A stretch of 64,000 nt of DNA, taken from contig JALEKJ010000057.1 of NCBI GenBank assembly GCA_022771695.1, positions 124,001 through 188,000 on the forward strand, in the 5' to 3' direction. How positions within the stretch are numbered: position 1 is the stretch's first letter; each line of letters starts with the position of its first letter. The notes under the pieces are model-generated. The model was not told where the DNA came from and searched no databases. It was given only the letters and a program-made list of their open reading frames with translations. This document shows, in pieces, positions 1-64,000 of the stretch. A program made the position numbers and the translations under genes. This DNA comes from Roseburia sp. Its GTDB lineage: Bacteria > Bacillota > Clostridia > Lachnospirales > Lachnospiraceae.

Positions 1-1503
1 AAGCTTGATGATGCAAAGCTGCTGGGGTTTGCGTGCTACTATAGTGGGGAGACCTACTACGTGCTCAATGATGTTGCGAATTTGTTTCGCTATATTACGA
101 GAGCAATCACGTATCTGGATCAGTCGGAGCAGTGGGAGATGGTTGCAAGGGCATACAATGTGATGGCGATTACTTCGCTGAACCGCGGGAACGCACCGAT
201 TGCAATGGACTATTACCTGACGGGTTTGAGTTACTGCAAGAAATATCATTTGTATCAGGAAGAAAATATGATACATCTGAATCTGGGGAATCTGTATCTG
301 TCAAACGGGCAGTATAGTGAGGCACAGAAGTATTTTGAGCGAGTGCAAAGATATGTAAAAGAAGAAAAGGAATCTGAGGACTACTATAGTCTGATGAGCT
401 GCATTTCGGTGAATCTTGGAAAATGTTATCTGCTTGGCGAACGGTCGGAGCGTGCGCAGGAGTACGTTGATTATATTGACAGAGAGTGCTGGGCGCAGCT
501 ACAGAAGCCTGAGCAACTTGATGTGCTTTGCTTTAAGACACATTTTTACCATGCGGTCGGACGCATTTCCATGCGCGATGAGTGTATTGCGAAGATACAT
601 GAGCAGGTAGATGTGGATATGGCGGTTATGGATGTGTTCGATGATTTCTACGAACTATGCCAACTGTTGCTGGAAATAGGTAATGAGGATGCGTTTTGGG
701 ATATTTTGAATATCTTGGAGGAATTAACAAAAAATGCCAAGATTATTAACTTACAGCGGAGAATTATATCATTAAAAATCAAATATTATCGCAGACATCA
801 TGATAGCGCCGGCTATCTGCAGGCGACGGGTCTTTACTATGAGCTGACGGAGGTTATGGAGCGGGAGAATCAGTATATGATTGCGAACATGCTCGCGGTG
901 CGCAGTTCGTTGGAACAATCCAATGAAAAAAGACGGGAGATAGAGCAGGTGAATGCGACGCTTCAGGAGAAGTCGGAGACGGACCCGCTGACACATCTTG
1001 CCAACCGTTTCCGTCTGAATTCCTATTCGGAGCAGGCGTTTGAACGGGCACTTTGCGGAGGAAAACCGTTTGCCGTGGAGATTTTAGACATTGATTACTT
1101 CAAGGAATATAATGACAACTATGGACATCAGGCGGGAGACGAGTGCATTGTCATGATTGCGGATGAACTGAAAAAGATGCAGGATGGCCGCATTTTCTGC
1201 GCACGGTATGGCGGAGACGAGTTTGTTATTATTTATGAGGGAATGACGGAAAAAGAGGTCTTTGCGGAGGCGGAGAATCTAAGGGAGCGTATTTTAGCAC
1301 GCAAGCTGGAGCATGCATATTCCAAGGCATTGCCGATTGTCACGATTTCGCAGGGAATCTGCGTTGATATTCCGGCAGAGGAGACGCGAAGCTGGGACTT
1401 TTTGCATGCGGCGGATAATATGCTTTATCAGGTAAAAAAGCAGAGCCGTAACAATATTGCACTCGGAAGATTGGAAGAGTCAGAGATAAGAATGGGTTAT
1501 TGA
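1..1503 (+). CDS. TPR-like/GGDEF diguanylate cyclase, 5' end cut off by window
   Basis: The reading frame is open from base 1, so the start lies upstream. The N-terminal two thirds are helical and TPR-like (alternating Y/L/A-rich helices such as MAITSLNRGNAPIAMDYYL), followed by a short coiled-coil linker near residue 290 of the visible part. The C-terminal domain is a GGDEF domain: LDIDYFKEYNDNYGHQAGD is followed by ARYGGDEFVIIYEG, an intact active-site loop, so it should make cyclic di-GMP. I see no RxxD inhibitory site just before the GGDEF loop. There are no membrane segments in the visible part, so it is probably a cytosolic sensor whose TPR region binds a partner or peptide. It ends 204 bases before the helicase promoter. 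Confidence 0.85.
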   Translation, partial: KLDDAKLLGFACYYSGETYYVLNDVANLFRYITRAITYLDQSEQWEMVARAYNVMAITSLNRGNAPIAMDYYLTGLSYCKKYHLYQEENMIHLNLGNLYLSNGQYSEAQKYFERVQRYVKEEKESEDYYSLMSCISVNLGKCYLLGERSERAQEYVDYIDRECWAQLQKPEQLDVLCFKTHFYHAVGRISMRDECIAKIHEQVDVDMAVMDVFDDFYELCQLLLEIGNEDAFWDILNILEELTKNAKIINLQRRIISLKIKYYRRHHDSAGYLQATGLYYELTEVMERENQYMIANMLAVRSSLEQSNEKRREIEQVNATLQEKSETDPLTHLANRFRLNSYSEQAFERALCGGKPFAVEILDIDYFKEYNDNYGHQAGDECIVMIADELKKMQDGRIFCARYGGDEFVIIYEGMTEKEVFAEAENLRERILARKLEHAYSKALPIVTISQGICVDIPAEETRSWDFLHAADNMLYQVKKQSRNNIALGRLEESEIRMGY

Positions 1504-1705
1504 TATCAGAGGAAACATTTATCAGTGCGGGCATAGAATATATAGCAGGAGAGAAAACCCGCAATCGAACCTATACATTTTTACGAAAGAAAGTAGATAA
1601 ATTGCTTTGCTGTATGAATAAGATACCTTTCTGTCGATTGCTTTTTATATGAGTAAAGCCTTAACCTGATGAGGGTTAGGGTTACATAAGAAAGGGAGAA
1701 TATTC

Positions 1706-1734
1706 TTGACAAATCTGGGAGGGCATGTTATCGT
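1706..1734 (+). promoter_or_regulatory. Sigma-70-type promoter for the DEAD-box helicase leader
   Basis: TTGACA at 1706-1711 and TATCGT at 1729-1734 are separated by 17 bases. The -35 is perfect and the -10 moderate. It lies upstream of a structured leader that ends in a terminator, and no other gene lies between it and the helicase. Confidence 0.6.
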
Positions 1735-1831
1735 TTAACGTACTGCGCGTGCCACAATGGGGAGTCGTAGGACATGGCGCGGCAACGATAAGGAACAATG
1801 TGTGAGGGGCGCATCATAGCGCCCTTTTTTT
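1735..1831 (+). ncRNA. Structured leader ending in an intrinsic terminator, upstream of the helicase
   Basis: About 97 bases downstream of the promoter contain G/C-rich segments able to pair (GCGCGTGCCA near 1746 with TGGCGCGG near 1777). They end in a clean terminator: GGGCGC 1807-1812, loop ATCATA, GCGCCC 1819-1824, then seven T. The helicase start follows 26 bases later, so this looks like an attenuator or a small RNA. Cold-shock DEAD-box genes are often controlled through their leaders. I do not recognise a named RNA family. The rest of the gap (1504-1705) shows no gene. Confidence 0.45.
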
Positions 1832-1857
1832 AAGTCATAAACAGGAAGGAAAAAGAA

Positions 1858-3444
1858 ATGGAAACAGTAAGATTTGATGAATTAGATTTATATCCGCAGG
1901 TGCTTCGGGCGATTGCGGAGATGGGATTCGAGGAGGCGACACCGATTCAGAGTCAGGCAATCCCGGTTGTGATGTCCGGCGTGGATGTGATTGGACAGGC
2001 ACAGACAGGAACCGGAAAGACGGCATCGTTCGGAATTCCGGTGCTTCACAAGGTGGATCCGAACAACCGTAAGACACAGGTAATCATTCTCTCACCGACG
2101 AGAGAGCTTGCCATTCAGGTGGCAGATGAGATTCGCAAGCTGGCGAAATATATGCACGGAGTGAAAGTGCTTCCGGTTTACGGCGGCCAGGAAATTACCC
2201 GTCAGATTAAGGCATTAAAGGGCGGGGCACAGATTATCATCGGCACGCCGGGACGCGTGATGGATCACTTGCGCAGAAAGACAATCCGCTGTGAGGCGGT
2301 GAACACGATTGTACTTGATGAGGCGGACGAGATGCTGAACATGGGATTCCGCGACGATATCGAGACAATTTTGGAGTATATTCCGACAGAGGGGCGTCAG
2401 ACCGTACTTTTCTCGGCGACGATGCCAAAGCCGATTCTTGATATTACGAAAAAATATCAGCACGATGCAGTGACAATCAAGGTCGTGAAGAAGGAACTGA
2501 CGGTTCCGAGCATTGAACAGTACTATTACGATGTAAAGAGAAATGATAAGGTGGAGGTGCTTACCCGCCTGCTCGACTACTACAATCCAAAGCTTTCGCT
2601 GGTATTCTGCAACACGAAGCGCATGGTGGATGAACTGACGGAAGAATTAAAAGGGCGTGGGTATTTTGCGGAAGGGCTGCACGGCGATATGAAGCAGACA
2701 CAGCGTGACCGTGTCATGAAGGGCTTCCGCAGCGGCAAGACAGAGATTTTGATTGCGACGGATGTCGCAGCGCGAGGTATCGATGTGGATGATGTCGAGG
2801 CAGTGTTCAACTACGACATTCCGCAGGATGACGAATATTATGTGCACCGCATCGGACGTACCGGACGTGCAGGACGCACCGGACGCGCTTTTACTTTTGT
2901 AAAAGGAAAAGAAGTCTACAAATTAAAAGATATCATGCGCTACTGCAAGACGAAAATCGTGGCGATGCCGATTCCATCCACGGACGATGTCGCGCAGATT
3001 AAGGCAGAGAAGGTCTTGGAGGAGATTGGACGTATCATTGATGAGGAGAATTTGAAGGACGTAATCGACATTATTGAGCATCAGATTAATGCATCGGATT
3101 ACACCGCTATGGATATTGCCGCGGCATTTTTGAAGCAGGCGCTCGGTCAGGTGAACTTGGAAAAAGACGATGACTTTGATTTTGACAATACCGGCGCCGA
3201 GGAAGGCATGGTACGTCTGTTCATCAATATCGGCAAGCGCGACCGCGTAAAGCCGGGAGACATCCTTGGTGCAATCGCAGGAGAATCCGGTATGCCGGGC
3301 AAGCTCGTGGGTGCGATTGACATGTATGACAAGTACACGTTTGTGGAGGTTCCGCGCGAGTACGGAAGAGAGGTGCTTGAGGGCATGAAGAATGCGAAAA
3401 TCAAGGGGCGCGCGATAAGTATGGAGCCGGCAAATCAGAAATGA
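1858..3444 (+). CDS. DEAD-box ATP-dependent RNA helicase with DbpA-type C-terminal RNA-binding domain
   Basis: 528 residues. An N-terminal Q motif (ATPIQSQAIPV) is followed by motif I AQTGTGKT, Ia PTRELA, II DEAD (VLDEADEML), III SAT, and the second RecA domain with VFCNTKR, ATDVAARGIDV and HRIGRTGRAGRTGRA (motif VI). After residue ~450 the sequence MVRLFINIGKRDRVKPGDIL resembles the DbpA RNA-binding domain, as in CsdA/DeaD/CshA proteins acting on structured RNA, ribosome assembly and cold adaptation. The ATG has AGGAAGG about 9 bases upstream. The stop overlaps the next start by 4 bases (ATGA), so the XRE-TPR gene behind it may be translationally coupled. Which CshA/CsdA subgroup it belongs to is uncertain. 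Confidence 0.93.
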   Translation: METVRFDELDLYPQVLRAIAEMGFEEATPIQSQAIPVVMSGVDVIGQAQTGTGKTASFGIPVLHKVDPNNRKTQVIILSPTRELAIQVADEIRKLAKYMHGVKVLPVYGGQEITRQIKALKGGAQIIIGTPGRVMDHLRRKTIRCEAVNTIVLDEADEMLNMGFRDDIETILEYIPTEGRQTVLFSATMPKPILDITKKYQHDAVTIKVVKKELTVPSIEQYYYDVKRNDKVEVLTRLLDYYNPKLSLVFCNTKRMVDELTEELKGRGYFAEGLHGDMKQTQRDRVMKGFRSGKTEILIATDVAARGIDVDDVEAVFNYDIPQDDEYYVHRIGRTGRAGRTGRAFTFVKGKEVYKLKDIMRYCKTKIVAMPIPSTDDVAQIKAEKVLEEIGRIIDEENLKDVIDIIEHQINASDYTAMDIAAAFLKQALGQVNLEKDDDFDFDNTGAEEGMVRLFINIGKRDRVKPGDILGAIAGESGMPGKLVGAIDMYDKYTFVEVPREYGREVLEGMKNAKIKGRAISMEPANQK

Positions 3445-4382
3445 TGTGGACGACATTAGGTATTGTATTGCACTATTACAGAGAAAAGTACGATTTTTCA
3501 CAGGCGGAAATCTGTCGGGGAATATGTTCCGTGGCAACGTTGTCAAGAGTGGAGGCAGGGGAACGAGAGATTGATTCCCTGACAGGAGAACTGCTGCTAG
3601 GACGGATTGGAAAAGAGATAACACAATTCGAGTTAATGCTGAATGAAGATGATTATGGTATGTGGATTCTGCGGGAAGAAATCTGTAAAGCGGTACAAAA
3701 AAAGGATTATGAAAATGCAAAACAGAGAATTTGGCAATATCGGACACAATTGACCGCAGACCAGAAACTTCATCATCAATTTTGCGAGTATTACGAGGTA
3801 AAGATTGCAATCGCACTTCAGGAAAAGGAGGAAAAGATTTGTGCGCTGGCTTATGAGGCATTGAAGCGGACAAAACCACAGTTTGATATCAGTAACAGGG
3901 AAAGACAGCTATATACGCCGTTTGAGGTGGAACTGATTCTAATATTGATACAGAATGGCAATTTTAAAGCTGCTGAGCAGCCGATAGATAGGCTGGAGGT
4001 ACTGCTATCCTATGTAGAAACCTATTATACCGGGCAAAAACGAGAAAAGCTGAGCATTGAAATATTGTTGGAACTCATCCGACAGAATGAGAGAAATGAA
4101 AGCTGCGGAGATGCCATAAAGTATGTGGATAAAGCGCTGCTGTTTCTTTCGGAAAGTCGAAGTATGGAGCATGTGGCGGAGCTTCATTATAGGAAAGCAA
4201 TGGCGGTAAGAAAAAAGTATGGGAAAGCGGCTGAATGGGATGAAGTCTGCAAACGGGAATGCAAGCTGGCATACTTTGCTGCCCGTATGGGGAAGGATGA
4301 TGAGCTGACAGATAAGGTTTTGCGTTATTGTAAGGAGACATTGGAATGGCAAATTACAGAGCAGGAGATATTATTCGTTTAA
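3441..4382 (+). CDS. XRE-family HTH regulator with TPR-like C-terminal region (first of tandem pair)
   Basis: 313 residues. An N-terminal HTH (residues ~8-60: SQAEICRGICSVATLSRVEAG) is followed by ~240 residues of helical repeats, the layout of peptide-sensing RRNPP/Rgg-like regulators. The start overlaps the helicase stop (ATGA). The end overlaps the next gene by 37 bases, so both are probably translated from one mRNA. The pair shares the motif QxEICRGICSVxTLSRxExG and looks like a duplication. A radical SAM peptide cluster begins about 1.4 kb downstream, so control of that cluster is plausible but not shown. The ligand is unknown. Confidence 0.8.
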   Translation: MMWTTLGIVLHYYREKYDFSQAEICRGICSVATLSRVEAGEREIDSLTGELLLGRIGKEITQFELMLNEDDYGMWILREEICKAVQKKDYENAKQRIWQYRTQLTADQKLHHQFCEYYEVKIAIALQEKEEKICALAYEALKRTKPQFDISNRERQLYTPFEVELILILIQNGNFKAAEQPIDRLEVLLSYVETYYTGQKREKLSIEILLELIRQNERNESCGDAIKYVDKALLFLSESRSMEHVAELHYRKAMAVRKKYGKAAEWDEVCKRECKLAYFAARMGKDDELTDKVLRYCKETLEWQITEQEILFV

Positions 4383-5287
4383 CACGCAGTGCATTGGAAA
4401 TATCGCAGGAAGAATTATGTGATGGGATATGCTCCGTGGAGACGCTTTCCCGGATAGAAAACGGTCATCATAAAGTAAAGCCAGACACCTATTATTCCCT
4501 GATGGCGAAGCTGGAGCGGATTCCGGAAAAAAACTATGCACTGTGCATGGGGAGAAATGTGGAGCTTTTGGAGGAGCGTTTCCTCCTGGAGAATGCATTG
4601 GTAAAATTTGAATATGAGGCAGCAGGAAACTATTTAGATACAGTGCGGGAAAAGGCGCTTGACAATGTCGTTAACAGGCAATACATCATGCGCATGGGAG
4701 CGGTATTGGATTTTTATAACGGAAAAATTGACGCGGTTACGTGGGCAGAGCGGATGAAAGAGGCGATAAGATTGACATTGCCTCTTTATGAGTCTTATAC
4801 AGATCGGATTTATCCATATACTGAGCAGGAAATTCTGTGCTTTATGAATCTCGCAAACGCTTATGGACGATTAGAGCAGCAGGAGAAGGCAATTGAGATT
4901 TTTCAAATGCTGCTAAAAAACATCGATTCCGGATACATAGAAAAAAATCGAAGTGAAGTAATGAAAATAGCGATACTCAGGAATTACGAAATGGATTTAG
5001 GGGAACTGGGGCGTTATAAAGAATCGACCGAGATGATACAGGAGTGCATTCAACTAGCCGTAAGGCAGCATTACGAGAGCATATTGCCGATACTTTGGGG
5101 CGATATTGCATGGAATATGATGCAGGAAATAGAGGAAGGAGAAAGGGGACAGGAAGAATTAGAAGATGTGAAACATCTTTTGCAGCAGGCATACTATGTC
5201 GCTGCTGCAAGAAATGATAACAAGGTTGTCAGAATAACGAAAAATTATTATTATGAAAAATTCGGAGAAGAAATAGAAGAATGTTAG
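4346..5287 (+). CDS. XRE-family HTH regulator with TPR-like C-terminal region (second of tandem pair)
   Basis: 313 residues, the same length and layout as the preceding gene: HTH at residues ~8-60 (SQEELCDGICSVETLSRIENG), then TPR-like helices (MNLANAYGRLEQQEKAIEIF is typical TPR). It starts inside the previous gene, in another frame. The duplicates have diverged strongly outside the HTH. Proteins of this type usually bind a short peptide with the C-terminal superhelix. A small hydrophobic ORF (5348-5545) and a RiPP-like cluster follow on the same strand and are possible partners. No operator could be identified. Confidence 0.8.
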   Translation: MANYRAGDIIRLTRSALEISQEELCDGICSVETLSRIENGHHKVKPDTYYSLMAKLERIPEKNYALCMGRNVELLEERFLLENALVKFEYEAAGNYLDTVREKALDNVVNRQYIMRMGAVLDFYNGKIDAVTWAERMKEAIRLTLPLYESYTDRIYPYTEQEILCFMNLANAYGRLEQQEKAIEIFQMLLKNIDSGYIEKNRSEVMKIAILRNYEMDLGELGRYKESTEMIQECIQLAVRQHYESILPILWGDIAWNMMQEIEEGERGQEELEDVKHLLQQAYYVAAARNDNKVVRITKNYYYEKFGEEIEEC

Positions 5288-5347
5288 AAGTCATTTCTTT
5301 CATCGAAAAGTGAATGAACGGATGGAGTAGAAGCGGAGTTTAAAAAA

Positions 5348-5545
5348 GTGAAAGTCTCTGATAGGTTTGTACCGGACAAAAGAATGAACATGATTAAGAA
5401 TGTAGCAGTGATTTTTTTTAATGTGTTAAAAAGTTTTCTCATTTGTGTGAACCTCCTTGTTTTGTATCATTATAGTGATAATTTGGTAAAAGTACCATGT
5501 CAAAAGTGGAAAATTTTTCCACTTTTGACATGGTACTTTTTTTAG
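5348..5545 (+). CDS. Small hydrophobic ORF, possible signalling peptide (doubtful)
   Basis: A GTG start has GGAG nine bases upstream. The 65-residue product has a basic N-terminus and a hydrophobic stretch (VAVIFFNVLKSFLICVNLLV). It sits 60 bases after the tandem XRE-TPR genes, where RRNPP systems often encode their export peptide. Against it, the last ~18 codons run through a near-perfect terminator palindrome (5488-5540), so the reading frame may be accidental or only its first part meaningful. Confidence 0.3.
   Translation: MKVSDRFVPDKRMNMIKNVAVIFFNVLKSFLICVNLLVLYHYSDNLVKVPCQKWKIFPLLTWYFF
5488..5543 (+). terminator. Long near-perfect palindromic terminator
   Basis: The left arm begins AAAAGTACCATGTCAAAAG and the right arm ends CTTTTGACATGGTACTTTT, followed by further T. 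The two halves form about 26 base pairs with almost no loop. It separates the regulator genes from the peptide cluster and would end transcription in either direction. Confidence 0.75.
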
Positions 5546-5766
5546 AACAGTGTATAGTGATATGTAAAAGAGGAAGTTCCGTACCATTTTAACTTGCGGA
5601 TGCCTATAACAAGCCTTATGCCTTATTTTTGTAAATTGCAGTCGCTTTTATTTTTTGTACTGTGTTGCGCAACTCCTTGCGATCTTGATTGTAACTCCGG
5701 GGATATCAAGGATAAGTGCCAATTTTATTTACGCAGTTCAATAAAAAAGGAAGGGAGGTCGATTTT

Positions 5767-5928
5767 ATGTCACAGTGTAAGCATAATGAAAAAAAAGATT
5801 TCACGGAAGAAAAAGTTGTTAGCCTTACAGAGAAAGAGAATGAAATCAAAGTCATTGACAGTGAAGGATATGACATTGAACAATTCCTGTGCAGATGCGG
5901 CAACAAGACATCAATTACGATTTGGTAG
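5767..5928 (+). CDS. Candidate RiPP precursor peptide (53 residues)
   Basis: The ATG has a very strong site, AAGGGAGG, 8 bases upstream. The peptide is highly charged in its first ~38 residues (many E/K/D, one Cys at position 4), as expected of a leader. It ends in a short Cys-containing tail CRCGNKTSITIW with a CxC pair at residues 42 and 44 and a terminal Trp. It is the first small gene of a one-strand cluster with three radical SAM/SPASM enzymes and an exporter, the classic position for a RiPP precursor. Thioether (sactipeptide/ranthipeptide-like) or carbon-carbon cross-links on C42/C44, T/S/I or W53 are possible, but the modification cannot be read from sequence. I do not recognise the peptide family. 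A hairpin follows 20 bases after the stop. Confidence 0.65.
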   Translation: MSQCKHNEKKDFTEEKVVSLTEKENEIKVIDSEGYDIEQFLCRCGNKTSITIW

Positions 5929-5948
5929 GATTAATTGTAGTCATTGAA

Positions 5949-5982
5949 GGCAGAGAGGCATATCTTTATGGCCTCTCTGTGC
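5949..5982 (+). promoter_or_regulatory. Hairpin between precursor gene and enzyme genes
   Basis: CAGAGAGGCATA and TATGGCCTCTCTG pair around a TCTT loop with one bulged G. There is no T tract, so it is more likely an mRNA 3'-stabilising or processing element than a terminator. Such hairpins let precursor transcripts outnumber enzyme transcripts in many RiPP operons. It also covers two weaker upstream start codons of the next gene, which supports the TTG start at 6004. Confidence 0.5.
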
Positions 5983-6003
5983 ATCAAAAGAAGGGGAGAA
6001 TAC

Positions 6004-6933
6004 TTGAAATCAGTTTTATTAGAAAAACAATATAAAGAAAATTGGAATTGTGATAATTTGGAATACTTGGTCAATTTATTAGATAAGTTATACGGCGCAA
6101 TAGATATAAAAAATCCGTCTAAAAAAATCCGAATTGATTGTGAAACTGAGCAGTATATCTTTTCTAAAAACAAAAAAATATATAGACATATAGAACAAGG
6201 CAGGCCGGAGTACTTTACAGAGAGTTCATGGTATCTTCACAAAGAGACAGAGAATTGTAAAAAAGAACAATATGGTCATTTTAACTTATACTATGAAAGC
6301 AGAATTTCTAAAGAGGGTGTAGGATACCTAAATTTCATTGAAAATTACATTGCCAATGTCTCAAATCTGCTGATGCTTAGCAATCCTGCGAAAATAGATA
6401 TTTATATTGTGAACGAAAAGATACTAACAAATTTATTTGGAGATGATACTGTTACAGGTTTTTTTGACCCTTTAAAGTCTAAGATATATATTGACAAATT
6501 AGACATTCATGCAACGCATGAAATAACCCATGCTTTAGTGAATCAATGGGGTATATACACAAATTTGTTTTGCAACGAAGGCATTGCGGAGGCGTTTAAG
6601 CGACCTATAATTATACCTGAAAATTATATATATCAAATACGCTCTTTTGAAGATATCTATTTTGATTGGGATGATTTAAATCAGCAGAAGTATGGTGTAG
6701 GAGGACTTTTTTTTCGTTTTTTATTCCAAAAATATGGGTTATATATGATAAAGGAAATATGTAAGGATGCGCAGAACGCTGGAATGGAAAAAACAGAATT
6801 TGTAATAGAAAAGATTACAGGCGAAGAAAATATTTCACAAAAATTTGTTTCATGGGTTAAAAATATGGATTTTGAAAATGAGGATTGGTATTTCAGAAGG
6901 GCTGATAAAGGTTTTGCTTATGAAATTATGTAA
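6004..6933 (+). CDS. Gluzincin-like metalloprotease (HExxH), possible leader peptidase
   Basis: 309 residues from a TTG start chosen because GGGGAG lies 5-6 bases upstream; in-frame TTG 5944 and ATG 5968 lack a site and fall in or before the hairpin. The centre carries HEITHALVNQWG (H172, E173, H176), followed 16-20 residues later by NEGIAEA (E192/E196), the spacing of a gluzincin zinc site with a third Glu ligand. No signal peptide or membrane segment is seen, so it should be cytosolic. The same HExxHA plus EGIAE arrangement recurs in the lipoprotein at the far end of the cluster. It ends 14 bases inside the next gene. Likely role: processing the modified peptide; substrate and activity are inferred. 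Confidence 0.6.
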   Translation: MKSVLLEKQYKENWNCDNLEYLVNLLDKLYGAIDIKNPSKKIRIDCETEQYIFSKNKKIYRHIEQGRPEYFTESSWYLHKETENCKKEQYGHFNLYYESRISKEGVGYLNFIENYIANVSNLLMLSNPAKIDIYIVNEKILTNLFGDDTVTGFFDPLKSKIYIDKLDIHATHEITHALVNQWGIYTNLFCNEGIAEAFKRPIIIPENYIYQIRSFEDIYFDWDDLNQQKYGVGGLFFRFLFQKYGLYMIKEICKDAQNAGMEKTEFVIEKITGEENISQKFVSWVKNMDFENEDWYFRRADKGFAYEIM

Positions 6934-8146
6934 ATATGTTTTTGATGTTAGAAATGGTGAGGAACACTTACTAATTAATTTGATAAATGGGATAGCAGTT
7001 ATTATATCGAATCAAAACTATGTTAATCTGATAAATGGATACAGAGAAGGGATTGACCAAGAAGTATGGGATGTGCTAGTTCAAAAACAGTTTTTAGTAC
7101 AAAACGAAGATGATGAACTAAATTTTCCCTATGGAAAATATACTGCAATCAATATGAATATTACCAATATCTGCAATTTTAGCTGTCATTATTGTTATTT
7201 TAGGGCTAATAATAAGGAAAAGGAAGCCATGGCAGTCGATGCAGACGAATTCCTTAAATGGGTTAAAGTATATGTTATGCCAAAGCAGAAAGACATATTT
7301 ATAAATTATCTTGGCGGAGAGCCGTTGATAGAATCGGAAAAGCTTATACATATTTCAAGGAATATGCAAAAGCTTGTTGAAAATTCTTCTATGCGTTACT
7401 TTGGAGAAGTAACTACGAATGGTTATTTTCTTTCACCGCATCTTGCAAGAGTACTATTTTCAGCCGGGATAAGATGTATTCAGATTACTCTCGATGGTAA
7501 TCGTGAAGAACATAATAGAATAAGAAATTGTCACGGTGTAAATGGAACATATGACAAGATAATAAGTAATATATGTGCCTGTAATGCAATCATACCGATT
7601 ATAGTTCGGATTAACATAAACAAGAAAACTGATGTAATTGCCATATATGACCTATTAAAGGACTTAAAGGCGAAGGGGATTGAAAATATTTATTTTTCTG
7701 CAATAGAAGATAATTATCTGGGTGATTCAGACTCGGCGGAGGATAATGAATATGCGTTGTCTGACGCAGAGGCAATTGATAAATATATTAAAGTATGGAT
7801 GCTTCAAAAAAGTATGGGATTTAGATTTATTCAAAAAATACCATCAATTGTTGGAAATTGTATAGCAAAAAATCCGAACGGATATACAATAAATTACGAC
7901 GGGAAAATATATTTATGTCCAAGCACGTGTGGTATATCAAGATTTTATATCGACGATTTATATAATTTTAAATCGAAAGAAAAAAAGTCACAAATAAAAA
8001 AGGAAGATTGCAAAACGTGCGCTCTATATCCAGTGTGTATGGGTGGCTGTGATATAATTAGAAGTATTGGTCAGAAGGAGGATGCATGCAGGAAAACGTA
8101 CATCTCTCAGATACTTACTAATTATTTCAGAATTAAATATTTATGA
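6920..8146 (+). CDS. Radical SAM/SPASM peptide maturase A
   Basis: 408 residues from ATG 6920 (AAAGG 8 bases upstream), overlapping the previous gene by 14 bases. The N-terminal ~75 residues form a small domain that could bind the leader (YVFDVRNGEEHLLINLINGI). Next comes the radical SAM motif CNFSCHYC (C85, C89, C92), then YLGGEPLI and the TIM-barrel core (TTNGYFLS, ITLDGNREEHNRIRN). The C-terminus is a SPASM domain with a GKIYLCPSTCG segment and the run CKTCALYPVCMGGC, binding extra [4Fe-4S] clusters. Such enzymes install thioether or carbon-carbon cross-links on peptides. A is the most divergent of the three paralogues here (LGGEP instead of FYGGEP). Confidence 0.85.
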   Translation: MKLCKYVFDVRNGEEHLLINLINGIAVIISNQNYVNLINGYREGIDQEVWDVLVQKQFLVQNEDDELNFPYGKYTAINMNITNICNFSCHYCYFRANNKEKEAMAVDADEFLKWVKVYVMPKQKDIFINYLGGEPLIESEKLIHISRNMQKLVENSSMRYFGEVTTNGYFLSPHLARVLFSAGIRCIQITLDGNREEHNRIRNCHGVNGTYDKIISNICACNAIIPIIVRININKKTDVIAIYDLLKDLKAKGIENIYFSAIEDNYLGDSDSAEDNEYALSDAEAIDKYIKVWMLQKSMGFRFIQKIPSIVGNCIAKNPNGYTINYDGKIYLCPSTCGISRFYIDDLYNFKSKEKKSQIKKEDCKTCALYPVCMGGCDIIRSIGQKEDACRKTYISQILTNYFRIKYL

Positions 8147-8282
8147 AATATTAAAAGCTTGTAATTTGCTTGAGATGAGTTTATAAGACGATGGACTTTT
8201 GATAGTAGGGGTATTTGAAAAACTATAGATTGCAGTTTGGTGGCAAGTAATATTGAACATAAAAGACGAGGAGAGTAGATAT

Positions 8283-9596
8283 ATGCATTTATCTCATTAT
8301 ACATTATTTTTGGAATTAGGCGAAAATGAAGGTGCTTTATTCAATACTTTTTCGGGAGCATTAAGTGTAATCCCCAAACGAGCGTATTATAGCCTTCAAG
8401 GAGAATTTGAACCAAGAAAGCTGTCAGATATTTTTGAATCGGGTTCGGAATTTATAAAAGAAAAATATTGTTGTTATGCAAATGAAGATGTTGAGGCATT
8501 AGAACAGAAACTTTTATTTAATAAACACAGGAAAGATAGACTAACAGTGACGATTATGACCACATTGGCGTGCAATTTATCATGTGTTTATTGTTATCAG
8601 CAGGGGCTTGTTGACAGGTCTCTTAATATGACTTCCGAAGTTGCTGAAAAGATTAAGATATGGACTATAAACAAGATTAAAGAAAATAAGCCTAAGGAGG
8701 TGATATTTCACTTTTATGGTGGCGAGCCTTTAATTAATTTGGACGTTTTGGAAAAAATAATGCCAGAAATAATGCAGGCAGCACAGAGTGTAGGTGCGAT
8801 CTTTACCTCTTACGTCACGACTAACGGAACTTTACTGAATCAAAAAAATATTTTGCGACTTAAGAGATGGAATCTTGATAATGCGCAGATCAGTATTGAC
8901 GGGCCCAAGGAAATTCATGATGTAAGACGACCGCTCATTAATGGAGCTGGAACATATGACCGCATATTAGAAAACGTAGTGGCAGCCCTAAAAGAACATT
9001 TGCACGTTGTTGTTCGCGTAAATATTGATAAGCAGAACATCGTATATGTTGAAGATTTATTCAAAGAAATGAGAAGCAGAGGTCTTAATGAATATAGAGG
9101 ACTTCAAATTAATATTGAAATCGTAAGTCCTATTATGAATCCAACGTCGCATTGTATAAATTATACATTTAATGGAGAAGATGAAATGAAGGCACTTGCG
9201 GGATTATGGAAGATGCAGGTTGAATATGGCTTCCCAATTAAATCAGTTATGCCTATAGATAGTGCTTGTGAGAATCAGATTGAGAATTCCTATACATTCT
9301 CATCTAATGGCGATATGTATATGTGCCCTGGATTTATAGGAATTGATGATTTTATTGTAGGTAATATTATGGATGACGATTACGATAATGAAAAGTACAA
9401 TTCTTTAATTGATAAAGATGTGTGGAAAAATTGCCTGGAATGTGAATATGCACCAGTGTGCCAGGGTGGATGTAAAATGTGTGCATACGTTACACAACAT
9501 GAATTTGGAAAAACATATTGTAGGAAAGATTTTATATCTGCAATATATCCAGAATTTATAAAAAGCAAATATCATCTCGCAGTGCATAATAATTAA
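8283..9596 (+). CDS. Radical SAM/SPASM peptide maturase B
   Basis: 437 residues from ATG 8283, which has GAGGAG about 9 bases upstream (an in-frame TTG at 8253 has none). The N-terminal domain with LFNTFSGALSVIP matches that of maturase C. The radical SAM site is CNLSCVYC (C97, C101, C104), followed by FYGGEPLIN and ISIDGPKEIHDVRRP. SPASM region: GDMYMCPGF, then CLECEYAPVCQGGC and a final YCRK. Spacing from gene A is 136 bases with no other gene visible. It resembles the Cys-rich-peptide maturases often paired with small Cys peptides in Clostridia; that family link is from memory and not certain. Confidence 0.88.
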   Translation: MHLSHYTLFLELGENEGALFNTFSGALSVIPKRAYYSLQGEFEPRKLSDIFESGSEFIKEKYCCYANEDVEALEQKLLFNKHRKDRLTVTIMTTLACNLSCVYCYQQGLVDRSLNMTSEVAEKIKIWTINKIKENKPKEVIFHFYGGEPLINLDVLEKIMPEIMQAAQSVGAIFTSYVTTNGTLLNQKNILRLKRWNLDNAQISIDGPKEIHDVRRPLINGAGTYDRILENVVAALKEHLHVVVRVNIDKQNIVYVEDLFKEMRSRGLNEYRGLQINIEIVSPIMNPTSHCINYTFNGEDEMKALAGLWKMQVEYGFPIKSVMPIDSACENQIENSYTFSSNGDMYMCPGFIGIDDFIVGNIMDDDYDNEKYNSLIDKDVWKNCLECEYAPVCQGGCKMCAYVTQHEFGKTYCRKDFISAIYPEFIKSKYHLAVHNN

Positions 9597-9640
9597 AAAT
9601 TTGGTAGAAGGGAGAGGGCGTAACCCCAGAGAAGGCAAAT

Positions 9641-10912
9641 ATGGAATTTACATATTATTATGATGATATCAAGTGTGATAATAATGAGTGGCTTCTGTTC
9701 AATATTTTTTCAGGAACGGTAATTAGTGTGCCTGATAAAATACATAAGAATATAGCAGAAGGCAGGATAGAAGATATAGCGGAAGAAGAAAAAGAACTAT
9801 TGATTCAACAAGGCTTTATTGTTGATTCGCATGACGAGGAAGTAGATAAGGTAACGAATAAGCTCCTTAACATGAAATATAAGAATGATAGTTTGGTTAT
9901 AACAGTATTAACCAATATGGACTGCAATTTAGGATGTAGGTATTGTCATGAAAATGGCTTTCTGAGTCAGGCGTTCTTAACAGAGTCTCAGATTAATAAA
10001 ATCAACACATGGATCACTTCTCAAGTAAGAACAGGACAATATAAAAAAGTGACTATTTATTTCTATGGAGGCGAGCCAACGCTTAATATGCATGCCATTG
10101 AAGCAATTGCTAAACATGTGCAGTCGCTGAGCAATGAATATGATTTCAAGTATAATTTTTCTATGTCTACTAATGCAACTTTGCTTAATGATTCAATGGT
10201 AGATAGACTGGTCAATGCGCATGTCATCGACCTGCAGGTTACGTTAGATGGTCCTGAGGATATTCATGACTTTCGTAAGCCATTTTTAGATGGAAGAGGT
10301 ACATTTAAAATTATATTGGATAATATCAAAAAATATAATGATAAAATTCATTTTACTGTTAGAGCAAATGTGGATAAGAATAATTATGACCACATTCCGG
10401 AGTTAATGGATATAATTGTAGAGAACCATCTCCAGAATAAAGTGTATTTTTATTTAGATTTGATAAGTTCAACGCACAGTATGAATGAATATTGTTCTAA
10501 TAATGTCTTTACATCAATAGGAGAAATGGCATCAATCACGTATTTATGGGAAGAACAAAAGAAGAGAGGTATCCCTCTTCACGGGAAGAACGTAATTGAG
10601 GGTTTATGTGGGAATTTATCAAAATCCAATGTAACGATTTCTGCATCGGGTGAATTTTATATATGCCCTGGTCTATGTGGTATTGAGGAAGCGTGCTTAG
10701 GAAATCTTGACGCAGGATATAATTCGGTTTTTGAACGGATGATGCAAACAAATGTGTGGGAAAATTGTAAAAGGTGTCCATATCTTCCGATGTGTGCTGG
10801 TGGCTGTAGGGCACAGGCTTATATGAAATCTGGAAGCTGTTTTTCTTGTTATTGTAAAAAACGTTACTATGAATCTGTTGTAATGCAGTATATCCGGTGC
10901 AAATATGCTTAA
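9641..10912 (+). CDS. Radical SAM/SPASM peptide maturase C
   Basis: 423 residues; ATG 9641 follows GAGAAGG by 5 bases. It is clearly a paralogue of B: N-terminal LFNIFSGTVISVP, radical SAM cysteines CNLGCRYC (C95, C99, C102), FYGGEPTLN, VTLDGPEDIHDFRKP, and a SPASM tail with GEFYICPGLCG, CKRCPYLPMCAGGC and extra cysteines near the end (SCFSCYCKK). Three SPASM enzymes for one short peptide suggest sequential or different modifications, or heterodimer work with one partner as scaffold. The stop overlaps the next start by 8 bases. Confidence 0.88.
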   Translation: MEFTYYYDDIKCDNNEWLLFNIFSGTVISVPDKIHKNIAEGRIEDIAEEEKELLIQQGFIVDSHDEEVDKVTNKLLNMKYKNDSLVITVLTNMDCNLGCRYCHENGFLSQAFLTESQINKINTWITSQVRTGQYKKVTIYFYGGEPTLNMHAIEAIAKHVQSLSNEYDFKYNFSMSTNATLLNDSMVDRLVNAHVIDLQVTLDGPEDIHDFRKPFLDGRGTFKIILDNIKKYNDKIHFTVRANVDKNNYDHIPELMDIIVENHLQNKVYFYLDLISSTHSMNEYCSNNVFTSIGEMASITYLWEEQKKRGIPLHGKNVIEGLCGNLSKSNVTISASGEFYICPGLCGIEEACLGNLDAGYNSVFERMMQTNVWENCKRCPYLPMCAGGCRAQAYMKSGSCFSCYCKKRYYESVVMQYIRCKYA

Positions 10913-11525
10913 ATCAGTAGAAATATATACGATGCAAGAGTTAAGCTTGTATTATACAGAATTTTTTGAAAAAATTTTATGCCCTAAAGATAATGTATTG
11001 TATGTTGGGTATGAAAAGGATGATATATTGCTGCCTATAGTTGCTAGGAATAGTTCTAATGTAGTTGCAATTGACCGTGAACCGAAAATAATGACTCCAT
11101 ATTTGAATGTGCAATACAGAATAATGGATTTTGGGGATTTTGAATTTCGTGAAAGTGAAAAGTTTAATTTTATAATTTTCAGCTTTGTTCTGCATGAAAA
11201 TGTACCAGAATTTCATGAGCAATTTGTAAGATTAGCGAAAAGATTTTCTGATAACATAGTAATAATAGAGCCTCTTTCACGCAGCGATACGGATGGAATT
11301 GAATTTGAAAAACAAATTAAATCATCTTTTGCGGACCAAAATAGATATAAGTGTTATTATAATAATGCATATTGGAAGAAAATAGCAGATTTTAACGACG
11401 ATACAGACCTATGTTTGATGTTGAACAGAAGTAAAAATTTTGATGTCATGCCGATTCATACTTGTCACGATAAGAAATTATTTGTTTCTGTTCAGGACAT
11501 TATGGTATTGCTTATTAAAAATTAA
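10905..11525 (+). CDS. Class I methyltransferase-like protein
   Basis: 206 residues, starting inside the last codons of maturase C (ATGCTTAA). A Rossmann pattern is visible: NVLYVGYEKDD (divergent glycine loop), VVAIDREPK (acidic residue after beta-2), RIMDFGDFEF, FNFIIFSFVLHE (beta-4) and VIIEPLS. The first motif lacks the usual GxGxG, so SAM binding is uncertain and it could be a catalytically silent relative. Coupled translation with the radical SAM genes argues for a role in tailoring the peptide or protecting the host. It is very A+T-rich. Confidence 0.55.
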   Translation: MLKSVEIYTMQELSLYYTEFFEKILCPKDNVLYVGYEKDDILLPIVARNSSNVVAIDREPKIMTPYLNVQYRIMDFGDFEFRESEKFNFIIFSFVLHENVPEFHEQFVRLAKRFSDNIVIIEPLSRSDTDGIEFEKQIKSSFADQNRYKCYYNNAYWKKIADFNDDTDLCLMLNRSKNFDVMPIHTCHDKKLFVSVQDIMVLLIKN

Positions 11526-11538
11526 AAGGAAGGAAAAT

Positions 11539-12504
11539 ATGGAAAACATTATTGAGATAGAATCGCTTACAAAACGATATGAAATCAATACGGAATACGA
11601 CAATTTATGGAAGCGCTTATTTAACAAAGAGAAAAAAAGCATTTGTGCGGTAGACGATATTGACCTTGCGATAGCAAAAGGAAGTATGGTTGCGCTTCTT
11701 GGAAAAAATGGTGCGGGAAAGACATCCTTGATTAAAATGCTGACTGGAATTGTAACGCCTACCAGTGGGAGTATTGTTGCAGCCGGATTTAACCCATATA
11801 AGGACAGATACAAATATAGTTATCACATAGGGGTGGTCTTGGGACAAAAATCATTGTTATGGCATAATATTCCGGCAAAAGACTCCTTAAATTTATATAG
11901 AAGCATATATGATATCAATATAAACGACTATGAAAAGCGTTTGGGATTTTTTGCCGGGGTGTTTGATGTAAAAGATTTACTGGATACACCGGTAAGGAAA
12001 CTGTCGCTGGGCGAAAGAATGAAATTTGAATTGATAGCAGCCCTATTGCATGAGCCGGATCTTTTGTTTTTGGATGAACCTACAATTGGACTGGATATAC
12101 TGGCAAAACAACAGATGTATTCTTTTTTGAATACGGTAAACAGGGAAAAAGGGACTACAATTATTATCACTACCCATAATGTTGATGATGTTGAAAACCT
12201 ATGTGACCGTGTTGTCCTTATGGATGCCGGAAAAATCATATATGATGGCGACCGGGATGGCTTGTGCAGATATAATCAGACAAAAAAAATAGTTGTTGCA
12301 GGTGAAGTGCGATTAGACAATGCGATTAAGAGATATCTGGAAAAGAAGGAGGGGAATCAGTATGTATTTAAATGTGATGGGAATGATTCAGATGCTATCG
12401 CGTGTATTGTAGACAGAGTCGTACCAGGAAGTGATATTACCGTGATGGGAATGGATATAGAAGACGTGTTATTGAATGTATATGGAGGAAAAATCAAGCT
12501 TTGA
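11539..12504 (+). CDS. ABC transporter ATPase of the ABC-2/DUF990-linked type
   Basis: 321 residues from ATG 11539 (AAGGAAGG upstream; the longer frame before it has no site). Walker A GKNGAGKTS, a Q-loop near VVLGQKS, signature LSLGERMKFE, Walker B LLFLDEPTIGLD and the switch His in ITTHN are all present. The N-terminal TKRYEINTEYDNLWKRLFNKEK insert and the ~60-residue C-terminal extension match the ATPase type that works with paired 6-helix permeases like the two that follow. Lack of a C39 peptidase domain means that it exports but does not cleave the peptide. It probably exports the cluster product or gives immunity. Confidence 0.9.
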   Translation: MENIIEIESLTKRYEINTEYDNLWKRLFNKEKKSICAVDDIDLAIAKGSMVALLGKNGAGKTSLIKMLTGIVTPTSGSIVAAGFNPYKDRYKYSYHIGVVLGQKSLLWHNIPAKDSLNLYRSIYDININDYEKRLGFFAGVFDVKDLLDTPVRKLSLGERMKFELIAALLHEPDLLFLDEPTIGLDILAKQQMYSFLNTVNREKGTTIIITTHNVDDVENLCDRVVLMDAGKIIYDGDRDGLCRYNQTKKIVVAGEVRLDNAIKRYLEKKEGNQYVFKCDGNDSDAIACIVDRVVPGSDITVMGMDIEDVLLNVYGGKIKL

Positions 12505-13304
12505 ATTATCTGGTCAAACATATAAAAGTTGCAATTGCTTTTTTTAAAATTAGTTGGAAGAACAGTATTGAATATATGAATGACTTTGCTGTTTTATGCG
12601 TGGATTTTATAGTAACAATAGCTTCCACAATTATATTCTGGCGGTTTCTTCTGGTGGATTATGAGAAACTTGGAACCTGGTCTATGGCGGGATTAATCCT
12701 GATTGGCATTTTTGGCAACGCATCGTGGGCGATAGGAGAGATTTTTGCAGGGGCGTGGGCGCTTTCCGGAAAGATAACGGAGGGACGTCTGGATAAATAT
12801 ATGTGCCGACCGGTAAACACTTTGTTTTCTTGCGTATTAGAGGATATGCAGGTAGAAGAGATGATAAAGGGGATTCTTTCGCTGCTTATTTTACTTATAT
12901 GGCATGGGATAAAATTTGACATAGCAGTAAATCCGGCAGATGTCATATATACAATTGTCAGTCTGGTTATTGGGGTCATAATAGTTGCAATTGTGAGATG
13001 CCTGTATTCTTGCAGTGCATTCTGGTTTGAGAATACAGAAGGTCTTAATTTCCTTGTGCATATGGAAGATTTTGGATTAGAACATTATCCGCTGGATATT
13101 TTTAATAAAACCACGAAGCTTGTATTGCTTTCAATCATTCCGGTTGGTTTTGTATCGTATTTTCCTGCCATGTTTTATATGCATATAATAGAGAAACCCT
13201 ATATGTATTTATTGTTTGAAGTTATTGCAATGATAATATTGGCGTTGGCGTTACATTTAATCTGGAAGAAGGGGATAAAAAAATATGAAGCAACGGGTGG
13301 TTGA
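12501..13304 (+). CDS. ABC-2 type permease subunit 1
   Basis: 267 residues. The TTG start overlaps the ATPase stop (TTGA) with GGAGG about 12 bases upstream. About six hydrophobic segments (for example FAVLCVDFIVTIASTIIFW) and the typical loop GAWALSGKITEGRLDKYMCRPV, which matches ITRGEMSKFICRPV in the next gene. Both end in a shared IWKKGIKKYEATGG / VWSLGIRRYEAQGG tail, as expected of paralogous permeases forming a heterodimer with the ATPase. Confidence 0.85.
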   Translation: MNYLVKHIKVAIAFFKISWKNSIEYMNDFAVLCVDFIVTIASTIIFWRFLLVDYEKLGTWSMAGLILIGIFGNASWAIGEIFAGAWALSGKITEGRLDKYMCRPVNTLFSCVLEDMQVEEMIKGILSLLILLIWHGIKFDIAVNPADVIYTIVSLVIGVIIVAIVRCLYSCSAFWFENTEGLNFLVHMEDFGLEHYPLDIFNKTTKLVLLSIIPVGFVSYFPAMFYMHIIEKPYMYLLFEVIAMIILALALHLIWKKGIKKYEATGG

Positions 13305-14103
13305 CATAAAAAAGCATATTTCATTTATGAAAATTGCTAAGATTAATAAAAAAGTTTTTATTCCTAACTACTTTAACGAGCTGGTTGTATTGCCTATTCG
13401 TTTCCTGATTCTTTGCATTATCTGGTATGCGATATATAGAGTAATAGAGACAGATGAGATAAATGGGTATTCTTTATGGGGAATGATTTTGTATTACTTT
13501 GTATATGCTGCGATTATGCATATCACAACGTATTATCGGCAGCTTCCCTATACGGTATGGAATGAAATTACAAGAGGAGAAATGTCAAAGTTTATATGCA
13601 GACCTGTCTCTTATATTAAGTACCATTTTTTCTATGGACTGGGATATACTTACTACAGTATGCTGATTTGTATTCCGCTTACGATTATAACATCATTATA
13701 TTATTATCATGGTTTAGATTATGTAGTGCATGTCTTATTGTTCATTATTTCGGTTCTTTTGGGAGCTGCGGTGACTTTTTATGTGCACATTCTAATCGGA
13801 TTTCTTACATTTTGGACAGAATCTGTTTTTGGATATAGGGATTTCATACTGCATCTCGGGGCAATTTTTTCTGGGGGAATTATTCCTTTGACATTCCTGC
13901 CGGTTTTTTTACAAAAAATCAGTCTGTTTCTGCCATTTAGGTACATGATATACGAACCCATTTGCATACTTTTTGGTAATTATTCCATGGTGAATATCTG
14001 TGCTGTAATTGTAAGCCAAATTTTATGTATAATTGTTCTGGGTATTGTAACCGGTATCGTATGGAGCTTGGGAATACGCAGGTATGAAGCGCAGGGAGGT
14101 TGA
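13285..14103 (+). CDS. ABC-2 type permease subunit 2
   Basis: 272 residues, overlapping subunit 1 by 20 bases. About six membrane segments and the conserved cytosolic segment EITRGEMSKFICRPVSY, with the RRYEAQGG tail shared with subunit 1. Together with the ATPase at 11539 it completes an exporter of the uncharacterised ABC-2 (DUF990-like) class often seen in peptide clusters. The family name is from memory; the heterodimer is inferred from pairing and overlap. Confidence 0.85.
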   Translation: MKQRVVDIKKHISFMKIAKINKKVFIPNYFNELVVLPIRFLILCIIWYAIYRVIETDEINGYSLWGMILYYFVYAAIMHITTYYRQLPYTVWNEITRGEMSKFICRPVSYIKYHFFYGLGYTYYSMLICIPLTIITSLYYYHGLDYVVHVLLFIISVLLGAAVTFYVHILIGFLTFWTESVFGYRDFILHLGAIFSGGIIPLTFLPVFLQKISLFLPFRYMIYEPICILFGNYSMVNICAVIVSQILCIIVLGIVTGIVWSLGIRRYEAQGG

Positions 14104-14170
14104 TGAAAGCTGCAATATAAAATATGGGCGAATCATAATCGTAAACGTGCAATAATAGGTTGAGGTGGAG

Positions 14171-15145
14171 ATGGAAAATAATAGGTGGAAAGTAGTCGCA
14201 GTATACAAAGAAGCATATAGGGTTGTTCGGAATGGAAACGCAATGCTTACAAAAGTAACAGGAAGTTTTATCAATAATGCTTTAAGAAAAAGTGATTTTC
14301 CGGCTGTTGGAGATTGGGTATATCTGAATGAAGGGGGACTGATTGAAGGTGTTGCAGATAGAGTGAATCAGTTGTCCAGAAAATCTGCGGGCAGACGTTA
14401 TGAGGAGCAGATTATTGCAGCCAATATTGATATCATGTTTATTGTAACTTCATTGAACAAAGAGTTTAATATTAACAAATTGGGACGCTACATCATATTG
14501 GCTGAGACGAACCATATTACCCCGGTGATTTTGCTAACAAAAGCAGATATTTGTGACGACCCATACGGATATGTCAGAAAGGTAAGTTATTATTATCCGA
14601 AAGTTGAAGTTGAACTTGTCAGCACCTTTAATAATGTAGGGATTGATTTTATATATAACAAGATGGAGAAAGGTATCAGTGCAGTATTCGTCGGGACTTC
14701 AGGTGTGGGAAAGTCAACGTTGGTCAATAAATTATCAGGTCAGAATTTTATGAAGACTTCCCATATCAGGGGGGATGACAAAGGTCGCCATACTACGACA
14801 CACCGGGAGTTATTTGAACTGGAGAATGGTTCATACATAATTGATACACCCGGTATCAGGGAAATCGGGCTGTGGATAAATGATGAGAATCTATCAGAAT
14901 TTGAAGATATATATCTTTTGGGGAGGGTATGCAAATATCGTAATTGTAAGCATATAAACGAAAGTGAATGTGCAGTGAAGCAGGCGGTCAAAATGGGTGA
15001 TTTGCCGGAGGATAGATATAACAGTTATGTTAAAATGACCAGAGAAATATATTATTCAAAATTGGGACAGGATGAGGGAGAACGGTTAAGATTTAAGAGC
15101 AGGGTGAAAAGAATGAGTAAGAATGAACGCTATAATCGTCATTAA
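14171..15145 (+). CDS. rsgA: RsgA-type circularly permuted GTPase inside the peptide cluster
   Basis: 324 residues from ATG 14171 (a GTG six bases earlier is also possible; both share GAGGTGG). An N-terminal OB-like part (PAVGDWVYL) is followed by the permuted G motifs: G4 LTKAD comes before G1 GTSGVGKSTLVN, then G3 DTPGIREIG, the order that defines RsgA/YjeQ. The C-terminal zinc motif is CKYRNCKHINESEC. RsgA acts in 30S subunit maturation. A paralogue in a peptide cluster may protect or repair ribosomes against the product, or may be a passenger. Codon use is A+T-rich like the cluster, not like a housekeeping gene. It starts 67 bases after the permease stop. Confidence 0.85.
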   Translation: MENNRWKVVAVYKEAYRVVRNGNAMLTKVTGSFINNALRKSDFPAVGDWVYLNEGGLIEGVADRVNQLSRKSAGRRYEEQIIAANIDIMFIVTSLNKEFNINKLGRYIILAETNHITPVILLTKADICDDPYGYVRKVSYYYPKVEVELVSTFNNVGIDFIYNKMEKGISAVFVGTSGVGKSTLVNKLSGQNFMKTSHIRGDDKGRHTTTHRELFELENGSYIIDTPGIREIGLWINDENLSEFEDIYLLGRVCKYRNCKHINESECAVKQAVKMGDLPEDRYNSYVKMTREIYYSKLGQDEGERLRFKSRVKRMSKNERYNRH

Positions 15146-15183
15146 TACAGTAGCTTATACCGAGTTGTAATAAAGGAGTACAA

Positions 15184-16731
15184 ATGAAAAGAAAAAAAGA
15201 AATTGTACTTTGTTTATTTATGTTTGTATTTATTTCACAGGGATGCGGAAGTGATGAATACATATTGGATACGCACAAAAGGGACGACATTGTGTCAAGG
15301 CAGTTTGATATGATTCGCTGTGAAAAGGAGTATGGAACGGTCTGTGTGGAAACGACAGACGAAGCACTGGCACGGGACATTGTGAAAAATATAGACAGCG
15401 CAGTAAAAAATATCGAATTTGAGCCGGAGGAAGATGAGAAGCAGACAATCTATGTGATGAGCTCTGTACCGGCATTAACAGTAAACGCGGTAGGCGAGAA
15501 CATTATTTTTGCAGACTGTGAGGATGTAATGGCTGGCGATACCGCATATATTGTGCAGGGGCTTCTCTACAGATATTATGATTGCGAGTATTGGATTAGT
15601 TACGGATTTTCTCATAGAAATGATGAGGTTGACACGGAAGAACTGAGTCAGTACTACGGCAATTCAGATAACTGGATTCAACTACAATTATATGGAAATC
15701 ACTTTTTTGAGACATTTCAGGACGCGGAACAATGCAGAATCGAGAAAAATACAGCGGTTTCCGTAATACAGAAAATTTGTAGCTCCGGGGAGAAAATTAC
15801 GAAAGATATCGTAAACGATATAGAATGCAATAAGGAAGAATACATAAATTCATGGCTTACATCATTGGGAGTACCGGGTGGATTTGAGGTGAACCCGGAG
15901 CTTACGGAAGATAATCTTACATTTTACGCAATGGAGGATGAACTGCTCTATGTTGCGCTTGCGAACATTGTGATTCATATAGACGGGAGTCCGTATAATC
16001 CTGCCTGTGTGAGTGATATATCAGAAATGGATGAATACTTTAGCTATACGCAACAGGATATATTGGATTTAAATTCATTTGTTGAGAGCAATGATATACT
16101 TGGCGAGCTGGTTGATTGCAATAAAAAAGTGATTTGTTATAAAAATGAAAGTACAAGTATGGTAAGTTGGACAAACAAAGGAATACGGGAAATTCAATTA
16201 GTAACATGGGATTCTCTTCCGCATGAAGTCGTGCATGCGTATTTATCCATAATTGGAGAGCACGGATATCCGGGAATTGAAGAGGGAATCGCAGAGTATT
16301 TAGGAACGGTGAAGTTTAATGGATGTCGAAAAAGGCTGTCATGTGGATATTATTTAAATGGCTGGGACTATTTTGAAAAAGAAAGAAATGCTTATGAAAA
16401 TGTAAAACCGATAGACGAAGAGGACTTTGATATGGAGTTATTCTATCATCTGTGGGCGAAGTCCTTTTATAATGGGGAAAAAGACAGAGCGCAGTCAGGA
16501 CAAAGTATTAGAGATGCTTATGCTGTTGTGGGTCTTGATATAGGCCGTATCGAGGAATTTGCAGATATGACTTATATGGAATGTGAAGATTATGTCGCTT
16601 ATATTGTGAATCATTATGGATTTGACGAAGTTTTAAAGTTTTTATCAACCGACAATACCAACCGGGAGGAAAATGAAAAGCTGATTCGCCAATATCTAGA
16701 GGAATGGCAAGCGACAATCGCATATCATTAA
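15184..16731 (+). CDS. Putative lipoprotein with gluzincin-like HExxH site
   Basis: 515 residues; ATG preceded by AAAGGAG. A signal peptide of ~20 residues (MKRKKEIVLCLFMFVFISQG) ends at a Cys in a non-ideal lipobox, so it is probably a surface lipoprotein. Around residue 347 lies HEVVHAYLSIIGEHG, followed by GIEEGIAEYLG, the same HExxHA ... EGIAE pattern as the cytosolic protein at 6004-6933. The long region before it (residues 30-330) is unrecognised and rich in acidic and aromatic residues. It may mature or degrade the exported peptide outside the cell, or serve as immunity. It is the last gene of the cluster; a new promoter follows its stop. Confidence 0.6.
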   Translation: MKRKKEIVLCLFMFVFISQGCGSDEYILDTHKRDDIVSRQFDMIRCEKEYGTVCVETTDEALARDIVKNIDSAVKNIEFEPEEDEKQTIYVMSSVPALTVNAVGENIIFADCEDVMAGDTAYIVQGLLYRYYDCEYWISYGFSHRNDEVDTEELSQYYGNSDNWIQLQLYGNHFFETFQDAEQCRIEKNTAVSVIQKICSSGEKITKDIVNDIECNKEEYINSWLTSLGVPGGFEVNPELTEDNLTFYAMEDELLYVALANIVIHIDGSPYNPACVSDISEMDEYFSYTQQDILDLNSFVESNDILGELVDCNKKVICYKNESTSMVSWTNKGIREIQLVTWDSLPHEVVHAYLSIIGEHGYPGIEEGIAEYLGTVKFNGCRKRLSCGYYLNGWDYFEKERNAYENVKPIDEEDFDMELFYHLWAKSFYNGEKDRAQSGQSIRDAYAVVGLDIGRIEEFADMTYMECEDYVAYIVNHYGFDEVLKFLSTDNTNREENEKLIRQYLEEWQATIAYH

Positions 16732-16788
16732 CTTCATCAAATCTTAATCTTTTCACTTCTTTTAACTTCATAAATATTCCGTTACAAT
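16728..16788 (+). promoter_or_regulatory. Promoter region of the two-component operon with direct repeats
   Basis: TACAAT at 16783-16788 is a good -10. The -35 position (TTTAAC 16761-16766, spacer 16) is poor, as in promoters activated by a regulator. The sequence TTAACTTCAT occurs twice, at 16728 and 16762, and related T-rich CTT steps lie between. These could be sites for the OmpR-type regulator encoded just downstream. Confidence 0.4.
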
Positions 16789-16867
16789 AAATTCATGATC
16801 ATAAATAAGACCGTATTTGACGGCAGATGCAATATCTGCCGCGATACAGTGCGGAAAGAGGCAGAAA

Positions 16868-17560
16868 ATGTACAACATACTGGTATGTGATGATGAAAAA
16901 GATATCGTATCCGCGTTAAATATCTACCTGACGGCAGATGGCTATCAGGTGTTTGAAGCGTATAACGGCAAAGAGGCGATAGAATTATTGCAAAAAGAGG
17001 ACATCCATCTGGTGCTCATGGATATCATGATGCCGGAGATGAACGGAATCTCTGCCATGGTAAAAATCCGCGAGATGAGCAATGTGCCGGTTATTCTGCT
17101 GACGGCAAAGAGCGAGGATACGGACAAAGTTTTAGGGCTTACGGTAGGTGCGGACGACTATGTGACGAAGCCGTTCAATCCGGTGGAGCTGCAGGCGCGC
17201 GTGAAGTCCCAGTTAAGACGCTATATGCAGCTTGGCGGCGGCGCGGTAAAAGAGCCAAAAGACGTACTTTGCATCGGCGGCATTGAGCTGTGTGACCGTA
17301 CGAAGACGGTGACGCTCGACGGTGAAGCGGTGGCGCTCACGCGCACGGAATACGATATCCTAAAGCTTTTAATGGAAAACCCGGGAAAAGTCTTTTCTCC
17401 GAATCAGATTTATGAATTGGTTTGGAAGGACAACCCATACGGTACGGAGAACACGGTGGCGGTACATATCAGACACCTGCGGGAGAAGGTGGAGTATAAC
17501 CCGGCAGAGCCGCGCTATCTGAAGGTCGTGTGGGGACGCGGATATAAGATAGAAGCGTAA
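16868..17560 (+). CDS. OmpR-family response regulator
   Basis: 230 residues from ATG 16868 (GAAAGAGG upstream; the in-frame extension to 16817 has no site). The receiver domain has the acidic pair in CDDEKD, the phospho-acceptor in LVLMDIMMPEM (about residue 53), T in LLTAKS and K in VTKPFNP. The C-terminal winged helix is Trans_reg_C-like (ALTRTEYDILKLLMENPGKVFS ... VAVHIRHLREKVE). It pairs with the kinase at 17679, separated by strong hairpins. Targets are unknown; the RiPP cluster just upstream and its own promoter are candidates. Confidence 0.92.
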   Translation: MYNILVCDDEKDIVSALNIYLTADGYQVFEAYNGKEAIELLQKEDIHLVLMDIMMPEMNGISAMVKIREMSNVPVILLTAKSEDTDKVLGLTVGADDYVTKPFNPVELQARVKSQLRRYMQLGGGAVKEPKDVLCIGGIELCDRTKTVTLDGEAVALTRTEYDILKLLMENPGKVFSPNQIYELVWKDNPYGTENTVAVHIRHLREKVEYNPAEPRYLKVVWGRGYKIEA

Positions 17561-17644
17561 GGAGAAAGACTAAGACACCGTATCAATGGATACGCTGCCC
17601 AAGTCTTTCTGACCTTACGCGGAAGAATATCAAAGATATTCTTC
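17555..17644 (+). promoter_or_regulatory. Two strong hairpins between response regulator and kinase
   Basis: Hairpin 1 spans 17555-17620: GCGTAAGG pairs with CCTTACGC (17613-17620), AGAAAGACT (17563) with AGTCTTTCT (17602), and an inner CGTATC-AATG-GATACG stem caps it. It includes the regulator's stop codon. Hairpin 2 is a perfect 10-bp stem GAAGAATATC / GATATTCTTC with an AAA loop (17622-17644). Neither has a T tract. They probably lower or time expression of the kinase relative to the regulator. Confidence 0.6.
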
Positions 17645-17678
17645 ACGACGAGACGGAGAAGTGAGGTGTATATCCAGA

Positions 17679-20201
17679 ATGAAGAAGTGGAGAGGCTCTA
17701 TGGGAGCCAAATTTGCGGCATGGGTTGGGATTACGGTCAGTGCATTGCTGTTTTTGGCAAGTGCCATTGGTGCGATTGCCATCTGGGAAGCAGGTATGTA
17801 CCAATATGCATCCGCGGACGCATGTCGGGAGGAGTTCTATGAGAATGTAGCGAGTCAATATGCTGTACGGGCGCTGGACTATATGGAATCAGGTGAAGAT
17901 TTCAATTTTCCGGATGCAAAAAATTTCCACTACGGAATTATAAAAGCGGAGAATATAGACGATATTGACCTGAATAATAAGGATATCTATGTGGCGAGCA
18001 ACTTTAAGGGAGAGGTAGACGAAGATCCGGAGAGATTCTACAAGTTGTGCTATGAAATCGGAGATGCCACCTGGTTTTCCTACTCGGGAACCGTGCTCGG
18101 AGGCGCATCGGTGGGCTCGGGGGTGCAGGAATACGTGTCAAACGAGCCGATTTATCAGGTTGTTTATAATATGTCCGACGGTATTTTTTATTATGAAACC
18201 AGCGGAGCATTCTATCCGGTGCAAGTGGTCGTGTTGACTTGCCCTTATGCCGAGGGCACAAAAAAGTATACATTTGTGTATGATTTTAAGAAAAAGATGT
18301 ACCGAAATGCAAGGGCGGTAGCAGTCGATGAGACGACAACCGCGATGGCCGAGGAAAATGTGCAGGAAACTGCCGATGAAATGATTGAGGAGACTGCCTC
18401 AATGGTATATGATGTATCACTCGACTCGTCGTATTTGATTGATTCAAAGGTGCTAGATGATGTCCTGCAGTCCGAATATCTGATGTTTGGCGCGTTAGAA
18501 GACGCAGGATGGCCGAAGGAGGAGTGGGGAGAGTTGCTCCTTGACGGTAAGCCGTATCTGTGTGATGGGGATTCCATCTGGATCGTGGACGAGGGATATC
18601 TGGAAGACCGTGTGATTGCGGAGGAGACGGATTACGAAGTCGGCGCAAATGACATTCTTTGTGTGACACATCATGGAGATGACTCTGACAAGCAGACTTA
18701 CTGGGTTGTCGTAGAAAAGCCAATGGATGTTGAACTGGGGTATAGCAGTGACCTGTTTGTTCAGGCAAATACATTTGTGACATTCGCTTATGGGCTGCGC
18801 TATGTTATCTACGTGATACTGTTTGCGGCATTGGCGCTTGGCATTTTCTTTTTTGTATTTCTGTTAAATGCGGCGGGGCACCGCCGGGATACGGATGAAA
18901 TCGTGACAACCTGGATTGATCGTATGCCATTTGATGTCTATCTTGGATTTGCCGGGTTGGCGCTGCTTGCACTATTCTTTTGCATGATACAGTTTAGCTA
19001 TTATGGAAGTGATTTGCCGACCATCGTTATGTTTGTGACACTCTTTGTGGCAGCGGGCTGGGTTCTGCTCCTTAGTTTTCTCACTTTTGCCGTGCGCATA
19101 AAGTGTGGAAAGTGGTGGAAAAACACGGTATGCTTTTGGATACTGCATGGAATCTATCACGTTCTGCAAACGATTCTTACCAATCTGGCGCTGTTGTGGA
19201 AGGCGATTCTCGTGATAGGCGCGCTGTCTCTGGTGGAATTTCTGGTGGTTTCCTGGGATGGTATCGGTAGAATCACGATGTTCTGGTTTTTTGAAAAAAT
19301 AATTCTGGTGCCCTTGTTTTTGCTGGCGATTGTGCAGATGCAGAAGTTAAAGTCCGGAGCAGAGCGGATGGCGGAGGGTGATTTGGAGCATCACATTGAT
19401 ACGCAACGGATGTTTTGGGAATTCCGATGGCATGGGGAGAACCTAAACAGCATCAGCACCGGCATGTCGCGGGCAGTGGACGAACGCATGAAGAGTGAGC
19501 GCTTTAAGACGGAGCTCATCACGAATGTGTCACATGACATTAAGACGCCCCTTACTTCGATTATCAACTATGTGGACCTCCTGGAAAAAGAAGACTTAAA
19601 GAATGAGAAAGCCGAGGAGTACTTAGAGGTACTGGAACGGCAGTCCGCGCGCCTAAAAAAACTGATTGAGGACCTGATGGAGGCGTCGAAAGCATCCACC
19701 GGAAACCTTGCGGTTCACTTAGAACAGTTAGAGGCGGGCGTATCCGTGGTACAGATTGTAGGTGAATTTGAGGAAAAGCTGAAAGCAAACGAGTTGACGC
19801 TCTTGATTGACAAGCCGGAGAAACCGATTCATATACTGGCGGATAGCAGACACTTCTGGCGTGTTGTCGATAACCTGATGAACAATATCTGCAAATATGC
19901 ACAGCCGGGCACGCGTGTGTATGTCAATCTGGAAAGAGACGGGGACGCGGCGGTTCTTACGTTCCGGAACACTTCCAAATACCCGCTCAACATCAGCAGT
20001 GAAGAACTGATGGAGCGCTTCGTGCGGGGCGACAGTTCCAGAAATACAGAAGGGAGCGGACTCGGACTTTCAATTGCAAAGAGTTTGATGGAACTCATGG
20101 GAGGGACGTTTGAACTCTATGTGGACGGTGATCTTTTTAAGGTGGTATTACGGTTCCCGTTGGCGCAAACGACGGAGGAAGCAGTGAATCGAGAAGAGTA
20201 A
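17679..20201 (+). CDS. Membrane sensor histidine kinase with large extracytoplasmic domain
   Basis: 840 residues from ATG 17679 (a GTG at 17661 and an ATG at 17700 are alternatives). One N-terminal membrane helix (WVGITVSALLFLASAIGAI), then ~340 residues outside the cell, then about five further helices (residues ~370-560), a HAMP-like linker (LKSGAERMAEGDLEHHID), HisKA NVSHDIKTPLTSI (His near residue 619) and a HATPase domain (N box NLMNNICKYAQPG, G boxes RNTEGSGLGLSI). The extracytoplasmic part is not recognised. It forms a two-component system with 16868-17560; a terminator follows. Confidence 0.9.
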   Translation: MKKWRGSMGAKFAAWVGITVSALLFLASAIGAIAIWEAGMYQYASADACREEFYENVASQYAVRALDYMESGEDFNFPDAKNFHYGIIKAENIDDIDLNNKDIYVASNFKGEVDEDPERFYKLCYEIGDATWFSYSGTVLGGASVGSGVQEYVSNEPIYQVVYNMSDGIFYYETSGAFYPVQVVVLTCPYAEGTKKYTFVYDFKKKMYRNARAVAVDETTTAMAEENVQETADEMIEETASMVYDVSLDSSYLIDSKVLDDVLQSEYLMFGALEDAGWPKEEWGELLLDGKPYLCDGDSIWIVDEGYLEDRVIAEETDYEVGANDILCVTHHGDDSDKQTYWVVVEKPMDVELGYSSDLFVQANTFVTFAYGLRYVIYVILFAALALGIFFFVFLLNAAGHRRDTDEIVTTWIDRMPFDVYLGFAGLALLALFFCMIQFSYYGSDLPTIVMFVTLFVAAGWVLLLSFLTFAVRIKCGKWWKNTVCFWILHGIYHVLQTILTNLALLWKAILVIGALSLVEFLVVSWDGIGRITMFWFFEKIILVPLFLLAIVQMQKLKSGAERMAEGDLEHHIDTQRMFWEFRWHGENLNSISTGMSRAVDERMKSERFKTELITNVSHDIKTPLTSIINYVDLLEKEDLKNEKAEEYLEVLERQSARLKKLIEDLMEASKASTGNLAVHLEQLEAGVSVVQIVGEFEEKLKANELTLLIDKPEKPIHILADSRHFWRVVDNLMNNICKYAQPGTRVYVNLERDGDAAVLTFRNTSKYPLNISSEELMERFVRGDSSRNTEGSGLGLSIAKSLMELMGGTFELYVDGDLFKVVLRFPLAQTTEEAVNREE

Positions 20202-20225
20202 AAAATACATATTAGAGCGATTTGG

Positions 20226-20277
20226 AGCGGAATTTTTATGGAAATTTATGCGTTTTCTGAAAATTCCGCTTTTTATT
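20226..20277 (+). terminator. Intrinsic terminator after the kinase
   Basis: AGCGGAATTTT and AAAATTCCGCT form an 11-bp stem with a ~22-base loop, followed by TTTTTATT. Confidence 0.75.
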
Positions 20278-20433
20278 ACATATAAAAAATCATATTATTC
20301 CAACAACATATTGATTTCAGTAAATTGTGCGTGATAGAATGAAGAGAAAGTACCATTGATGAAAAAAGAACTGTATACCAATGCAGAGAAATGCATAGCA
20401 TAGTTAATATGTGAAAAAATGGAGGAACGAGTT

Positions 20434-21324
20434 ATGAAGAAAAAACAGTGGGTATTCGGGCTGATCGGAATGTTGCTTTGTGCAGCAATGGTTTTACTGC
20501 AGCCGACGGAAATAAAGGCGGCGACAAAAGCGGAGAGGAACGCATACCGCGCTGTATTTGATGCAGATTACTACTATAATACCTACCCGGATGTGGCAGC
20601 AACCATAGGCAACAACGGGGAGGCATTATTGAACCATTTTGTAACATTTGGCGTAGGCGAGGGAAGAAGCGCAAGCGCAGCATTTAACCCACAGGCTTAC
20701 AGAGCGCGTTACGCAGATTTGCAGCAGGCGTTCGGAAATGATATGGCAGCGTATTGCAGACATTATGTGAATTATGGAAAACAGGAAGGCAGAAACGGAA
20801 GCGCGGACGGTCAGGCATTTGTTGCTACTGACGCACAGAGTAGTACGCAGGCAACCCAAACGACCGGGCAGAACGTATCCGGCAATGTCATCGCCAGCTA
20901 CACAACTTCTTATGAGGATGATGTACCGCGTGTCACCAATGTGGAACTTGCGGCACGGCGCATCAATGGTGTCGTAGTACAGCCGGGCGGGAACTTCTCT
21001 TTTAGTGCGACGATTTTGCCACGTACTGCTGCAAACGGTTATGTACAAGCGCCGATTTATGTCAGTGGGAAGACGGGCGTGGGAACCGGAGGAGGAATCT
21101 GTCAGGTTTCTTCGACCTTATATGCCGCAATGGTAAATGCAGGACTTCCTGCAACGGAGCGTCACGCGCATTCGCTGCCTGTAGATTACCTCCCGGCAGG
21201 ACTTGATGCGACAATTGCGGGAAATTACATGGACCTTAAGTTTACGAACACCTTTTCACAGCCTCTTTTGATACAGGCGTATGCCGAGGGTGGCACGCTT
21301 ACGGTAACGTTGGTGTTGCAGTGA
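20434..21324 (+). CDS. Secreted VanW-domain protein with two N-terminal repeats
   Basis: 296 residues from ATG 20434 (GGAGG 8 bases upstream). A signal peptide (KKKQWVFGLIGMLLCAAMVLL) is cut near AAT. Two ~40-residue repeats follow: YYYNTYPDVAA...GEGRSAS and AYRARYADLQQ...QEGRNGS, a repeat type seen in clostridial surface proteins. A Q/T/S-rich linker leads to the VanW domain: PGGNFSFSATILPRTAANGY, GTGGGICQVSSTLYAA, ERHAHSLPVDYLPAG, DATI. The exact biochemical role of VanW domains is unknown; many lie in surface or antibiotic-related proteins. A weak promoter (TTGATT 20311, TAGAAT 20335) lies ahead of it. It is probably a single-gene unit. Confidence 0.88.
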   Translation: MKKKQWVFGLIGMLLCAAMVLLQPTEIKAATKAERNAYRAVFDADYYYNTYPDVAATIGNNGEALLNHFVTFGVGEGRSASAAFNPQAYRARYADLQQAFGNDMAAYCRHYVNYGKQEGRNGSADGQAFVATDAQSSTQATQTTGQNVSGNVIASYTTSYEDDVPRVTNVELAARRINGVVVQPGGNFSFSATILPRTAANGYVQAPIYVSGKTGVGTGGGICQVSSTLYAAMVNAGLPATERHAHSLPVDYLPAGLDATIAGNYMDLKFTNTFSQPLLIQAYAEGGTLTVTLVLQ

Positions 21325-21390
21325 TAATATAAATGCATGTTTTCCAGATTTTTGCAAATGCTATTACCAAATGAATCAGGAGGTAATTGC

Positions 21391-23064
21391 ATGAGCAACA
21401 ATATGGATTTGGGCTACGAGATGTTCTGCTATCAATGTGAGCAGACTGCAAACGGAAAGGGATGCACGAAGATGGGAGTCTGTGGAAAGACTCCGGAAAT
21501 CGCAAATTTACAGGATTTGTTGATTTTTCAGATAAAAGGGATTAGCTGTTACGGAAAAGTGTTGGTGGAAGCCGGAGAGCATATGGACAAAACGGTGGTA
21601 AGTTTTATTGAAAATGTTCTTTTTACCACGCTTACCAATGTCAATTTCGATGCAGACGTGCATGTTGCATTATTGAGAGAGTCTCAGCAGATAAAAGAGC
21701 GTCTGAGGGATACGGTCGGGGAGTTAAAGAATCATACGGATCACGCCTTCTACAATCTTCCGGAGACAAAAACGGAGATGTTAAAGGATGCACCGCTTGC
21801 GGGAATCATGTTTGACAAATCGTTAGATCCGGATATTCGTTCGCTTAGGCAGACGATTTTGTACGGATTAAAGGGTATCAGTGCCTATGGGCATCAGGCG
21901 AGAGAACTGGGATACTACAGTGATCAGGTAGATGATTTTTATATGTTGGCGTTAGAAGCTACGACGGACGACAATCTGACGGTTGAGGAATTAATTCGTA
22001 TGACGATGCGCACCGGCGAAATGGCAATCGAAGTTATGAAAAAGCTGGATGAAGCGAATACTGCCGTTTATGGCAATCCGGGCCCGCATAAGGTAAACGT
22101 TCACATGAAGAAAGGTCCTTTTATTGTTGTTTCAGGTCATGATTTAAAGGATTTGGAAATGCTGTTAGAACAGTCGAAAGGGATGGGTGTGAATGTTTAT
22201 ACACATGGTGAGATGCTTCCGTGTCATGGCTATGAGGGATTGAAGAAATATCCCCATCTGGTCGGAAATTTTGGCGGGGCATGGCAGGACCAGCAAAAGC
22301 AGTTTGATAACCTTCCGGGCTGTATTCTAATGACCACCAACTGTCTGATGCGTCCGAGAGACAATTATAAAGACCGGATTTACAGCACGAATGTGGTGGG
22401 CTGGGAAGGCGTAAAGCATGTCGGTAAGAAGGAGAATGGAGAAAAGGATTTCAGTGAAATCATTCAGCAGGCGATTGAACTTGGTGGCTATCCCGAGGAT
22501 GATGAGCCTCACGAGATATTGGTTGGATTTGGACATCATGCAACATTAAGCTGTGCAGATCAGATTGTGGAGGCAGTAAAGAGTGGACAGATACGACATT
22601 TCTTCTTAATTGGTGGTTGCGATGGGGCAAGACCCGGACGCAATTACTATACAGAGTTTGCCAAAATGGTGCCACAGGATTGTGTCATTTTGACATTGGC
22701 ATGTGGAAAATACAGATTCAATAAATTGGACTTTGGTGAGGTGGCAGGTTTGCCAAGATTGCTGGATGTTGGTCAGTGCAATGATGTGTATTCTGCAATT
22801 TGTATTGCAACAGGATTGGCAGATGCATTTGATACGGATGTAAATGGACTGCCGCTGTCACTCATTGTGTCGTGGTACGAGCAAAAGGCAGTTGCGGATT
22901 TGCTGGCATTGTTAAGTCTTGGAATCAAAAATATTTATCTTGGTCCAACGTTGCCTGCTTTTTTGAGCCCGAATGTGCTGCAATACCTGGTAGACACGTT
23001 CGGCTTACGATTAATCAGTAATGCAGAAGATGATATAAAGATGTGCCTGAAGCAGAATATTTAA
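21391..23064 (+). CDS. hcp: Hybrid cluster protein (hydroxylamine/NO reductase type)
   Basis: 557 residues from ATG 21391 (GGAGG 7 bases upstream; the frame before it is not translated by a good site). The N-terminal cluster motif is C-YQ-C-EQTANGKG-C-TKMGV-C (CX2CX7CX5C, the anaerobe class). Further conserved blocks are HGEMLPCHGYEGLKKYPHL, TTNCLMRPRDNYKDRIY, GFGHHATLS, GGCDGARPGRNYYTEFA and TLACGKYRFNKLDFG, which hold ligands of the Fe-S-O hybrid cluster. Hcp reduces NO or hydroxylamine and protects against nitrosative stress in the cytosol. No hcr reductase gene lies beside it. Confidence 0.96.
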   Translation: MSNNMDLGYEMFCYQCEQTANGKGCTKMGVCGKTPEIANLQDLLIFQIKGISCYGKVLVEAGEHMDKTVVSFIENVLFTTLTNVNFDADVHVALLRESQQIKERLRDTVGELKNHTDHAFYNLPETKTEMLKDAPLAGIMFDKSLDPDIRSLRQTILYGLKGISAYGHQARELGYYSDQVDDFYMLALEATTDDNLTVEELIRMTMRTGEMAIEVMKKLDEANTAVYGNPGPHKVNVHMKKGPFIVVSGHDLKDLEMLLEQSKGMGVNVYTHGEMLPCHGYEGLKKYPHLVGNFGGAWQDQQKQFDNLPGCILMTTNCLMRPRDNYKDRIYSTNVVGWEGVKHVGKKENGEKDFSEIIQQAIELGGYPEDDEPHEILVGFGHHATLSCADQIVEAVKSGQIRHFFLIGGCDGARPGRNYYTEFAKMVPQDCVILTLACGKYRFNKLDFGEVAGLPRLLDVGQCNDVYSAICIATGLADAFDTDVNGLPLSLIVSWYEQKAVADLLALLSLGIKNIYLGPTLPAFLSPNVLQYLVDTFGLRLISNAEDDIKMCLKQNI

Positions 23065-23207
23065 AATCGAAGGCATTGAAATGTACAAAAATGTTGAAAT
23101 GCAGGGTTGTTGGCGCAAATTGATAGAAGGATGACACGCTATGATGTTCCGAAGCGCACAGTTTTTTTCTATGATTGTATCATCAAGAAACGTTGGAGGA
23201 TACAATT

Positions 23208-23993
23208 ATGAGAAATAAGACGGCATTAATTACCGGAGCAACCGGTGGTTTGGGGACAGAATTTGCAAACATTCATGCGGCAAAGGGCGGCGACTTGCTT
23301 TTGGTGGGGAGAAATCAAGAGAAGCTCGACGCAATGAAAAAAGAACTTGAAGAAAAGTACACAGGAAAAGTGCGTTTATTTGCGGTAGATTTATCCGAGC
23401 CGGATGCGGCTGATAGAATCTATGCGTTTACGAAAGAGCAAGAAATACAGATTGATTATCTGATTAACAATGCCGCTTTTGGCGGGCGCGGAGAATTTGC
23501 GGTGCGTACGATGGAGCAGGATTTGTCGATGCTGTCTGTAAATGTGGTTACGGTAACAAAGCTTTTAAAACTGTTTCTTCCCGATTTTATTCGTCGCGGA
23601 GAGGGGAAAATATTAAATGTTTCCTCAACGGCGGCATTGACACCCGGCCCTCTGCAGGCAGAATACTATGCAACAAAAGCGTATGTTACGTCTCTTTCCA
23701 ATGCCATTTGGCAGGAAGTAAAGGGAAGCGGCGTAACGGTTACGGCACTGATGCCGGGGGCGATGAAGACCGGATTCGCCGAGGCATCTGATATGAGCAA
23801 GACACCGCTGTTTGCAAATGCAGTAAGCCCTGTGGGCGTTGCAAAAGCGGGATATGATGGAATGCTGAAAGGAAAGCTGAACGTATTTGCGGGGCTTCCG
23901 GGCTGGCAGAAACCATTTATGTCATTGATGCCGATGTTTCCGAAGAAACCGGTGATGAAGATGATTTATGAAATGCAGAAAGAAAAAAGGTAA
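23208..23993 (+). CDS. Short-chain dehydrogenase/reductase (SDR)
   Basis: 261 residues from ATG 23208, GGAGG 8 bases upstream. Nucleotide-binding TGATGGLG near the N-terminus, R in VGRNQEK (NADP preference), NNAAFGG, and the active site S...YYATK (Tyr-x-x-x-Lys). It belongs to the classical SDRs of the DltE/YqjQ-like group. The substrate is unknown. The AraC-type regulator starts 14 bases after its stop, so the two form an operon. Confidence 0.92.
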   Translation: MRNKTALITGATGGLGTEFANIHAAKGGDLLLVGRNQEKLDAMKKELEEKYTGKVRLFAVDLSEPDAADRIYAFTKEQEIQIDYLINNAAFGGRGEFAVRTMEQDLSMLSVNVVTVTKLLKLFLPDFIRRGEGKILNVSSTAALTPGPLQAEYYATKAYVTSLSNAIWQEVKGSGVTVTALMPGAMKTGFAEASDMSKTPLFANAVSPVGVAKAGYDGMLKGKLNVFAGLPGWQKPFMSLMPMFPKKPVMKMIYEMQKEKR

Positions 23994-24007
23994 GGAGATG
24001 AAAAGCT

Positions 24008-24991
24008 ATGGATCGATTTGCGGTGGATGGTCAGTATGGAAAATTTCTTGCTTCTTTTGGAATAAAAGTGGAGGAAGCGTTAAAGAAAGCCGGTGTGGCA
24101 GAGGATATCTTCAGCCATAAGACACCGACCATGTCTGCTGCAGAATACTATCGTTTTATGGATGCGCTGGGAGCATTGGCAGACAATCCGGCGATAGCGA
24201 TGCAGATTGCCACGGCAGACAACATAGAAAGTTTTTCTCCGCCTATATTTGCGGCCTATTGCAGTAAAAATGCGAGAATGTGTATAGAAAGACTGGGCAG
24301 GTATAAGAGCCTGATCGGACCGTTGCGTTACTGTGTGACGGAAACAGAGTCCACCGTGACGGTTGCGATTGTGTCTGAGAATGAGAAAGACATCATTCCT
24401 CAATTTCTCGCGCAGACAGAAATCGTATTCTTGATTAACATTATCAGAAAAGCGACAAAAGAGCCGGTTCGTCCGATTCAGGTACAAATGAGAAAGCCGG
24501 CGGAGGCAAAAGAGTTTTCCGAATACTTAAAGTGCGAGATTGTACCCGGTGAGCGGGATGCGCTGATATTTTCAAGAGAGGACTTGGAGATTCCGTTTAT
24601 CAGTCGGAACGATGCGATGTGGGAGTACTTTGAACCGGAACTAAAGCGCAGGCTGGCAGAACTGGAAGTGGATGATTCCTTTGCCACGCGCGTAAGAAGC
24701 GCGCTCACTGAACTGTTGCCGGGTGGGTGTAGCGGAATTGACGATGTTGCCGAAAAGTTAGGACTTAGTCGGAGAACATTGCAAAGAAAGCTCCGGGAAG
24801 AAAACACCAATTTTCAAAAACAGCTCAATCATACAAGAATGCTTTTGGCGCTTCATTATATAAAAAATACCGAAATGACAAGCAATGATATCGCATACTT
24901 GCTTGGATATCAGGAGCTGAATTCGTTTTTGCGTGCGTTTCATATATGGACGGGAATGAGTGTGTCGGAGTACAAAAATCGGGAGCAGTAA
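24008..24991 (+). CDS. AraC-family regulator with N-terminal AraC-binding-like domain
   Basis: 327 residues; AAGGAGATG precedes the ATG. Residues ~15-190 resemble the Arabinose_bd (PF12625-type) domain (MSAAEYYRFMDALGALADNPAIAM...), and the C-terminal ~90 residues are an AraC HTH (GIDDVAEKLGLSRRTLQRKL ... NDIAYLLGYQELNSFLRAFHIWTGMSVSEY). It is cotranscribed with the SDR and likely controls it. Its stop is followed immediately by a perfect 36-bp palindrome. Confidence 0.88.
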   Translation: MDRFAVDGQYGKFLASFGIKVEEALKKAGVAEDIFSHKTPTMSAAEYYRFMDALGALADNPAIAMQIATADNIESFSPPIFAAYCSKNARMCIERLGRYKSLIGPLRYCVTETESTVTVAIVSENEKDIIPQFLAQTEIVFLINIIRKATKEPVRPIQVQMRKPAEAKEFSEYLKCEIVPGERDALIFSREDLEIPFISRNDAMWEYFEPELKRRLAELEVDDSFATRVRSALTELLPGGCSGIDDVAEKLGLSRRTLQRKLREENTNFQKQLNHTRMLLALHYIKNTEMTSNDIAYLLGYQELNSFLRAFHIWTGMSVSEYKNREQ

Positions 24992-24993
24992 TC

Positions 24994-25045
24994 AGAGGAA
25001 GCATTATAGATATCTATAATGCTTCCTCTCAGAGTGTAGACAAAG
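24994..25045 (+). repeat. Perfect 36-bp palindrome plus 16-base arm, left flank of a ~1-kb segment
   Basis: 24994-25029 is a perfect palindrome beginning AGAGGAAGCATTATAG. It is followed by CAGAGTGTAGACAAAG. The inverted counterpart lies at 25965-26016. It can act as a terminator for the AraC gene, but the matching copy 950 bases away in inverted orientation suggests terminal inverted repeats of an inserted cassette. Confidence 0.65.
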
Positions 25046-25176
25046 TATGTCTATTAAATGAGTTGATGTATATTAATGAAAAAATATGCATCAGCTTATT
25101 TTTATGTTATCATTGACGGTAAAGAAAAATTTATATTTTATGAATTTGACAAATCGGTATTTATGGAGGTTACGAA

Positions 25177-25455
25177 ATGAGGAAAGTTTTTATGTGTAGT
25201 TTGTGTCACAATGGCATATTGGGTGGCGGATTATACCTTGATAATCAAGCTGTAACTTATAGAACACAAAAACTTACAGTCAGTGAAAAATACAAGAATC
25301 TAATATTACCTCTGAATGAAATAAAAGGAATTTCATGGAAGTGGATAGTATTTCCTGTTGCAACATTTCATATGAAAAATGGCGAATGTTATAAAATTAT
25401 TATCTTTAATAAATGGCGTTTTAATAAATATTTTCAAAAATATAGTGAAAATTAG
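25177..25455 (+). CDS. Small conserved-looking protein, possible PH/GRAM-like domain
   Basis: 92 residues; GGAGG 7 bases before the ATG. The sequence alternates short beta-like stretches (GGGLYLDNQAVTYRTQKL, IKGISWKWIVFPVATFHMKNGECYKIIIF) with a C-terminal basic helix (NKWRFNKYFQKYSEN), which fits a small PH/GRAM-like fold. No signal peptide. It lies alone inside the palindrome-bounded segment, just upstream of the heptamer-repeat element. Function unknown. Confidence 0.6.
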   Translation: MRKVFMCSLCHNGILGGGLYLDNQAVTYRTQKLTVSEKYKNLILPLNEIKGISWKWIVFPVATFHMKNGECYKIIIFNKWRFNKYFQKYSEN

Positions 25456-25498
25456 AAAACAATAACTTCCAGTTTTTAGAACTAATCGGTATTGACCG

Positions 25499-25849
25499 CG
25501 CTCTTTGGAAAATGAGAATGTAGCACACGGTTAAAAAGCTAAAAAGGCAACTAATAACCGTACGGTCCAATTAATCGATGCGGTTATTTTTCAAGAAAAT
25601 AGAATATTAACCGTAGAGATGAAGGGGGAGTGACGGTTATAAACGAAAAAAGCAACATTGTAACCGTATGCCAACAACGGTTTCTACGGTTATGGACTTC
25701 GGAATTCATATTATAACCGTAAATTAGAAGCAAATCATACGGTTACAAATCTATAGTGCCATTTCACAACCGTAATGATTAGTGTAACACTACGGATACA
25801 AATTAAAAGAGATAAGTCCTAACCGTAAGGAGGTAAAATTAGGATCTAA
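25499..25849. repeat. Heptamer-rich dispersed repeat, copy 1
   Basis: About 350 non-coding bases that match 33783-34127 closely along the whole length (by eye well above 80 percent, with small indels). Internally the heptamer ACGGTTA or its complement TAACCGT, or a one-base variant, recurs about a dozen times in changing orientation (near 25527, 25555, 25579, 25606, 25632, 25659, 25685, 25714, 25738, 25769, 25819). Neighbouring opposite copies can pair into stems. It is not CRISPR: spacing is irregular and units are inverted. An A/T-rich terminator follows at 25909. Confidence 0.75.
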
Positions 25850-25908
25850 ATTCCAGTTTTTCGATATGACGATAGACAGGAAAATTGACATTTAAAGTTG
25901 AAGGTTAA

Positions 25909-25962
25909 AATAATATAGCTATGCATATTTATTTGTGAATATACATAGCTGTATTATTTTTT
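25909..25962 (+). terminator. Intrinsic terminator at the right end of the palindrome-bounded segment
   Basis: AATAATATAGCTATG pairs with CATAGCTGTATTATT (one mismatch) and is followed by T residues. It could end transcription of the 92-residue gene and the repeat element. Confidence 0.6.
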
Positions 25963-25964
25963 GA

Positions 25965-26016
25965 TTTTGTCTACAGTCTGAGAGGAGGCATTATAGAAAT
26001 CTATAATGCTTCCTCT
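25965..26016. repeat. Inverted counterpart of the 36-bp palindrome, right flank
   Basis: 25981-26016 differs from the left palindrome at two bases. The preceding bases TTTGTCTACAGTCTG are the reverse complement of the left arm's CAGAGTGTAGACAAA with one mismatch. It overlaps the last five codons (EEAL and stop) of the minus-strand membrane protein. Confidence 0.65.
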
Positions 26017-26492
26017 GTCTCTTTCCCGGACAAGCGGTTTGTATAATAAAATTTCAGTACTAGCTGAATCAGTGCCTGCAGTACGGTCGCGGCAAGCATG
26101 GTGAAGAACACAACCTCATGAAAGTAACCTGCAATAACGGTGAGAATGAGCATCACGATAACGGTGATGGACATCGAAGATTTCCCGACCTGCTGGCTGA
26201 TATAGCATTCGCGCTCGTCATTCTCTTTATAATATAACTGCTTTAGGAGTTTTTCATCTGTTAAAGCTTTGCGGTAGGTCATCAGTTTATAGGTAAATAC
26301 AATCAGTAGCGCACATAAGAGCCCCATCTGAAATCCGGAAATAAAATCTGCTGTATTTTCATTTCCTGTGTGGACCGGAATCGCACCACTCACAGAGGCA
26401 CAAAGAAAAATCAATGTACAGGCAGTCAATCCAAGAAGACGTTTTGTGCGAGCTTCTAGCTGGGTTTTCATTTTTAACAGTTTGTGATTCAT
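26001..26492 (-). CDS. Four-helix membrane protein paired with an XRE regulator
   Basis: 163 residues. Four hydrophobic helices (TACTLIFLCASVSGAI, GFQMGLLCALLIVFTY, ITVIVMLILTVIAGYF, TMLAATVLQALIQLVL) with a charged middle loop YYKENDERECYI. This matches the small membrane proteins often encoded with a short XRE repressor in Firmicutes, function unknown. It is translated from the same mRNA as the XRE gene (4-base overlap at 26489-26492). The last codons lie inside the right palindrome, so the C-terminus may have been altered by insertion. Confidence 0.75.
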   Translation of the reverse strand: MNHKLLKMKTQLEARTKRLLGLTACTLIFLCASVSGAIPVHTGNENTADFISGFQMGLLCALLIVFTYKLMTYRKALTDEKLLKQLYYKENDERECYISQQVGKSSMSITVIVMLILTVIAGYFHEVVFFTMLAATVLQALIQLVLKFYYTNRLSGKETEEAL

Positions 26493-26704
26493 AACGTTTC
26501 CTCCTCGTCAATCTCGTGAAAGTCAAATACTTCTTCAATCGTTAAATTAAAATAATGTGCGATTTTATAAGCCAGCACCAGCGAGGCAGTGTATTTGCCC
26601 ACCTCAATCGAGGTAATCGTCTGGCGCGTCGTTCCGACGGCATCTGCAAGTTCCGCCTGAGATAACTTGTGCTGTTTTCTTAATTCTTTAATCTTAGTTT
26701 TCAA
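26489..26704 (-). CDS. Short XRE-family transcriptional regulator
   Basis: 71 residues, little more than one HTH: KIKELRKQHKLSQAELADAVGTTRQTITSIEVGKYTASLVLAYKIAHYFN. This is the YozG/Cro-like family that typically represses its own operon with a membrane partner. AAGGAGG lies just upstream of the ATG. Its promoter is embedded in a row of TTTGCAAA sites, which are its likely operators. Confidence 0.9.
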   Translation of the reverse strand: MKTKIKELRKQHKLSQAELADAVGTTRQTITSIEVGKYTASLVLAYKIAHYFNLTIEEVFDFHEIDEEETL

Positions 26705-26717
26705 TAGGTCCCTCCTT

Positions 26718-26808
26718 TTTGCAATGTTTGCTTTGCAAATTTAGTATAGTACACTTTGCAAAATATGTCAAGCTCATTTTGCAAAAAATGTAAAGCTTGT
26801 TTTGCATT
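26718..26808 (-). promoter_or_regulatory. Promoter with 23-bp-periodic TTTGCAAA operator array
   Basis: On the minus strand a consensus promoter has TTGACA (26766-26771), a 17-base spacer and TATACT (26743-26748). The motif TTTGCAAA is at 26732, 26755 and 26778, with TTTGCATT at 26801: four sites exactly 23 bases apart. A further TTTGCAAT is at 26718. One site lies in the spacer and others bracket the promoter, a typical autorepression layout. Confidence 0.75.
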
Positions 26809-26826
26809 TAGAAAAACATGGGGAGG

Positions 26827-26855
26827 TTGTCGTAAAAATTGCGGTATGTTATAGT
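26827..26855 (+). promoter_or_regulatory. Probable promoter of the CdaR-type gene
   Basis: TTGTCG (26827-26832), a 17-base spacer, then TATAGT (26850-26855), 36 bases before the start codon of the regulator. Confidence 0.5.
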
Positions 26856-26890
26856 GAAGGAAGTGATTGTAACGTGACAGGAGGAGCGGC

Positions 26891-28057
26891 ATGTACATTG
26901 CGCAGGAGACGGCACAGACCATTGTGGAGGAAATCGGGCGGGAGATTCATGAAAATATTAATTTTATTGATGACCGCGGATATATTATTGCAAGTACGGA
27001 TGAAGAGAGAATCGGAAATGTCCATGAAGGCGCAAAGCGCATTATTCGGGAAAAATTGGATGAACTGTATATTACTGCGGAAATGGAAACATCCAGTACC
27101 AGAAAAGGTCTGAACCTGCCGATTCGCATCAACCACGAGATTGTCGGCGTAATTGGTATTACGGGCGAAAAAGAACAGGTCATGGGCTACGGGAACATTG
27201 TCCGGAGAATGACGGAGATTATGTTGGAAGACAGCCTCTCAAAAGATGAGCGCCGTTATGACAGACGCGTGCGCTACCGTTATATCGAGGAATGGATTGA
27301 GATGCCGCGAGGATTATACAATCAGAACTTTATCGAGCGGGGCCGACGTCTCGGAATTGATATCACACGCCCCAGACGCGCAATGATGATAGAAGTGGAG
27401 CGCTATCATGAACTGTCTTTTTCCATGGAAGGTCAGCGCAAGCTTGAGGGAATCGAATCGACCGTGCGGCACCTGATTTCCACGCTCCCGGAGGCTCTTT
27501 ACTTGCGAGAACCGGAGCGGCAGATTTGTCTGGTTGAGGCATGCTCGGATCAAAAGCTGCGGGAACTGTCTGACAAAATCGCCGAGGTGATTGAACAAAA
27601 ATATGACGAGGTATTGCTGTTTGGAATGGATGGTCAGGTCAAAGGCTCGGATGATGCGGGAAAAATCTGTCGTGAGGCAAAACGGGCACTGGAGTGCTGT
27701 AACTATCCGGATGAGACACGGCTCTTTTATGATGATTTGAATGTGGAAATTCTCATGAATGATATCACGGATCAGACGATGGAAGAATTTTTATATAAAC
27801 TGTTTCCGACAGCGACGATGGAAGAACTGAAAGAGGACATGGAGCTGATTGAGGAGTATTTTCGTAGCGAGGGCTCTGTGACCCGCGCTGCGGAGCGGAT
27901 GTTTGTTCATAAGAACACCTTGCAGTACCGCTTAAAAAAGCTAAAAGAAACCACGGGAAAGGACATCAGACTCCCGAGTGAAGCGGCAGTATATATGATG
28001 GCGTTATATTGTTACAGAAAGTTTAATGGGGAACCGTTGTCCTTTCGTATGGAATAG
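26891..28057 (+). CDS. CdaR-type sugar diacid/glycerate regulator
   Basis: 388 residues; GGAGGAG lies ~10 bases before the ATG. The N-terminal ~135 residues form the diacid_rec domain (ETAQTIVEEIGREIHENINFIDDRGYI), the middle is GGDEF-like but degenerate, and the C-terminus is a PucR-type HTH (YFRSEGSVTRAAERMFVHKNTLQYRLKKLKETTG). CdaR proteins activate glycerate or sugar-acid genes. A GntP permease and a glycerate kinase follow on the same strand, which fits control by this protein. Confidence 0.92.
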   Translation: MYIAQETAQTIVEEIGREIHENINFIDDRGYIIASTDEERIGNVHEGAKRIIREKLDELYITAEMETSSTRKGLNLPIRINHEIVGVIGITGEKEQVMGYGNIVRRMTEIMLEDSLSKDERRYDRRVRYRYIEEWIEMPRGLYNQNFIERGRRLGIDITRPRRAMMIEVERYHELSFSMEGQRKLEGIESTVRHLISTLPEALYLREPERQICLVEACSDQKLRELSDKIAEVIEQKYDEVLLFGMDGQVKGSDDAGKICREAKRALECCNYPDETRLFYDDLNVEILMNDITDQTMEEFLYKLFPTATMEELKEDMELIEEYFRSEGSVTRAAERMFVHKNTLQYRLKKLKETTGKDIRLPSEAAVYMMALYCYRKFNGEPLSFRME

Positions 28058-28219
28058 GGAACTGTTACCAAAAACAAAAATCCGTAGAAATATATGTTTT
28101 GCATAACATTTACAATCAAAACCCCGATATGCTATTCTTTGTACGTAAAGCACAGAACAAGAAAGAAAAAGTCAGAAGTTTTGTGCAAAATACACAATAA
28201 AAGGCAGGAGGGGTTTTTT

Positions 28220-29611
28220 ATGACAGGTATTCCATTTGTAATCGTGTTTGTCCTGGCTATCGTGGCGATGATTGTCCTGATAAGCAAATTCAAGATTCAC
28301 CCGTTTTTATCCATTATGTTGGTGTCTCTTGTACTCGGACTCTTGGGAGGAGTTCCGTTAGTAAATGTGACAAACGATGACGGAACAGTAGTGAATGGTA
28401 TCGCAACCGTAATCGGAAGCGGATTTTCATCCACGTTTACCAGCATCGGTATCGTAATTATCTTCGGTGCGATGATTGGTACATTTCTTGAGGCGACAGG
28501 TGCAGCGTTAAAGTTGGCCGACATGGTCGTAAAACTGGTAGGACCGAAGCATCCGGAGCTTGCAATCGAATTGATGGGATGGGTTGTTTCCATTCCGGTA
28601 TTCTGCGATTCCGGATTCGTAGTATTGAATCCGATTCGTAAAGCATTGGTGAAGAAGACAGGGACTTCTTCCGTAGCGATGACGGTGTGTCTGTCAGCCG
28701 GACTTTATGCATCTCATGTATTTATTCCGCCGACACCGGGACCAATCGCAGCAGCAAATACGTTAAATGTCGGAGATCATCTGCTTTTGGTTATGGGGCT
28801 TGGTGTTCTTGTTTCCATTCCGGCATTGGTTGGCTCCTATTTTTATGCAAAATACATCGGCAAAAAGGTTAAGGCAAAAGATGAAGTGGACAGCGTGGGT
28901 GTTGTAAAGAGTTATGAGGAACTGGTTGCTTCCTATGGCAAGCTTCCGAGCGGACTTATGAGCCTTGCTCCGATTATTGTTCCGATTATCCTTATGGCAA
29001 TGTCAAATGTGGCATCCATCCTTGGCTGGAGCGGTGCAGCACGGACAGCATTTTCATTTCTTGGAACACCAATCATCGCATTGGCAGTCGGCGTAGTATT
29101 GGGTATTATTCTTCTTATCCAGACAAAGTCAGGAGAGAAGCTGTATGATTTGACAAACGATACATTAAAGACAGTTGGACCGATTCTGTTTGTGACAGCA
29201 GCAGGTGGTGTGCTTGGAAAAGTTATCTCTGCAACCAGCCTGGTAAGCTTTATTACAGAAAACGCAGAATCCTTACAGGTAATCGGAATTTTCTTCCCGT
29301 TCTTACTGGCAGCAATTTTGAAATCTGCACAGGGTTCTTCCACAGTTGCCATTACGACGACTGCCGGTATTATGGCACCGTTAATGGGAGCACTTGGTAT
29401 GGATTCTGTTGCGATGAGCGCACTTTGCGTTATGGCAATCGGAGCCGGAGCTATGACAGTATCCCATGCAAATGATTCTTATTTCTGGGTTGTAACAAAC
29501 TTTGGTGAGATGACACCGGATCAGGGATATAAGACACAGACACTTGGAACATTGGTAGAAGGTGTATGTTCCATGGCAGGTATCTTTGTGATTTCCCTGT
29601 TCTTACATTAA
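28220..29611 (+). CDS. GntP-family gluconate/glycerate permease
   Basis: 463 residues from ATG 28220 (AGGAGGGG, 6-base spacer; the longer frame is unsupported). It is strongly hydrophobic with 12-14 helices. Family hallmarks include GFSSTFTSIGIVIIFGAMIG, FCDSGFVVLNP, PPTPGPIAAA, QGSSTVAITTTAG and SHANDSYFWVVTNF. GntP carriers import gluconate or related acids with protons. The glycerate kinase next door suggests D-glycerate as a substrate here. Confidence 0.93.
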   Translation: MTGIPFVIVFVLAIVAMIVLISKFKIHPFLSIMLVSLVLGLLGGVPLVNVTNDDGTVVNGIATVIGSGFSSTFTSIGIVIIFGAMIGTFLEATGAALKLADMVVKLVGPKHPELAIELMGWVVSIPVFCDSGFVVLNPIRKALVKKTGTSSVAMTVCLSAGLYASHVFIPPTPGPIAAANTLNVGDHLLLVMGLGVLVSIPALVGSYFYAKYIGKKVKAKDEVDSVGVVKSYEELVASYGKLPSGLMSLAPIIVPIILMAMSNVASILGWSGAARTAFSFLGTPIIALAVGVVLGIILLIQTKSGEKLYDLTNDTLKTVGPILFVTAAGGVLGKVISATSLVSFITENAESLQVIGIFFPFLLAAILKSAQGSSTVAITTTAGIMAPLMGALGMDSVAMSALCVMAIGAGAMTVSHANDSYFWVVTNFGEMTPDQGYKTQTLGTLVEGVCSMAGIFVISLFLH

Positions 29612-29637
29612 ATCACATCGGGGAAGGGTGATGGATT

Positions 29638-30873
29638 ATGTCACTGAGGCAGGATGCGGATGAGATCATTCGTGTTTCGATTCAGGCTGTACTGCCGGAT
29701 GAGGCGGTAAGTGCAGCACTGGATGGCAAAGATTTCGGCAACGGACGAGTGCGTATGGTTGCGGCGGGCAAAGCCGCATGGCAGATGGCACATGCCGCTG
29801 CTGCAATATTGGGGAGCAGATTGGACGGCGGAGTCGTAGTAACGAAATATGACCATGTAAAAGGCGAGATACCGGGGGTGACCTGCTTTGAAGCAGGCCA
29901 TCCGGTACCGGATGAAAACTCTTTTCGCGGAACAAGAGCAGCGATGGAAGCGGTGAGTAATCTGACTGCCGAAGACACGGTATTGTTCCTGCTTTCCGGC
30001 GGGGGATCGGCGTTATTTGAAGAACCGTTGATAACGGGAGAAGAGCTTTCGGATATTACCGGACAGTTGCTGGCGTGCGGAGCAGATATCATTGAGATGA
30101 ACACCATACGCAAACGTCTTTCCGCAGTAAAAGGCGGAAGGTTCGCGAAAATCTGTGAACCGGCAAAGGTTTATAGCATTGTCTTAAGCGATATTCTTGG
30201 GGACCCGCTTGATATGATTGCATCGGGACCGGCTTATCCGGATTCTTCCACCAGTGAGCAGGCGGTTGCGATAGCCCGGAAATATAATTTGAAACTTTCT
30301 GAACGGGCGTGGACGCTGTTAGCGGAGGAGACACCCAAGGAGTTGCACAATGTAGAGACCAATATTACGGGAAGTGTAAAAAATCTCTGCGCGGCAGCAG
30401 CGGAGAGTTGCAGAAAATTGGGATATCGACCGATTCTGCTGACGGATCAGTTAAATTGCGAAGCGAGAGAAGCGGGCGCGTTTCTTGCAGCAATCGCAAA
30501 GACGCATCAGCCGGTCGAGGAGAATCTGGCATATATTGCAGGCGGAGAGACCGTGGTGCACTTGACCGGAAAAGGAAAGGGTGGACGCAACCAGGAGATT
30601 GCACTCGCAGCGGCGGAGGGAATCGCAGGACTTTCGGGAACGGCAGTGTTTAGTGTGGGAAGTGACGGAACGGACGGTCCAACCGATGCGGCAGGCGGTT
30701 ATGCAGACAGCAACACCAAAGCAATTCTTACGGAAAAGGGGATTTCCATCTATGAGACATTGCAGGAGAATAACGCCTATTATGCGTTACAGGAGAGCGG
30801 TGGACTGATTATCACCGGTGCCACCGGCACGAACGTAAACGATGTAGCGGTTCTGCTGTTGTCAAAAGAATAA
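29638..30873 (+). CDS. Glycerate 2-kinase, MOFRL/DUF4147 family
   Basis: 411 residues. The N-terminal domain has VRMVAAGKAAWQMAHAAA, EAGHPVPDENS and LSGGGSALFEEP; the C-terminal MOFRL domain has AGGETVVHLTGKGKGGRNQE and SVGSDGTDGPTDAAGGYAD. These mark the GckA/TtuD-type enzyme that phosphorylates D-glycerate to 2-phosphoglycerate, feeding glycolysis. It starts 26 bases after gntP. A strong terminator closes the operon. Confidence 0.92.
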   Translation: MSLRQDADEIIRVSIQAVLPDEAVSAALDGKDFGNGRVRMVAAGKAAWQMAHAAAAILGSRLDGGVVVTKYDHVKGEIPGVTCFEAGHPVPDENSFRGTRAAMEAVSNLTAEDTVLFLLSGGGSALFEEPLITGEELSDITGQLLACGADIIEMNTIRKRLSAVKGGRFAKICEPAKVYSIVLSDILGDPLDMIASGPAYPDSSTSEQAVAIARKYNLKLSERAWTLLAEETPKELHNVETNITGSVKNLCAAAAESCRKLGYRPILLTDQLNCEAREAGAFLAAIAKTHQPVEENLAYIAGGETVVHLTGKGKGGRNQEIALAAAEGIAGLSGTAVFSVGSDGTDGPTDAAGGYADSNTKAILTEKGISIYETLQENNAYYALQESGGLIITGATGTNVNDVAVLLLSKE

Positions 30874-30887
30874 AAGAAAAACGGACA

Positions 30888-30923
30888 GGGGATGTTAGAA
30901 ACGTCTAACATCCCCTCTTTTTT
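30888..30923 (+). terminator. Intrinsic terminator of the glycerate operon
   Basis: GGGGATGTTAGA and TCTAACATCCCC form a perfect 12-bp stem with an AACG-type loop, followed by TCTTTTTT. Confidence 0.9.
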
Positions 30924-30924
30924 G

Positions 30925-31020
30925 GTGCGCCTTGCGGCGCACGTCTCTAATGGGTGAAAGTCCCTAATCCACTCTAGTAGTGGTCTGCGTTTTCGTACCG
31001 TAGCCGGAACAATTACGAAG
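30925..31020 (+). mobile_element. Probable group II intron 5' fragment (class C-like position)
   Basis: Directly after the terminator T-run the sequence starts GTGCGCC, forming a GTGCGCC/GGCGCAC stem, then carries GGGTGAAAGTCCC and GTAGCCGGAACAA, all familiar from the 5' domain I of bacterial group II introns. Class C introns insert just behind terminator hairpins, as here. No reverse transcriptase ORF or domain V was found, so this is a remnant. The following bases to 31247 show no gene. Confidence 0.55.
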
Positions 31021-31247
31021 CACTGAAAATGATTCTGTCGGGACAAGTTCATATTCTATTTTTCCTAAATAGCTCATTTGCATCTCCTTTTTCTTTGCAG
31101 GGTGATGCGCAAGCTATTACATATTTGATTTTATTTGCAATAGCCGCGCTATGCAAAGTAAACAGGTGTCATCATAGAAAAGCGTCCTCCTTTTTGTTTC
31201 TTCTTGTATTTTAACAGCAGTGAATGTGCAGATACTACCTCACAAAT

Positions 31248-31478
31248 TTATAGAAAAAAGAATGAGCCGATACCATTAGGTACCGCCGTACCGGACAGAT
31301 GTGCGCGATAGATCAGTTGATTCCTGTGTTGCAATTCCTGCCTGTAGGAAGTGCCTGCTCCCCACGCCTGTTTATGTTCCTGTTTTCTTGGAATGTAAAT
31401 ATTGGTTCCGTCCACATACTGCTGTATTAATTCGATAAGTTCTATTGGCAGAATTTCTTCTGCTCTTTTATAGCCCAT
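31248..31478 (-). pseudogene. CD3324-like small protein, C-terminus lost
   Basis: The N-terminal ~62 residues (YKRAEEILPIELIELIQQYV, GTNIYIPRK, RQELQHRNQLIYRAHLSG) match the clostridial CD3324 family as I remember it, which continues into an HTH. Here the HTH is replaced by an unrelated tail (TAVPNGIGSFFFL), so the gene is frameshifted or truncated. AGGAGG lies before the ATG. The adjoining 31479-31801 contains only scraps of ORFs in different frames. Confidence 0.55.
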
Positions 31479-31801
31479 ATTTGCCTCCTAAATTCAGATT
31501 TCTTTTAGGAATAGTACGGCGTCCTGAATCAGACGGGGGATTTCCGCTTCGCCGCTTCCGCGGTTTTTAATGCCTGTCTCAGTTGCTTTTCATTTTCGCA
31601 AATGCTGGTAACCTTTTGGGAAATGATTTCTTTCGAGTGACAGATTGTATCGTAGTTCTTTTGTACGAACAACAAAGTGGAAAAGAAAAAAATTCGCATC
31701 CGTTTGGCTAGTTATTAACACTTGCGATAACAGACGTATGTATTCTATACTTAAGAAGCATGAATAAAGAGAATCACCAAGATTTATGGAGTGGATAAGC
31801 G

Positions 31802-32149
31802 ATGAATAGAAATACCGCACAACAATTTATTATACAAAATACACGCCCGATTGATTTGGCTGTTTACAATTGACAGTAACATGGACTATCCACATGCAAT
31901 AGGGTGGGAAAAGGACGGAGATGGAATTCATGGATCTAATCGTACGATATCTTTGGCAACTTTTTGATTTGTAATGGAAATCGAACGTCGCTGTATGATG
32001 ATATTATAAGAGAAGGTTTAAAGTATCTGGAAGATAGGAGTGGTATACTTCGTATCCTGAGTTTGAACAGGCAAGAAATTGGTGGAGACCGCGTCTTACG
32101 ATTGATAAATTACTGTTTGATGAAGCCCCGATTTTTAGGTGAAAGATAA
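31802..32149 (+). pseudogene. Decayed gene with stops and frameshifts
   Basis: An N-terminal piece (MNRNTAQQFIIQNTRPIDLA, then a stop at ~31873), a middle piece containing HGSNRT, and YLWQLFDL-stop-WKSNVAV-stop can be read in shifting frames, followed by DDIIREGLKYLED in the frame of 31964-32149. They look like parts of one ancestral protein of unknown function. In-frame stops and at least one frameshift make it non-functional. Confidence 0.5.
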
Positions 32150-32173
32150 AATTCAATTTGGAGGTGATGCCGG

Positions 32174-32716
32174 TTGGTAGTATTAGTAATCGATATCCAA
32201 AAAGGAATAACGGATGAAAGACTGTATGATTTCTCCGGATTTATGAAAAATACAGTGAGAATCATTGAGGCAGCCAGAAACAATAATGTTGAAGTGATTT
32301 ATGTCCAGCATGATGACGGACCGAGAACGGGCTTTTCCGTGGGAGATGAGGCATTTGAAATTGCCCCGCAGGTGATGCCAAGAGAAGGTGAGAAAATTTT
32401 TGTCAAAGAAATAAATAGTTGCTTCGGAAATAAGGAACTTGTCCGTTATCTGGAAGAACGGAAGGAAAATACATTGATGATTGTCGGATTGCAGACGAAC
32501 TTTTGCATCGATGCATCGATTAAGTCAGCTTTTGAAAGAGGGTACAAGGTAATCGTTCCGAAAGGAACGAATTCTACTTTCGATAATGACTATATGGATA
32601 AGGAGACGACGTACAAATATTATAATGATATGATGTGGCCGGAAAGATTTGCAGATTGCATTTCGATCGAGGATGCGATTGGACTGTTGAGCAATGAACA
32701 ACTGTTTCATGGATAG
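32174..32716 (+). CDS. Isochorismatase-like cysteine hydrolase
   Basis: 180 residues. The TTG start is decided by a perfect GGAGGTGAT 5 bases ahead and by the immediate VVLVIDIQKG beta strand. Catalytic Asp in VIDIQKG, Lys in FVKEINSCF, and the nucleophile in GLQTNFCIDAS give the D-K-C triad of the family. It hydrolyses amide or ester bonds in small molecules (nicotinamidase-like or other); the substrate cannot be predicted. It is intact, although surrounded by decayed genes. Confidence 0.88.
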   Translation: MVVLVIDIQKGITDERLYDFSGFMKNTVRIIEAARNNNVEVIYVQHDDGPRTGFSVGDEAFEIAPQVMPREGEKIFVKEINSCFGNKELVRYLEERKENTLMIVGLQTNFCIDASIKSAFERGYKVIVPKGTNSTFDNDYMDKETTYKYYNDMMWPERFADCISIEDAIGLLSNEQLFHG

Positions 32717-32789
32717 AATTAAATTAGCTGGATATCGTCAGATTTATGTTTGATGAATTTAACAAATCAAAATTAGAAGGGAAATTGAA

Positions 32790-33568
32790 ATGACGATAGA
32801 AGCATTATTTTTGAGAAAATATCCAATGCCCGGGATATGGGCGGATTGCGCACGGCGCAGGGGCGCATCATTTCTTCAGGACTTCTGATTCGCTCCGCAA
32901 ATCTGACGGATGCAACGGAAGCAGATAGAAATGTTCTGCGGGAAAAATACCGTCTTTCAAAAATCATCGATCTGCGGACAGAAATTGAGCGAGATGAAAT
33001 GCCCGATGTGTCTATGGTAACTGTGGACTACTTGCCAATTCCGATTTTTGATGAAAGCGTCGCAGGAATCTCGCACGAAAAGAAGAGTAGCAACGAACAG
33101 CTTCTTGCGGTTATTCCAAAGATGGGACAGCTATATTGCAAAATGGTGACCGATCCGCCCTGTCGGGAAAACCTTGGTAAGGCGGCAAGATGTGTAATGG
33201 AACATGATTTTTCAAAGGGCAGTGTTTTGTGGCATTGCACTGAGGGGAAAGATCGTTGCGGACTGCTTTCGGCGGTGCTGCTTTTGGCTCTTGGGGTGAA
33301 GCGCAGCACGATCATGGAAGACTATCTGCTGACAAACTGCGTGAACACAGCCAAATCTGAAAAATACTATCAGATGGTACTCTCGGCTGGCAAAACCGAA
33401 ACAGAAGCTGAAGCGATACGGGACATTTTTCTTGCAAAAGAGGAATATTTGGACGCGGCTTTTTCAGCCATAGATGCACAATATGAAAATGCAGACGCTT
33501 TTCTGCGTAATGGGCTGAATATTCCACAGAAGCTGATTGAGCGATTTCAAAGTAATGTGCTTCGCTAA
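32790..33568 (+). pseudogene. Tyrosine/serine protein phosphatase (CX5R), frameshifted near the start
   Basis: The main frame from ATG 32837 encodes 243 residues with GGLRTAQGRIISSGLLIRSANL and the P-loop HCTEGKDRCG (Cys-X5-Arg), typical of bacterial Tyr_phosphatase_3 enzymes. Upstream, ATG 32790 has AGAAGGGAA as binding site and begins MTIEAL. One extra T in the run at 32808-32812 would join it to FEKISNARDMGG, the usual start of this family. So one base is missing: a genuine mutation, phase-variable slippage or a sequencing error. Initiation at 32837 would lose ~16 residues and has no good site. Confidence 0.7.
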
Positions 33569-33782
33569 GTTTCAAAATTTTCGGAAGACTTGGATTTGTG
33601 CAGATAAAAGCAAGCCAATCTGTGAGATTCGCCTTGTTCTTGACACATACAATCTTTGTAGGATGCCTTTTTATTGGCTGAAACATTGAATTTTCAAGGC
33701 TCAACACACCTCATTGGTGCTGGAAGTTTGAGTTAATAATATGGATTCTTTGAGTCCGCCGAATCACTATGTGAAGCATTAC

Positions 33783-34127
33783 CGCTCTTTAGAATGAGAA
33801 TGTAACGTACGGTTAAAAAACCAAAAAGCAACTAATAGCCGTACGGTCAAATTAACCGATAGGTTATTTTTCAATAAAATAGAATATTAACCGTAGAGTT
33901 GAAGTGGGAATGACGGTTATAAATTAAAAAAGCAACATTGTAACCGTATGCCAGCAACGGTTTCTACGGTTATGGATTTCGGAATCCACATTATACCCGT
34001 AAATTAGAAGCGAATTATACGGTTACAAATGGATAATATCATTTCACAACCGTAATGATTCGCGTAACACTACGGATGCAAATTAAAAAGGATAAGTCCT
34101 AACCGTAAGAAGGCAAAATTAGTATCT
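33783..34127. repeat. Heptamer-rich dispersed repeat, copy 2
   Basis: Co-linear with 25499-25849, starting near GCTCTTT and ending near AAAATTAG. The alternating ACGGTTA/TAACCGT units are largely kept (for example 33809, 33888, 33912, 33939, 33965), with a few decayed (TACCCGT near 33994). No palindromic flanks like those of copy 1 are seen. The surrounding 33569-34312 has no credible gene. Function unknown. Confidence 0.75.
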
Positions 34128-34312
34128 ACATGCCGACAATTTCAATTTTTTAGAACTGGATTTGGAGATATAGACCGCAAAGGTTATCTTGACCGATTGT
34201 TTGTCTATACAGATTATCAGCAAAAAGGATTGTTTAGATAATGGATGTACATTAGAAATCAAAGAGGCAAAAGGGGATAAGCGGTACAAGCAAATTTGAA
34301 AGGTTCATGTGT

Positions 34313-34834
34313 ATGGAAATTATAAGATTAAATGCGGAAGAATATTCGGGAAAGAAATATTCTGTGAAATATGAGTCAATGGGGTATTATAATATTCAGG
34401 AACAAAAGGATTCGTTTGAATTTAAATTTTATGAGACCTATAAGCCGGAAGAACATGTTCTGCAAGATGAGATATTAGCAGAATGGTTGGAAAATCCGGT
34501 TGCATACGGTGCTTTTGAAGACAATAAATTGGTTGGATATGTCGAGGGGTATTTAGAAACTTGGAATAATCGTTTCCGAATCAGTAATATTGTCATTTTT
34601 GATAAGAATCAGCGTAATGCGGGTATAGGAACAAAACTGTTTTTAAAGATTGTTGAAGATGCTCATAAATGTGGCGCAAGAATGGTATTTTTGGAGACGC
34701 AAAGCTGTAACACAAATGCAATTGCATTTTATAAGAAGATGGGATTTAAGGTAATTGGATTTGACCAATACGCATATTCAAACGAAGGCCCCGAGAATCA
34801 TGAGATGCTGATATGGATGGGGAAGAAACTGTAG
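34313..34834 (+). CDS. GNAT acetyltransferase resembling streptothricin acetyltransferases
   Basis: 173 residues from ATG 34313 (AAAGG 9 bases upstream; ATG 34307 is also possible). NNRFRISNIVIFDKNQRNAG with RNAGIGTKLF is the acetyl-CoA loop, and LETQSCNTNAIAFYKKMGFK is the usual C-terminal GNAT motif. The N-terminal EYSGKKYSVKYESMGYY and the YAYSN segment recall Sat-type enzymes that acetylate streptothricin, but many relatives have other amine substrates. No resistance can be claimed. Confidence 0.82.
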   Translation: MEIIRLNAEEYSGKKYSVKYESMGYYNIQEQKDSFEFKFYETYKPEEHVLQDEILAEWLENPVAYGAFEDNKLVGYVEGYLETWNNRFRISNIVIFDKNQRNAGIGTKLFLKIVEDAHKCGARMVFLETQSCNTNAIAFYKKMGFKVIGFDQYAYSNEGPENHEMLIWMGKKL

Positions 34835-34938
34835 GATCAAATACGATACCTATAGTTTTTTTGTGGCTTTCATCCGAAAAAAACTGATTAGATGAATATA
34901 AAAATGAAAAACGCTTTGAAAAGCAGAGGAATCCTATC

Positions 34939-35445
34939 TTGGAAAAAAGAATTATTACCAAAATGGTGAAAGCCATGAACTTAAAGGCAAATGCACAGAT
35001 GGCAGATATGCCATTTGAAGATTATGAGGCTCGCGTGGTTCGCGCACTTGACATTGATTATGAGCAGTTAAAGGCTGTGTGCGAGGAAAAAATTGAAGGC
35101 TTCCGGGGAAGCAGACGAAGGATAAAAACCGGTGTTGATTGCGAATTGGCCATGGACACGACAGGAAGAAAATGGTATGTTGATGCAGGGGATGGGGCTT
35201 TCCCATGTGGAGAGGTATACGTCGCTCCTGTTGAGAATCAGATAAACGGAACGATATTTTTTGAGAACTTTGCCGTGGAAGGCGTTGGAGTATATCCGAA
35301 TGTCACCGGCAATGAAGGAGACGCAACAATCGATGAAAATGCGCTGGGAACGTTTCATATCGCGCTCGGAAGGAACGACATGTTCGGCGGAGAGAATGCA
35401 TGTCGTTTTCATATGGATTTCGTAACGAAAGGTGAGATAAATTAG
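34939..35445 (+). pseudogene. Shortened M29-like aminopeptidase
   Basis: 168 residues from TTG 34939 (AGAGGA upstream). The pieces DYEARVVRALDIDYEQLKAV, GDGAFPCGEVYVAPVENQIN and ENALGTFHIALGRNDMFGG with HMDFVTKG match consecutive parts of the M29 metalloaminopeptidase fold, whose members are usually ~370-410 residues. The N-terminal part and the region between VYPNV and TGNEGD are missing, so most of the protein and part of the metal site are absent. It is probably a deletion derivative, although the frame is still open. ProX follows 3 bases later. Confidence 0.6.
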
Positions 35446-35448
35446 ACG

Positions 35449-36009
35449 ATGGAATTATGTAGCGGAAGACCGGAGGACACATCCGGCAGATTGGAAAAAG
35501 AAGTTCGCGTATATGATTTGCTAGATAAGCTGTCGATTGCTTACGAAAGAGTAGATCATGAGCCTGCAAATACGATGGCAGCCTGCAAGGAGATAGACGA
35601 AATCCTTTCACCTGCTGTTATATGCAAAAATTTGTTTTTGTGCAATTCACAGCAGACAAAGTTTTATCTGCTGATGATAAGAGAAGACAAAAAGTTCAAG
35701 ACAAAAGATATATCAAAGCAAATCAATAGCGCAAGGCTTTCTTTTGCGCCGGCAGAAAAAATGCAGGAATATCTTGATATTACACCTGGTTCTGTGAGTG
35801 TAATGGGGCTTATGAATGATAAGGATATACAAGTACAGCTTCTAGTGGATGAGGATGTGTTAAATTCGGAATATTTCGGCTGTCATCCATGTGTGAACAC
35901 ATCAAGTTTGCGCATTAAGACCGAGGATGTTTTTGGTAAATTTCTGCAGGCGGTAAAGCATGGTTATATACCTGTTATCTTGCCGGAGGAAAGTGATACG
36001 CAACCATAG
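35449..36009 (+). CDS. ProX/YbaK-family prolyl-tRNA editing protein
   Basis: 186 residues. It begins 3 bases after the preceding stop and has GGTGAG nearby. VYDLLDKLSIAYERVDHEPA, AVICKNLFLCNSQQTKFYLL, then MGLMND and the C-terminal GCHPCVNTSSLRIKTED fit the ProX/PrdX type, which hydrolyses Ala or Cys wrongly charged to tRNA-Pro. It acts in the cytosol. A 31-residue stretch before KEVRVYDLL is longer than usual, so a later start is possible. Confidence 0.85.
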   Translation: MELCSGRPEDTSGRLEKEVRVYDLLDKLSIAYERVDHEPANTMAACKEIDEILSPAVICKNLFLCNSQQTKFYLLMIREDKKFKTKDISKQINSARLSFAPAEKMQEYLDITPGSVSVMGLMNDKDIQVQLLVDEDVLNSEYFGCHPCVNTSSLRIKTEDVFGKFLQAVKHGYIPVILPEESDTQP

Positions 36010-36107
36010 ATAACAAAATTTTTATTATTTTGACAAGTGATGTTGGTAGAACGTACCGCAACCGGGTATTACAATATTCATAGAAATCGAGCAAAGGGGG
36101 CATTCCT

Positions 36108-37169
36108 TTGAAGAAGGTTATGAAGATTGTTTTGATTGTAGTTGGTTTGGCGGTATTTATTGCGGTACTGGCATTCGGTATCTATTGGTATCGAAATATT
36201 CACTGGTACGACAAGTATGAAAACGCATTAAAAAAGGTGAAAGCGGAAGAAAAACAGGTGATACTTCCATCCGGGAACATCATCAATTATGGGGAAGTGG
36301 CGAATGATAAGCCGGCGTTGCTTCTCATCCATGGTCAGATGAGTATCTGGGAGGATTATGCGTTGGTTCTTCCGAAGCTCAGTGAAGACTGGCATATATA
36401 TGCAGTCGATGTATATGGACACGGGGAGTCAACGCATGACGAGAGTCTGTACTATATTGACAAAAATGGTGATGATCTGATTTGGTTTATCAATCATGTG
36501 ATAGGGGAACCTACCGTAGTGGCAGGACATTCAAACGGTGCACTTACGGCAGCCTATATTGCCGCATACGGCGGAGAGAATATTGCGGGGGCTGTTCTGG
36601 AAGATCCACCGGTGTTCTCAACACAGGGAGAAAACTGGGAAGAAAGCTTTGCATACCTTGATACCTATAAGAACCTTCATGATTTTGACGAAACCAATCC
36701 ATCGGAATGCTGGGAAGCTTATTATCTTCGTCACTGTTATTGGGGACAACTGTTCATGAAAGATGGGATGGCAGGTATCGCAAACTATGCGCAGAAATAT
36801 CATGATAAACACCCGGATGAAGCAGTAAAGATTGGATTTCTTCCGGCGTCTATCTGGTCGGTATTTGCGTATGCAAAGGAGTATGATTTTGCATATGGGG
36901 AGCATTTTTATGATCTTAGTTGGAATAACGGCTATACGCACGAGCAGATACTGTCAGATATTGATGTCCCTTGCGTATATATTCATGCGAAGGAAAGTGT
37001 GCATGAAAATGGTACATATCTTTGCGCAGCTTCCAGAGAACAAGCGGAGCGTGCGGTTTCCTATATCGGCGGCAACTGTTCGTTGATTGAAACGGATACA
37101 AGTGACCATGTGATACACACGGTTCACAGTGATTTATATATTGAAGCGTTAAATTCGCTTCGGAAATGA
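36108..37169 (+). CDS. Membrane-anchored alpha/beta hydrolase
   Basis: 353 residues with a TTG start behind AAAGGGGG. The N-terminal helix IVLIVVGLAVFIAVLAFGIYWY anchors it. Oxyanion-hole segment LLIHGQMSIWEDY, nucleophile elbow GHSNGA, an acidic residue in the DVPCVYIHAKE region and a late His in TSDHVIHT make the catalytic triad likely. The substrate is unknown (esterase/lipase type). The next regulator overlaps its stop by 4 bases, so it is probably part of the same transcript. Confidence 0.85.
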   Translation: MKKVMKIVLIVVGLAVFIAVLAFGIYWYRNIHWYDKYENALKKVKAEEKQVILPSGNIINYGEVANDKPALLLIHGQMSIWEDYALVLPKLSEDWHIYAVDVYGHGESTHDESLYYIDKNGDDLIWFINHVIGEPTVVAGHSNGALTAAYIAAYGGENIAGAVLEDPPVFSTQGENWEESFAYLDTYKNLHDFDETNPSECWEAYYLRHCYWGQLFMKDGMAGIANYAQKYHDKHPDEAVKIGFLPASIWSVFAYAKEYDFAYGEHFYDLSWNNGYTHEQILSDIDVPCVYIHAKESVHENGTYLCAASREQAERAVSYIGGNCSLIETDTSDHVIHTVHSDLYIEALNSLRK

Positions 37170-37627
37170 GGAAAATCATGTTAAGAGAGAATCTGATCAT
37201 GTTGCGAAGTGTGAACGGGTATTCCCAGGAAGAGATTGCAGAGAAAATAGGTATATCACGTCAGGCATATGCAAAATGGGAAAGCGGCGCCACGATACCG
37301 GATATTGAAAAATGCATGAAACTTGCCGAGGTGTATGGCGTTACAATTGACGGATTGGTAAAAACAGAGAAGGTCGATGGAGTAAGAACGCTTCCCCCTG
37401 CGCCTAAGGGGAAGAATATATGGGGTTCCGTAACGATGAATGAAAGAGGGCAGCTTGTCATCCCAAAAGCGGCGAGAGAACACTTTGCATTTGGCGCGGG
37501 GCAAAGATTCATTGTCGTGAGTGATGATAACGAAGGAATTGCACTTGTTCCTGCCGAGATGTTTGAGGAGAAGATTAAAATGCTAAGTGATATAGCTTCT
37601 GATAGAACAGACGATATTATTTCTTAG
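37166..37627 (+). CDS. XRE HTH - AbrB/SpoVT fusion regulator
   Basis: 153 residues (start 37166 overlaps the hydrolase stop; ATG 37178 behind AGGAAA is an alternative). Residues ~10-65 are an XRE HTH (SQEEIAEKIGISRQAYAKWESG) and residues ~90-140 an AbrB-type swapped-hairpin domain (WGSVTMNERGQLVIPKAARE, GQRFIVVSDD). The two DNA-binding modules in one protein suggest binding to composite operators. It is likely to regulate the hydrolase operon. Confidence 0.87.
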   Translation: MRKIMLRENLIMLRSVNGYSQEEIAEKIGISRQAYAKWESGATIPDIEKCMKLAEVYGVTIDGLVKTEKVDGVRTLPPAPKGKNIWGSVTMNERGQLVIPKAAREHFAFGAGQRFIVVSDDNEGIALVPAEMFEEKIKMLSDIASDRTDDIIS

Positions 37628-37659
37628 AAACTATACACTTTTATCATCTGTTCACATTC

Positions 37660-38823
37660 CTACTCCTTTTGCGGTGTTTTAAAAAATACGACGAGTAACA
37701 ATGCAGCAACAGCAGACATCGTAGCGCCGAATACAAAAGGAACTGCACTGCCGAAACGATTCCACAATAATCCACAAATCACACTCGCAGGAAGCAGGGC
37801 AATCCCTGCAATGGTAGAATGAAGACCAAGCATGGTTCCTTTTAACTCTACAGGCGATATTTCTGCGATTAATGCTCTTTCCACACCTGCGGTCATAGCT
37901 GTAAATATACCATATACAAAAAAGATAATGACGAAAGAGATTGATTTTGTCGCAAAAGCAAATCCCAGGTAAACAATAGAGAACAACGAATATCCGCAAG
38001 CCAATATCTGCTTTCTGCCTACTCTATCCGACAATTTGCCAAACGGGACAGACAGCACAGAAACGGTCAGATTGTACAAGAAGTAAAGCAATATGACACT
38101 GGTATCATCAAATCCGGCACTTTTTGCACGAAGTAACAAAAAACTATTCGATGAATTTCCGAGTGTAAAAATAAAAACGACAACCAAATACAACTTCAAC
38201 CTTCCGTCCAAAGCGGATACGTTGTTCCAAAACTTTTCTCTCTTCTTGAGTTCCCTTTGCTCTTTTTTCTCCTTTACAAAGGCAAACATGATTAAAGCCA
38301 GTACCGTGGGGACGATTGAAACAGCAAAAATCATTTTATAGTCAGCCTGATTGTTTCCAATCTGTTTTAATAATAGAAAAGAAAGTAAGATACCTATGGC
38401 AGAACCGGCCATATCCAATGCTTTATGAACGCCAAAGGCTTTCCCCATTGCATTTTTATCCGCGCTTTCGCTTACCATGACATCTCTTGGAGCAGTACGA
38501 ATCCCTTTTCCCAAGCGATCTACAACTCTTGCAGTGAGGATGCCGGCCCAACCGGAAGCGAAAAGAAGTGTTACTTTATAAAAGAATCCCGTCGCATAGC
38601 CAATAAATGCAATCGGCTTCTTTTTCTTGTATTTGTCAGTTATATAACCGCTAAACACTTTTAACAGACTTGCGGTACTTTCTGCTATTCCCTCAATGAT
38701 TCCTACGATTGCAGGTGTTGCACCAAAAGCGGAAGTTAAATATAACGGAATAATGGGATATACCATTTCAGAGCTGATATCCATAAAAAAACTGATAAGT
38801 CCCAGAAAGATAATGTTTCGCAT
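37660..38823 (-). CDS. MFS transporter
   Basis: 387 residues with 12 hydrophobic segments. The loop motif DKYKKKKPIAFIGYA after helix 2 and its partner DRVGRKQILACGYS in the second half are the duplicated MFS signature, and RVVDRLGKGIRTAPRD is characteristic of a subgroup of small-molecule exporters. AGGAGG precedes the ATG on the minus strand. The substrate is unknown. Confidence 0.9.
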   Translation of the reverse strand: MRNIIFLGLISFFMDISSEMVYPIIPLYLTSAFGATPAIVGIIEGIAESTASLLKVFSGYITDKYKKKKPIAFIGYATGFFYKVTLLFASGWAGILTARVVDRLGKGIRTAPRDVMVSESADKNAMGKAFGVHKALDMAGSAIGILLSFLLLKQIGNNQADYKMIFAVSIVPTVLALIMFAFVKEKKEQRELKKREKFWNNVSALDGRLKLYLVVVFIFTLGNSSNSFLLLRAKSAGFDDTSVILLYFLYNLTVSVLSVPFGKLSDRVGRKQILACGYSLFSIVYLGFAFATKSISFVIIFFVYGIFTAMTAGVERALIAEISPVELKGTMLGLHSTIAGIALLPASVICGLLWNRFGSAVPFVFGATMSAVAALLLVVFFKTPQKE

Positions 38824-39054
38824 AAAAAATCCTCCTGTATCTTTCCTGTCAACAAATAATTGAACCGGATAATAAATTCACCTAGTCAGATTATACAACA
38901 AATATACGGATTATTCTATCATGCTTATGACAATTGTCACTTGAGAGATGACTCTATTCACTTATCATCCGAGAGAAAAAGGGATATAGTGGAAGTAGGT
39001 TTTGAACCGGGAAAAAGAAAGATAACGGATGAAAGGAATGGAAGGAGAAGCAAA

Positions 39055-39231
39055 ATGGAAAAGAAATCAATTCGTGAGATAATATCAGTCGTTTTTAAAA
39101 GCCTGACCCTTGCAATGGGAGTTGCTGTTGTGGCGTTGTCCTGCATGGGAGGGCTTGAGGTTAAGACTGCGATTACTATGCTGGGCATCGGGCTTGCGAG
39201 TACAGGCATTGTAATGCTTGAAAAGAAATAA
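39055..39231 (+). CDS. Small two-helix membrane protein
   Basis: 58 residues from ATG 39055, with AAGGAG 7 bases upstream; the frame runs further back but without a binding site. Charged N-terminus (MEKKSIREI), then two hydrophobic stretches (TLAMGVAVVALSCMGGL and TAITMLGIGLASTGIVML) and a KK end. Function unknown. Confidence 0.6.
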   Translation: MEKKSIREIISVVFKSLTLAMGVAVVALSCMGGLEVKTAITMLGIGLASTGIVMLEKK

Positions 39232-39293
39232 AAATAGGATAGATTTACAAAATGGATATAAATGGGAAATATCGCCAGAATTATCCTACATAT

Positions 39294-39841
39294 TTAGGGG
39301 TTTATGTCAAACGCATAACCAAATAAATGCATTAATTCGGCAGGCGATTCTTTCATTCCCAGTCCAATCCATTTCCAAATAACGCTGAGTGCTCCTCCGG
39401 TGCTGTAGGCTAATGCATAATTGAAAGCATCGGGATGGTGGATTAAGTTGGATTTCGGTTTTCTGTTTTGGTATATTTTGGGCGAAATCATTTCAATAAA
39501 TGAGAATAGAATTCCTATCAAATTGTTTCGGTACAATAAGAAAGCCAGTTCTCTATTCTTGTACCAAAAGGATAAATGAAAGAAACTGGTATATTGATAA
39601 CTTCTGTCGGGGTTTGAATACAGCATGGGAGCCTCTTTTTCCCAGAGGCTTTGGAGGTGATATAGGAGAAGTTCGTCCTTTGAATCAAAAAGTCGGTAGA
39701 AGGTTCGTCTTGACAAATCAGCTTTTTTGTTAATTCGCCAATGCTGATTTCGGAATAGTTTTTTTGCATCATCAAGGTCAGTAAAGCATCGGAAAGCATA
39801 TTTTTGGATCGTATTGCGATAGGATTTTCTGTAGTGTTCAT
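39294..39841 (-). pseudogene. TetR-family regulator with a one-base frameshift
   Basis: On the minus strand, MNTTENPIAIRSKNMLSDAL and KNYSEISIGELTKK run in one frame from ATG 39841; ADLSRRTFYRLFDSKDELLL and the C-terminal TetR-like domain run in another to 39294. One extra A in the run at 39722-39727 restores a continuous ~182-residue TetR protein through the HTH (SIGELTKKADLSRRTFYRLF). The break falls in the recognition helix region, so the current product would not bind DNA. It may be a real mutation or a homopolymer error. Confidence 0.75.
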
Positions 39842-39852
39842 GAGTTCGCTTG

Positions 39853-40185
39853 ATTCCTCCTTAGATTGTCCAAAAGACTGCAAACAATGTGCAGGCTGCC
39901 ATGACAGTACTTGTCTGTTACGCCCAAATGAATCCGGGACTTCTTGACGCAGCCGCAATATCTGCGCTTGGTGGTTTTCAAAGCAAAGCGGGAACATTTG
40001 TCGGAGGCGGTATGTTCGGCTTTGGATTAGGCGGTGGGCATTCCATTACGAATCTCGGAAAGCTTGAAAACAATACAATTGACTCCGCTATATTCATTCC
40101 TCCGGCATCTACGGCAATAAAGAAAATACTTGGAGTGCTTACGGTGAATGGACAGATGGTTATCTGCTCCAGTGAGCGGAGATAG
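39853..40185 (+). pseudogene. C-terminal gene fragment, possibly an acyltransferase/condensation-like protein
   Basis: The frame is open from 39853, just after a stop, with no binding site or good start. The encoded segment (TFVGGGMFGFGLGGGHSITN ... GVLTVNGQMVICSS) weakly recalls the C-terminal part of acyltransferase/condensation domain proteins. It abuts the broken TetR gene, so it may be what remains of that regulator's target. Identity is uncertain. Confidence 0.35.
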
Positions 40186-40295
40186 CATTGATATATAGCG
40201 TTTTGTAATGATATAAGATTATTCCGTTTTAAGTGAATAAATAGAAAATGTGGTATAATTTATTTTGTGAATTAGAATTTACGGAGGTAATAAAC

Positions 40296-40946
40296 GTGAA
40301 AAGAAAGTATTGTGCATTGCCTGAATCTATGAGTAAAATGGAAATGTATGGATTTCATTGGATGGAATTTGTGGCGCAGATTCCTTCTCCACTTTATATA
40401 ATAACCTCATACAAAAACAATGGACTACCAAATGCCTGTATGCAATCTTGGACTACGTTTACAGGCGGTAAGAACGGCTTTTATGCGATTGTTTCGGCGG
40501 TTAGTAAATATGGTCATTTATATCAGACACTTCACGAAACGAAAGAAGCAGTTATTAACTTTATGTCTGCTGATATTTACGATAAATGTATGGCGACCAT
40601 ACGGAATAATCAGTTTAGTGATGATGAGATTGCGGCGGCTGATTTAACCGCTGTAAAAGCTGATATGGTAAATGCGCCAATGATAGAGGAATGCTTTATT
40701 AATCTTGAATGCAGGTTTAAGTGGGAAAAGGAAATTGCCGAGGGAGATGATTATGTTTTAATATGCCTTGAAATTGTCAATATGCATATTGATGAACGTC
40801 ATCTTGATGAAAGTGATTTGGGAAGAACGGGTAAAACAGGAATCCTTTATAATATTCATCACCCAATTAACCCCGAACAATTCAGCGGTACTGCTCACGA
40901 CTTTTTGGGAGTTATAGAGAAAATTCGGGATTATGCCGAATATTGA
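40296..40946 (+). CDS. Flavin reductase-like FMN-binding protein
   Basis: 216 residues. The GTG start at 40296 is set by GGAGG 8 bases upstream; the frame before it is not supported. PSPLYIITSYKNNGLPNACM, TFTGGKNGFYAIVSAVSKYG, TKEAVINFMSADIYDKCM and AKGDDYVL-like strands are typical of the flavin reductase-like split beta-barrel that binds FMN. The substrate or partner is unknown. Confidence 0.8.
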   Translation: MKRKYCALPESMSKMEMYGFHWMEFVAQIPSPLYIITSYKNNGLPNACMQSWTTFTGGKNGFYAIVSAVSKYGHLYQTLHETKEAVINFMSADIYDKCMATIRNNQFSDDEIAAADLTAVKADMVNAPMIEECFINLECRFKWEKEIAEGDDYVLICLEIVNMHIDERHLDESDLGRTGKTGILYNIHHPINPEQFSGTAHDFLGVIEKIRDYAEY

Positions 40947-41145
40947 AAATTGATATGCAATTAACTTCCGATTTATCATCACTACAGCTTCCGGTTTGTC
41001 GGAGAGACAACTCCCAATTTATTTACAACATTTCTGTCAAAAGGTGTTTGTTACAATAAAGAAAACTGTGTAAAAGAACTGTGTTGTATAAAAAACAGAC
41101 AACTTGTGTCGAATAATGCACAGTATAATACATAGCAATATTATA

Positions 41146-41183
41146 TAAAAATAGGTGTGACAGATGATTTACTGTCACACCTA
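41146..41183 (-). terminator. Terminator of the rubrerythrin gene
   Basis: TAGGTGTGACAG and CTGTCACACCTA form a perfect 12-bp stem. Read on the minus strand, the stem is followed by TTTTTATA. Confidence 0.85.
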
Positions 41184-41220
41184 GAATCCGAAAAATACTG
41201 ATAAATACAAGGATTTCTAA

Positions 41221-41763
41221 TTAGTTAAAGTATCTCTTCAAAAGTCCCTCAAACGCTTTGCCGTGTCTAGCCTCATCTCTAGCCATCTCATGAACAGTAT
41301 CATGGATTGCGTCAAGGTTAGCAGCCTTTGCTCTCTTAGCAAGGTCAGTCTTGCCGGCGGTAGCACCGTTCTCTGCATCTACACGCATCTCAAGATTCTT
41401 CTTGGTGCTGTCAGTTACTACTTCACCAAGCAACTCTGCAAATTTCGCAGCATGCTCTGCTTCTTCCCAAGCAGCTTTCTCATAGTATAAACCGATTTCC
41501 GGATAACCTTCACGATGAGCAACACGTGCCATTGCAAGATACATACCAACCTCAGAGCACTCACCTTCGAAGTTCATTCTAAGATCCTTAAGGATATCCT
41601 CGCTTACGCCCTGAGCTACACCGACAACATGCTCGGAAGCCCATACTTTCTCGCCTTCCTGCAGCTTAAACTTCTCAGCCGGAGCCTTACATACCGGACA
41701 TGCCTCCGGAGCAGAATCCCCTTCATGAACGTAACCACATACTGTACATACAAACTTTGCCAT
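41221..41763 (-). CDS. rbr: Rubrerythrin with N-terminal rubredoxin domain
   Basis: 180 residues. The rubredoxin part comes first ([12 protein letters not shown] ... [11 protein letters not shown], two CxxC pairs), followed by the four-helix diiron domain ([44 protein letters not shown]). This reverse order defines the clostridial reverse rubrerythrins, cytosolic peroxidases that use NADH-derived electrons. It has its own promoter and terminator. The PerR-type gene sits directly upstream on the same strand and is the probable repressor. Confidence 0.96.
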
Positions 41764-41821
41764 AATTTCAATCTCCTTTTCTTATATAAATTTGTTGTTT
41801 TGATATCAGTAACTATTACTG

Positions 41822-41850
41822 ATTTTAAGTGATAAAAACTTCTTTGTCAA
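41822..41850 (-). promoter_or_regulatory. Rubrerythrin promoter
   Basis: Read on the minus strand: TTGACA, a 17-base spacer, then TAAAAT. The start codon follows about 58 bases later, preceded by AAAAGGAG. Confidence 0.65.
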
Positions 41851-41875
41851 TACTTTTTTTGAAGTTTTTTGAGAA

Positions 41876-42271
41876 TTACGATGAAGAAATAATTTTTCCT
41901 GCACACGCCGGACATTTGCCGAAAAAGTAGGTGATATGACCCTCGATTTCGCCGTCAAAATTCTGACCAGCCAGAATATTGATGTGTTCAAGTCCACTTA
42001 CTGATAAGTCCAGCACACATCCACAGTGACTGCAGATGAAATGGTAGTGAGGAAGGGGGTTCCCGTCAAAACGATCCGGACCGATTCCGGTGGAAAGCTT
42101 CTGAATCTCGCCGATTTCCGCCAGTAAATTCAGGTTGCGGTATACGGTACCGAGACTGATATTGGGGAATTCCTCCTTGATACTCAGATAGACTGTCTCA
42201 GCAGTAGGATGGTCATACCGGGTGGCGAGAAAATTCTTAATCGATTCTCGTTGTCTGCTGTACTTTAACAT
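41876..42271 (-). CDS. perR: Fur/PerR-family peroxide or metal regulator
   Basis: 131 residues from the ATG at 42271 (AAAGGATGG just upstream; ATG 42280 is possible). Winged HTH with HPTAETVYLSIKEEFPNISL and GTVYRNLNLLAEIGEI; metal-site residues in HYHFICSHCGCVLDL; second zinc pair FGKCPACAG. The CxxC pairs and neighbouring rubrerythrin favour PerR over Fur; PerR senses peroxide by metal-catalysed His oxidation. It is autoregulated if the palindrome over its -10 is its operator. Confidence 0.87.
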   Translation of the reverse strand: MLKYSRQRESIKNFLATRYDHPTAETVYLSIKEEFPNISLGTVYRNLNLLAEIGEIQKLSTGIGPDRFDGNPLPHYHFICSHCGCVLDLSVSGLEHINILAGQNFDGEIEGHITYFFGKCPACAGKIISSS

Positions 42272-42306
42272 AAGTACCATCCTTTCATAAAACAGGAATA
42301 GTTCCT

Positions 42307-42341
42307 AATATTATAATATTCGAGAAAAAGCATTTTGTCAA
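42307..42341 (-). promoter_or_regulatory. perR promoter with overlapping Per/Fur-type box
   Basis: On the minus strand TTGACA (42336-42341), a 17-base spacer, TATTAT (42313-42318). The -10 lies inside the palindrome AATATTATAATATT (42307-42320), close to the TTATAATnATTATAA Per-box pattern. Confidence 0.65.
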
Positions 42342-42454
42342 TCATAAAATAAAAAGATTTCCGGATTTTTTAGTAATATTCGTGGAAAAAGATTCATAAG
42401 CAGGGGAGAGCGGCATATAAATAGAGATAAGGAGAGTAAAAACATGGAGTGCCC

Positions 42455-43414
42455 ATGGCAGGAATGAAACGGTTTGTTACATATATATACGCATACGAAG
42501 ATAAAAAGAAGGGAAATAATATTGGATTTGCTAAGATAGAGATTCGCGGAGAGGATTGCAGAATTGAAATACATCTCCGCGGAGTATACGCAAGACAGTC
42601 AACCTGTAGAGTTTACCTGTTTCGGGAAGCGGCAGGGGCGATAGAGGGTATCCCAGTCGGAGAACTGCAGCTTGTAAATGGAAATGGAGACTTCAGCGGA
42701 ATTATAAAGGCAGGGCATATCGGAGAAAGCCCGTTTAGTATTGGTAATATGGAGGGAATCTTTTTATTTACGGAGGATGATCGCATTTTCATGAGCAGAT
42801 GGAAAGAAGGAAATCCGCTTGTGGTGTGCAGAGAAAGCTTTCATGTATGGCAGCCGAGACAGGAGAAGGTGGCAGAAGAGAGCGTGGAGCTGGAGGAAAT
42901 GGGGCAGGATACCGCAAGCGCAGAATTAGAGGAAAAAGTACAGGATACCGTAAGTTCTAAGCCGGAGGAAATAGTGCAGGATGCAGAGGAACAAGATGTG
43001 CAGGCGACAGAAGTTCCGATGCGCAATGTTTTCCCGGAATATGATTGGCAGAGCATATGGGAAAGCCTTATCCCAAATCATACGATGTATCATCCGTTTG
43101 ATGACAGAGCGGCAGAGTGCATTCAAATTGAGCTGAAACATTTGCGAGAACTCCCGAAATGTTATTGGTATCTGGGGAACAATAGCTTTTTATTGCATGG
43201 ATTTTTTAATTATCACTATCTTGTGGTGGGAAGAACCGGGGAAGACCGATGGTTTCTCGGAGTGCCGGGAATTTACCAGAGGCAGGAACGTGTCATGGCG
43301 GCAATCTTCGGATTTCCGGAGTTCCTCGCAATGGCGCAGGAGGAGAAAAACGGAGAGGAGAACGGCGAACCGCTCAACCGCTTTGGCTGCTGGTGCCGTT
43401 ATATAGAAGAATAG
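42455..43414 (+). CDS. Conserved Lachnospiraceae-type protein of unknown function (DUF6128-like)
   Basis: 319 residues from ATG 42455 (GTG 42449 is an alternative; AAGGAG is rather far upstream). The N-terminal region KRFVTYIYAYEDKKKGNNIG with GFAKIEIRGEDCRIEIHLRG looks like the DUF6128 type I remember from Lachnospiraceae. The middle (~155-190) is an acidic linker with near-repeats (EEMGQDTAS, EEKVQDTVS, EEIVQDAEE). The C-terminal ~110 residues (LIPNHTMYHPFDDRAAECIQ ... WYLGNNSFLLHGFFNYHYLV) form a second domain. No signal peptide. Role unknown. Confidence 0.65.
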   Translation: MAGMKRFVTYIYAYEDKKKGNNIGFAKIEIRGEDCRIEIHLRGVYARQSTCRVYLFREAAGAIEGIPVGELQLVNGNGDFSGIIKAGHIGESPFSIGNMEGIFLFTEDDRIFMSRWKEGNPLVVCRESFHVWQPRQEKVAEESVELEEMGQDTASAELEEKVQDTVSSKPEEIVQDAEEQDVQATEVPMRNVFPEYDWQSIWESLIPNHTMYHPFDDRAAECIQIELKHLRELPKCYWYLGNNSFLLHGFFNYHYLVVGRTGEDRWFLGVPGIYQRQERVMAAIFGFPEFLAMAQEEKNGEENGEPLNRFGCWCRYIEE

Positions 43415-43415
43415 G

Positions 43416-43493
43416 AAAAGGGAATATCGCAAAAAGAAGTTTTAATGAAATTTATGCGTATCTACAAACATTCTTTTTGCGATATTCCCTTTT
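43416..43493. terminator. Bidirectional terminator, 23-bp perfect stem
   Basis: 43416-43438 (AAAAGGGAATATCGC...) and 43471-43493 (...GCGATATTCCCTTTT) are perfect inverted repeats, A-rich on one side and T-rich on the other, between two converging genes. The right arm touches the stop codon of the minus-strand GNAT gene. Confidence 0.85.
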
Positions 43494-44052
43494 AACTGCG
43501 CACTTCATACGGTGACAGCAGCCCATAGCGGAGGTGGTCTGTCCACACACCCTGAATCTGCGTGCACCCGTGTTCCAATCCTTCCTGCACAAAGCCGAGT
43601 GACTCTAAAAGCCGGACAGATGGTGCATTTTCCGGGACAACCCTAGCAAAAACGCGGTGAAGACCAAGCTCTAAAAATGCGATATCGAGCGCTTTTACGA
43701 CAGCTTCCCTCGCATAACCCTGATGGTGATAAGCGTGGTCGAACTTGTAACCAATTTCGCAACAACAATAGGGCATTCGCAGAACATCATGCAGGCATAC
43801 GGTTCCTATAATCTGGGAAGGGGCTTCTTTCTTAAAAACATAAAAGCGAATCGTCGACAGCTTCATGGCAAGCTTCAACTCGCATTTTAAAAGCGATTGC
43901 TGATGGTTTAGCGTGTAGAAATTTTCCGGGCGGGTAGGCTCATAGCGTTCAAACAGTTCCTTGTTGCGAAGCTGGAATTCTAAAACCTGACGCATGGAAG
44001 AGGGAGTCAGTATTTCCAGTTTGAGACGTTCGGTTTCATAGGACATGTTCAT
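43492..44052 (-). CDS. RimJ/RimL-type GNAT acetyltransferase
   Basis: 186 residues. ETERLKLEILTPSSMRQVLEF, then CEIGYKFDHAYHHQGYAREA (acetyl-CoA pyrophosphate loop) and NAPSVRLLESLGFVQEG are classical for the group that acetylates protein N-termini or small molecules. AGGAGG lies just before the ATG. Substrate unknown. Confidence 0.87.
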   Translation of the reverse strand: MNMSYETERLKLEILTPSSMRQVLEFQLRNKELFERYEPTRPENFYTLNHQQSLLKCELKLAMKLSTIRFYVFKKEAPSQIIGTVCLHDVLRMPYCCCEIGYKFDHAYHHQGYAREAVVKALDIAFLELGLHRVFARVVPENAPSVRLLESLGFVQEGLEHGCTQIQGVWTDHLRYGLLSPYEVRS

Positions 44053-44151
44053 CTAGTGTTCCTCCTAATAGTAAGCGGCTGTCGACAAATCCGTCATTAT
44101 CCGTTACAATAAATCTGACTTTAATAGTATAATATTTTGGAGAAACTGTCT

Positions 44152-44652
44152 ATGACAAGAGCGATATCCCGGGAAGAAAAATATATGAAAGCAGCCATCC
44201 GCGAGGCAAAAAAGGCATATGCACTCGAAGAGGTGCCGATTGGCTGCGTGATTGTTCAGAATGATAGGATTATAGCGCGCGGATATAACAGAAGAAACAC
44301 GGAGGGGAACACCCTTGCACACGCAGAACTGACCGCGATTAAGAAAGCGAGTAAAAAGACCGGAGATTGGCGGTTAGAGGACTGCACGATGTACGTGACA
44401 TTAGAGCCTTGCCAGATGTGTGCCGGTGCGATTGTTCAGAGCCGCATGAAAAAAGTAGTCATTGGAAGCATGAATCCGAAAGCCGGATGTGCCGGCTCTG
44501 TGCTGAATCTGCTACAGATGGCAGAGTTTAACCATCAGGTAGAAATCGAGCGAGGTGTATTGGAGGAAGAATGCTCTTCCATGCTGTCAGTTTTTTTTCG
44601 AGAGCTTCGGGATAAAAAGAAACAGGCAAAGGATGTGGCAAATCTGCCGTAA
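44152..44652 (+). CDS. tadA: tRNA-specific adenosine deaminase
   Basis: 166 residues from ATG 44152 (TTGGAG ~10 bases upstream). Zinc and catalytic residues are visible in LAHAELTAI (HAE) and LEPCQMCAGAIVQSR (PCxxC). It converts the wobble adenosine of tRNA-Arg(ACG) to inosine. The SRP RNA gene follows immediately, an order common in Clostridia. Confidence 0.95.
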   Translation: MTRAISREEKYMKAAIREAKKAYALEEVPIGCVIVQNDRIIARGYNRRNTEGNTLAHAELTAIKKASKKTGDWRLEDCTMYVTLEPCQMCAGAIVQSRMKKVVIGSMNPKAGCAGSVLNLLQMAEFNHQVEIERGVLEEECSSMLSVFFRELRDKKKQAKDVANLP

Positions 44653-44656
44653 GGCA

Positions 44657-44686
44657 TTGACAATTAGCAGAATGATAGGATATACT
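44657..44686 (+). promoter_or_regulatory. SRP RNA promoter
   Basis: TTGACA (44657-44662), an 18-base spacer and TATACT (44681-44686), 6 bases before the RNA's 5' stem. Confidence 0.7.
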
Positions 44687-44692
44687 TAAATC

Positions 44693-44957
44693 TCCGAGCA
44701 GCCGGGGTGGTAGCGGTGCCCTGTACCAACAATCCGCTATAGTTGGGGTGATGCCGAACGGAGGATCGCTAAGCGGTAGAGCCGCCCATCATAAGTGGCG
44801 TTGACGCTTGGGTCTTGCACGGCGGGAATCTACGAACCGGGTCAGGTCAGGAATGGAGCAGCCCTAAGTAGAAGCTCCCGGGTGATGCGAGGGTGCCTGG
44901 GCTGAGTTAACTGTGGTGGTAACGTCTGTCGTTTTGATTCGAAGGGAGGCGCTCGGA
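44693..44957 (+). ncRNA. ffs: Large (Gram-positive type) signal recognition particle RNA
   Basis: About 265 bases. The 5' TCCGAGC pairs with the 3' GCTCGGA. The SRP54-binding domain IV shows GTCAGGTCAGGAATGGAGCAG, the conserved SRP loop with its AGCAG element. The extra length relative to the ~114-base E. coli form is the Alu domain typical of Bacillus and Clostridia. With Ffh it targets nascent membrane proteins to FtsY. Confidence 0.93.
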
Positions 44958-45004
44958 TTTTGTATTTCGGAAACTTTTTATACGTGGGGGAATAAGGAGG
45001 TACT

Positions 45005-45532
45005 ATGTGGGACAAAGTAAGAAAAGCATTATATGAAGCTTGTGATGTTTTGGAACTGTTTATGGCGGCAGCGGTTGTGTGCGGAATCGTGGTTGCAGCG
45101 TTGACGCTGGGACCGGAGTTACAAGAGTACTGGAATCACAGAATGGATGAAGGGGCATTTCTATCGTACTTAGATGCCGTATTTAATGTAGTAATCGGAA
45201 TCGAATTTATGAAGATGCTATGCAAGCCGAGCTCGGCAAATATCATTGAGGTGCTGATTTTCCTGATTGCCCGTCATATGATTGTTACGAGTACGACGCC
45301 GGCAGAAGATTTGCTTTCTGTATTGAGCATCGGTGTATTGTTCCTGTTCCGTCGATTCATGCTTATGACAAAACCGGATAAAGCCAAGCATGTACCAAAT
45401 ATCTTTGGCGCCATCAAGACGGCTCAGTCACCTGAATTTCGCGAAGCCGTCATTAAAGCGGAAGAAGAGATGATTGAACATGCACACGAGGAAGAAATGC
45501 AAATGCAGGCGGGTGAGAACGTAAAAAAGTAA
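45005..45532 (+). CDS. PsiE-like membrane protein
   Basis: 175 residues; GGAGG 4 bases before the ATG. Four hydrophobic segments (FMAAAVVCGIVVAALTLG, FNVVIGIEFMKML, VLIFLIARHMIV, LLSVLSIGVLFLFRRFML) and conserved-looking RHMIVTSTTPAEDLLSVLSI match the PsiE (phosphate-starvation-inducible E) family. The acidic C-terminal tail (EEEMIEHAHEEEMQMQ) is cytosolic. Function is not known even for the family. Confidence 0.7.
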   Translation: MWDKVRKALYEACDVLELFMAAAVVCGIVVAALTLGPELQEYWNHRMDEGAFLSYLDAVFNVVIGIEFMKMLCKPSSANIIEVLIFLIARHMIVTSTTPAEDLLSVLSIGVLFLFRRFMLMTKPDKAKHVPNIFGAIKTAQSPEFREAVIKAEEEMIEHAHEEEMQMQAGENVKK

Positions 45533-45578
45533 AATTGCACAAGATTTCCGGCGGCGTGCATTTATTTGAGTACAAGCA

Positions 45579-45606
45579 TTGAAATTCCCAAAATCTGCTA
45601 TATAAT
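45579..45606 (+). promoter_or_regulatory. pta promoter
   Basis: TTGAAA (45579-45584), a 16-base spacer, TATAAT (45601-45606). The RNA leader is ~80 bases and includes a cre-like site. Confidence 0.65.
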
Positions 45607-45643
45607 AGCAATTAGCAAGAGCGCAGACCTTATGGATACAGGG

Positions 45644-45657
45644 AGTAAGCGCTTACA
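45644..45657 (+). promoter_or_regulatory. cre-like CcpA site in the pta leader
   Basis: AGTAAGCGCTTACA matches the consensus TGWAARCGYTWNCW at 13 of 14 positions and contains the perfect palindrome GTAAGCGCTTAC. It lies about 40 bases downstream of the -10. In B. subtilis pta is activated by CcpA from an upstream cre; a downstream site would rather repress by roadblock. Confidence 0.6.
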
Positions 45658-45689
45658 TTATTTATTCATTTAAAAAGGAGAGAATTCAC

Positions 45690-46673
45690 ATGTTTGGATT
45701 TGGTCAGTTAATTGACATCTTAAAAAAGAACCCGAAGAAGATTGTATTTACAGAAGGAAATGATCCTCGTATCTTAGAGGCGGCTTCTCGTCTTCTTGCC
45801 GGTACGTTTTTACACCCAATCTTAGTTGGTGATCCAAAAGAAATTGCAGCAGTTGCAGAAGAGAGCGGATTTAATATCCGTGGTGCAGAGATTATTGATC
45901 CTCTGAACTATGATAGATTTGACGAGATGGTAGAATTGTTCTGCGAGCTTAGAAAGAGCAAAGGTGTGACACCGGAGGAGGCTAAGAAAGTCCTTTCTCA
46001 GGCAAACTATTTCGGAACCATGCTGGTTAAGATGGGAGTTGCAGATGCTCTTCTTGGCGGAGCTACTTATTCTACTGCAGATACCGTACGTCCGGCATTA
46101 CAGTTGATTAAGACAAAGCCGGGTAACTCTATCGTATCTTCCTGCTTTATTCTGGTTCGTCCTTCCGCAACAGGTGAGAATGAGGTTCTTGCAATGGGCG
46201 ATTGTGCAATCAACATTAAGCCGACCGAGGATGAATTAGTTGAGATTGCCGGTGAGACAGCAGAGTGCGCGAAGATTTTCGGCATCGATCCGAAGGTTGC
46301 ATTTTTAAGCTACTCTACACTTGGCTCCGGTAAGGGAGAGGATGTAGATAAGATGCGTAATGCAGCTACTAAGGCAAAGGAAAAATATCCAAGCCTTCCG
46401 GTCGAGGGTGAACTGCAGTTTGATGCTGCCGTATCTCCTCGTGTTGCACGCACAAAGTGCCCGGGTAACGAGGTGGCAGGTCATGCCAATACTTTCATCT
46501 TCCCGGATATCAACGCAGGTAACATCGGTTACAAGATTGCACAGCGTCTTGGTAACTTTGAGGCATATGGACCAATCTTGCTTGGTCTGAATGCACCGAT
46601 TAACGACTTGTCCCGTGGATGTAATGCTTCTGAGGTATACTCCATGGCAATTATTACAGCAGCACTTGCATAA
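45690..46673 (+). CDS. pta: Phosphate acetyltransferase
   Basis: 327 residues, AAAAAGGAGAG upstream. KIVFTEGNDPRILEAASRLL, ADALLGGATYSTADTVRPAL, KPGNSIVSSCF, CPGNEVAGHANTFIFPDINA and GNIGYKIAQRLG are signature blocks. It interconverts acetyl-CoA and acetyl phosphate for acetate formation and ATP yield. Codon use is strongly biased, as expected for an abundant enzyme. The usual partner ackA is not adjacent: the gene ends at a terminator. Confidence 0.96.
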   Translation: MFGFGQLIDILKKNPKKIVFTEGNDPRILEAASRLLAGTFLHPILVGDPKEIAAVAEESGFNIRGAEIIDPLNYDRFDEMVELFCELRKSKGVTPEEAKKVLSQANYFGTMLVKMGVADALLGGATYSTADTVRPALQLIKTKPGNSIVSSCFILVRPSATGENEVLAMGDCAINIKPTEDELVEIAGETAECAKIFGIDPKVAFLSYSTLGSGKGEDVDKMRNAATKAKEKYPSLPVEGELQFDAAVSPRVARTKCPGNEVAGHANTFIFPDINAGNIGYKIAQRLGNFEAYGPILLGLNAPINDLSRGCNASEVYSMAIITAALA

Positions 46674-46711
46674 TCCACAGGATTTTAGAACAGTATTTGC
46701 AGGGCATATGG

Positions 46712-46741
46712 GTGGCATAGCATAGCGCTATGCCACTTTTT
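46712..46741 (+). terminator. pta terminator
   Basis: GTGGCATAGC, loop ATAGC, GCTATGCCAC, then five T. Confidence 0.85.
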
Positions 46742-46763
46742 GATGAGGAGATATAGAAATAAG

Positions 46764-48101
46764 ATGGAGCAGAAACTATTTAGCAGAGAGGACTTAAAAA
46801 GATTAATCATACCGCTGGTGATTGAACAGACGCTTGCAATCAGTATCGGGTTGTTCGACACGCTTATGGTATCTTCCTGTGGAGAGGCGGCAGTGTCCGG
46901 CGTTTCGCTTGTAGATAGCATCAGTGTACTTCTGATACAGATTTTGTCGGCGCTTGCAACCGGCGGTGCGGTTGTCTGTAGCCAGTACATAGGGAAGCAG
47001 ATGCCGGAGCGTGCAAGACTTTCGGCGGGGCAGTTGATTTTTATCATGCTTGTAACATCCGGTGCGGTTATGATGATTGTTCTCTGCTCACATCGATTTC
47101 TGCTTCGCGCCATTTTCGGGCAGATTGAAGCGGATGTCATGGCGAATGCGGAAATCTACTTTATTATCTCTGCCATATCTTATCCGTTTCTGGGGGTATA
47201 TAATGCCGGGGCAGCGCTTTTCCGTGCAATCGGTAATAGCAAGATTAGTATGTACACTAGCCTTGTGATGAATGTTGTCAATATTGGCGGAAACGCACTG
47301 CTTATTTTGGGGTTCGGCCTCGGGGTTTTTGGAGCGGGGATTGCGACTTTGGTGGCGCGTGTGATTTCGGCGCTGGTCATGGTGGCACTTCTTATGAAAA
47401 AAGACAATCCCCTTTGTATTGCGACACCGGGCTGCATGAAACCACAGCGGGATGTCATTGGGAAAATTTTAAAAATTGGAATTCCAAGCGGCGTTGAGAA
47501 TGGCATGTTTCAGATTGGAAAGCTAATGGTATCCAGCCTTACGGCAACCTTTGGCACGGCGGCAATCGCGGCGAATGCCGTGGCAAACAGTGTTGCAGGA
47601 TTTGCGAATGTTCCGGGAAGTGCAATCGGGCTTGCGATGGTTACGGTCATTGGACGATGCATTGGTGCGGGGGAGAAAAAGCAGGCAAAATATTACAGCA
47701 GAAAGCTTTTAGGACTTGCATATATGGGGATGGCATTGACCAATATTACGCTGTTTGCGATCGTGCATCCACTTGTGTCGTGTTTTGCGCTGTCCCCAGA
47801 AGCGGATGCCATCGCAGTTCAGCTTTTGGTCAGCTTTTCCATTTGTGCGATTGCAATCTGGCCGCTCAGCTTCACATTGCCGAATGCCCTGCGAGCAGCC
47901 GGTGATGCCAGATACACGATGGGGGTTAGTGTATTCTCCATGTGGGTGTTTCGCGTGGCGAGCAGCTATTTCTTTGCCGGCACATTGGGATTTGGCGTGC
48001 TTGGCGTCTGGATTGGCATGTATGTAGACTGGGGCTTCCGGTCGATGCTTTTCGTTGTGCGTTATCAAAGCAGAAGATGGTTGGAAAAACGTGTGGTATA
48101 G
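46764..48101 (+). CDS. MATE-family efflux transporter
   Basis: 445 residues from ATG 46764 (GAGGAG ~12 bases upstream; ATG 46743 and TTG 46740 fall in the terminator tail). Twelve helices in two similar halves; FDTLMVSSCGEAAVSGVSLV and GTAAIAANAVANSVAGFANV are the matching TM1/TM7 regions, and GNALLILGFGLGVFGAGIAT is typical of MatE domains. It exports cationic drugs or metabolites with Na+ or H+. Substrate unknown. Confidence 0.93.
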   Translation: MEQKLFSREDLKRLIIPLVIEQTLAISIGLFDTLMVSSCGEAAVSGVSLVDSISVLLIQILSALATGGAVVCSQYIGKQMPERARLSAGQLIFIMLVTSGAVMMIVLCSHRFLLRAIFGQIEADVMANAEIYFIISAISYPFLGVYNAGAALFRAIGNSKISMYTSLVMNVVNIGGNALLILGFGLGVFGAGIATLVARVISALVMVALLMKKDNPLCIATPGCMKPQRDVIGKILKIGIPSGVENGMFQIGKLMVSSLTATFGTAAIAANAVANSVAGFANVPGSAIGLAMVTVIGRCIGAGEKKQAKYYSRKLLGLAYMGMALTNITLFAIVHPLVSCFALSPEADAIAVQLLVSFSICAIAIWPLSFTLPNALRAAGDARYTMGVSVFSMWVFRVASSYFFAGTLGFGVLGVWIGMYVDWGFRSMLFVVRYQSRRWLEKRVV

Positions 48102-48288
48102 GATTATAGTACTGATGTTTTGTGGATAAATATGTGGAAAATGTGAATAAATTGCTGTGAATAACCGTATGCCGTGCAAAATTGTTGCACAATTAGCCTT
48201 GAAAAGGCTTGTAAACTAGCGAATTGGATGTTATTCTTTCCATAGGGCTATAAGAACGAAATCTGCAGCCGTTTGGGAGATATATTTT

Positions 48289-51174
48289 ATGAAATACTTT
48301 TTCGCCATATGTTTATTTACGTTTGCGGTTTTAGGTTTTTATTTTACACTTCAGTATGTCTGGGTAAAAGAAAAAGAATATGTGGAAAATCGTTTGCTGG
48401 CATTGCTCTGTTTTGCGAGTGGGCTATGGAGTTTTGGATTCGGTGTGCAGATTATGCAGACGAATGCAGACGCAGCTTATATGTGCCGTGTTATTGGCAT
48501 GATTGGTACATTTATGTATCTGATTATTGCCCAGGTGTTGGTGTGTTATGTATCTGAGATTCCCAAGGTTTGGCGAAATATCTTCAACGGCATTTCCTAC
48601 GCGGGTGTTATTATTTACTTTTTTACCATTCAAAAAGACCAGATTGTATACAAACTTTCGCCAACACGCGGCATGACGTACTCTTTCAAACCTGGAATCG
48701 GAAATACGATTTATACGGTCTATTGCGTGATTGTGGCGTTGGACCTTCTCTGTGTTATGCTCTATATGGTATACGCGGATAAGGGAGAGAGAATCCGTGT
48801 GTTCGGCAAAAAGATGCTTTTTGTCGAGTTATTTATCTTTTTTGGAATGATACTTGATACGGTAGTACCACTGTTTGGCATACCGGCGATACCGGGAAGC
48901 ACCTTGATGCAGTTTTTCGGTATGGTTGTGGTGCGTGCAGCGGTGCACGAGAGCAACCGTTCCAGAATCAACATAGAGAACCTGTCAGAATTTATGTACT
49001 ATTCGTTGTCGGTACCGGTGTTGATTTTTGATATGAATAGACGGATTCAGATGGTGAACGATGCGGCAACTTCTTTTTTTGGTATAGAAAAAAGGGAGAT
49101 GACAAACAAAAATATCTGCATCAGCGAAATGTTTGAAGTCGAGGATGATGAAGCCTTCGAATTTTACGGAATGCGCAAAGATGTGGATGTAGTGTGCAGG
49201 AAGAATAGGGCGCATTGCAGCCTTGCGATAAATAAGATACATGATCATTATGGAGATGCAATCGGATATATCATTATCGTGACAGACTTATCCGAGCGCG
49301 TCAAGACAATGCAGAGGTTAGAGGAAGCCATCAAGACAGCGGATGCGGCGAATCAGGCAAAGAGCACGTTCCTTGCCAATATGTCACATGAGATTCGTAC
49401 GCCAATGAACGTAATTCTCGGCTTCTCGGAGCTGGTTTTAAAAATGGATATATCGCAGCAGGTACGGGAGTATGTACAGGATATCAAGGATTCTTCTGAG
49501 AATCTTCTGGCTATTATCAACGATCTGTTGGATATCTCTAAGATAGAGTCGGGTAAGATGGAACTGGTATGCTCTGAATATTATACCAGCAGTTTGTTTA
49601 AGGATGTATTTCTTATCATTAACGCGCAGGCAAAGCGTAAAGGCTTGATGTTTAAGATGACGATTGCGCCGGATATGCCAAGCAGATTCTATGGAGATAA
49701 GATAAGAATCCGGGGCGTGCTCATCAATCTGCTCAATAATGCAGTGAAGTATACAAAAGAAGGTTCGGTAACTTTTGAGGCTACCGTATTAGAGGCAGAG
49801 GGAGAAAATGTGCGTCTGCAGTTTAAAGTTGCAGATACGGGCGTTGGTATCCGAAAGGAGGAGCAGGACAGACTCTTTGAGAGCTTCTCGCAGGTGGACC
49901 GCAAGGTACACTACGGAGTAGAAGGAACCGGATTGGGGCTTGCCATCGTAAAGGGGTATGTAACCTTAATGAACGGAGATGTTACTGTTGAGAGCGAGTA
50001 TGGCGTCGGCTCTGTATTTATAGCGACGATTGAGCAGAAAATTATAGACGCGAGACCGATGGATGCGTTTTTGACTCAGGAGTCGGAGTCAACCGAAGAT
50101 TTCCGTCTGGGAAATATCAAAATATTTGGAACGCGGGTCCTTGTTGTAGATGACAATCAGATTAATTTAAAAGTTGCGGGCAGTACGCTCGGCTATTACG
50201 GTCTGGACGTGGATGTGGCAGCGAGTGGAAGAGAAGCGATAGACTTATGTAAAATGCATGAGTACCAGATGGTGTTTATGGACCAGATGATGCCACAGAT
50301 GGATGGCATCGAGGCAATGAAAGAGATTCGAAAAATCAGCCCGTATTATGCGGTTGGCGGAGCGGCGAAAATTATTGTTCTGACGGCAAATGCAGTTGCA
50401 GGAGTCAGACAGCAACTGCTGGAAGAAGGCTTTGATGAATATCTTGGCAAGCCGATGAACTTTAAGCAGTTGGAGCGCCTGTTTGTCCGCTTCCTCCCGG
50501 AAAAGAAAATTAGAATTTGTGCCGCGGAGCAGCAGGAGGAGTCGGAGGAGAAAAAGGAGCTTCGCGAGCTCGGTGAGATGATACCGCAAGCGGATGTTTC
50601 GCAGGGAATCACATTCTGCGGAGGCAGATTGACCGATTATCTGGCAGTTCTTCGAGTGACATATCGCAATGGAGAGAAGACGTTAAAGGAACTGGATGAG
50701 TTGCAGAAAAAGGCAGATTATGAAAACTATACCATCAAGATACATGGTCTGAAAAGTACGTCCTTGAGCATCGGCGCAAAGTCTGTCTCGGATATGGCAA
50801 AAGAGCAGGAATTAGCCGGGAAATCAGGAGATTACGCATTTATAGATATGCATATAGAGGATTTCGCGAGGGAATACCGTAGACTGCTTTCACAGATACA
50901 GACCGTTTTAGAGCATTATCAGATGCTCGATGAGAAACAGCGGACAAGGCAGGAAAAAGTCGTCACAGAAACGGATATCAAGCATTTTTTTGAAAATATT
51001 ATCAGATATATGGATGAGTTCGATTTTGCAGGTGCGGCAAAGCTGGTAAGACAGGAGAAAGAAAATGCAGTTCCGGAAGCGTATCGGGAAGATATTGAGA
51101 AGCTCAGCCGGTGGATGGATGAAATGGACGAGGAAAAAATACGTGGGCTCATCGCGCAACGGATGCCGGAATAA
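48289..51174 (+). CDS. Hybrid sensor histidine kinase (7TM-PAS-HisKA-HATPase-REC-HPt)
   Basis: 961 residues. Seven N-terminal helices (~1-225) form a 7TM sensor, then a PAS-like domain (~235-345), HisKA with ANMSHEIRTPMNVILGFSEL (His367), HATPase (LLNNAVKYTKEG, ADTGVGI, EGTGLGLAI), a receiver (VDDNQINLKVAGSTL, Asp665 in VFMDQMMPQMDG) and an HPt domain with His819 in YTIKIHGLKSTSLSIGA. It is a complete internal phosphorelay; the terminal regulator is not adjacent. It is closely related in layout to the truncated kinase at 62403. Confidence 0.93.
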   Translation: MKYFFAICLFTFAVLGFYFTLQYVWVKEKEYVENRLLALLCFASGLWSFGFGVQIMQTNADAAYMCRVIGMIGTFMYLIIAQVLVCYVSEIPKVWRNIFNGISYAGVIIYFFTIQKDQIVYKLSPTRGMTYSFKPGIGNTIYTVYCVIVALDLLCVMLYMVYADKGERIRVFGKKMLFVELFIFFGMILDTVVPLFGIPAIPGSTLMQFFGMVVVRAAVHESNRSRINIENLSEFMYYSLSVPVLIFDMNRRIQMVNDAATSFFGIEKREMTNKNICISEMFEVEDDEAFEFYGMRKDVDVVCRKNRAHCSLAINKIHDHYGDAIGYIIIVTDLSERVKTMQRLEEAIKTADAANQAKSTFLANMSHEIRTPMNVILGFSELVLKMDISQQVREYVQDIKDSSENLLAIINDLLDISKIESGKMELVCSEYYTSSLFKDVFLIINAQAKRKGLMFKMTIAPDMPSRFYGDKIRIRGVLINLLNNAVKYTKEGSVTFEATVLEAEGENVRLQFKVADTGVGIRKEEQDRLFESFSQVDRKVHYGVEGTGLGLAIVKGYVTLMNGDVTVESEYGVGSVFIATIEQKIIDARPMDAFLTQESESTEDFRLGNIKIFGTRVLVVDDNQINLKVAGSTLGYYGLDVDVAASGREAIDLCKMHEYQMVFMDQMMPQMDGIEAMKEIRKISPYYAVGGAAKIIVLTANAVAGVRQQLLEEGFDEYLGKPMNFKQLERLFVRFLPEKKIRICAAEQQEESEEKKELRELGEMIPQADVSQGITFCGGRLTDYLAVLRVTYRNGEKTLKELDELQKKADYENYTIKIHGLKSTSLSIGAKSVSDMAKEQELAGKSGDYAFIDMHIEDFAREYRRLLSQIQTVLEHYQMLDEKQRTRQEKVVTETDIKHFFENIIRYMDEFDFAGAAKLVRQEKENAVPEAYREDIEKLSRWMDEMDEEKIRGLIAQRMPE

Positions 51175-51261
51175 GTTCTTTATATAATGGTTTCATTTTC
51201 TTACAGAATGGTGTAGAATACCAGAGGAAATAAAATAGTACCATAGGGATTTTAGAGGAAG

Positions 51262-52128
51262 ATGTTAAAGAACAGAGGAAAAATAAAAAGAGTATTTGAA
51301 GAATATGTTGTGCTCACCGTGGCAACTTTGATATTAGTGGTAGGAGTGCATGTGTTCAAATTCCCCAACAATTTTTCGTTTGGTGGAGTTACGGGTGCTG
51401 CGATTGTGCTTAGTGCATTGATGCCGACGACACCGGGAAACCTTACACTTTTCATCAATGTGGCATTGCTAATCATTGGGTTTATTTTTTTGGGACGGAG
51501 CTTTGGGATTCGTACCGTTTATGTTAGCCTGTTGATGTCGGCGGGGCTTAGCTTGGCTGAGGTGTGGTTTCCGATGAAGCAGGCACTTACGTCACAGCCG
51601 GTGCTGGAGCTTGTCTACGCAGTTGTGCTTCCGGCATTCAGCTCGGCAATTTTGTTTAACGTTGGTGCATCCGGCGGTGGTACAGACATTATTGCGATGA
51701 TTTTGAAAAAATACACGAGACTTAATATTGGAGCTGCGTTGTTTTTTGTGGATTTGGGAATTGTCATCGCCGCATGCATTGTATTTGATGCGCAGACGGG
51801 ACTGTTTTCACTCTGCGGTCTGCTTGCAAAGTCTTTGGTGGTAGATAACGTGATAGAGAGCATCAATATGTGCAAATACTTTACGATTATCTGCAACAAC
51901 CCGCAGCCGATATGCGACTTTATCACGAAAGAATTGAAGCGAAGCGCGACGGTATATAAAGCAGAGGGGGCTTATGAGCATAATCAGAAAAGTGTTATTA
52001 TTACGATTATGAAGCGAAGTCAGGCGGTTGAGTTGAGAAACTATATCCGCGAGAATCAGCCGACGGCATTTATCGCGATTACGAACAGCAGCGAAATCAT
52101 CGGAAAAGGATTCCGAGGATTTAATTAA
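51262..52128 (+). CDS. YitT-family membrane protein (DUF2179)
   Basis: 288 residues. Five to six helices in the N-terminal two thirds (VLTVATLILVVGVHVFKFPN, GVTGAAIVLSAL, VGASGGGTDIIAMILKKYT), then a cytosolic DUF2179 domain (CKYFTIICNNPQPICDFITK, RSATVYKAEGAY, VVITIMKRSQAVELRNYIRE-like). The family has no firmly assigned function. AGAGGAAG precedes the ATG. It ends 23 bases before the next gene's chosen start. Confidence 0.9.
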   Translation: MLKNRGKIKRVFEEYVVLTVATLILVVGVHVFKFPNNFSFGGVTGAAIVLSALMPTTPGNLTLFINVALLIIGFIFLGRSFGIRTVYVSLLMSAGLSLAEVWFPMKQALTSQPVLELVYAVVLPAFSSAILFNVGASGGGTDIIAMILKKYTRLNIGAALFFVDLGIVIAACIVFDAQTGLFSLCGLLAKSLVVDNVIESINMCKYFTIICNNPQPICDFITKELKRSATVYKAEGAYEHNQKSVIITIMKRSQAVELRNYIRENQPTAFIAITNSSEIIGKGFRGFN

Positions 52129-52151
52129 GCGTGACAACGAGGAGAGTAAAT

Positions 52152-53759
52152 ATGCTGATTAGTTTATTGGTTACTGCAGTCTTTGGACTTATTTATTTTT
52201 ATGTGAAGCTTCCGGCAATTAACATGCATACACCGGAGTTTTATCTGTTTGTGTACTTGTTGTGCATCGTATACTGCGGATGCAATATTTTTGTCACGGG
52301 ATTTCGGGCATCCAGTACGAAGGAATATTTTAAACATCTTTTGAAAAAGTGTACGATTCCGGTGGCAGTTGTGGTGGCTTTTGGAGTCATAAGTGCAATC
52401 GGTGGATTAACAGGAAGCGTAATTTTTCGTGCAAAGACATATGCCGAGCTATTGCCGATAGACGCAGGCGACTTTTCGGCGGAGGTAGAGGAACTTCAAT
52501 GGAACCAGATACCGATGCTAGACGGAGATTCTGCAAACACACTCGCCAACAAAAAGATGGGAGAACTGTCAGACCTGGTTTCTCAGTTTGAAGTGGACGC
52601 ATCTTCTGCGCAGATAAATTATCAGGACAGACCGGTGCGTGCAACCTATTTGAACTATGGTGGACTTATCAAATGGTGGAATAATCGGAGCGAGGGTATT
52701 CCGGCTTATCTGCTTATTGACATGGTGACACAGGAGGTTAGTGTACAGCGTTTAGAGGAAGGCATGAAATATTCTCCGTCGGAGCCGTTGAACCGCAACA
52801 TTGACCGTTATTTGCGGTTCCGCTATCCGACAAAAATGTTTTACGGTGTCAACTTTGAAGTGGATGATGACGGTACGCCATATTGGTGCGCTACGACGGT
52901 TACGAATACGATCGGTCTTTTTGGAGGTACGGATGTAACGGGTGCGGTTCTGGTAAATGCGATAACCGGAGAATCCCGGTTCTATGAAATCGGAGAGGTC
53001 CCATCTTGGGTGGACCGCGTATGCAGTGCGAACCTGATTATGGAGCAGTATGATTACTACGGATTATATCAGGAAGGCTTTTGGAACTCTGTGCTGGGAC
53101 AGACGGGATGTACCAAGTCTACGTCCGGCTATAACTATATTGCAATGGACGACGATGTGTGGGTCTACACCGGTGTTACCTCTGTCGGCGGGGATGAGAG
53201 CAATCTGGGATTCATTTTGGTGAATCAACGGACAAAAGAGGCGAGATATTATGCGTGCGCCGGCGCGAATGAGCGGGCAGGTATGAATTCGGCGCAGGGA
53301 GCGGTGCAGCAGTACAGCTATCAGGCGACATTTCCGATTCTGCTTAACATTGGAGATGAACCGACCTATTTTATGGCATTAAAGGATGCTTCACAGCTTG
53401 TAAAGATGTATGCGATGGTCAATGTCAGCCAATATCAGATTGTAGCGACCGGCACTACGGTGGAGGAGTGTCAGGAGAACTATGTAGCACAGCTTATCAA
53501 GAGCGGAATAGCAGAGAATGAAGTGGCACCTTCTGCAGAGACAGCGGAAGTGACCGGCAGAGTTGCAGAGTTGCGTTCCGCGGTTATGGGTGGAGATACC
53601 TACTACTTTATCCGTTTGGCGGACCAGACGGTATATTATCTGATTAATGGCAGAGAATATCCGGTGGCAACGATTTTGAACATTGAGGATAAAGTAACGA
53701 TTCAGTATGAAGTGGGTGAAGGCGAAATTCTCCAGGGTGTTTCGCTGGAACGGAAATAA
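52152..53759 (+). CDS. Large membrane-anchored extracytoplasmic protein of unknown function
   Basis: 535 residues from ATG 52152 (GGAG, 7-base spacer; the GTG at 52131 is less likely). Three N-terminal helices (MLISLLVTAVFGLIYFYV, FYLFVYLLCIVYCGCNIFV, CTIPVAVVVAFGVISAI) anchor a ~430-residue outer domain with two similar modules (PAYLLIDMVTQEVSV / GFILVNQRTKEARYYA; TGAVLVNAITGESRFYEIGE). The repeated ...VN..T.E.RYY pattern resembles PepSY-like or beta-rich repeats. No catalytic motif is evident. It may work with the YitT protein before it. Family not recognised. Confidence 0.7.
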   Translation: MLISLLVTAVFGLIYFYVKLPAINMHTPEFYLFVYLLCIVYCGCNIFVTGFRASSTKEYFKHLLKKCTIPVAVVVAFGVISAIGGLTGSVIFRAKTYAELLPIDAGDFSAEVEELQWNQIPMLDGDSANTLANKKMGELSDLVSQFEVDASSAQINYQDRPVRATYLNYGGLIKWWNNRSEGIPAYLLIDMVTQEVSVQRLEEGMKYSPSEPLNRNIDRYLRFRYPTKMFYGVNFEVDDDGTPYWCATTVTNTIGLFGGTDVTGAVLVNAITGESRFYEIGEVPSWVDRVCSANLIMEQYDYYGLYQEGFWNSVLGQTGCTKSTSGYNYIAMDDDVWVYTGVTSVGGDESNLGFILVNQRTKEARYYACAGANERAGMNSAQGAVQQYSYQATFPILLNIGDEPTYFMALKDASQLVKMYAMVNVSQYQIVATGTTVEECQENYVAQLIKSGIAENEVAPSAETAEVTGRVAELRSAVMGGDTYYFIRLADQTVYYLINGREYPVATILNIEDKVTIQYEVGEGEILQGVSLERK

Positions 53760-53873
53760 ATTGTTTGTGCGTGAAAAATGGTGGAATATAACAAAAACTT
53801 CCTTTGATGGAAGACATATGCTATACTAGGTAAGCAAAATCAGAAACACAAGGGGATAAAGGAAAGGGTTTTT

Positions 53874-55082
53874 ATGAAGATTTGGGAAGATGAAAAGCAG
53901 TGTTATATCCGGGCTGCGATAGAAAAAAATACGCCGGAAGAAAAAGAAGCGTTAAAGAAGCGCTTGGATGCAATCGACTGGTCGTTGTTAGAGCACATTG
54001 AGCGTAAAGAAACCATCAATGAGCGTGGCGTGTTTGCACCGCTTGAGGCAGTTGAGATTGACGAGATTCGAGCTCGCGAGGCAGAGTTCCGCGAGATTGG
54101 AATTCAGACAATTAAGGATGGAAAAGTAGGAGCGGTGCTCTTGGCAGGCGGACAGGGAACGCGTCTTGGCTTGGACAAGCCGAAGGGAACATTAAATATT
54201 GGTATTAACCGGGAACTGTATTTGTTTGAGCAACTGATGCACAATCTTATGGATGTGACGAATGAGGCGGACGCATATGTACCGCTGTATATCATGACAA
54301 GCAATATCAATTATAATGATACAAAAAGCTTTTTTGAGGAGCATGCCTATTTTGGTTATCCAAAGGATTTTGTGATATTCTTTGTTCAGGAAATGGTACC
54401 TGCCTGTGACCATGAGGGAAGAGTTTATATGGAATCCTTGACGGAAGTTGCGATGTCTCCAAATGGTAACGGCGGATGGTTTGGCTCTATGGTGAAAGCG
54501 GGATTGCTGGATGATATTCATGCAAGAGGCGTGGAATGGCTCAATGTATTTGCGGTGGATAATTGCCTGCAGCGTATTGCAGACCCGTTGTTTATCGGGG
54601 CGACTATTGCGTATGGGCGTGAGAGCGGTGCGAAGGTTGTCCGCAAGGCAGCGCCGGATGAGAAGGTGGGTGTGCTCTGTACCGAGGATGGAAAACCGTC
54701 TATTGCAGAGTATTATGAGATGACAGAGGAGATGGCAACTGCCAGAAAAGCAAACGGCGACTTGCTGTATGGCTTTGGCGTTATTTTAAATTACCTGTTC
54801 TCCGAGAAGAAACTGGAGGAAATTGCAGATGCGCATATGCCGATTCACGTGGTAGAGAAGAAGGTTCCGTACATGGATATGGATGGAAACTACGTGAAGC
54901 CGGAGACAATAAACGGATATAAATTCGAGACACTTGTGCTTGATATGGTGCACATGATGAATGACTGTCTCCCTTATGAGGTAGACCGAGAGAGAGAGTT
55001 TGCACCGATTAAGAACCTGCATGGAGTAGATTCTTTGGACTCTGCGAGAGAGCTTATGAAAGGCTGCGGTATCGAATTGTAA
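53874..55082 (+). CDS. UDP-sugar pyrophosphorylase (UDPGP / eukaryotic-type UAP1 family)
   Basis: 402 residues. Nucleotide-binding GAVLLAGGQGTRLGLDKPKG, MTSNINYNDTKSFFEEHAYF, PNGNGGWFGSMVKAGLLDDI, NVFAVDNCLQRIADPLFIG and KKVPYMDMDG are hallmarks of the family that makes UDP-GlcNAc, UDP-GalNAc or UDP-glucose from UTP and the sugar 1-phosphate. This fold is unlike bacterial GlmU and GalU. Which sugar is used cannot be read. A terminator follows. Confidence 0.9.
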   Translation: MKIWEDEKQCYIRAAIEKNTPEEKEALKKRLDAIDWSLLEHIERKETINERGVFAPLEAVEIDEIRAREAEFREIGIQTIKDGKVGAVLLAGGQGTRLGLDKPKGTLNIGINRELYLFEQLMHNLMDVTNEADAYVPLYIMTSNINYNDTKSFFEEHAYFGYPKDFVIFFVQEMVPACDHEGRVYMESLTEVAMSPNGNGGWFGSMVKAGLLDDIHARGVEWLNVFAVDNCLQRIADPLFIGATIAYGRESGAKVVRKAAPDEKVGVLCTEDGKPSIAEYYEMTEEMATARKANGDLLYGFGVILNYLFSEKKLEEIADAHMPIHVVEKKVPYMDMDGNYVKPETINGYKFETLVLDMVHMMNDCLPYEVDREREFAPIKNLHGVDSLDSARELMKGCGIEL

Positions 55083-55099
55083 TATGGAATGATAAACAG

Positions 55100-55145
55100 A
55101 CGTGTGGTATGGGAAATCCGTGCCACACGTTTTTTAAAAATTAAT
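55100..55145 (+). terminator. Terminator after the pyrophosphorylase gene
   Basis: ACGTGTGG pairs with CCACACGT, followed by six T. Confidence 0.8.
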
Positions 55146-55254
55146 AAATATTTTATCTGCATTTTACCGGTGATTCACGATTATCTGATATAATACCAAT
55201 AAATAAAGGGGAGATATTTCCAAACAAGTATAGAAATGAGGTTTTTACATATTT

Positions 55255-56022
55255 ATGGAACAAGAGATGGATACCGAAGTAGAAATTGAAGAAGTATACC
55301 AGGACGGAGTATATGACGAGGAGGTATACAGCGAAGAGAGCGTTATCGCAGTGCACGAGTTGGTCCCGATGCGCCGCGCGGGGGACGACGACATGGAGCA
55401 TATCGCAGATATGACAGACCAGTTTTCACGAACGATTGACCCGATTCTGCGGATGTACAATGCGGCGATGAGTGCGACGACAGCGCGCTTGGAGATTATT
55501 GAAGATGAGTTCAAATACCGTAAGCTTCGCTGCCCGATTCACCATATTGATACCCGCTTGAAGTCGGCGGAGAGCATTCTCGGAAAGTTGGAGAAAAAGG
55601 ATTTAGATCTTACACTTTCGGCGGCGTGCAATAATATTTATGATATTGCAGGGATTCGTGTCGTCTGCTCCTATATTAAGGATGTCTATTTGATTCGTGA
55701 CCGCCTGATGGCGCAGGACGATTTGTTTATCATGGATATCAAGGATTATATTGCGGAGCCGAAGGAGAATGGTTATCGTAGCCTTCATATGATTATTCGT
55801 GTGCCGGTGTATTTTATGAACAAGAAACAGATGGTTCCGGTCGAGCTGCAGATTCGTACGCTTGCAATGGATTTATGGGCAAGTTTAGAGCATGACATCA
55901 AATATAAATCCCTTTATCAGGGCGTGGTTACAGACTTTTCTGATGAATTGAAAGAGTGCAGTCGCCTTATTTACGAAGCGGAAGAGAAGATGGAAATTAT
56001 GAACCGTATGATTGAACCGTAA
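55255..56022 (+). CDS. Small alarmone synthetase (RelQ/RelP type (p)ppGpp synthetase)
   Basis: 255 residues. RelA_SpoT synthetase motifs: YRKLRCPIHHIDTRLKSAES, DIAGIRVVCSYIKDVYLIRD, YIAEPKENGYRSLHMIIRVP and PVELQIRTLAMDLWASLEHD. There is no HD hydrolase, TGS or ACT domain, so it is a single-domain synthetase. The first ~45 residues are an unusual acidic extension (EQEMDTEVEIEEVYQDGVYD) not typical of RelQ. The binding site (GAGG) is ~14 bases away, and no later start fits better. Confidence 0.92.
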   Translation: MEQEMDTEVEIEEVYQDGVYDEEVYSEESVIAVHELVPMRRAGDDDMEHIADMTDQFSRTIDPILRMYNAAMSATTARLEIIEDEFKYRKLRCPIHHIDTRLKSAESILGKLEKKDLDLTLSAACNNIYDIAGIRVVCSYIKDVYLIRDRLMAQDDLFIMDIKDYIAEPKENGYRSLHMIIRVPVYFMNKKQMVPVELQIRTLAMDLWASLEHDIKYKSLYQGVVTDFSDELKECSRLIYEAEEKMEIMNRMIEP

Positions 56023-56094
56023 GGAATGAGTCTCTTGTATTGGTAAGCGTTTCAAGACAAAATGAGTCATCACTGATTCGGAAAGGCTGGGGAT

Positions 56095-56874
56095 ATGCAG
56101 AAAAAGCATATAGAAAAAGAATGGCAGAAGCTGATACGCGAAGAGCAGACATTTTTGAGAAAGAATATGCCGGCAAGGAGTATTGGCTGGCAGGAGAAGA
56201 TTGCAAAGTTTGTGCCAAAGAAGCTGGAGGGTGCATTGAATTCTGCCTTTTGCAAAGCATTCGAGCTTATTTTTGATAAGGGAACGGGCATTATCGAGAA
56301 GACTTATCAGAAAGAGAAAAAAGAGCAGAACTATAAAATCAATTCATATATCGCGGATGTGCGTAATACGCGGAGATCCATGCGGGCATTTGGCAGAGAG
56401 GCTGCCGCCAGCAAGAATTTAAACATGGCAGTGTCTACGGTGGAAGGTGTCGGAATGGGGCTTTTGGGAATGGGACTTCCGGATATTCCCCTATTCCTAG
56501 GTGTGCTGCTGAAGAGCATTTATGAGATAGCATTGAGCTACGGTTTTTCTTACGATACAAAAAAAGAGCAGATATTTATCTTAAAAGTGATTGAGACGGC
56601 GCTTTCTCATGACAAAGAACTGGCAGAGAAAAATATGGAACTGAATTTGTGGGTGCAGAGGGAGGAACCTGATATCGAGGCAGAATGGAGCGGACAGATT
56701 AGACGCACCTCGGATGCGCTGTCTAAGGAGCTTTTATATCTGAAATTTGTGCAGGGGATTCCGGTGGTCGGCGTCATCGGCGGATTTTCAGATATGGTAT
56801 ATCAAAAGAAAATCAGCGATTATGCAGCGCTGAAATATAAGAGACGTTTTCTTGAAACAAGAAGGGGGAGCTGA
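56095..56874 (+). CDS. EcsC-family protein
   Basis: 259 residues; AAAGGCTGGGG lies upstream. GWQEKIAKFVPKKLEGALNS, YQKEKKEQNYKINSYIADVR and the hydrophobic centre GVGMGLLGMGLPDIPLFLGV match EcsC proteins. The function is unclear, although B. subtilis EcsC belongs to a transport/secretion operon. One amphipathic/membrane stretch may tether it. A small convergent gene begins at its stop codon. Confidence 0.87.
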   Translation: MQKKHIEKEWQKLIREEQTFLRKNMPARSIGWQEKIAKFVPKKLEGALNSAFCKAFELIFDKGTGIIEKTYQKEKKEQNYKINSYIADVRNTRRSMRAFGREAAASKNLNMAVSTVEGVGMGLLGMGLPDIPLFLGVLLKSIYEIALSYGFSYDTKKEQIFILKVIETALSHDKELAEKNMELNLWVQREEPDIEAEWSGQIRRTSDALSKELLYLKFVQGIPVVGVIGGFSDMVYQKKISDYAALKYKRRFLETRRGS

Positions 56875-57030
56875 TTATTCAGCTTCCCCTTCTTTTACAA
56901 TGTCCTCTAATACACGGATGAGATCATGGATGTTTCGAAGCTGCACGTTGCGCTCCAAGATACAGTTTTTTAAATCTACGGACAATGTTTCAAATTTATC
57001 TCGGATTTCCGGAGATACATAGGATGCCAT
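56875..57030 (-). CDS. Small conserved-looking 51-residue protein
   Basis: ATG at 57030 on the minus strand has AAGGAGGG 6 bases upstream. The product begins MASYVSPEIRDKFETLSVDL, continues with LERNVQLRNIHDLIRVLEDI and ends KEGEAE. It is helical, acidic at the end and has no membrane segment. Coding is supported by the excellent binding site and its clean fit directly against the convergent EcsC stop. I recall similar short proteins in Lachnospiraceae but cannot name a family. Confidence 0.6.
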   Translation of the reverse strand: MASYVSPEIRDKFETLSVDLKNCILERNVQLRNIHDLIRVLEDIVKEGEAE

Positions 57031-57128
57031 AGGAGTCCCTCCTTTTTAGAATATAAAAAAAGAATGTGCAAATATATAAAAATTATGCAATCATAAAAAA
57101 TTGTGGATGAAGTATCACAAAAGGTGAT

Positions 57129-57914
57129 ATGATAAGCAGAGAAAACGCTTGGAGAAGAGCGATGGAGAGACAACTGGCAAAGAGCAAAAAACGACATAAA
57201 AAATGGAAAGTTGTGTTTGTGATGCTTGTATTTCTGCTGATGCTTTTCCGGGAACCGGAGACAGTCATGCAGCAGGAAAATACACGAATCTACCAAGTAT
57301 ACTGTATGGGAGACAGCATTACCTATGGAAGCGGATTATCAGAGGAGGAACGGGATACTTGTTGCTATCCTGCCGTATTGGAGCAGCTTTTGGGTGCACA
57401 TTATGAGGTGATAAATTACGGTGTCAGCGGAAGAACACTCCTTAATATTCCGGAAAAAAGCTATCGAGGCACAGGGTATGTGGATATTGTGAAGATGCAG
57501 CAGCCGGATATCATAATCGTGATGCTTGGTTCGAACGATTCACGGGCGGAACGCTGGGATGCACTGGCGTACAAAGAGGAGTACATTTCGCTGGTGGAAG
57601 AACTGCAGGCAATCGAAAGCCATCCGAAGATTTATATTATGACGCCGCCGGAGGCGTTCCCGTGGGAGGATGGTGAGATTATTTATGGAATCAGTAATGA
57701 TATTATTCATGATGAAGTTGGACGAATTGTACGAGAGGTTGCAACGGAAACGGGTGTAAATGTGATTGACCTGTATGCAGTAACGGAGGACCATCCGGAG
57801 TATTTTGCGGATGGATTACATCCCAATAAAGAAGGCTATTCTGTCGTGGCACAGGCAATATATGAACAGATTGCAAAAGATAATTTTGAGAACATGACTT
57901 GGAATTATCAATGA
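57129..57914 (+). CDS. Membrane-anchored SGNH/GDSL hydrolase
   Basis: 261 residues; AAAGGTGAT precedes the ATG. The basic N-terminus and one helix (WKVVFVMLVFLLMLF) anchor it outside. SGNH blocks: I CMGDSITYGSG, II YGVSGRT, III MLGSNDSR, V FADGLHPNKEGY with catalytic Asp/His. It is a likely esterase/acetylesterase acting on wall or polysaccharide; the substrate is unknown. Confidence 0.9.
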   Translation: MISRENAWRRAMERQLAKSKKRHKKWKVVFVMLVFLLMLFREPETVMQQENTRIYQVYCMGDSITYGSGLSEEERDTCCYPAVLEQLLGAHYEVINYGVSGRTLLNIPEKSYRGTGYVDIVKMQQPDIIIVMLGSNDSRAERWDALAYKEEYISLVEELQAIESHPKIYIMTPPEAFPWEDGEIIYGISNDIIHDEVGRIVREVATETGVNVIDLYAVTEDHPEYFADGLHPNKEGYSVVAQAIYEQIAKDNFENMTWNYQ

Positions 57915-57953
57915 ATTGTAGTAAAATAAAAAATGCATTGGTACAAAGTGCAG

Positions 57954-58027
57954 CGGAGTATGGCGTAGTTTGGTAGCGCGCACGGCTGGGGGCCGTGAGG
58001 TCGCAGGTTCAAATCCTGTTACTCCGA
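57954..58027 (+). tRNA. tRNA-Pro (anticodon GGG)
   Basis: Acceptor CGGAGTA / TACTCCG, D arm with TAGTTTGGTAGC, anticodon stem CACGG / CCGTG with loop CTGGGGG (anticodon GGG), T arm GGTTCAAATCC, discriminator A. CCA is not encoded. Confidence 0.95.
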
Positions 58028-58035
58028 TGAAAAGT

Positions 58036-58079
58036 GAACCCCCGGCAAAACCAGGAAATTCTGATTTTGCCGGGGGTTC
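58036..58079. terminator. Hairpin between two convergent tRNA genes
   Basis: GAACCCCCGGCAAAA pairs perfectly over 15 bp with TTTTGCCGGGGGTTC. It could end transcription from both sides, although the T tracts outside the stem are short. Confidence 0.65.
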
Positions 58080-58086
58080 TTGTGAG

Positions 58087-58172
58087 CGGAGACGGCGGGA
58101 TTCGAACCCGCGGGCCCCGGAGGGCTAACGCATTTCGAGTGCGCCCCGTTATGACCGCTTCGATACGTCTCC
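58087..58172 (-). tRNA. tRNA-Ser (anticodon CGA)
   Basis: On the minus strand: acceptor GGAGACG / CGTCTCC, anticodon loop CTCGAAA (anticodon CGA), long variable arm of type II, T arm GGTTCGAATCC. Discriminator G at 58087; CCA not encoded. Confidence 0.95.
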
Positions 58173-58193
58173 ATTATGTCAAAATACCAAAAT

Positions 58194-58221
58194 AGTATAG
58201 CATATTTTTATTAATTTGCAA
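58194..58221 (-). promoter_or_regulatory. tRNA-Ser promoter
   Basis: On the minus strand TTGCAA (58216-58221), a 16-base spacer and TATACT (58194-58199), about 22 bases before the tRNA. Confidence 0.6.
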
Positions 58222-58381
58222 GATATCTCACCTATAAAACATATTGTGATTCAAAGAAAAACATACTATACTTTAAATAGAGCGGTTGCATACCAAGTGA
58301 ATTTGGTAACATCAGTTGAAAAACAGCCGGGGAAATAGTAATATTTTGATAATAGGACTGTGAACGAAGGAGGCTATGCAG

Positions 58382-59455
58382 ATGAAGAGAATCGGATTGT
58401 TGACGAGTGGCGGAGACTGCCAGGCATTAAATGCGGCAATGCGCGGTGTTGTAAAAGGACTGAGTGAGAATATGGACGAGCTTGAAGTCTATGGATTTCT
58501 GAACGGTTATAAAGGACTTATTTACGGTGATTATCGATTGCTTACTTCCACGGATTTTTCGGGAATCCTGACGAAAGGTGGCACCATTCTGGGTTCATCA
58601 AGACAACCGTTTAAACAGATGCGCGTACCGGATGCGAATGGTCTCGATAAGGTAGAGGCAATGAAGCAGACTTACTATAAATTAAAACTGGATTGCCTGG
58701 TTATCCTTGGCGGTAACGGCACGCAGAAAACGGCAAACCTCCTTCGAGAAGAAGGCTTGAATATCATTCATCTTCCGAAGACGATTGACAATGATATCTA
58801 TGGGACAGATGTGACATTTGGCTTTCAGAGTGCTATCAATATTGCCACGGATGCGATTGATTGCATTCACACAACCGCGGCCTCCCATAATCGTGTATTT
58901 ATTGTGGAAGTAATGGGACATAAGGTTGGGTGGCTTACGCTGTATGCAGGAATTGCAGGCGGCGCAGACATAATACTGCTCCCTGAGATTCCATATGATA
59001 TTAAGAAGGTTGTCGAAGCAATCAATAAGCGTACGCATGCGGGGAAGGGATTTACCATCCTTGCGGTAGCGGAAGGCGCGATTTCCAAGGAGGATGCGGC
59101 ACTTTCCAAAAAAGAGTACAAAGAGAAGGTGGCAAAGCGCAAATATCCTTCCGTATCCTACGAGATTGCAGACCGAATTGCAGAAGAAATCGGGACGGAA
59201 GTCCGCGTGACGGTTCCGGGACATACACAGCGAGGAGGAAGTCCATGTCCATATGACAGAGTGCTCTGTACCAGACTTGGTTCGGCGGCAGCGAAGGCAA
59301 TTATGGATGAGGATTACGGAAATATGATTGCCATGGTAAATGGCAAGACAAAGCGCGTACCGTTAGGCGAGGTGGCGGGTAAGCTGAAAACAGTAGACCC
59401 GGACAGCCAGATGATAAAAGAAGCGAAGCGCACAGGAATCAGCTTTGGAGACTAA
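58382..59455 (+). CDS. pfkA: 6-phosphofructokinase (G104/K124 type)
   Basis: 357 residues from ATG 58382 (GGAGG, 8-base spacer; ATG 58376 is too close). GLLTSGGDCQALNAAMRGV binds nucleotide, LGGNGTQKTA replaces the usual GGDGS, PKTIDNDIYGTD carries catalytic Asp but with Lys where classical ATP-PFKs have Gly, and VTVPGHTQRGGSPCPYDRVL is the fructose-6-phosphate/effector region. Gly at position 104 favours ATP; Lys at 124 is the PPi-type residue. This mixed pair is typical of group III PFKs, probably ATP-dependent. A second PFK may exist elsewhere. Confidence 0.9.
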   Translation: MKRIGLLTSGGDCQALNAAMRGVVKGLSENMDELEVYGFLNGYKGLIYGDYRLLTSTDFSGILTKGGTILGSSRQPFKQMRVPDANGLDKVEAMKQTYYKLKLDCLVILGGNGTQKTANLLREEGLNIIHLPKTIDNDIYGTDVTFGFQSAINIATDAIDCIHTTAASHNRVFIVEVMGHKVGWLTLYAGIAGGADIILLPEIPYDIKKVVEAINKRTHAGKGFTILAVAEGAISKEDAALSKKEYKEKVAKRKYPSVSYEIADRIAEEIGTEVRVTVPGHTQRGGSPCPYDRVLCTRLGSAAAKAIMDEDYGNMIAMVNGKTKRVPLGEVAGKLKTVDPDSQMIKEAKRTGISFGD

Positions 59456-59457
59456 AG

Positions 59458-59552
59458 GGCAAAAGAAGTTCTAAAAGGCATTGCGCCATTGGACGCAATG
59501 CCTTTTAGAACTTCTAAGTTTTGCCTTGAAGAATGCAAAAACAGCATTCTTC
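59458..59552 (+). terminator. Long hairpin and second hairpin after pfkA
   Basis: 59458-59525: GGCAAAA-GAAGTTCTAAAAGG and its near-perfect complement form a >25-bp stem. A second hairpin GAAGAATGC / GCATTCTTC lies at 59528-59552, just before dnaX. Confidence 0.7.
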
Positions 59553-59579
59553 CCGGATAATTATTTATGAGGTGAGAGC

Positions 59580-61169
59580 ATGTCATATCAGGCATTATAC
59601 CGGAAGTTCCGACCACAGGAGTTTTCGGACGTAAAGGGCCAGGACCATATTGTTACAACACTTAAAAATCAGATAAAGGCAGATAGAATCGGACATGCTT
59701 ATCTATTTTGCGGAACGAGGGGAACTGGAAAAACCACAATTGCAAAGATTTTTGCAAAAGCAGTCAACTGTGAGCACCCAATAGACGGAAGTCCATGCGG
59801 GGAGTGCCCGGCCTGCAAGGCGATAGCCGCAGGCAATTCCATGAACGTGATAGAAATCGACGCGGCATCTAATAATGGTGTGGATAATATTCGGCAGATT
59901 CGCGAGGAAGTAGAATACCGTCCGACGGAGGGCAAATACAAAGTCTATATTATCGACGAGGTTCATATGCTTTCTATAGGGGCATTTAATGCTCTGTTAA
60001 AGACGTTAGAGGAGCCGCCATCCTATGTTATTTTCATATTGGCGACAACGGAAGCACATAAGATACCGATTACGATTTTATCAAGATGTCAGAGATATGA
60101 TTTCAGGCGCATCTCGATTGATACGATAGCAGCCCGTCTTACCGAGCTGATGGAAGAAGAACATGTGCAGGTGGAGGAAAAGGCAATCCGTTATATCGCA
60201 AAAGCCGGAGATGGCTCCATGCGAGATGCATTAAGCCTCTTGGACCAATGTATTGCCTTTTATCTGGGGCAGGAACTTACCTACGATAAGGTGTTAGAGA
60301 CCTTGGGAGCGGTGGATACGGAAGTGTTCAGCCGGCTGTTGCGTCAGATTCTCGATAAAAATATCACCGGTGCAATCGGTACCATAGAAGAGATGGTAAT
60401 CGAGGGAAGAGAGCTGGGGCAGTTCGTGACTGATTTTACATGGTATCTGAGAAATCTTATGTTGGTACAGAGCTCAGACGATATGGAGGATGTTCTTGAT
60501 ATCTCGACAGAGAATCTCGCGCTTTTGAAAGAAGAGGCAGAGATGGTAGATACGGATATACTGATGCGTTATATTCGAATCTTTTCCGAATTGGGAAGCC
60601 AGATGAAGTATGCAGCACAGAAGCGTATCTTAATAGAAATTGCAGTGATTAAATTATGTAAACCGGAAATGGAAAAAGACTACACTTCCCTGGTAGACCG
60701 CATCGACAGCCTGGAAAAAAAGGTGGAAAAAGGCGTCGTGATGGCGCCGGGGAATGCCAGGCAGGGCATAAGCGACAGCAATACGGTGGGAGCCTTTGCA
60801 GGAGCCTCATCGACGCCGAAGGTCGAGCTGCCCAAAGCGATACCGGAGGATATCAAGCAGGTAATCGGAAGCTGGAATGGTATCATTTCACAGCTAACCG
60901 GTATTACAAAGACCTATTTAAAAAAGGCGATTCGTTCCTTAGGACCGAATGGAACGCTGCTTCTGGTGTTTGATGATCCAAACGCATATGCGTATCTGGA
61001 GGAGAACCGTTCGGATTGTCAGGACTTGCTAAAAGAAGCTGTGGCAGAGCGGATTGGAAAGGAAATTGACATCCAGATTAAGCTCAATGACAGCGGACAG
61101 CCGGGGGACGAAATCTATCCGGATTTAGGACAACTAATTCAGTTTGACATTGAGGAAGAGGAGTTTTAA
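59580..61169 (+). CDS. dnaX: DNA polymerase III gamma/tau subunit
   Basis: 529 residues; GAGGTGAG 4 bases before the ATG. YRKFRPQEFSDVKGQDHIVT, Walker A CGTRGTGKTTIAK, zinc cysteines in CEHPIDGSPCGECPAC, Walker B IIDEVHML, SRC motif, then a variable tau-like tail. It is the clamp-loader ATPase of the replisome. ybaB follows after 104 bases, as in most bacteria. Confidence 0.97.
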   Translation: MSYQALYRKFRPQEFSDVKGQDHIVTTLKNQIKADRIGHAYLFCGTRGTGKTTIAKIFAKAVNCEHPIDGSPCGECPACKAIAAGNSMNVIEIDAASNNGVDNIRQIREEVEYRPTEGKYKVYIIDEVHMLSIGAFNALLKTLEEPPSYVIFILATTEAHKIPITILSRCQRYDFRRISIDTIAARLTELMEEEHVQVEEKAIRYIAKAGDGSMRDALSLLDQCIAFYLGQELTYDKVLETLGAVDTEVFSRLLRQILDKNITGAIGTIEEMVIEGRELGQFVTDFTWYLRNLMLVQSSDDMEDVLDISTENLALLKEEAEMVDTDILMRYIRIFSELGSQMKYAAQKRILIEIAVIKLCKPEMEKDYTSLVDRIDSLEKKVEKGVVMAPGNARQGISDSNTVGAFAGASSTPKVELPKAIPEDIKQVIGSWNGIISQLTGITKTYLKKAIRSLGPNGTLLLVFDDPNAYAYLEENRSDCQDLLKEAVAERIGKEIDIQIKLNDSGQPGDEIYPDLGQLIQFDIEEEEF

Positions 61170-61273
61170 AGAAGAATAGCATGCGAATGACGCCTAAAGA
61201 AAACTGGACGAAAAGTTAAATTTATATTATGATGAGAAGCACAGATGTGTGAGATATCAGAGGAGGAAGATAT

Positions 61274-61624
61274 ATGGCAAAAAGAGGTGGATTTCCGGGT
61301 GGAATGCCTGGAAACATGAATAATTTGATGAAACAGGCGCAGAAAATGCAGCGTCAGATGGAAGAGGCACAGAAGGAACTCGAGGAGAAAGAGGTAACAG
61401 CAACTGCCGGCGGTGGTGCGGTGGAGGTTACGGTATCCGGTAAGCATGAAGTGACGAAAGTAAAGCTTTCGCCGGAAGTGGTAGACCCGGATGATGTGGA
61501 GATGTTAGAGGATTTGATTATGGCGGCGACCAACGAGGCGTTCCGCCAGTTAGATGAGTTCTCGGCAAACTCTATGTCGAAGATTACCGGAGGAATGGGA
61601 GGATTGGGAGGCCTTCCGTTCTAG
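61274..61624 (+). CDS. ybaB: YbaB/EbfC nucleoid-associated protein
   Basis: 116 residues; GGAGGAAG upstream. [40 protein letters not shown] and [20 protein letters not shown] are typical; it binds DNA as a dimer. recR, which normally follows dnaX-ybaB in Clostridia, is not present; a response regulator starts 25 bases later. Confidence 0.95.
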
Positions 61625-61648
61625 GAATAGAGATAAAGGAGGGCTATC

Positions 61649-62392
61649 GTGGCAAAGGTCCTGATTATTGATGACGAACTGGAGACATTAGAGATACATA
61701 AAGCCTATCTTAAGGCAGAGCACACGGTTTACACGTTTCAATCCGGTGCCGAAGCATTGGATCAGATTATGAAAATTAAACCGGATATTATATTGCTGGA
61801 TATTGAGATGCCGTTTATGAATGGATTTCAGGTGCTAGAGTGGCTGCGTGAGCGAAAAGAGTGTGCGCAGATTCCGGTGGTTGGTGTAACCGGACAGCGA
61901 GATCGGGCAACTGCACTTAGCTTTATCGGTAAAGGCGGTGTCGGCTATCTGATGAAGCCGGTGGAGAAGAATCTGATGTTAGAACGTGTCCGTGAGATTT
62001 TGCGCACAGAGGCGGAAAAAAAGAACAAGAAAAAAGTTCTGATTGTCGATGACGAATTGGAAAGCCTGCTTTTGTATAAAAACATATTGCAGGAGAAATA
62101 TAATGTTACTGCGCTAAATTCCGGTAAGATGGCGGTGGAGTATTTGCAGAAATTTGTGCCGGATTTGATTATTTTGGACTATCAGATGCCGCTTTACAAT
62201 GGGCGGGCGGTATATCAGATGATTCGGAAGATGGAGCGCCAGGAAAATGTGCCGATTATTTTTCTGACGGGTACGGCGGAAAAAGAGGTTCTGGTAGAAT
62301 GCGCTGCCTTGATGCCGCAGGGAGTGGTGTTAAAGTCTGCGGGCAAGGATGCTTTACTTGAAAAAGTAAGTTCTGTTTTGGAAAAAAAATAG
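61649..62392 (+). CDS. Double-receiver response regulator without output domain
   Basis: 247 residues; AAGGAGGG upstream. Two REC domains: first with IDDE, Asp in ILLDIEMPFMNG and K in LMKPVEKN; second after the linker KKNKKKVLIVDDELES with Asp in IILDYQMPLYNG. The second lacks the KP motif (VVLKSAGKDA instead), so its switching may differ. No DNA-binding or enzymatic domain. It probably acts as a phosphate relay or sink with the hybrid kinase that starts 10 bases after its stop. Confidence 0.9.
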   Translation: MAKVLIIDDELETLEIHKAYLKAEHTVYTFQSGAEALDQIMKIKPDIILLDIEMPFMNGFQVLEWLRERKECAQIPVVGVTGQRDRATALSFIGKGGVGYLMKPVEKNLMLERVREILRTEAEKKNKKKVLIVDDELESLLLYKNILQEKYNVTALNSGKMAVEYLQKFVPDLIILDYQMPLYNGRAVYQMIRKMERQENVPIIFLTGTAEKEVLVECAALMPQGVVLKSAGKDALLEKVSSVLEKK

Positions 62393-62402
62393 AGGTATAA
62401 CT

Positions 62403-64000
62403 ATGGTTTTGAGACAAGTTGTAATGTTGTGCATGATTTTATTAGGGTCTACAACAATATATATGGCAACCAAGAAACCGTCAGAGAATCAAAAATGGCT
62501 GCTGCTAACTTTAGTATGCAGCTTTTTTTGCGAGGTTCTTTATTATGTGGAGCTTGTCTGTGTGGAACCGGCAGCTATGATGAGCGTACACACGACGGGA
62601 TTTATTGTAAAGGCATTGGTGCTTAGCTGTTTTTTTAAATTCTTGTCCAGTTATTGCAATATTCACGTAAGTAAGCGAGTGAATCTGGCATTCTTGACGT
62701 TCACCACGCTTATAACGGGGATTCTTGCTTCAAACCGCGCCCACCATCTCGTATATGATGCGGTAGAAATTGGCCATGATTTTAGCGTACCATATCTGGT
62801 GATGAAACCGCGGATACTGTTTTTCTTTGTTATCTATGGATTGGGACTACTCGCTTTCGTCTGTGACATTATTATCTTCATACGGTGGCGGGGGAGCAAG
62901 GGAATAGAGCGGAGACGGTTGTTTTATCTGGTTTTGGTGGGTATGATACCGGTCTCTGGATTTTTCATGAAAATCTTTTTCCTGGAAGGTAAGATAGATT
63001 TTGTGAATATCGGATTTGGCATTTCCGGTATGCTGCTTTTTATTCTGGTGCGAAAATATGGACTGCTCGATACCGTCAGCATTGCCAAGGATACGATTAT
63101 CGATAACACGAAGGAAGGGTTAGTTGTTGTAGATACGGATTACAATGTGTTATATGCCAACCCAGAAGTGTTAAAGACATATCCTGATATTTATAATCTT
63201 AGAACGGAGACGGCAAGGAGTGCCTTACGAAAAATATTTGAAAGTGAAGAGGGAGTCTACCAGACAGACGGTATTTATTGCGAAATACGAATCTCCAAGC
63301 TGTATGAGGGAAGAGTGTTGCGCGGATATATGGCATGGATTTTTGACATGACCTTTATCAATGAATATACCAACGAGATACTTTTGTTGAAGGACGAAGC
63401 GGAGAAAGCGAATCGTGCCAAAACAGCCTTTTTAGCGAATATGTCGCATGAAATCCGAACGCCAATGAATGCAATATTAGGATTTACAGAGCTGATTTTA
63501 AGCGAAAAGACCCTGCCTCGTATTCAAGAATACGCATATGACATCAAGCGCTCGGCGCAGAGTCTGCTTCATATTATCAATGAGGTTTTAGACATTTCCA
63601 AGATTGAAGCGGGAAAAGTTGAAATGACGAAGGAGATATATTATACACAGTCCTTGTTGGAGGATGTCAGTCTTCTGATTGGTGGGTTGGCGGAGAAGAA
63701 GGGCATTGCATACCGGACGGATATTGATAAATCAATTCCTTACCGGCTAAAGGGGCCGGTTGGGCACATTCGGGAGGTATTGACCAATATCTTAAACAAT
63801 GCGGTCAAGTATACAAAAGAAGGCTCGGTGACGCTGCGCGTGCGGTGCCTTGAACGCAGCGGCAGTGAGCTTAAACTGGAATTTGTGATAGAAGACACTG
63901 GTATCGGCATGAAAGATGAGGATACCGAGAAGATGTTTGAAAAGTTTTCGCAGTTTGACACGAAAGTCAACCGCGATGTCGAAGGCACCGGTCTTGGCAT
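62403..64000 (+). CDS. Hybrid-type sensor histidine kinase, 3' end beyond window
   Basis: At least 532 codons from ATG 62403 (GAGG, 7-base spacer). Several N-terminal helices (VVMLCMILLGSTTIYMA, LLLTLVCSFFCEVLYYV, RILFFFVIYGLGLLAFV and more) form a 7TM-type sensor; a PAS-like region is followed by ANMSHEIRTPMNAILGFTEL (HisKA) and the HATPase domain (LNNAVKYTKEG, EDTGIGM, GTGLG) at the window edge. A receiver and possibly an HPt may follow. It is a paralogue of the kinase at 48289. Confidence 0.9.
   Translation, partial: MVLRQVVMLCMILLGSTTIYMATKKPSENQKWLLLTLVCSFFCEVLYYVELVCVEPAAMMSVHTTGFIVKALVLSCFFKFLSSYCNIHVSKRVNLAFLTFTTLITGILASNRAHHLVYDAVEIGHDFSVPYLVMKPRILFFFVIYGLGLLAFVCDIIIFIRWRGSKGIERRRLFYLVLVGMIPVSGFFMKIFFLEGKIDFVNIGFGISGMLLFILVRKYGLLDTVSIAKDTIIDNTKEGLVVVDTDYNVLYANPEVLKTYPDIYNLRTETARSALRKIFESEEGVYQTDGIYCEIRISKLYEGRVLRGYMAWIFDMTFINEYTNEILLLKDEAEKANRAKTAFLANMSHEIRTPMNAILGFTELILSEKTLPRIQEYAYDIKRSAQSLLHIINEVLDISKIEAGKVEMTKEIYYTQSLLEDVSLLIGGLAEKKGIAYRTDIDKSIPYRLKGPVGHIREVLTNILNNAVKYTKEGSVTLRVRCLERSGSELKLEFVIEDTGIGMKDEDTEKMFEKFSQFDTKVNRDVEGTGLG

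Follow-up and report, generated by a model that had tools for sequence, protein, structure and literature searches.

Streptide is an Rgg/SHP-controlled RaS-RiPP of streptococci, and tryglysin is reportedly another. In Bacillus, the gene of the PapR propeptide adjoins the plcR receptor gene, just as the candidate propeptide gene of the locus described here adjoins its receptor gene, XRE2; PlcR controls a dispersed regulon. Among the streptococcal systems, those of group III have SHP genes that overlap the 3' end of rgg convergently, and Rgg2 and Rgg3 share promoter sites, as stated in the accessible text of PMC13361665. With RRNPP_detector, receptor and propeptide pairs have been found beside biosynthetic clusters, most frequently those of RiPPs, according to the accessible part of PMC10075063.

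The locus lies in a 64,000-nucleotide stretch of Roseburia sp. DNA (the window). It is a real, inserted and intact-looking RiPP island of rare enzyme make-up, placed under a PlcR-like pheromone switch that recurs in relatives with other cargo. The insertion, the gene content, the PlcR-like fold of the receptor, the architecture of boxes and -10 elements, and the recurrence of the cassette with other operons are all computed results.

Extent and composition of the island

In two relatives, G448 and G437, the DEAD-box helicase gene adjoins the response-regulator gene with no island between them. In DNA alignments their similarity to the window ends at 3440 and resumes at 16732 or 16730, about 50 nt being replaced, so the inserted unit of 13.3 kb spans 3441-16731. 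The block of 5767-16731 delimited in an earlier note is therefore too narrow, as the empty sites add two regulators, the propeptide gene and a palindrome. In two contigs of G416 similarity to the window is also lost at 3440 and regained at 16732; in this genome a related regulator pair follows the same DEAD gene, but the peptide gene that comes next is another one, and after an S9-type peptidase the contig ends. Both flanking genes, DEAD and response regulator, are visible in 10 of the 29 genus loci searched, spaced by 143-336 nt in each. The genes of the island are:

3441-4382, plus strand: XRE1, HTH-TPR regulator, left edge of the island (profile scan, empty-site alignment)
4346-5287, plus strand: XRE2, HTH-TPR regulator, PlcR-like RNPP receptor (profile and model match to PlcR)
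5284-5442, minus strand: candidate pheromone propeptide, 52 aa (convergent ORF, signal-like N-terminus, RBS)
5767-5928, plus strand: RiPP precursor, 53 aa, ending in ...FLCRCGNKTSITIW (ORF, RBS, precursor alignment)
6004-6933, plus strand: HEX1, HExxH protein (HEITH...NEGIAE) with no membrane segment (motif; no family above cut-off)
6920-8146, plus strand: radical SAM/SPASM enzyme 1 (Pfam/NCBIfam profiles, cysteine motifs)
8253-9596, plus strand: radical SAM/SPASM enzyme 2, rS2, TTG start (Pfam/NCBIfam profiles, cysteine motifs)
9641-10912, plus strand: radical SAM/SPASM enzyme 3, rS3 (Pfam/NCBIfam profiles, cysteine motifs)
10905-11525, plus strand: 206-aa protein, fold unassigned (profile scans, single-sequence model)
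11539-12504, plus strand: ABC transporter ATPase (PF00005, E 2.3e-24)
12501-13304, plus strand: ABC-2 permease 1 (PF06182)
13285-14103, plus strand: ABC-2 permease 2 (PF06182)
14171-15145, plus strand: accessory RsgA GTPase (PF03193, E 1.7e-48)
15184-16731, plus strand: HEX2, putative extracellular lipoprotein (HEVVH...EEGIAE), right edge of the island (motif, empty-site alignment)

The operon genes all lie on the plus strand of 5767-16731 with intergenic gaps of -20 to +106 nt, and the earlier description of a one-strand, almost gapless block was accurate. So was its remark that the block is richer in A+T than its surroundings: the G+C content of the operon is 0.35, against 0.505 in the DEAD gene and 0.483 in the response regulator-histidine kinase genes. 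XRE1 and XRE2, at 0.41-0.42, stand above the operon, and the regulators and the operon may have joined at different times. The suggestion that the block is likely mobile holds as far as the clean insertion at a site empty in two relatives is concerned and finds no counterpart in gene content, as Pfam and NCBIfam profile scans detected neither an integrase nor a transposase among the scanned genes of 3441-16731.

The putative quorum-sensing module

The quorum-sensing module, absent from the earlier note, is the best-supported part of the island. XRE2 combines an N-terminal HTH domain with a C-terminal TPR superhelix, the architecture of RNPP receptors, and is related in sequence to a known RNPP member, PlcR (2qfc; E 4.1e-8 over profile 5-273), which is its best solved match both by profile and by model. 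The Pfam model RNPP_C matches at 3e-4, under that model's cut-off. XRE2 is an RNPP-type, PlcR-like receptor whose peptide binding is predicted; XRE1 is its paralogue (25% over 219 aa).

Between the propeptide gene and the operon lie the following elements:

5488-5540: perfect palindrome with 26-nt arms and a 1-nt centre (sequence scan)
5494-5510, minus strand, and 5518-5534, plus strand: predicted regulator boxes, back to back (box consensus)
5469-5474, minus strand: TATAAT, -10 element of the propeptide promoter (offset from box)
5553-5558, plus strand: TATAGT, -10 element of the RiPP operon promoter (offset from box)

Fifteen cassettes were compared, copies fetched twice being counted once. 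L026/L069 (genome G404) and L104, in which XRE2 is cut off by the end of the contig, were excluded, as was L108, with regulators of about 600 aa that are 29% identical; L154-L157 were examined apart. The palindrome is found at the same place in 10 of the 15, and L100 has a worn one. Each half, read outward, presents TCCANTTYTGACATGGT or a variant of it, with a -10 element some 19 bp further on. Among the first ten cassettes, 19 of 20 halves have this element at an offset of 18-19, compared with a maximum of 11 in 2000 shuffles. Over all 15 cassettes 25 sites of box plus -10 pass, every cassette contributing one or more, whereas 0.525 would be expected from 200 letter shuffles; as ten of the cassettes supplied the box consensus and an earlier set of results had been seen before the threshold was chosen, the remaining five test it in a partly independent way only. 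Both sites pass in ten cassettes. In L061 only the operon-side site does, its other half being without a -10 element, and in four (L063/L097, L067, L098 and L107) the propeptide-side box stands alone, L063/L097 and L098 running into contig ends.

Within the 3.28-Mb genome, nothing but the two palindrome arms matches at one mismatch or fewer. In relatives the arm pattern, with one mismatch allowed, is also present outside the cassettes (two times in G416, three in G447, two in G419 and two in G412, compared with 0-1 for the reversed control). The two arms of one locus resemble each other more than they do the arms of other loci (0 of 5000 permutations). The box TGGTATGG, present in L061 and L101, goes together with the XRE2 recognition helix QTL(H/Y)R, eight loci having ETLSR or ETFSR; since L061 and L101 are sisters on the tree (support 92/93), this joint change of helix and box is to be taken as a single event. 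No TTGACA-like hexamer occupies the canonical -35 position, and where TTGACA is present it lies 22-23 bp from the -10 element; the missing canonical -35 would fit an activator-dependent promoter.

A palindrome in this position could also be a bidirectional intrinsic terminator rather than an operator, the regulators and the RiPP operon then being unrelated neighbours. A terminator scan classes it as terminator-like on the plus strand, with a T tail, and A and T tracts lie beside the arms in most of the ten loci compared. Yet the four cassettes with a single propeptide-side half-box can form no such hairpin and still carry a hexamer like a -10 element at 19, the distance to the -10 is constant on either side of the palindrome, its sequence is conserved as well as its pairing, and in the window the regulators and the operon were inserted as one unit; the terminator is accordingly considered improbable, and the operator is the preferred reading.

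The propeptide ORF, on the strand opposite to XRE2, overlaps the end of that gene by 4 nt. Its RBS matches AGGAGG at 6/6 positions and its N-terminus is basic and hydrophobic, resembling a signal peptide, as judged for all the propeptides by composition rather than by SignalP. A convergent propeptide-like ORF follows XRE2 in 13 of the 15 cassettes (ten that pass the filter, and L058, L064 and L067 by reading), which is the adjacent propeptide of RNPP systems. The window propeptide shares little sequence with those of the other cassettes, and its mature signal is putative. Conceivably, the ORF encodes no pheromone and XRE1 and XRE2 sense another ligand, or the mature RiPP itself: propeptide C-termini differ widely between cassettes, and among the 15 L061 and L065 have no clear propeptide ORF. 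This is thought unlikely, though less so than the terminator, given the recurrence of position, orientation and signal-like N-terminus in the 13 cassettes and a propeptide-side box that passes in 14 of the 15, including L067 and L107, where no peptide operon is seen beyond the cassette. A pheromone gene thus stays the favoured assignment, and the cargo attached to it varies:

L064 and L068: SPASM enzyme, small precursor and ABC exporter
L065: precursor and exporter only
L061: truncated radical SAM gene, MFS and ABC genes
L058: 59-aa Cys/Gly/Trp peptide, on a contig that then ends
L099 and L100: transporters
L060, L066, L097, L098 and L101: no clear assignment, or cut by contig ends

At L154, outside the genus, a double box is paired with an EAL gene. 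With cargo so varied, the switch is modular and not limited to RiPPs.

The peptide operon

The precursor is the first gene of the operon, with a strong RBS (AGGGAGG) upstream of its ATG at 5767, and, as in RiPP clusters, this short ORF adjoins SPASM enzymes. It aligns with the precursors of L068 and L065 through the leader and CxCxN, and with that of L064 through the leader alone, with 2, 9 and 2 of 2000 shuffles, respectively, scoring at least as high; the L058 peptide shows no likeness to it (333 of 2000 shuffles). The precursors of L064, L068 and L065 end in LAGGxGAxLxCxCxN. The search of plasmids returned no match to the window precursor.

All three radical SAM/SPASM enzymes have intact CxxxCxxC and SPASM CxxCxxxxxC..C motifs and match Pfam Radical_SAM at E 5.9e-17 to 9.2e-17; at about 25-29% identity to each other they are as distinct as first proposed. 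Their top NCBIfam matches are peptide maturases, all far below the curated cut-offs, none of which is reached: geopeptide (TIGR04280; 249.0 of 400 bits), CefB (NF038107; 216.7 of 600), TIGR04463 (158.2 of 525), Clo7bot (149.0 of 600) and PapB (142.6 of 340). At E<=1e-35 rS2 matches only the window's own genome among 62 of the genus; in the class it matches ten of 391 genomes, the nine that are not its own at 27-31% identity. For rS3, 11 of 397 family genomes match at E<=1e-30, ten of them at 26-32% identity and the eleventh being the window's own; plasmids gave eight distant records. Scans sensitive to close relatives only gave no relative of rS3 in viral contigs or of rS2 in genome contigs. 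The gene set of the island is absent from 17 annotated neighbourhoods of the distant matches, most of these loci being short. With no close relative of the enzymes to compare, a single sequence underlies both the core boundaries and the substrate pairing; up to two thioethers (C42, C44) plus a cross-link using W53 or K47 would be a guess. Three SPASM enzymes acting on one short CxC core may give a new cross-link pattern.

HEX1 and HEX2, noticed earlier as two HExxH proteins, both carry HExxH...(N/E)EGIAE, and no solved structural relative of either was found. HEX1, perhaps the leader peptidase, is matched in one of 398 phylum genomes at E<=0.001, the window's own, and in no plasmid; HEX2 has a lipobox-like signal at its N-terminus, as seen by eye. 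The exporter is, as described, of the ABC-2 type with two permeases, and no C39 domain was found in its proteins by Pfam scan. The label of methyltransferase-like protein given to the 206-aa product is unsupported, since no Pfam or NCBIfam cut-off is reached and the single-sequence model is unusable (mean pLDDT 37.9); the one match to solved structures is weak (E 0.27).

The novelty claimed for the system stands in part. The SPASM enzymes fall under every curated maturase cut-off, and at the thresholds given above the window's own genome is the only one with rS2 among the 62 of the genus and the only one with HEX1 among the 398 of the phylum. None of the relatives turned up by the searches has the same gene set. 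The expectation that neighbourhood comparison would return the same genes with variable cores after a conserved leader failed for the enzymes and holds loosely for the precursor, whose likeness recurs under the same cassette in three relatives, L058 not being among them. An operon that has decayed or serves another purpose, with SPASM proteins whose substrate is HEX1, HEX2 or some other protein, in the manner of sulfatase-type maturases, instead of the 53-aa ORF, would agree with the missing relative and with the match to the sulfatase maturase model TIGR03942 (E 2.7e-27 to 7.8e-18, 65-96 of 349 bits). It is the least probable of the alternatives weighed here, in view of the intact frames and motifs of the operon genes, the peptide maturases that are the best model matches of the enzymes, and the strong RBS of the 53-aa ORF and its likeness to precursors under the same cassette, and the peptide operon is retained.

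The RsgA GTPase, correctly named in the earlier note, has diverged from another RsgA-like gene of the genome (contig C21), with which it shares 28% identity; relatives at E<=1e-45 are present in 37 of 250 family genomes, a count that includes the window's own. RsgA was rejected as a marker of peptide clusters, as blastp with window proteins flagged no SPASM gene beside the 24 loci annotated out of the short loci returned, L147 being without an RsgA ORF by the gene picker used. By eye, L129 and L139 adjoin another radical SAM-like gene. Duplicated core translation genes, with rsgA listed for one producer strain, are used as hints of ribosome-targeting products in the accessible text of PMC9290621; by analogy, the island copy is a weak hint at such a product.

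Proposed mechanism and comparison with described systems

The stretch 3441-16731 is probably a RiPP island that is self-contained, was acquired horizontally and is controlled by peptide quorum sensing of its own; the full mechanism would be as follows. The minus-strand gene would yield a secreted propeptide, whose processed C-terminus would re-enter cells and bind the TPR domain of XRE2, and probably that of XRE1. Peptide-bound XRE2 would then bind the two mirrored boxes in the palindrome and activate two divergent promoters without a good -35, that of the propeptide (autoinduction) and that of the operon. The three SPASM enzymes would modify the C-terminus of the 53-aa precursor around C42 and C44, HEX1 and/or HEX2 would cut off the leader, the ABC-2 transporter would export the product, and the accessory RsgA, perhaps with HEX2, would protect the producer. 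Pheromone export, trimming, re-import, receptor activation, divergent transcription and autoinduction are modelled on known RNPP biology (PlcR/PapR, Rgg/SHP), and we infer peptide binding, activation, chemistry, proteolysis, export, target and immunity. Should this be true, an inducer, an operator and a promoter would be predicted for peptide clusters of a common gut genus, and a synthetic C-terminal peptide or a promoter-reporter would make Roseburia quorum sensing and RiPP production directly testable; the tag TCCANTTYTGACATGGT + ~19 bp + TATAAT could serve to find operons under the same switch. Little credence is given to the boldest version, in which a portable cassette for pheromone expression, made up of two PlcR-like receptors, one palindromic divergent promoter and a convergent propeptide, is common to Roseburia-group bacteria and has unrelated peptide operons attached to it, here one for a three-SPASM peptide acting on the small ribosomal subunit, with the accessory RsgA as self-protection.

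Of described maturases, those of geopeptide, CefB, TIGR04463, Clo7bot and PapB are the nearest by profile, though the window enzymes lie far under their curated cut-offs. Thuricin CD resembles the island in that more than one radical SAM enzyme, TrnC and TrnD, is needed for cross-linking; it has two enzymes and two precursors, whereas the island has three enzymes and one precursor (PMC12093266, accessible text). The two thuricin CD enzymes act as one complex according to the same text, and three SPASM genes therefore need not mean three cross-links. Thuricin CD belongs to the sactipeptides, and the window product, known from genes, would be at most a candidate sactipeptide. In the literature covered, from which subscription journals are largely missing, no report was found of three SPASM enzymes with one precursor or of an RNPP-controlled RiPP in Roseburia or other Lachnospiraceae. 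The clusters of RRNPP_detector share with the island a receptor and a propeptide adjoining a biosynthetic cluster, but the Lachnospiraceae, the family of the window host, do not appear in the family list for its 196 clusters or anywhere in the main text of PMC10075063.

PlcR/PapR of Bacillus is related through the receptor, PlcR being the solved protein closest to XRE2, and differs in that the window palindrome occurs once in the genome, beside a second receptor. The Rgg/SHP-controlled RaS-RiPPs combine, like the island, an intracellular HTH-TPR peptide receptor with a short propeptide that is secreted, both linked to radical SAM RiPP operons, and in group III the propeptide gene is also convergent and overlaps the end of the receptor gene (PMC13361665, accessible text). 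Unlike them, the island has two tandem receptors, with XRE2 closest to PlcR, one palindrome between two promoters, three SPASM enzymes and a Lachnospiraceae host. Its propeptide is also longer than the SHPs. By analogy, the island would work like the Rgg/SHP-controlled RaS-RiPPs, a likeness in mode of operation and not a class assignment.

Boxes and regulator pairs in other genera

Outside the genus of the window, a regulator pair is found together with box-like sequences at two loci:

L155, 88, 6276 and 7630, minus strand: box-like sequence, three copies of the related box TCCAAAAATGTCATGGT
L154, 12302-13600: regulator pair, a propeptide-like ORF convergent with it, and two boxes in mirror orientation

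At L155, from genome G194 of another genus, the box copies are followed by -10-like hexamers about 19 bp further on, and the three boxes may constitute a small regulon. At L154 the other side of the mirrored boxes faces an EAL-domain gene.

RNA genes and base composition of the window

Additional A+T-rich stretches lie at 24000-27000 and 31000-43000 of the window (G+C 0.36-0.43 vs ~0.45 nearby). RNA genes in the window include:

44694-44956: bacterial large SRP RNA
57954-58027, plus strand: tRNA
58087-58172, minus strand: tRNA

RsgA and radical SAM genes elsewhere

An RsgA relative is carried by 37 of 250 family genomes searched, the window's own included; the relatives at loci L125-L148 share 36-44% identity with the window copy, and the genes around them are varied. 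In Sarcina sp. JB2, radical SAM genes reside on two plasmids (L089 and L090, of 10.0 and 11.5 kb), adjoining MFS or ABC transporter genes. Three SPASM genes are also present in Lachnospiraceae genome G127 (L083:10367-16771), two side by side and the third further along; apart from these, the gene content of this locus is unlike that of the window island.
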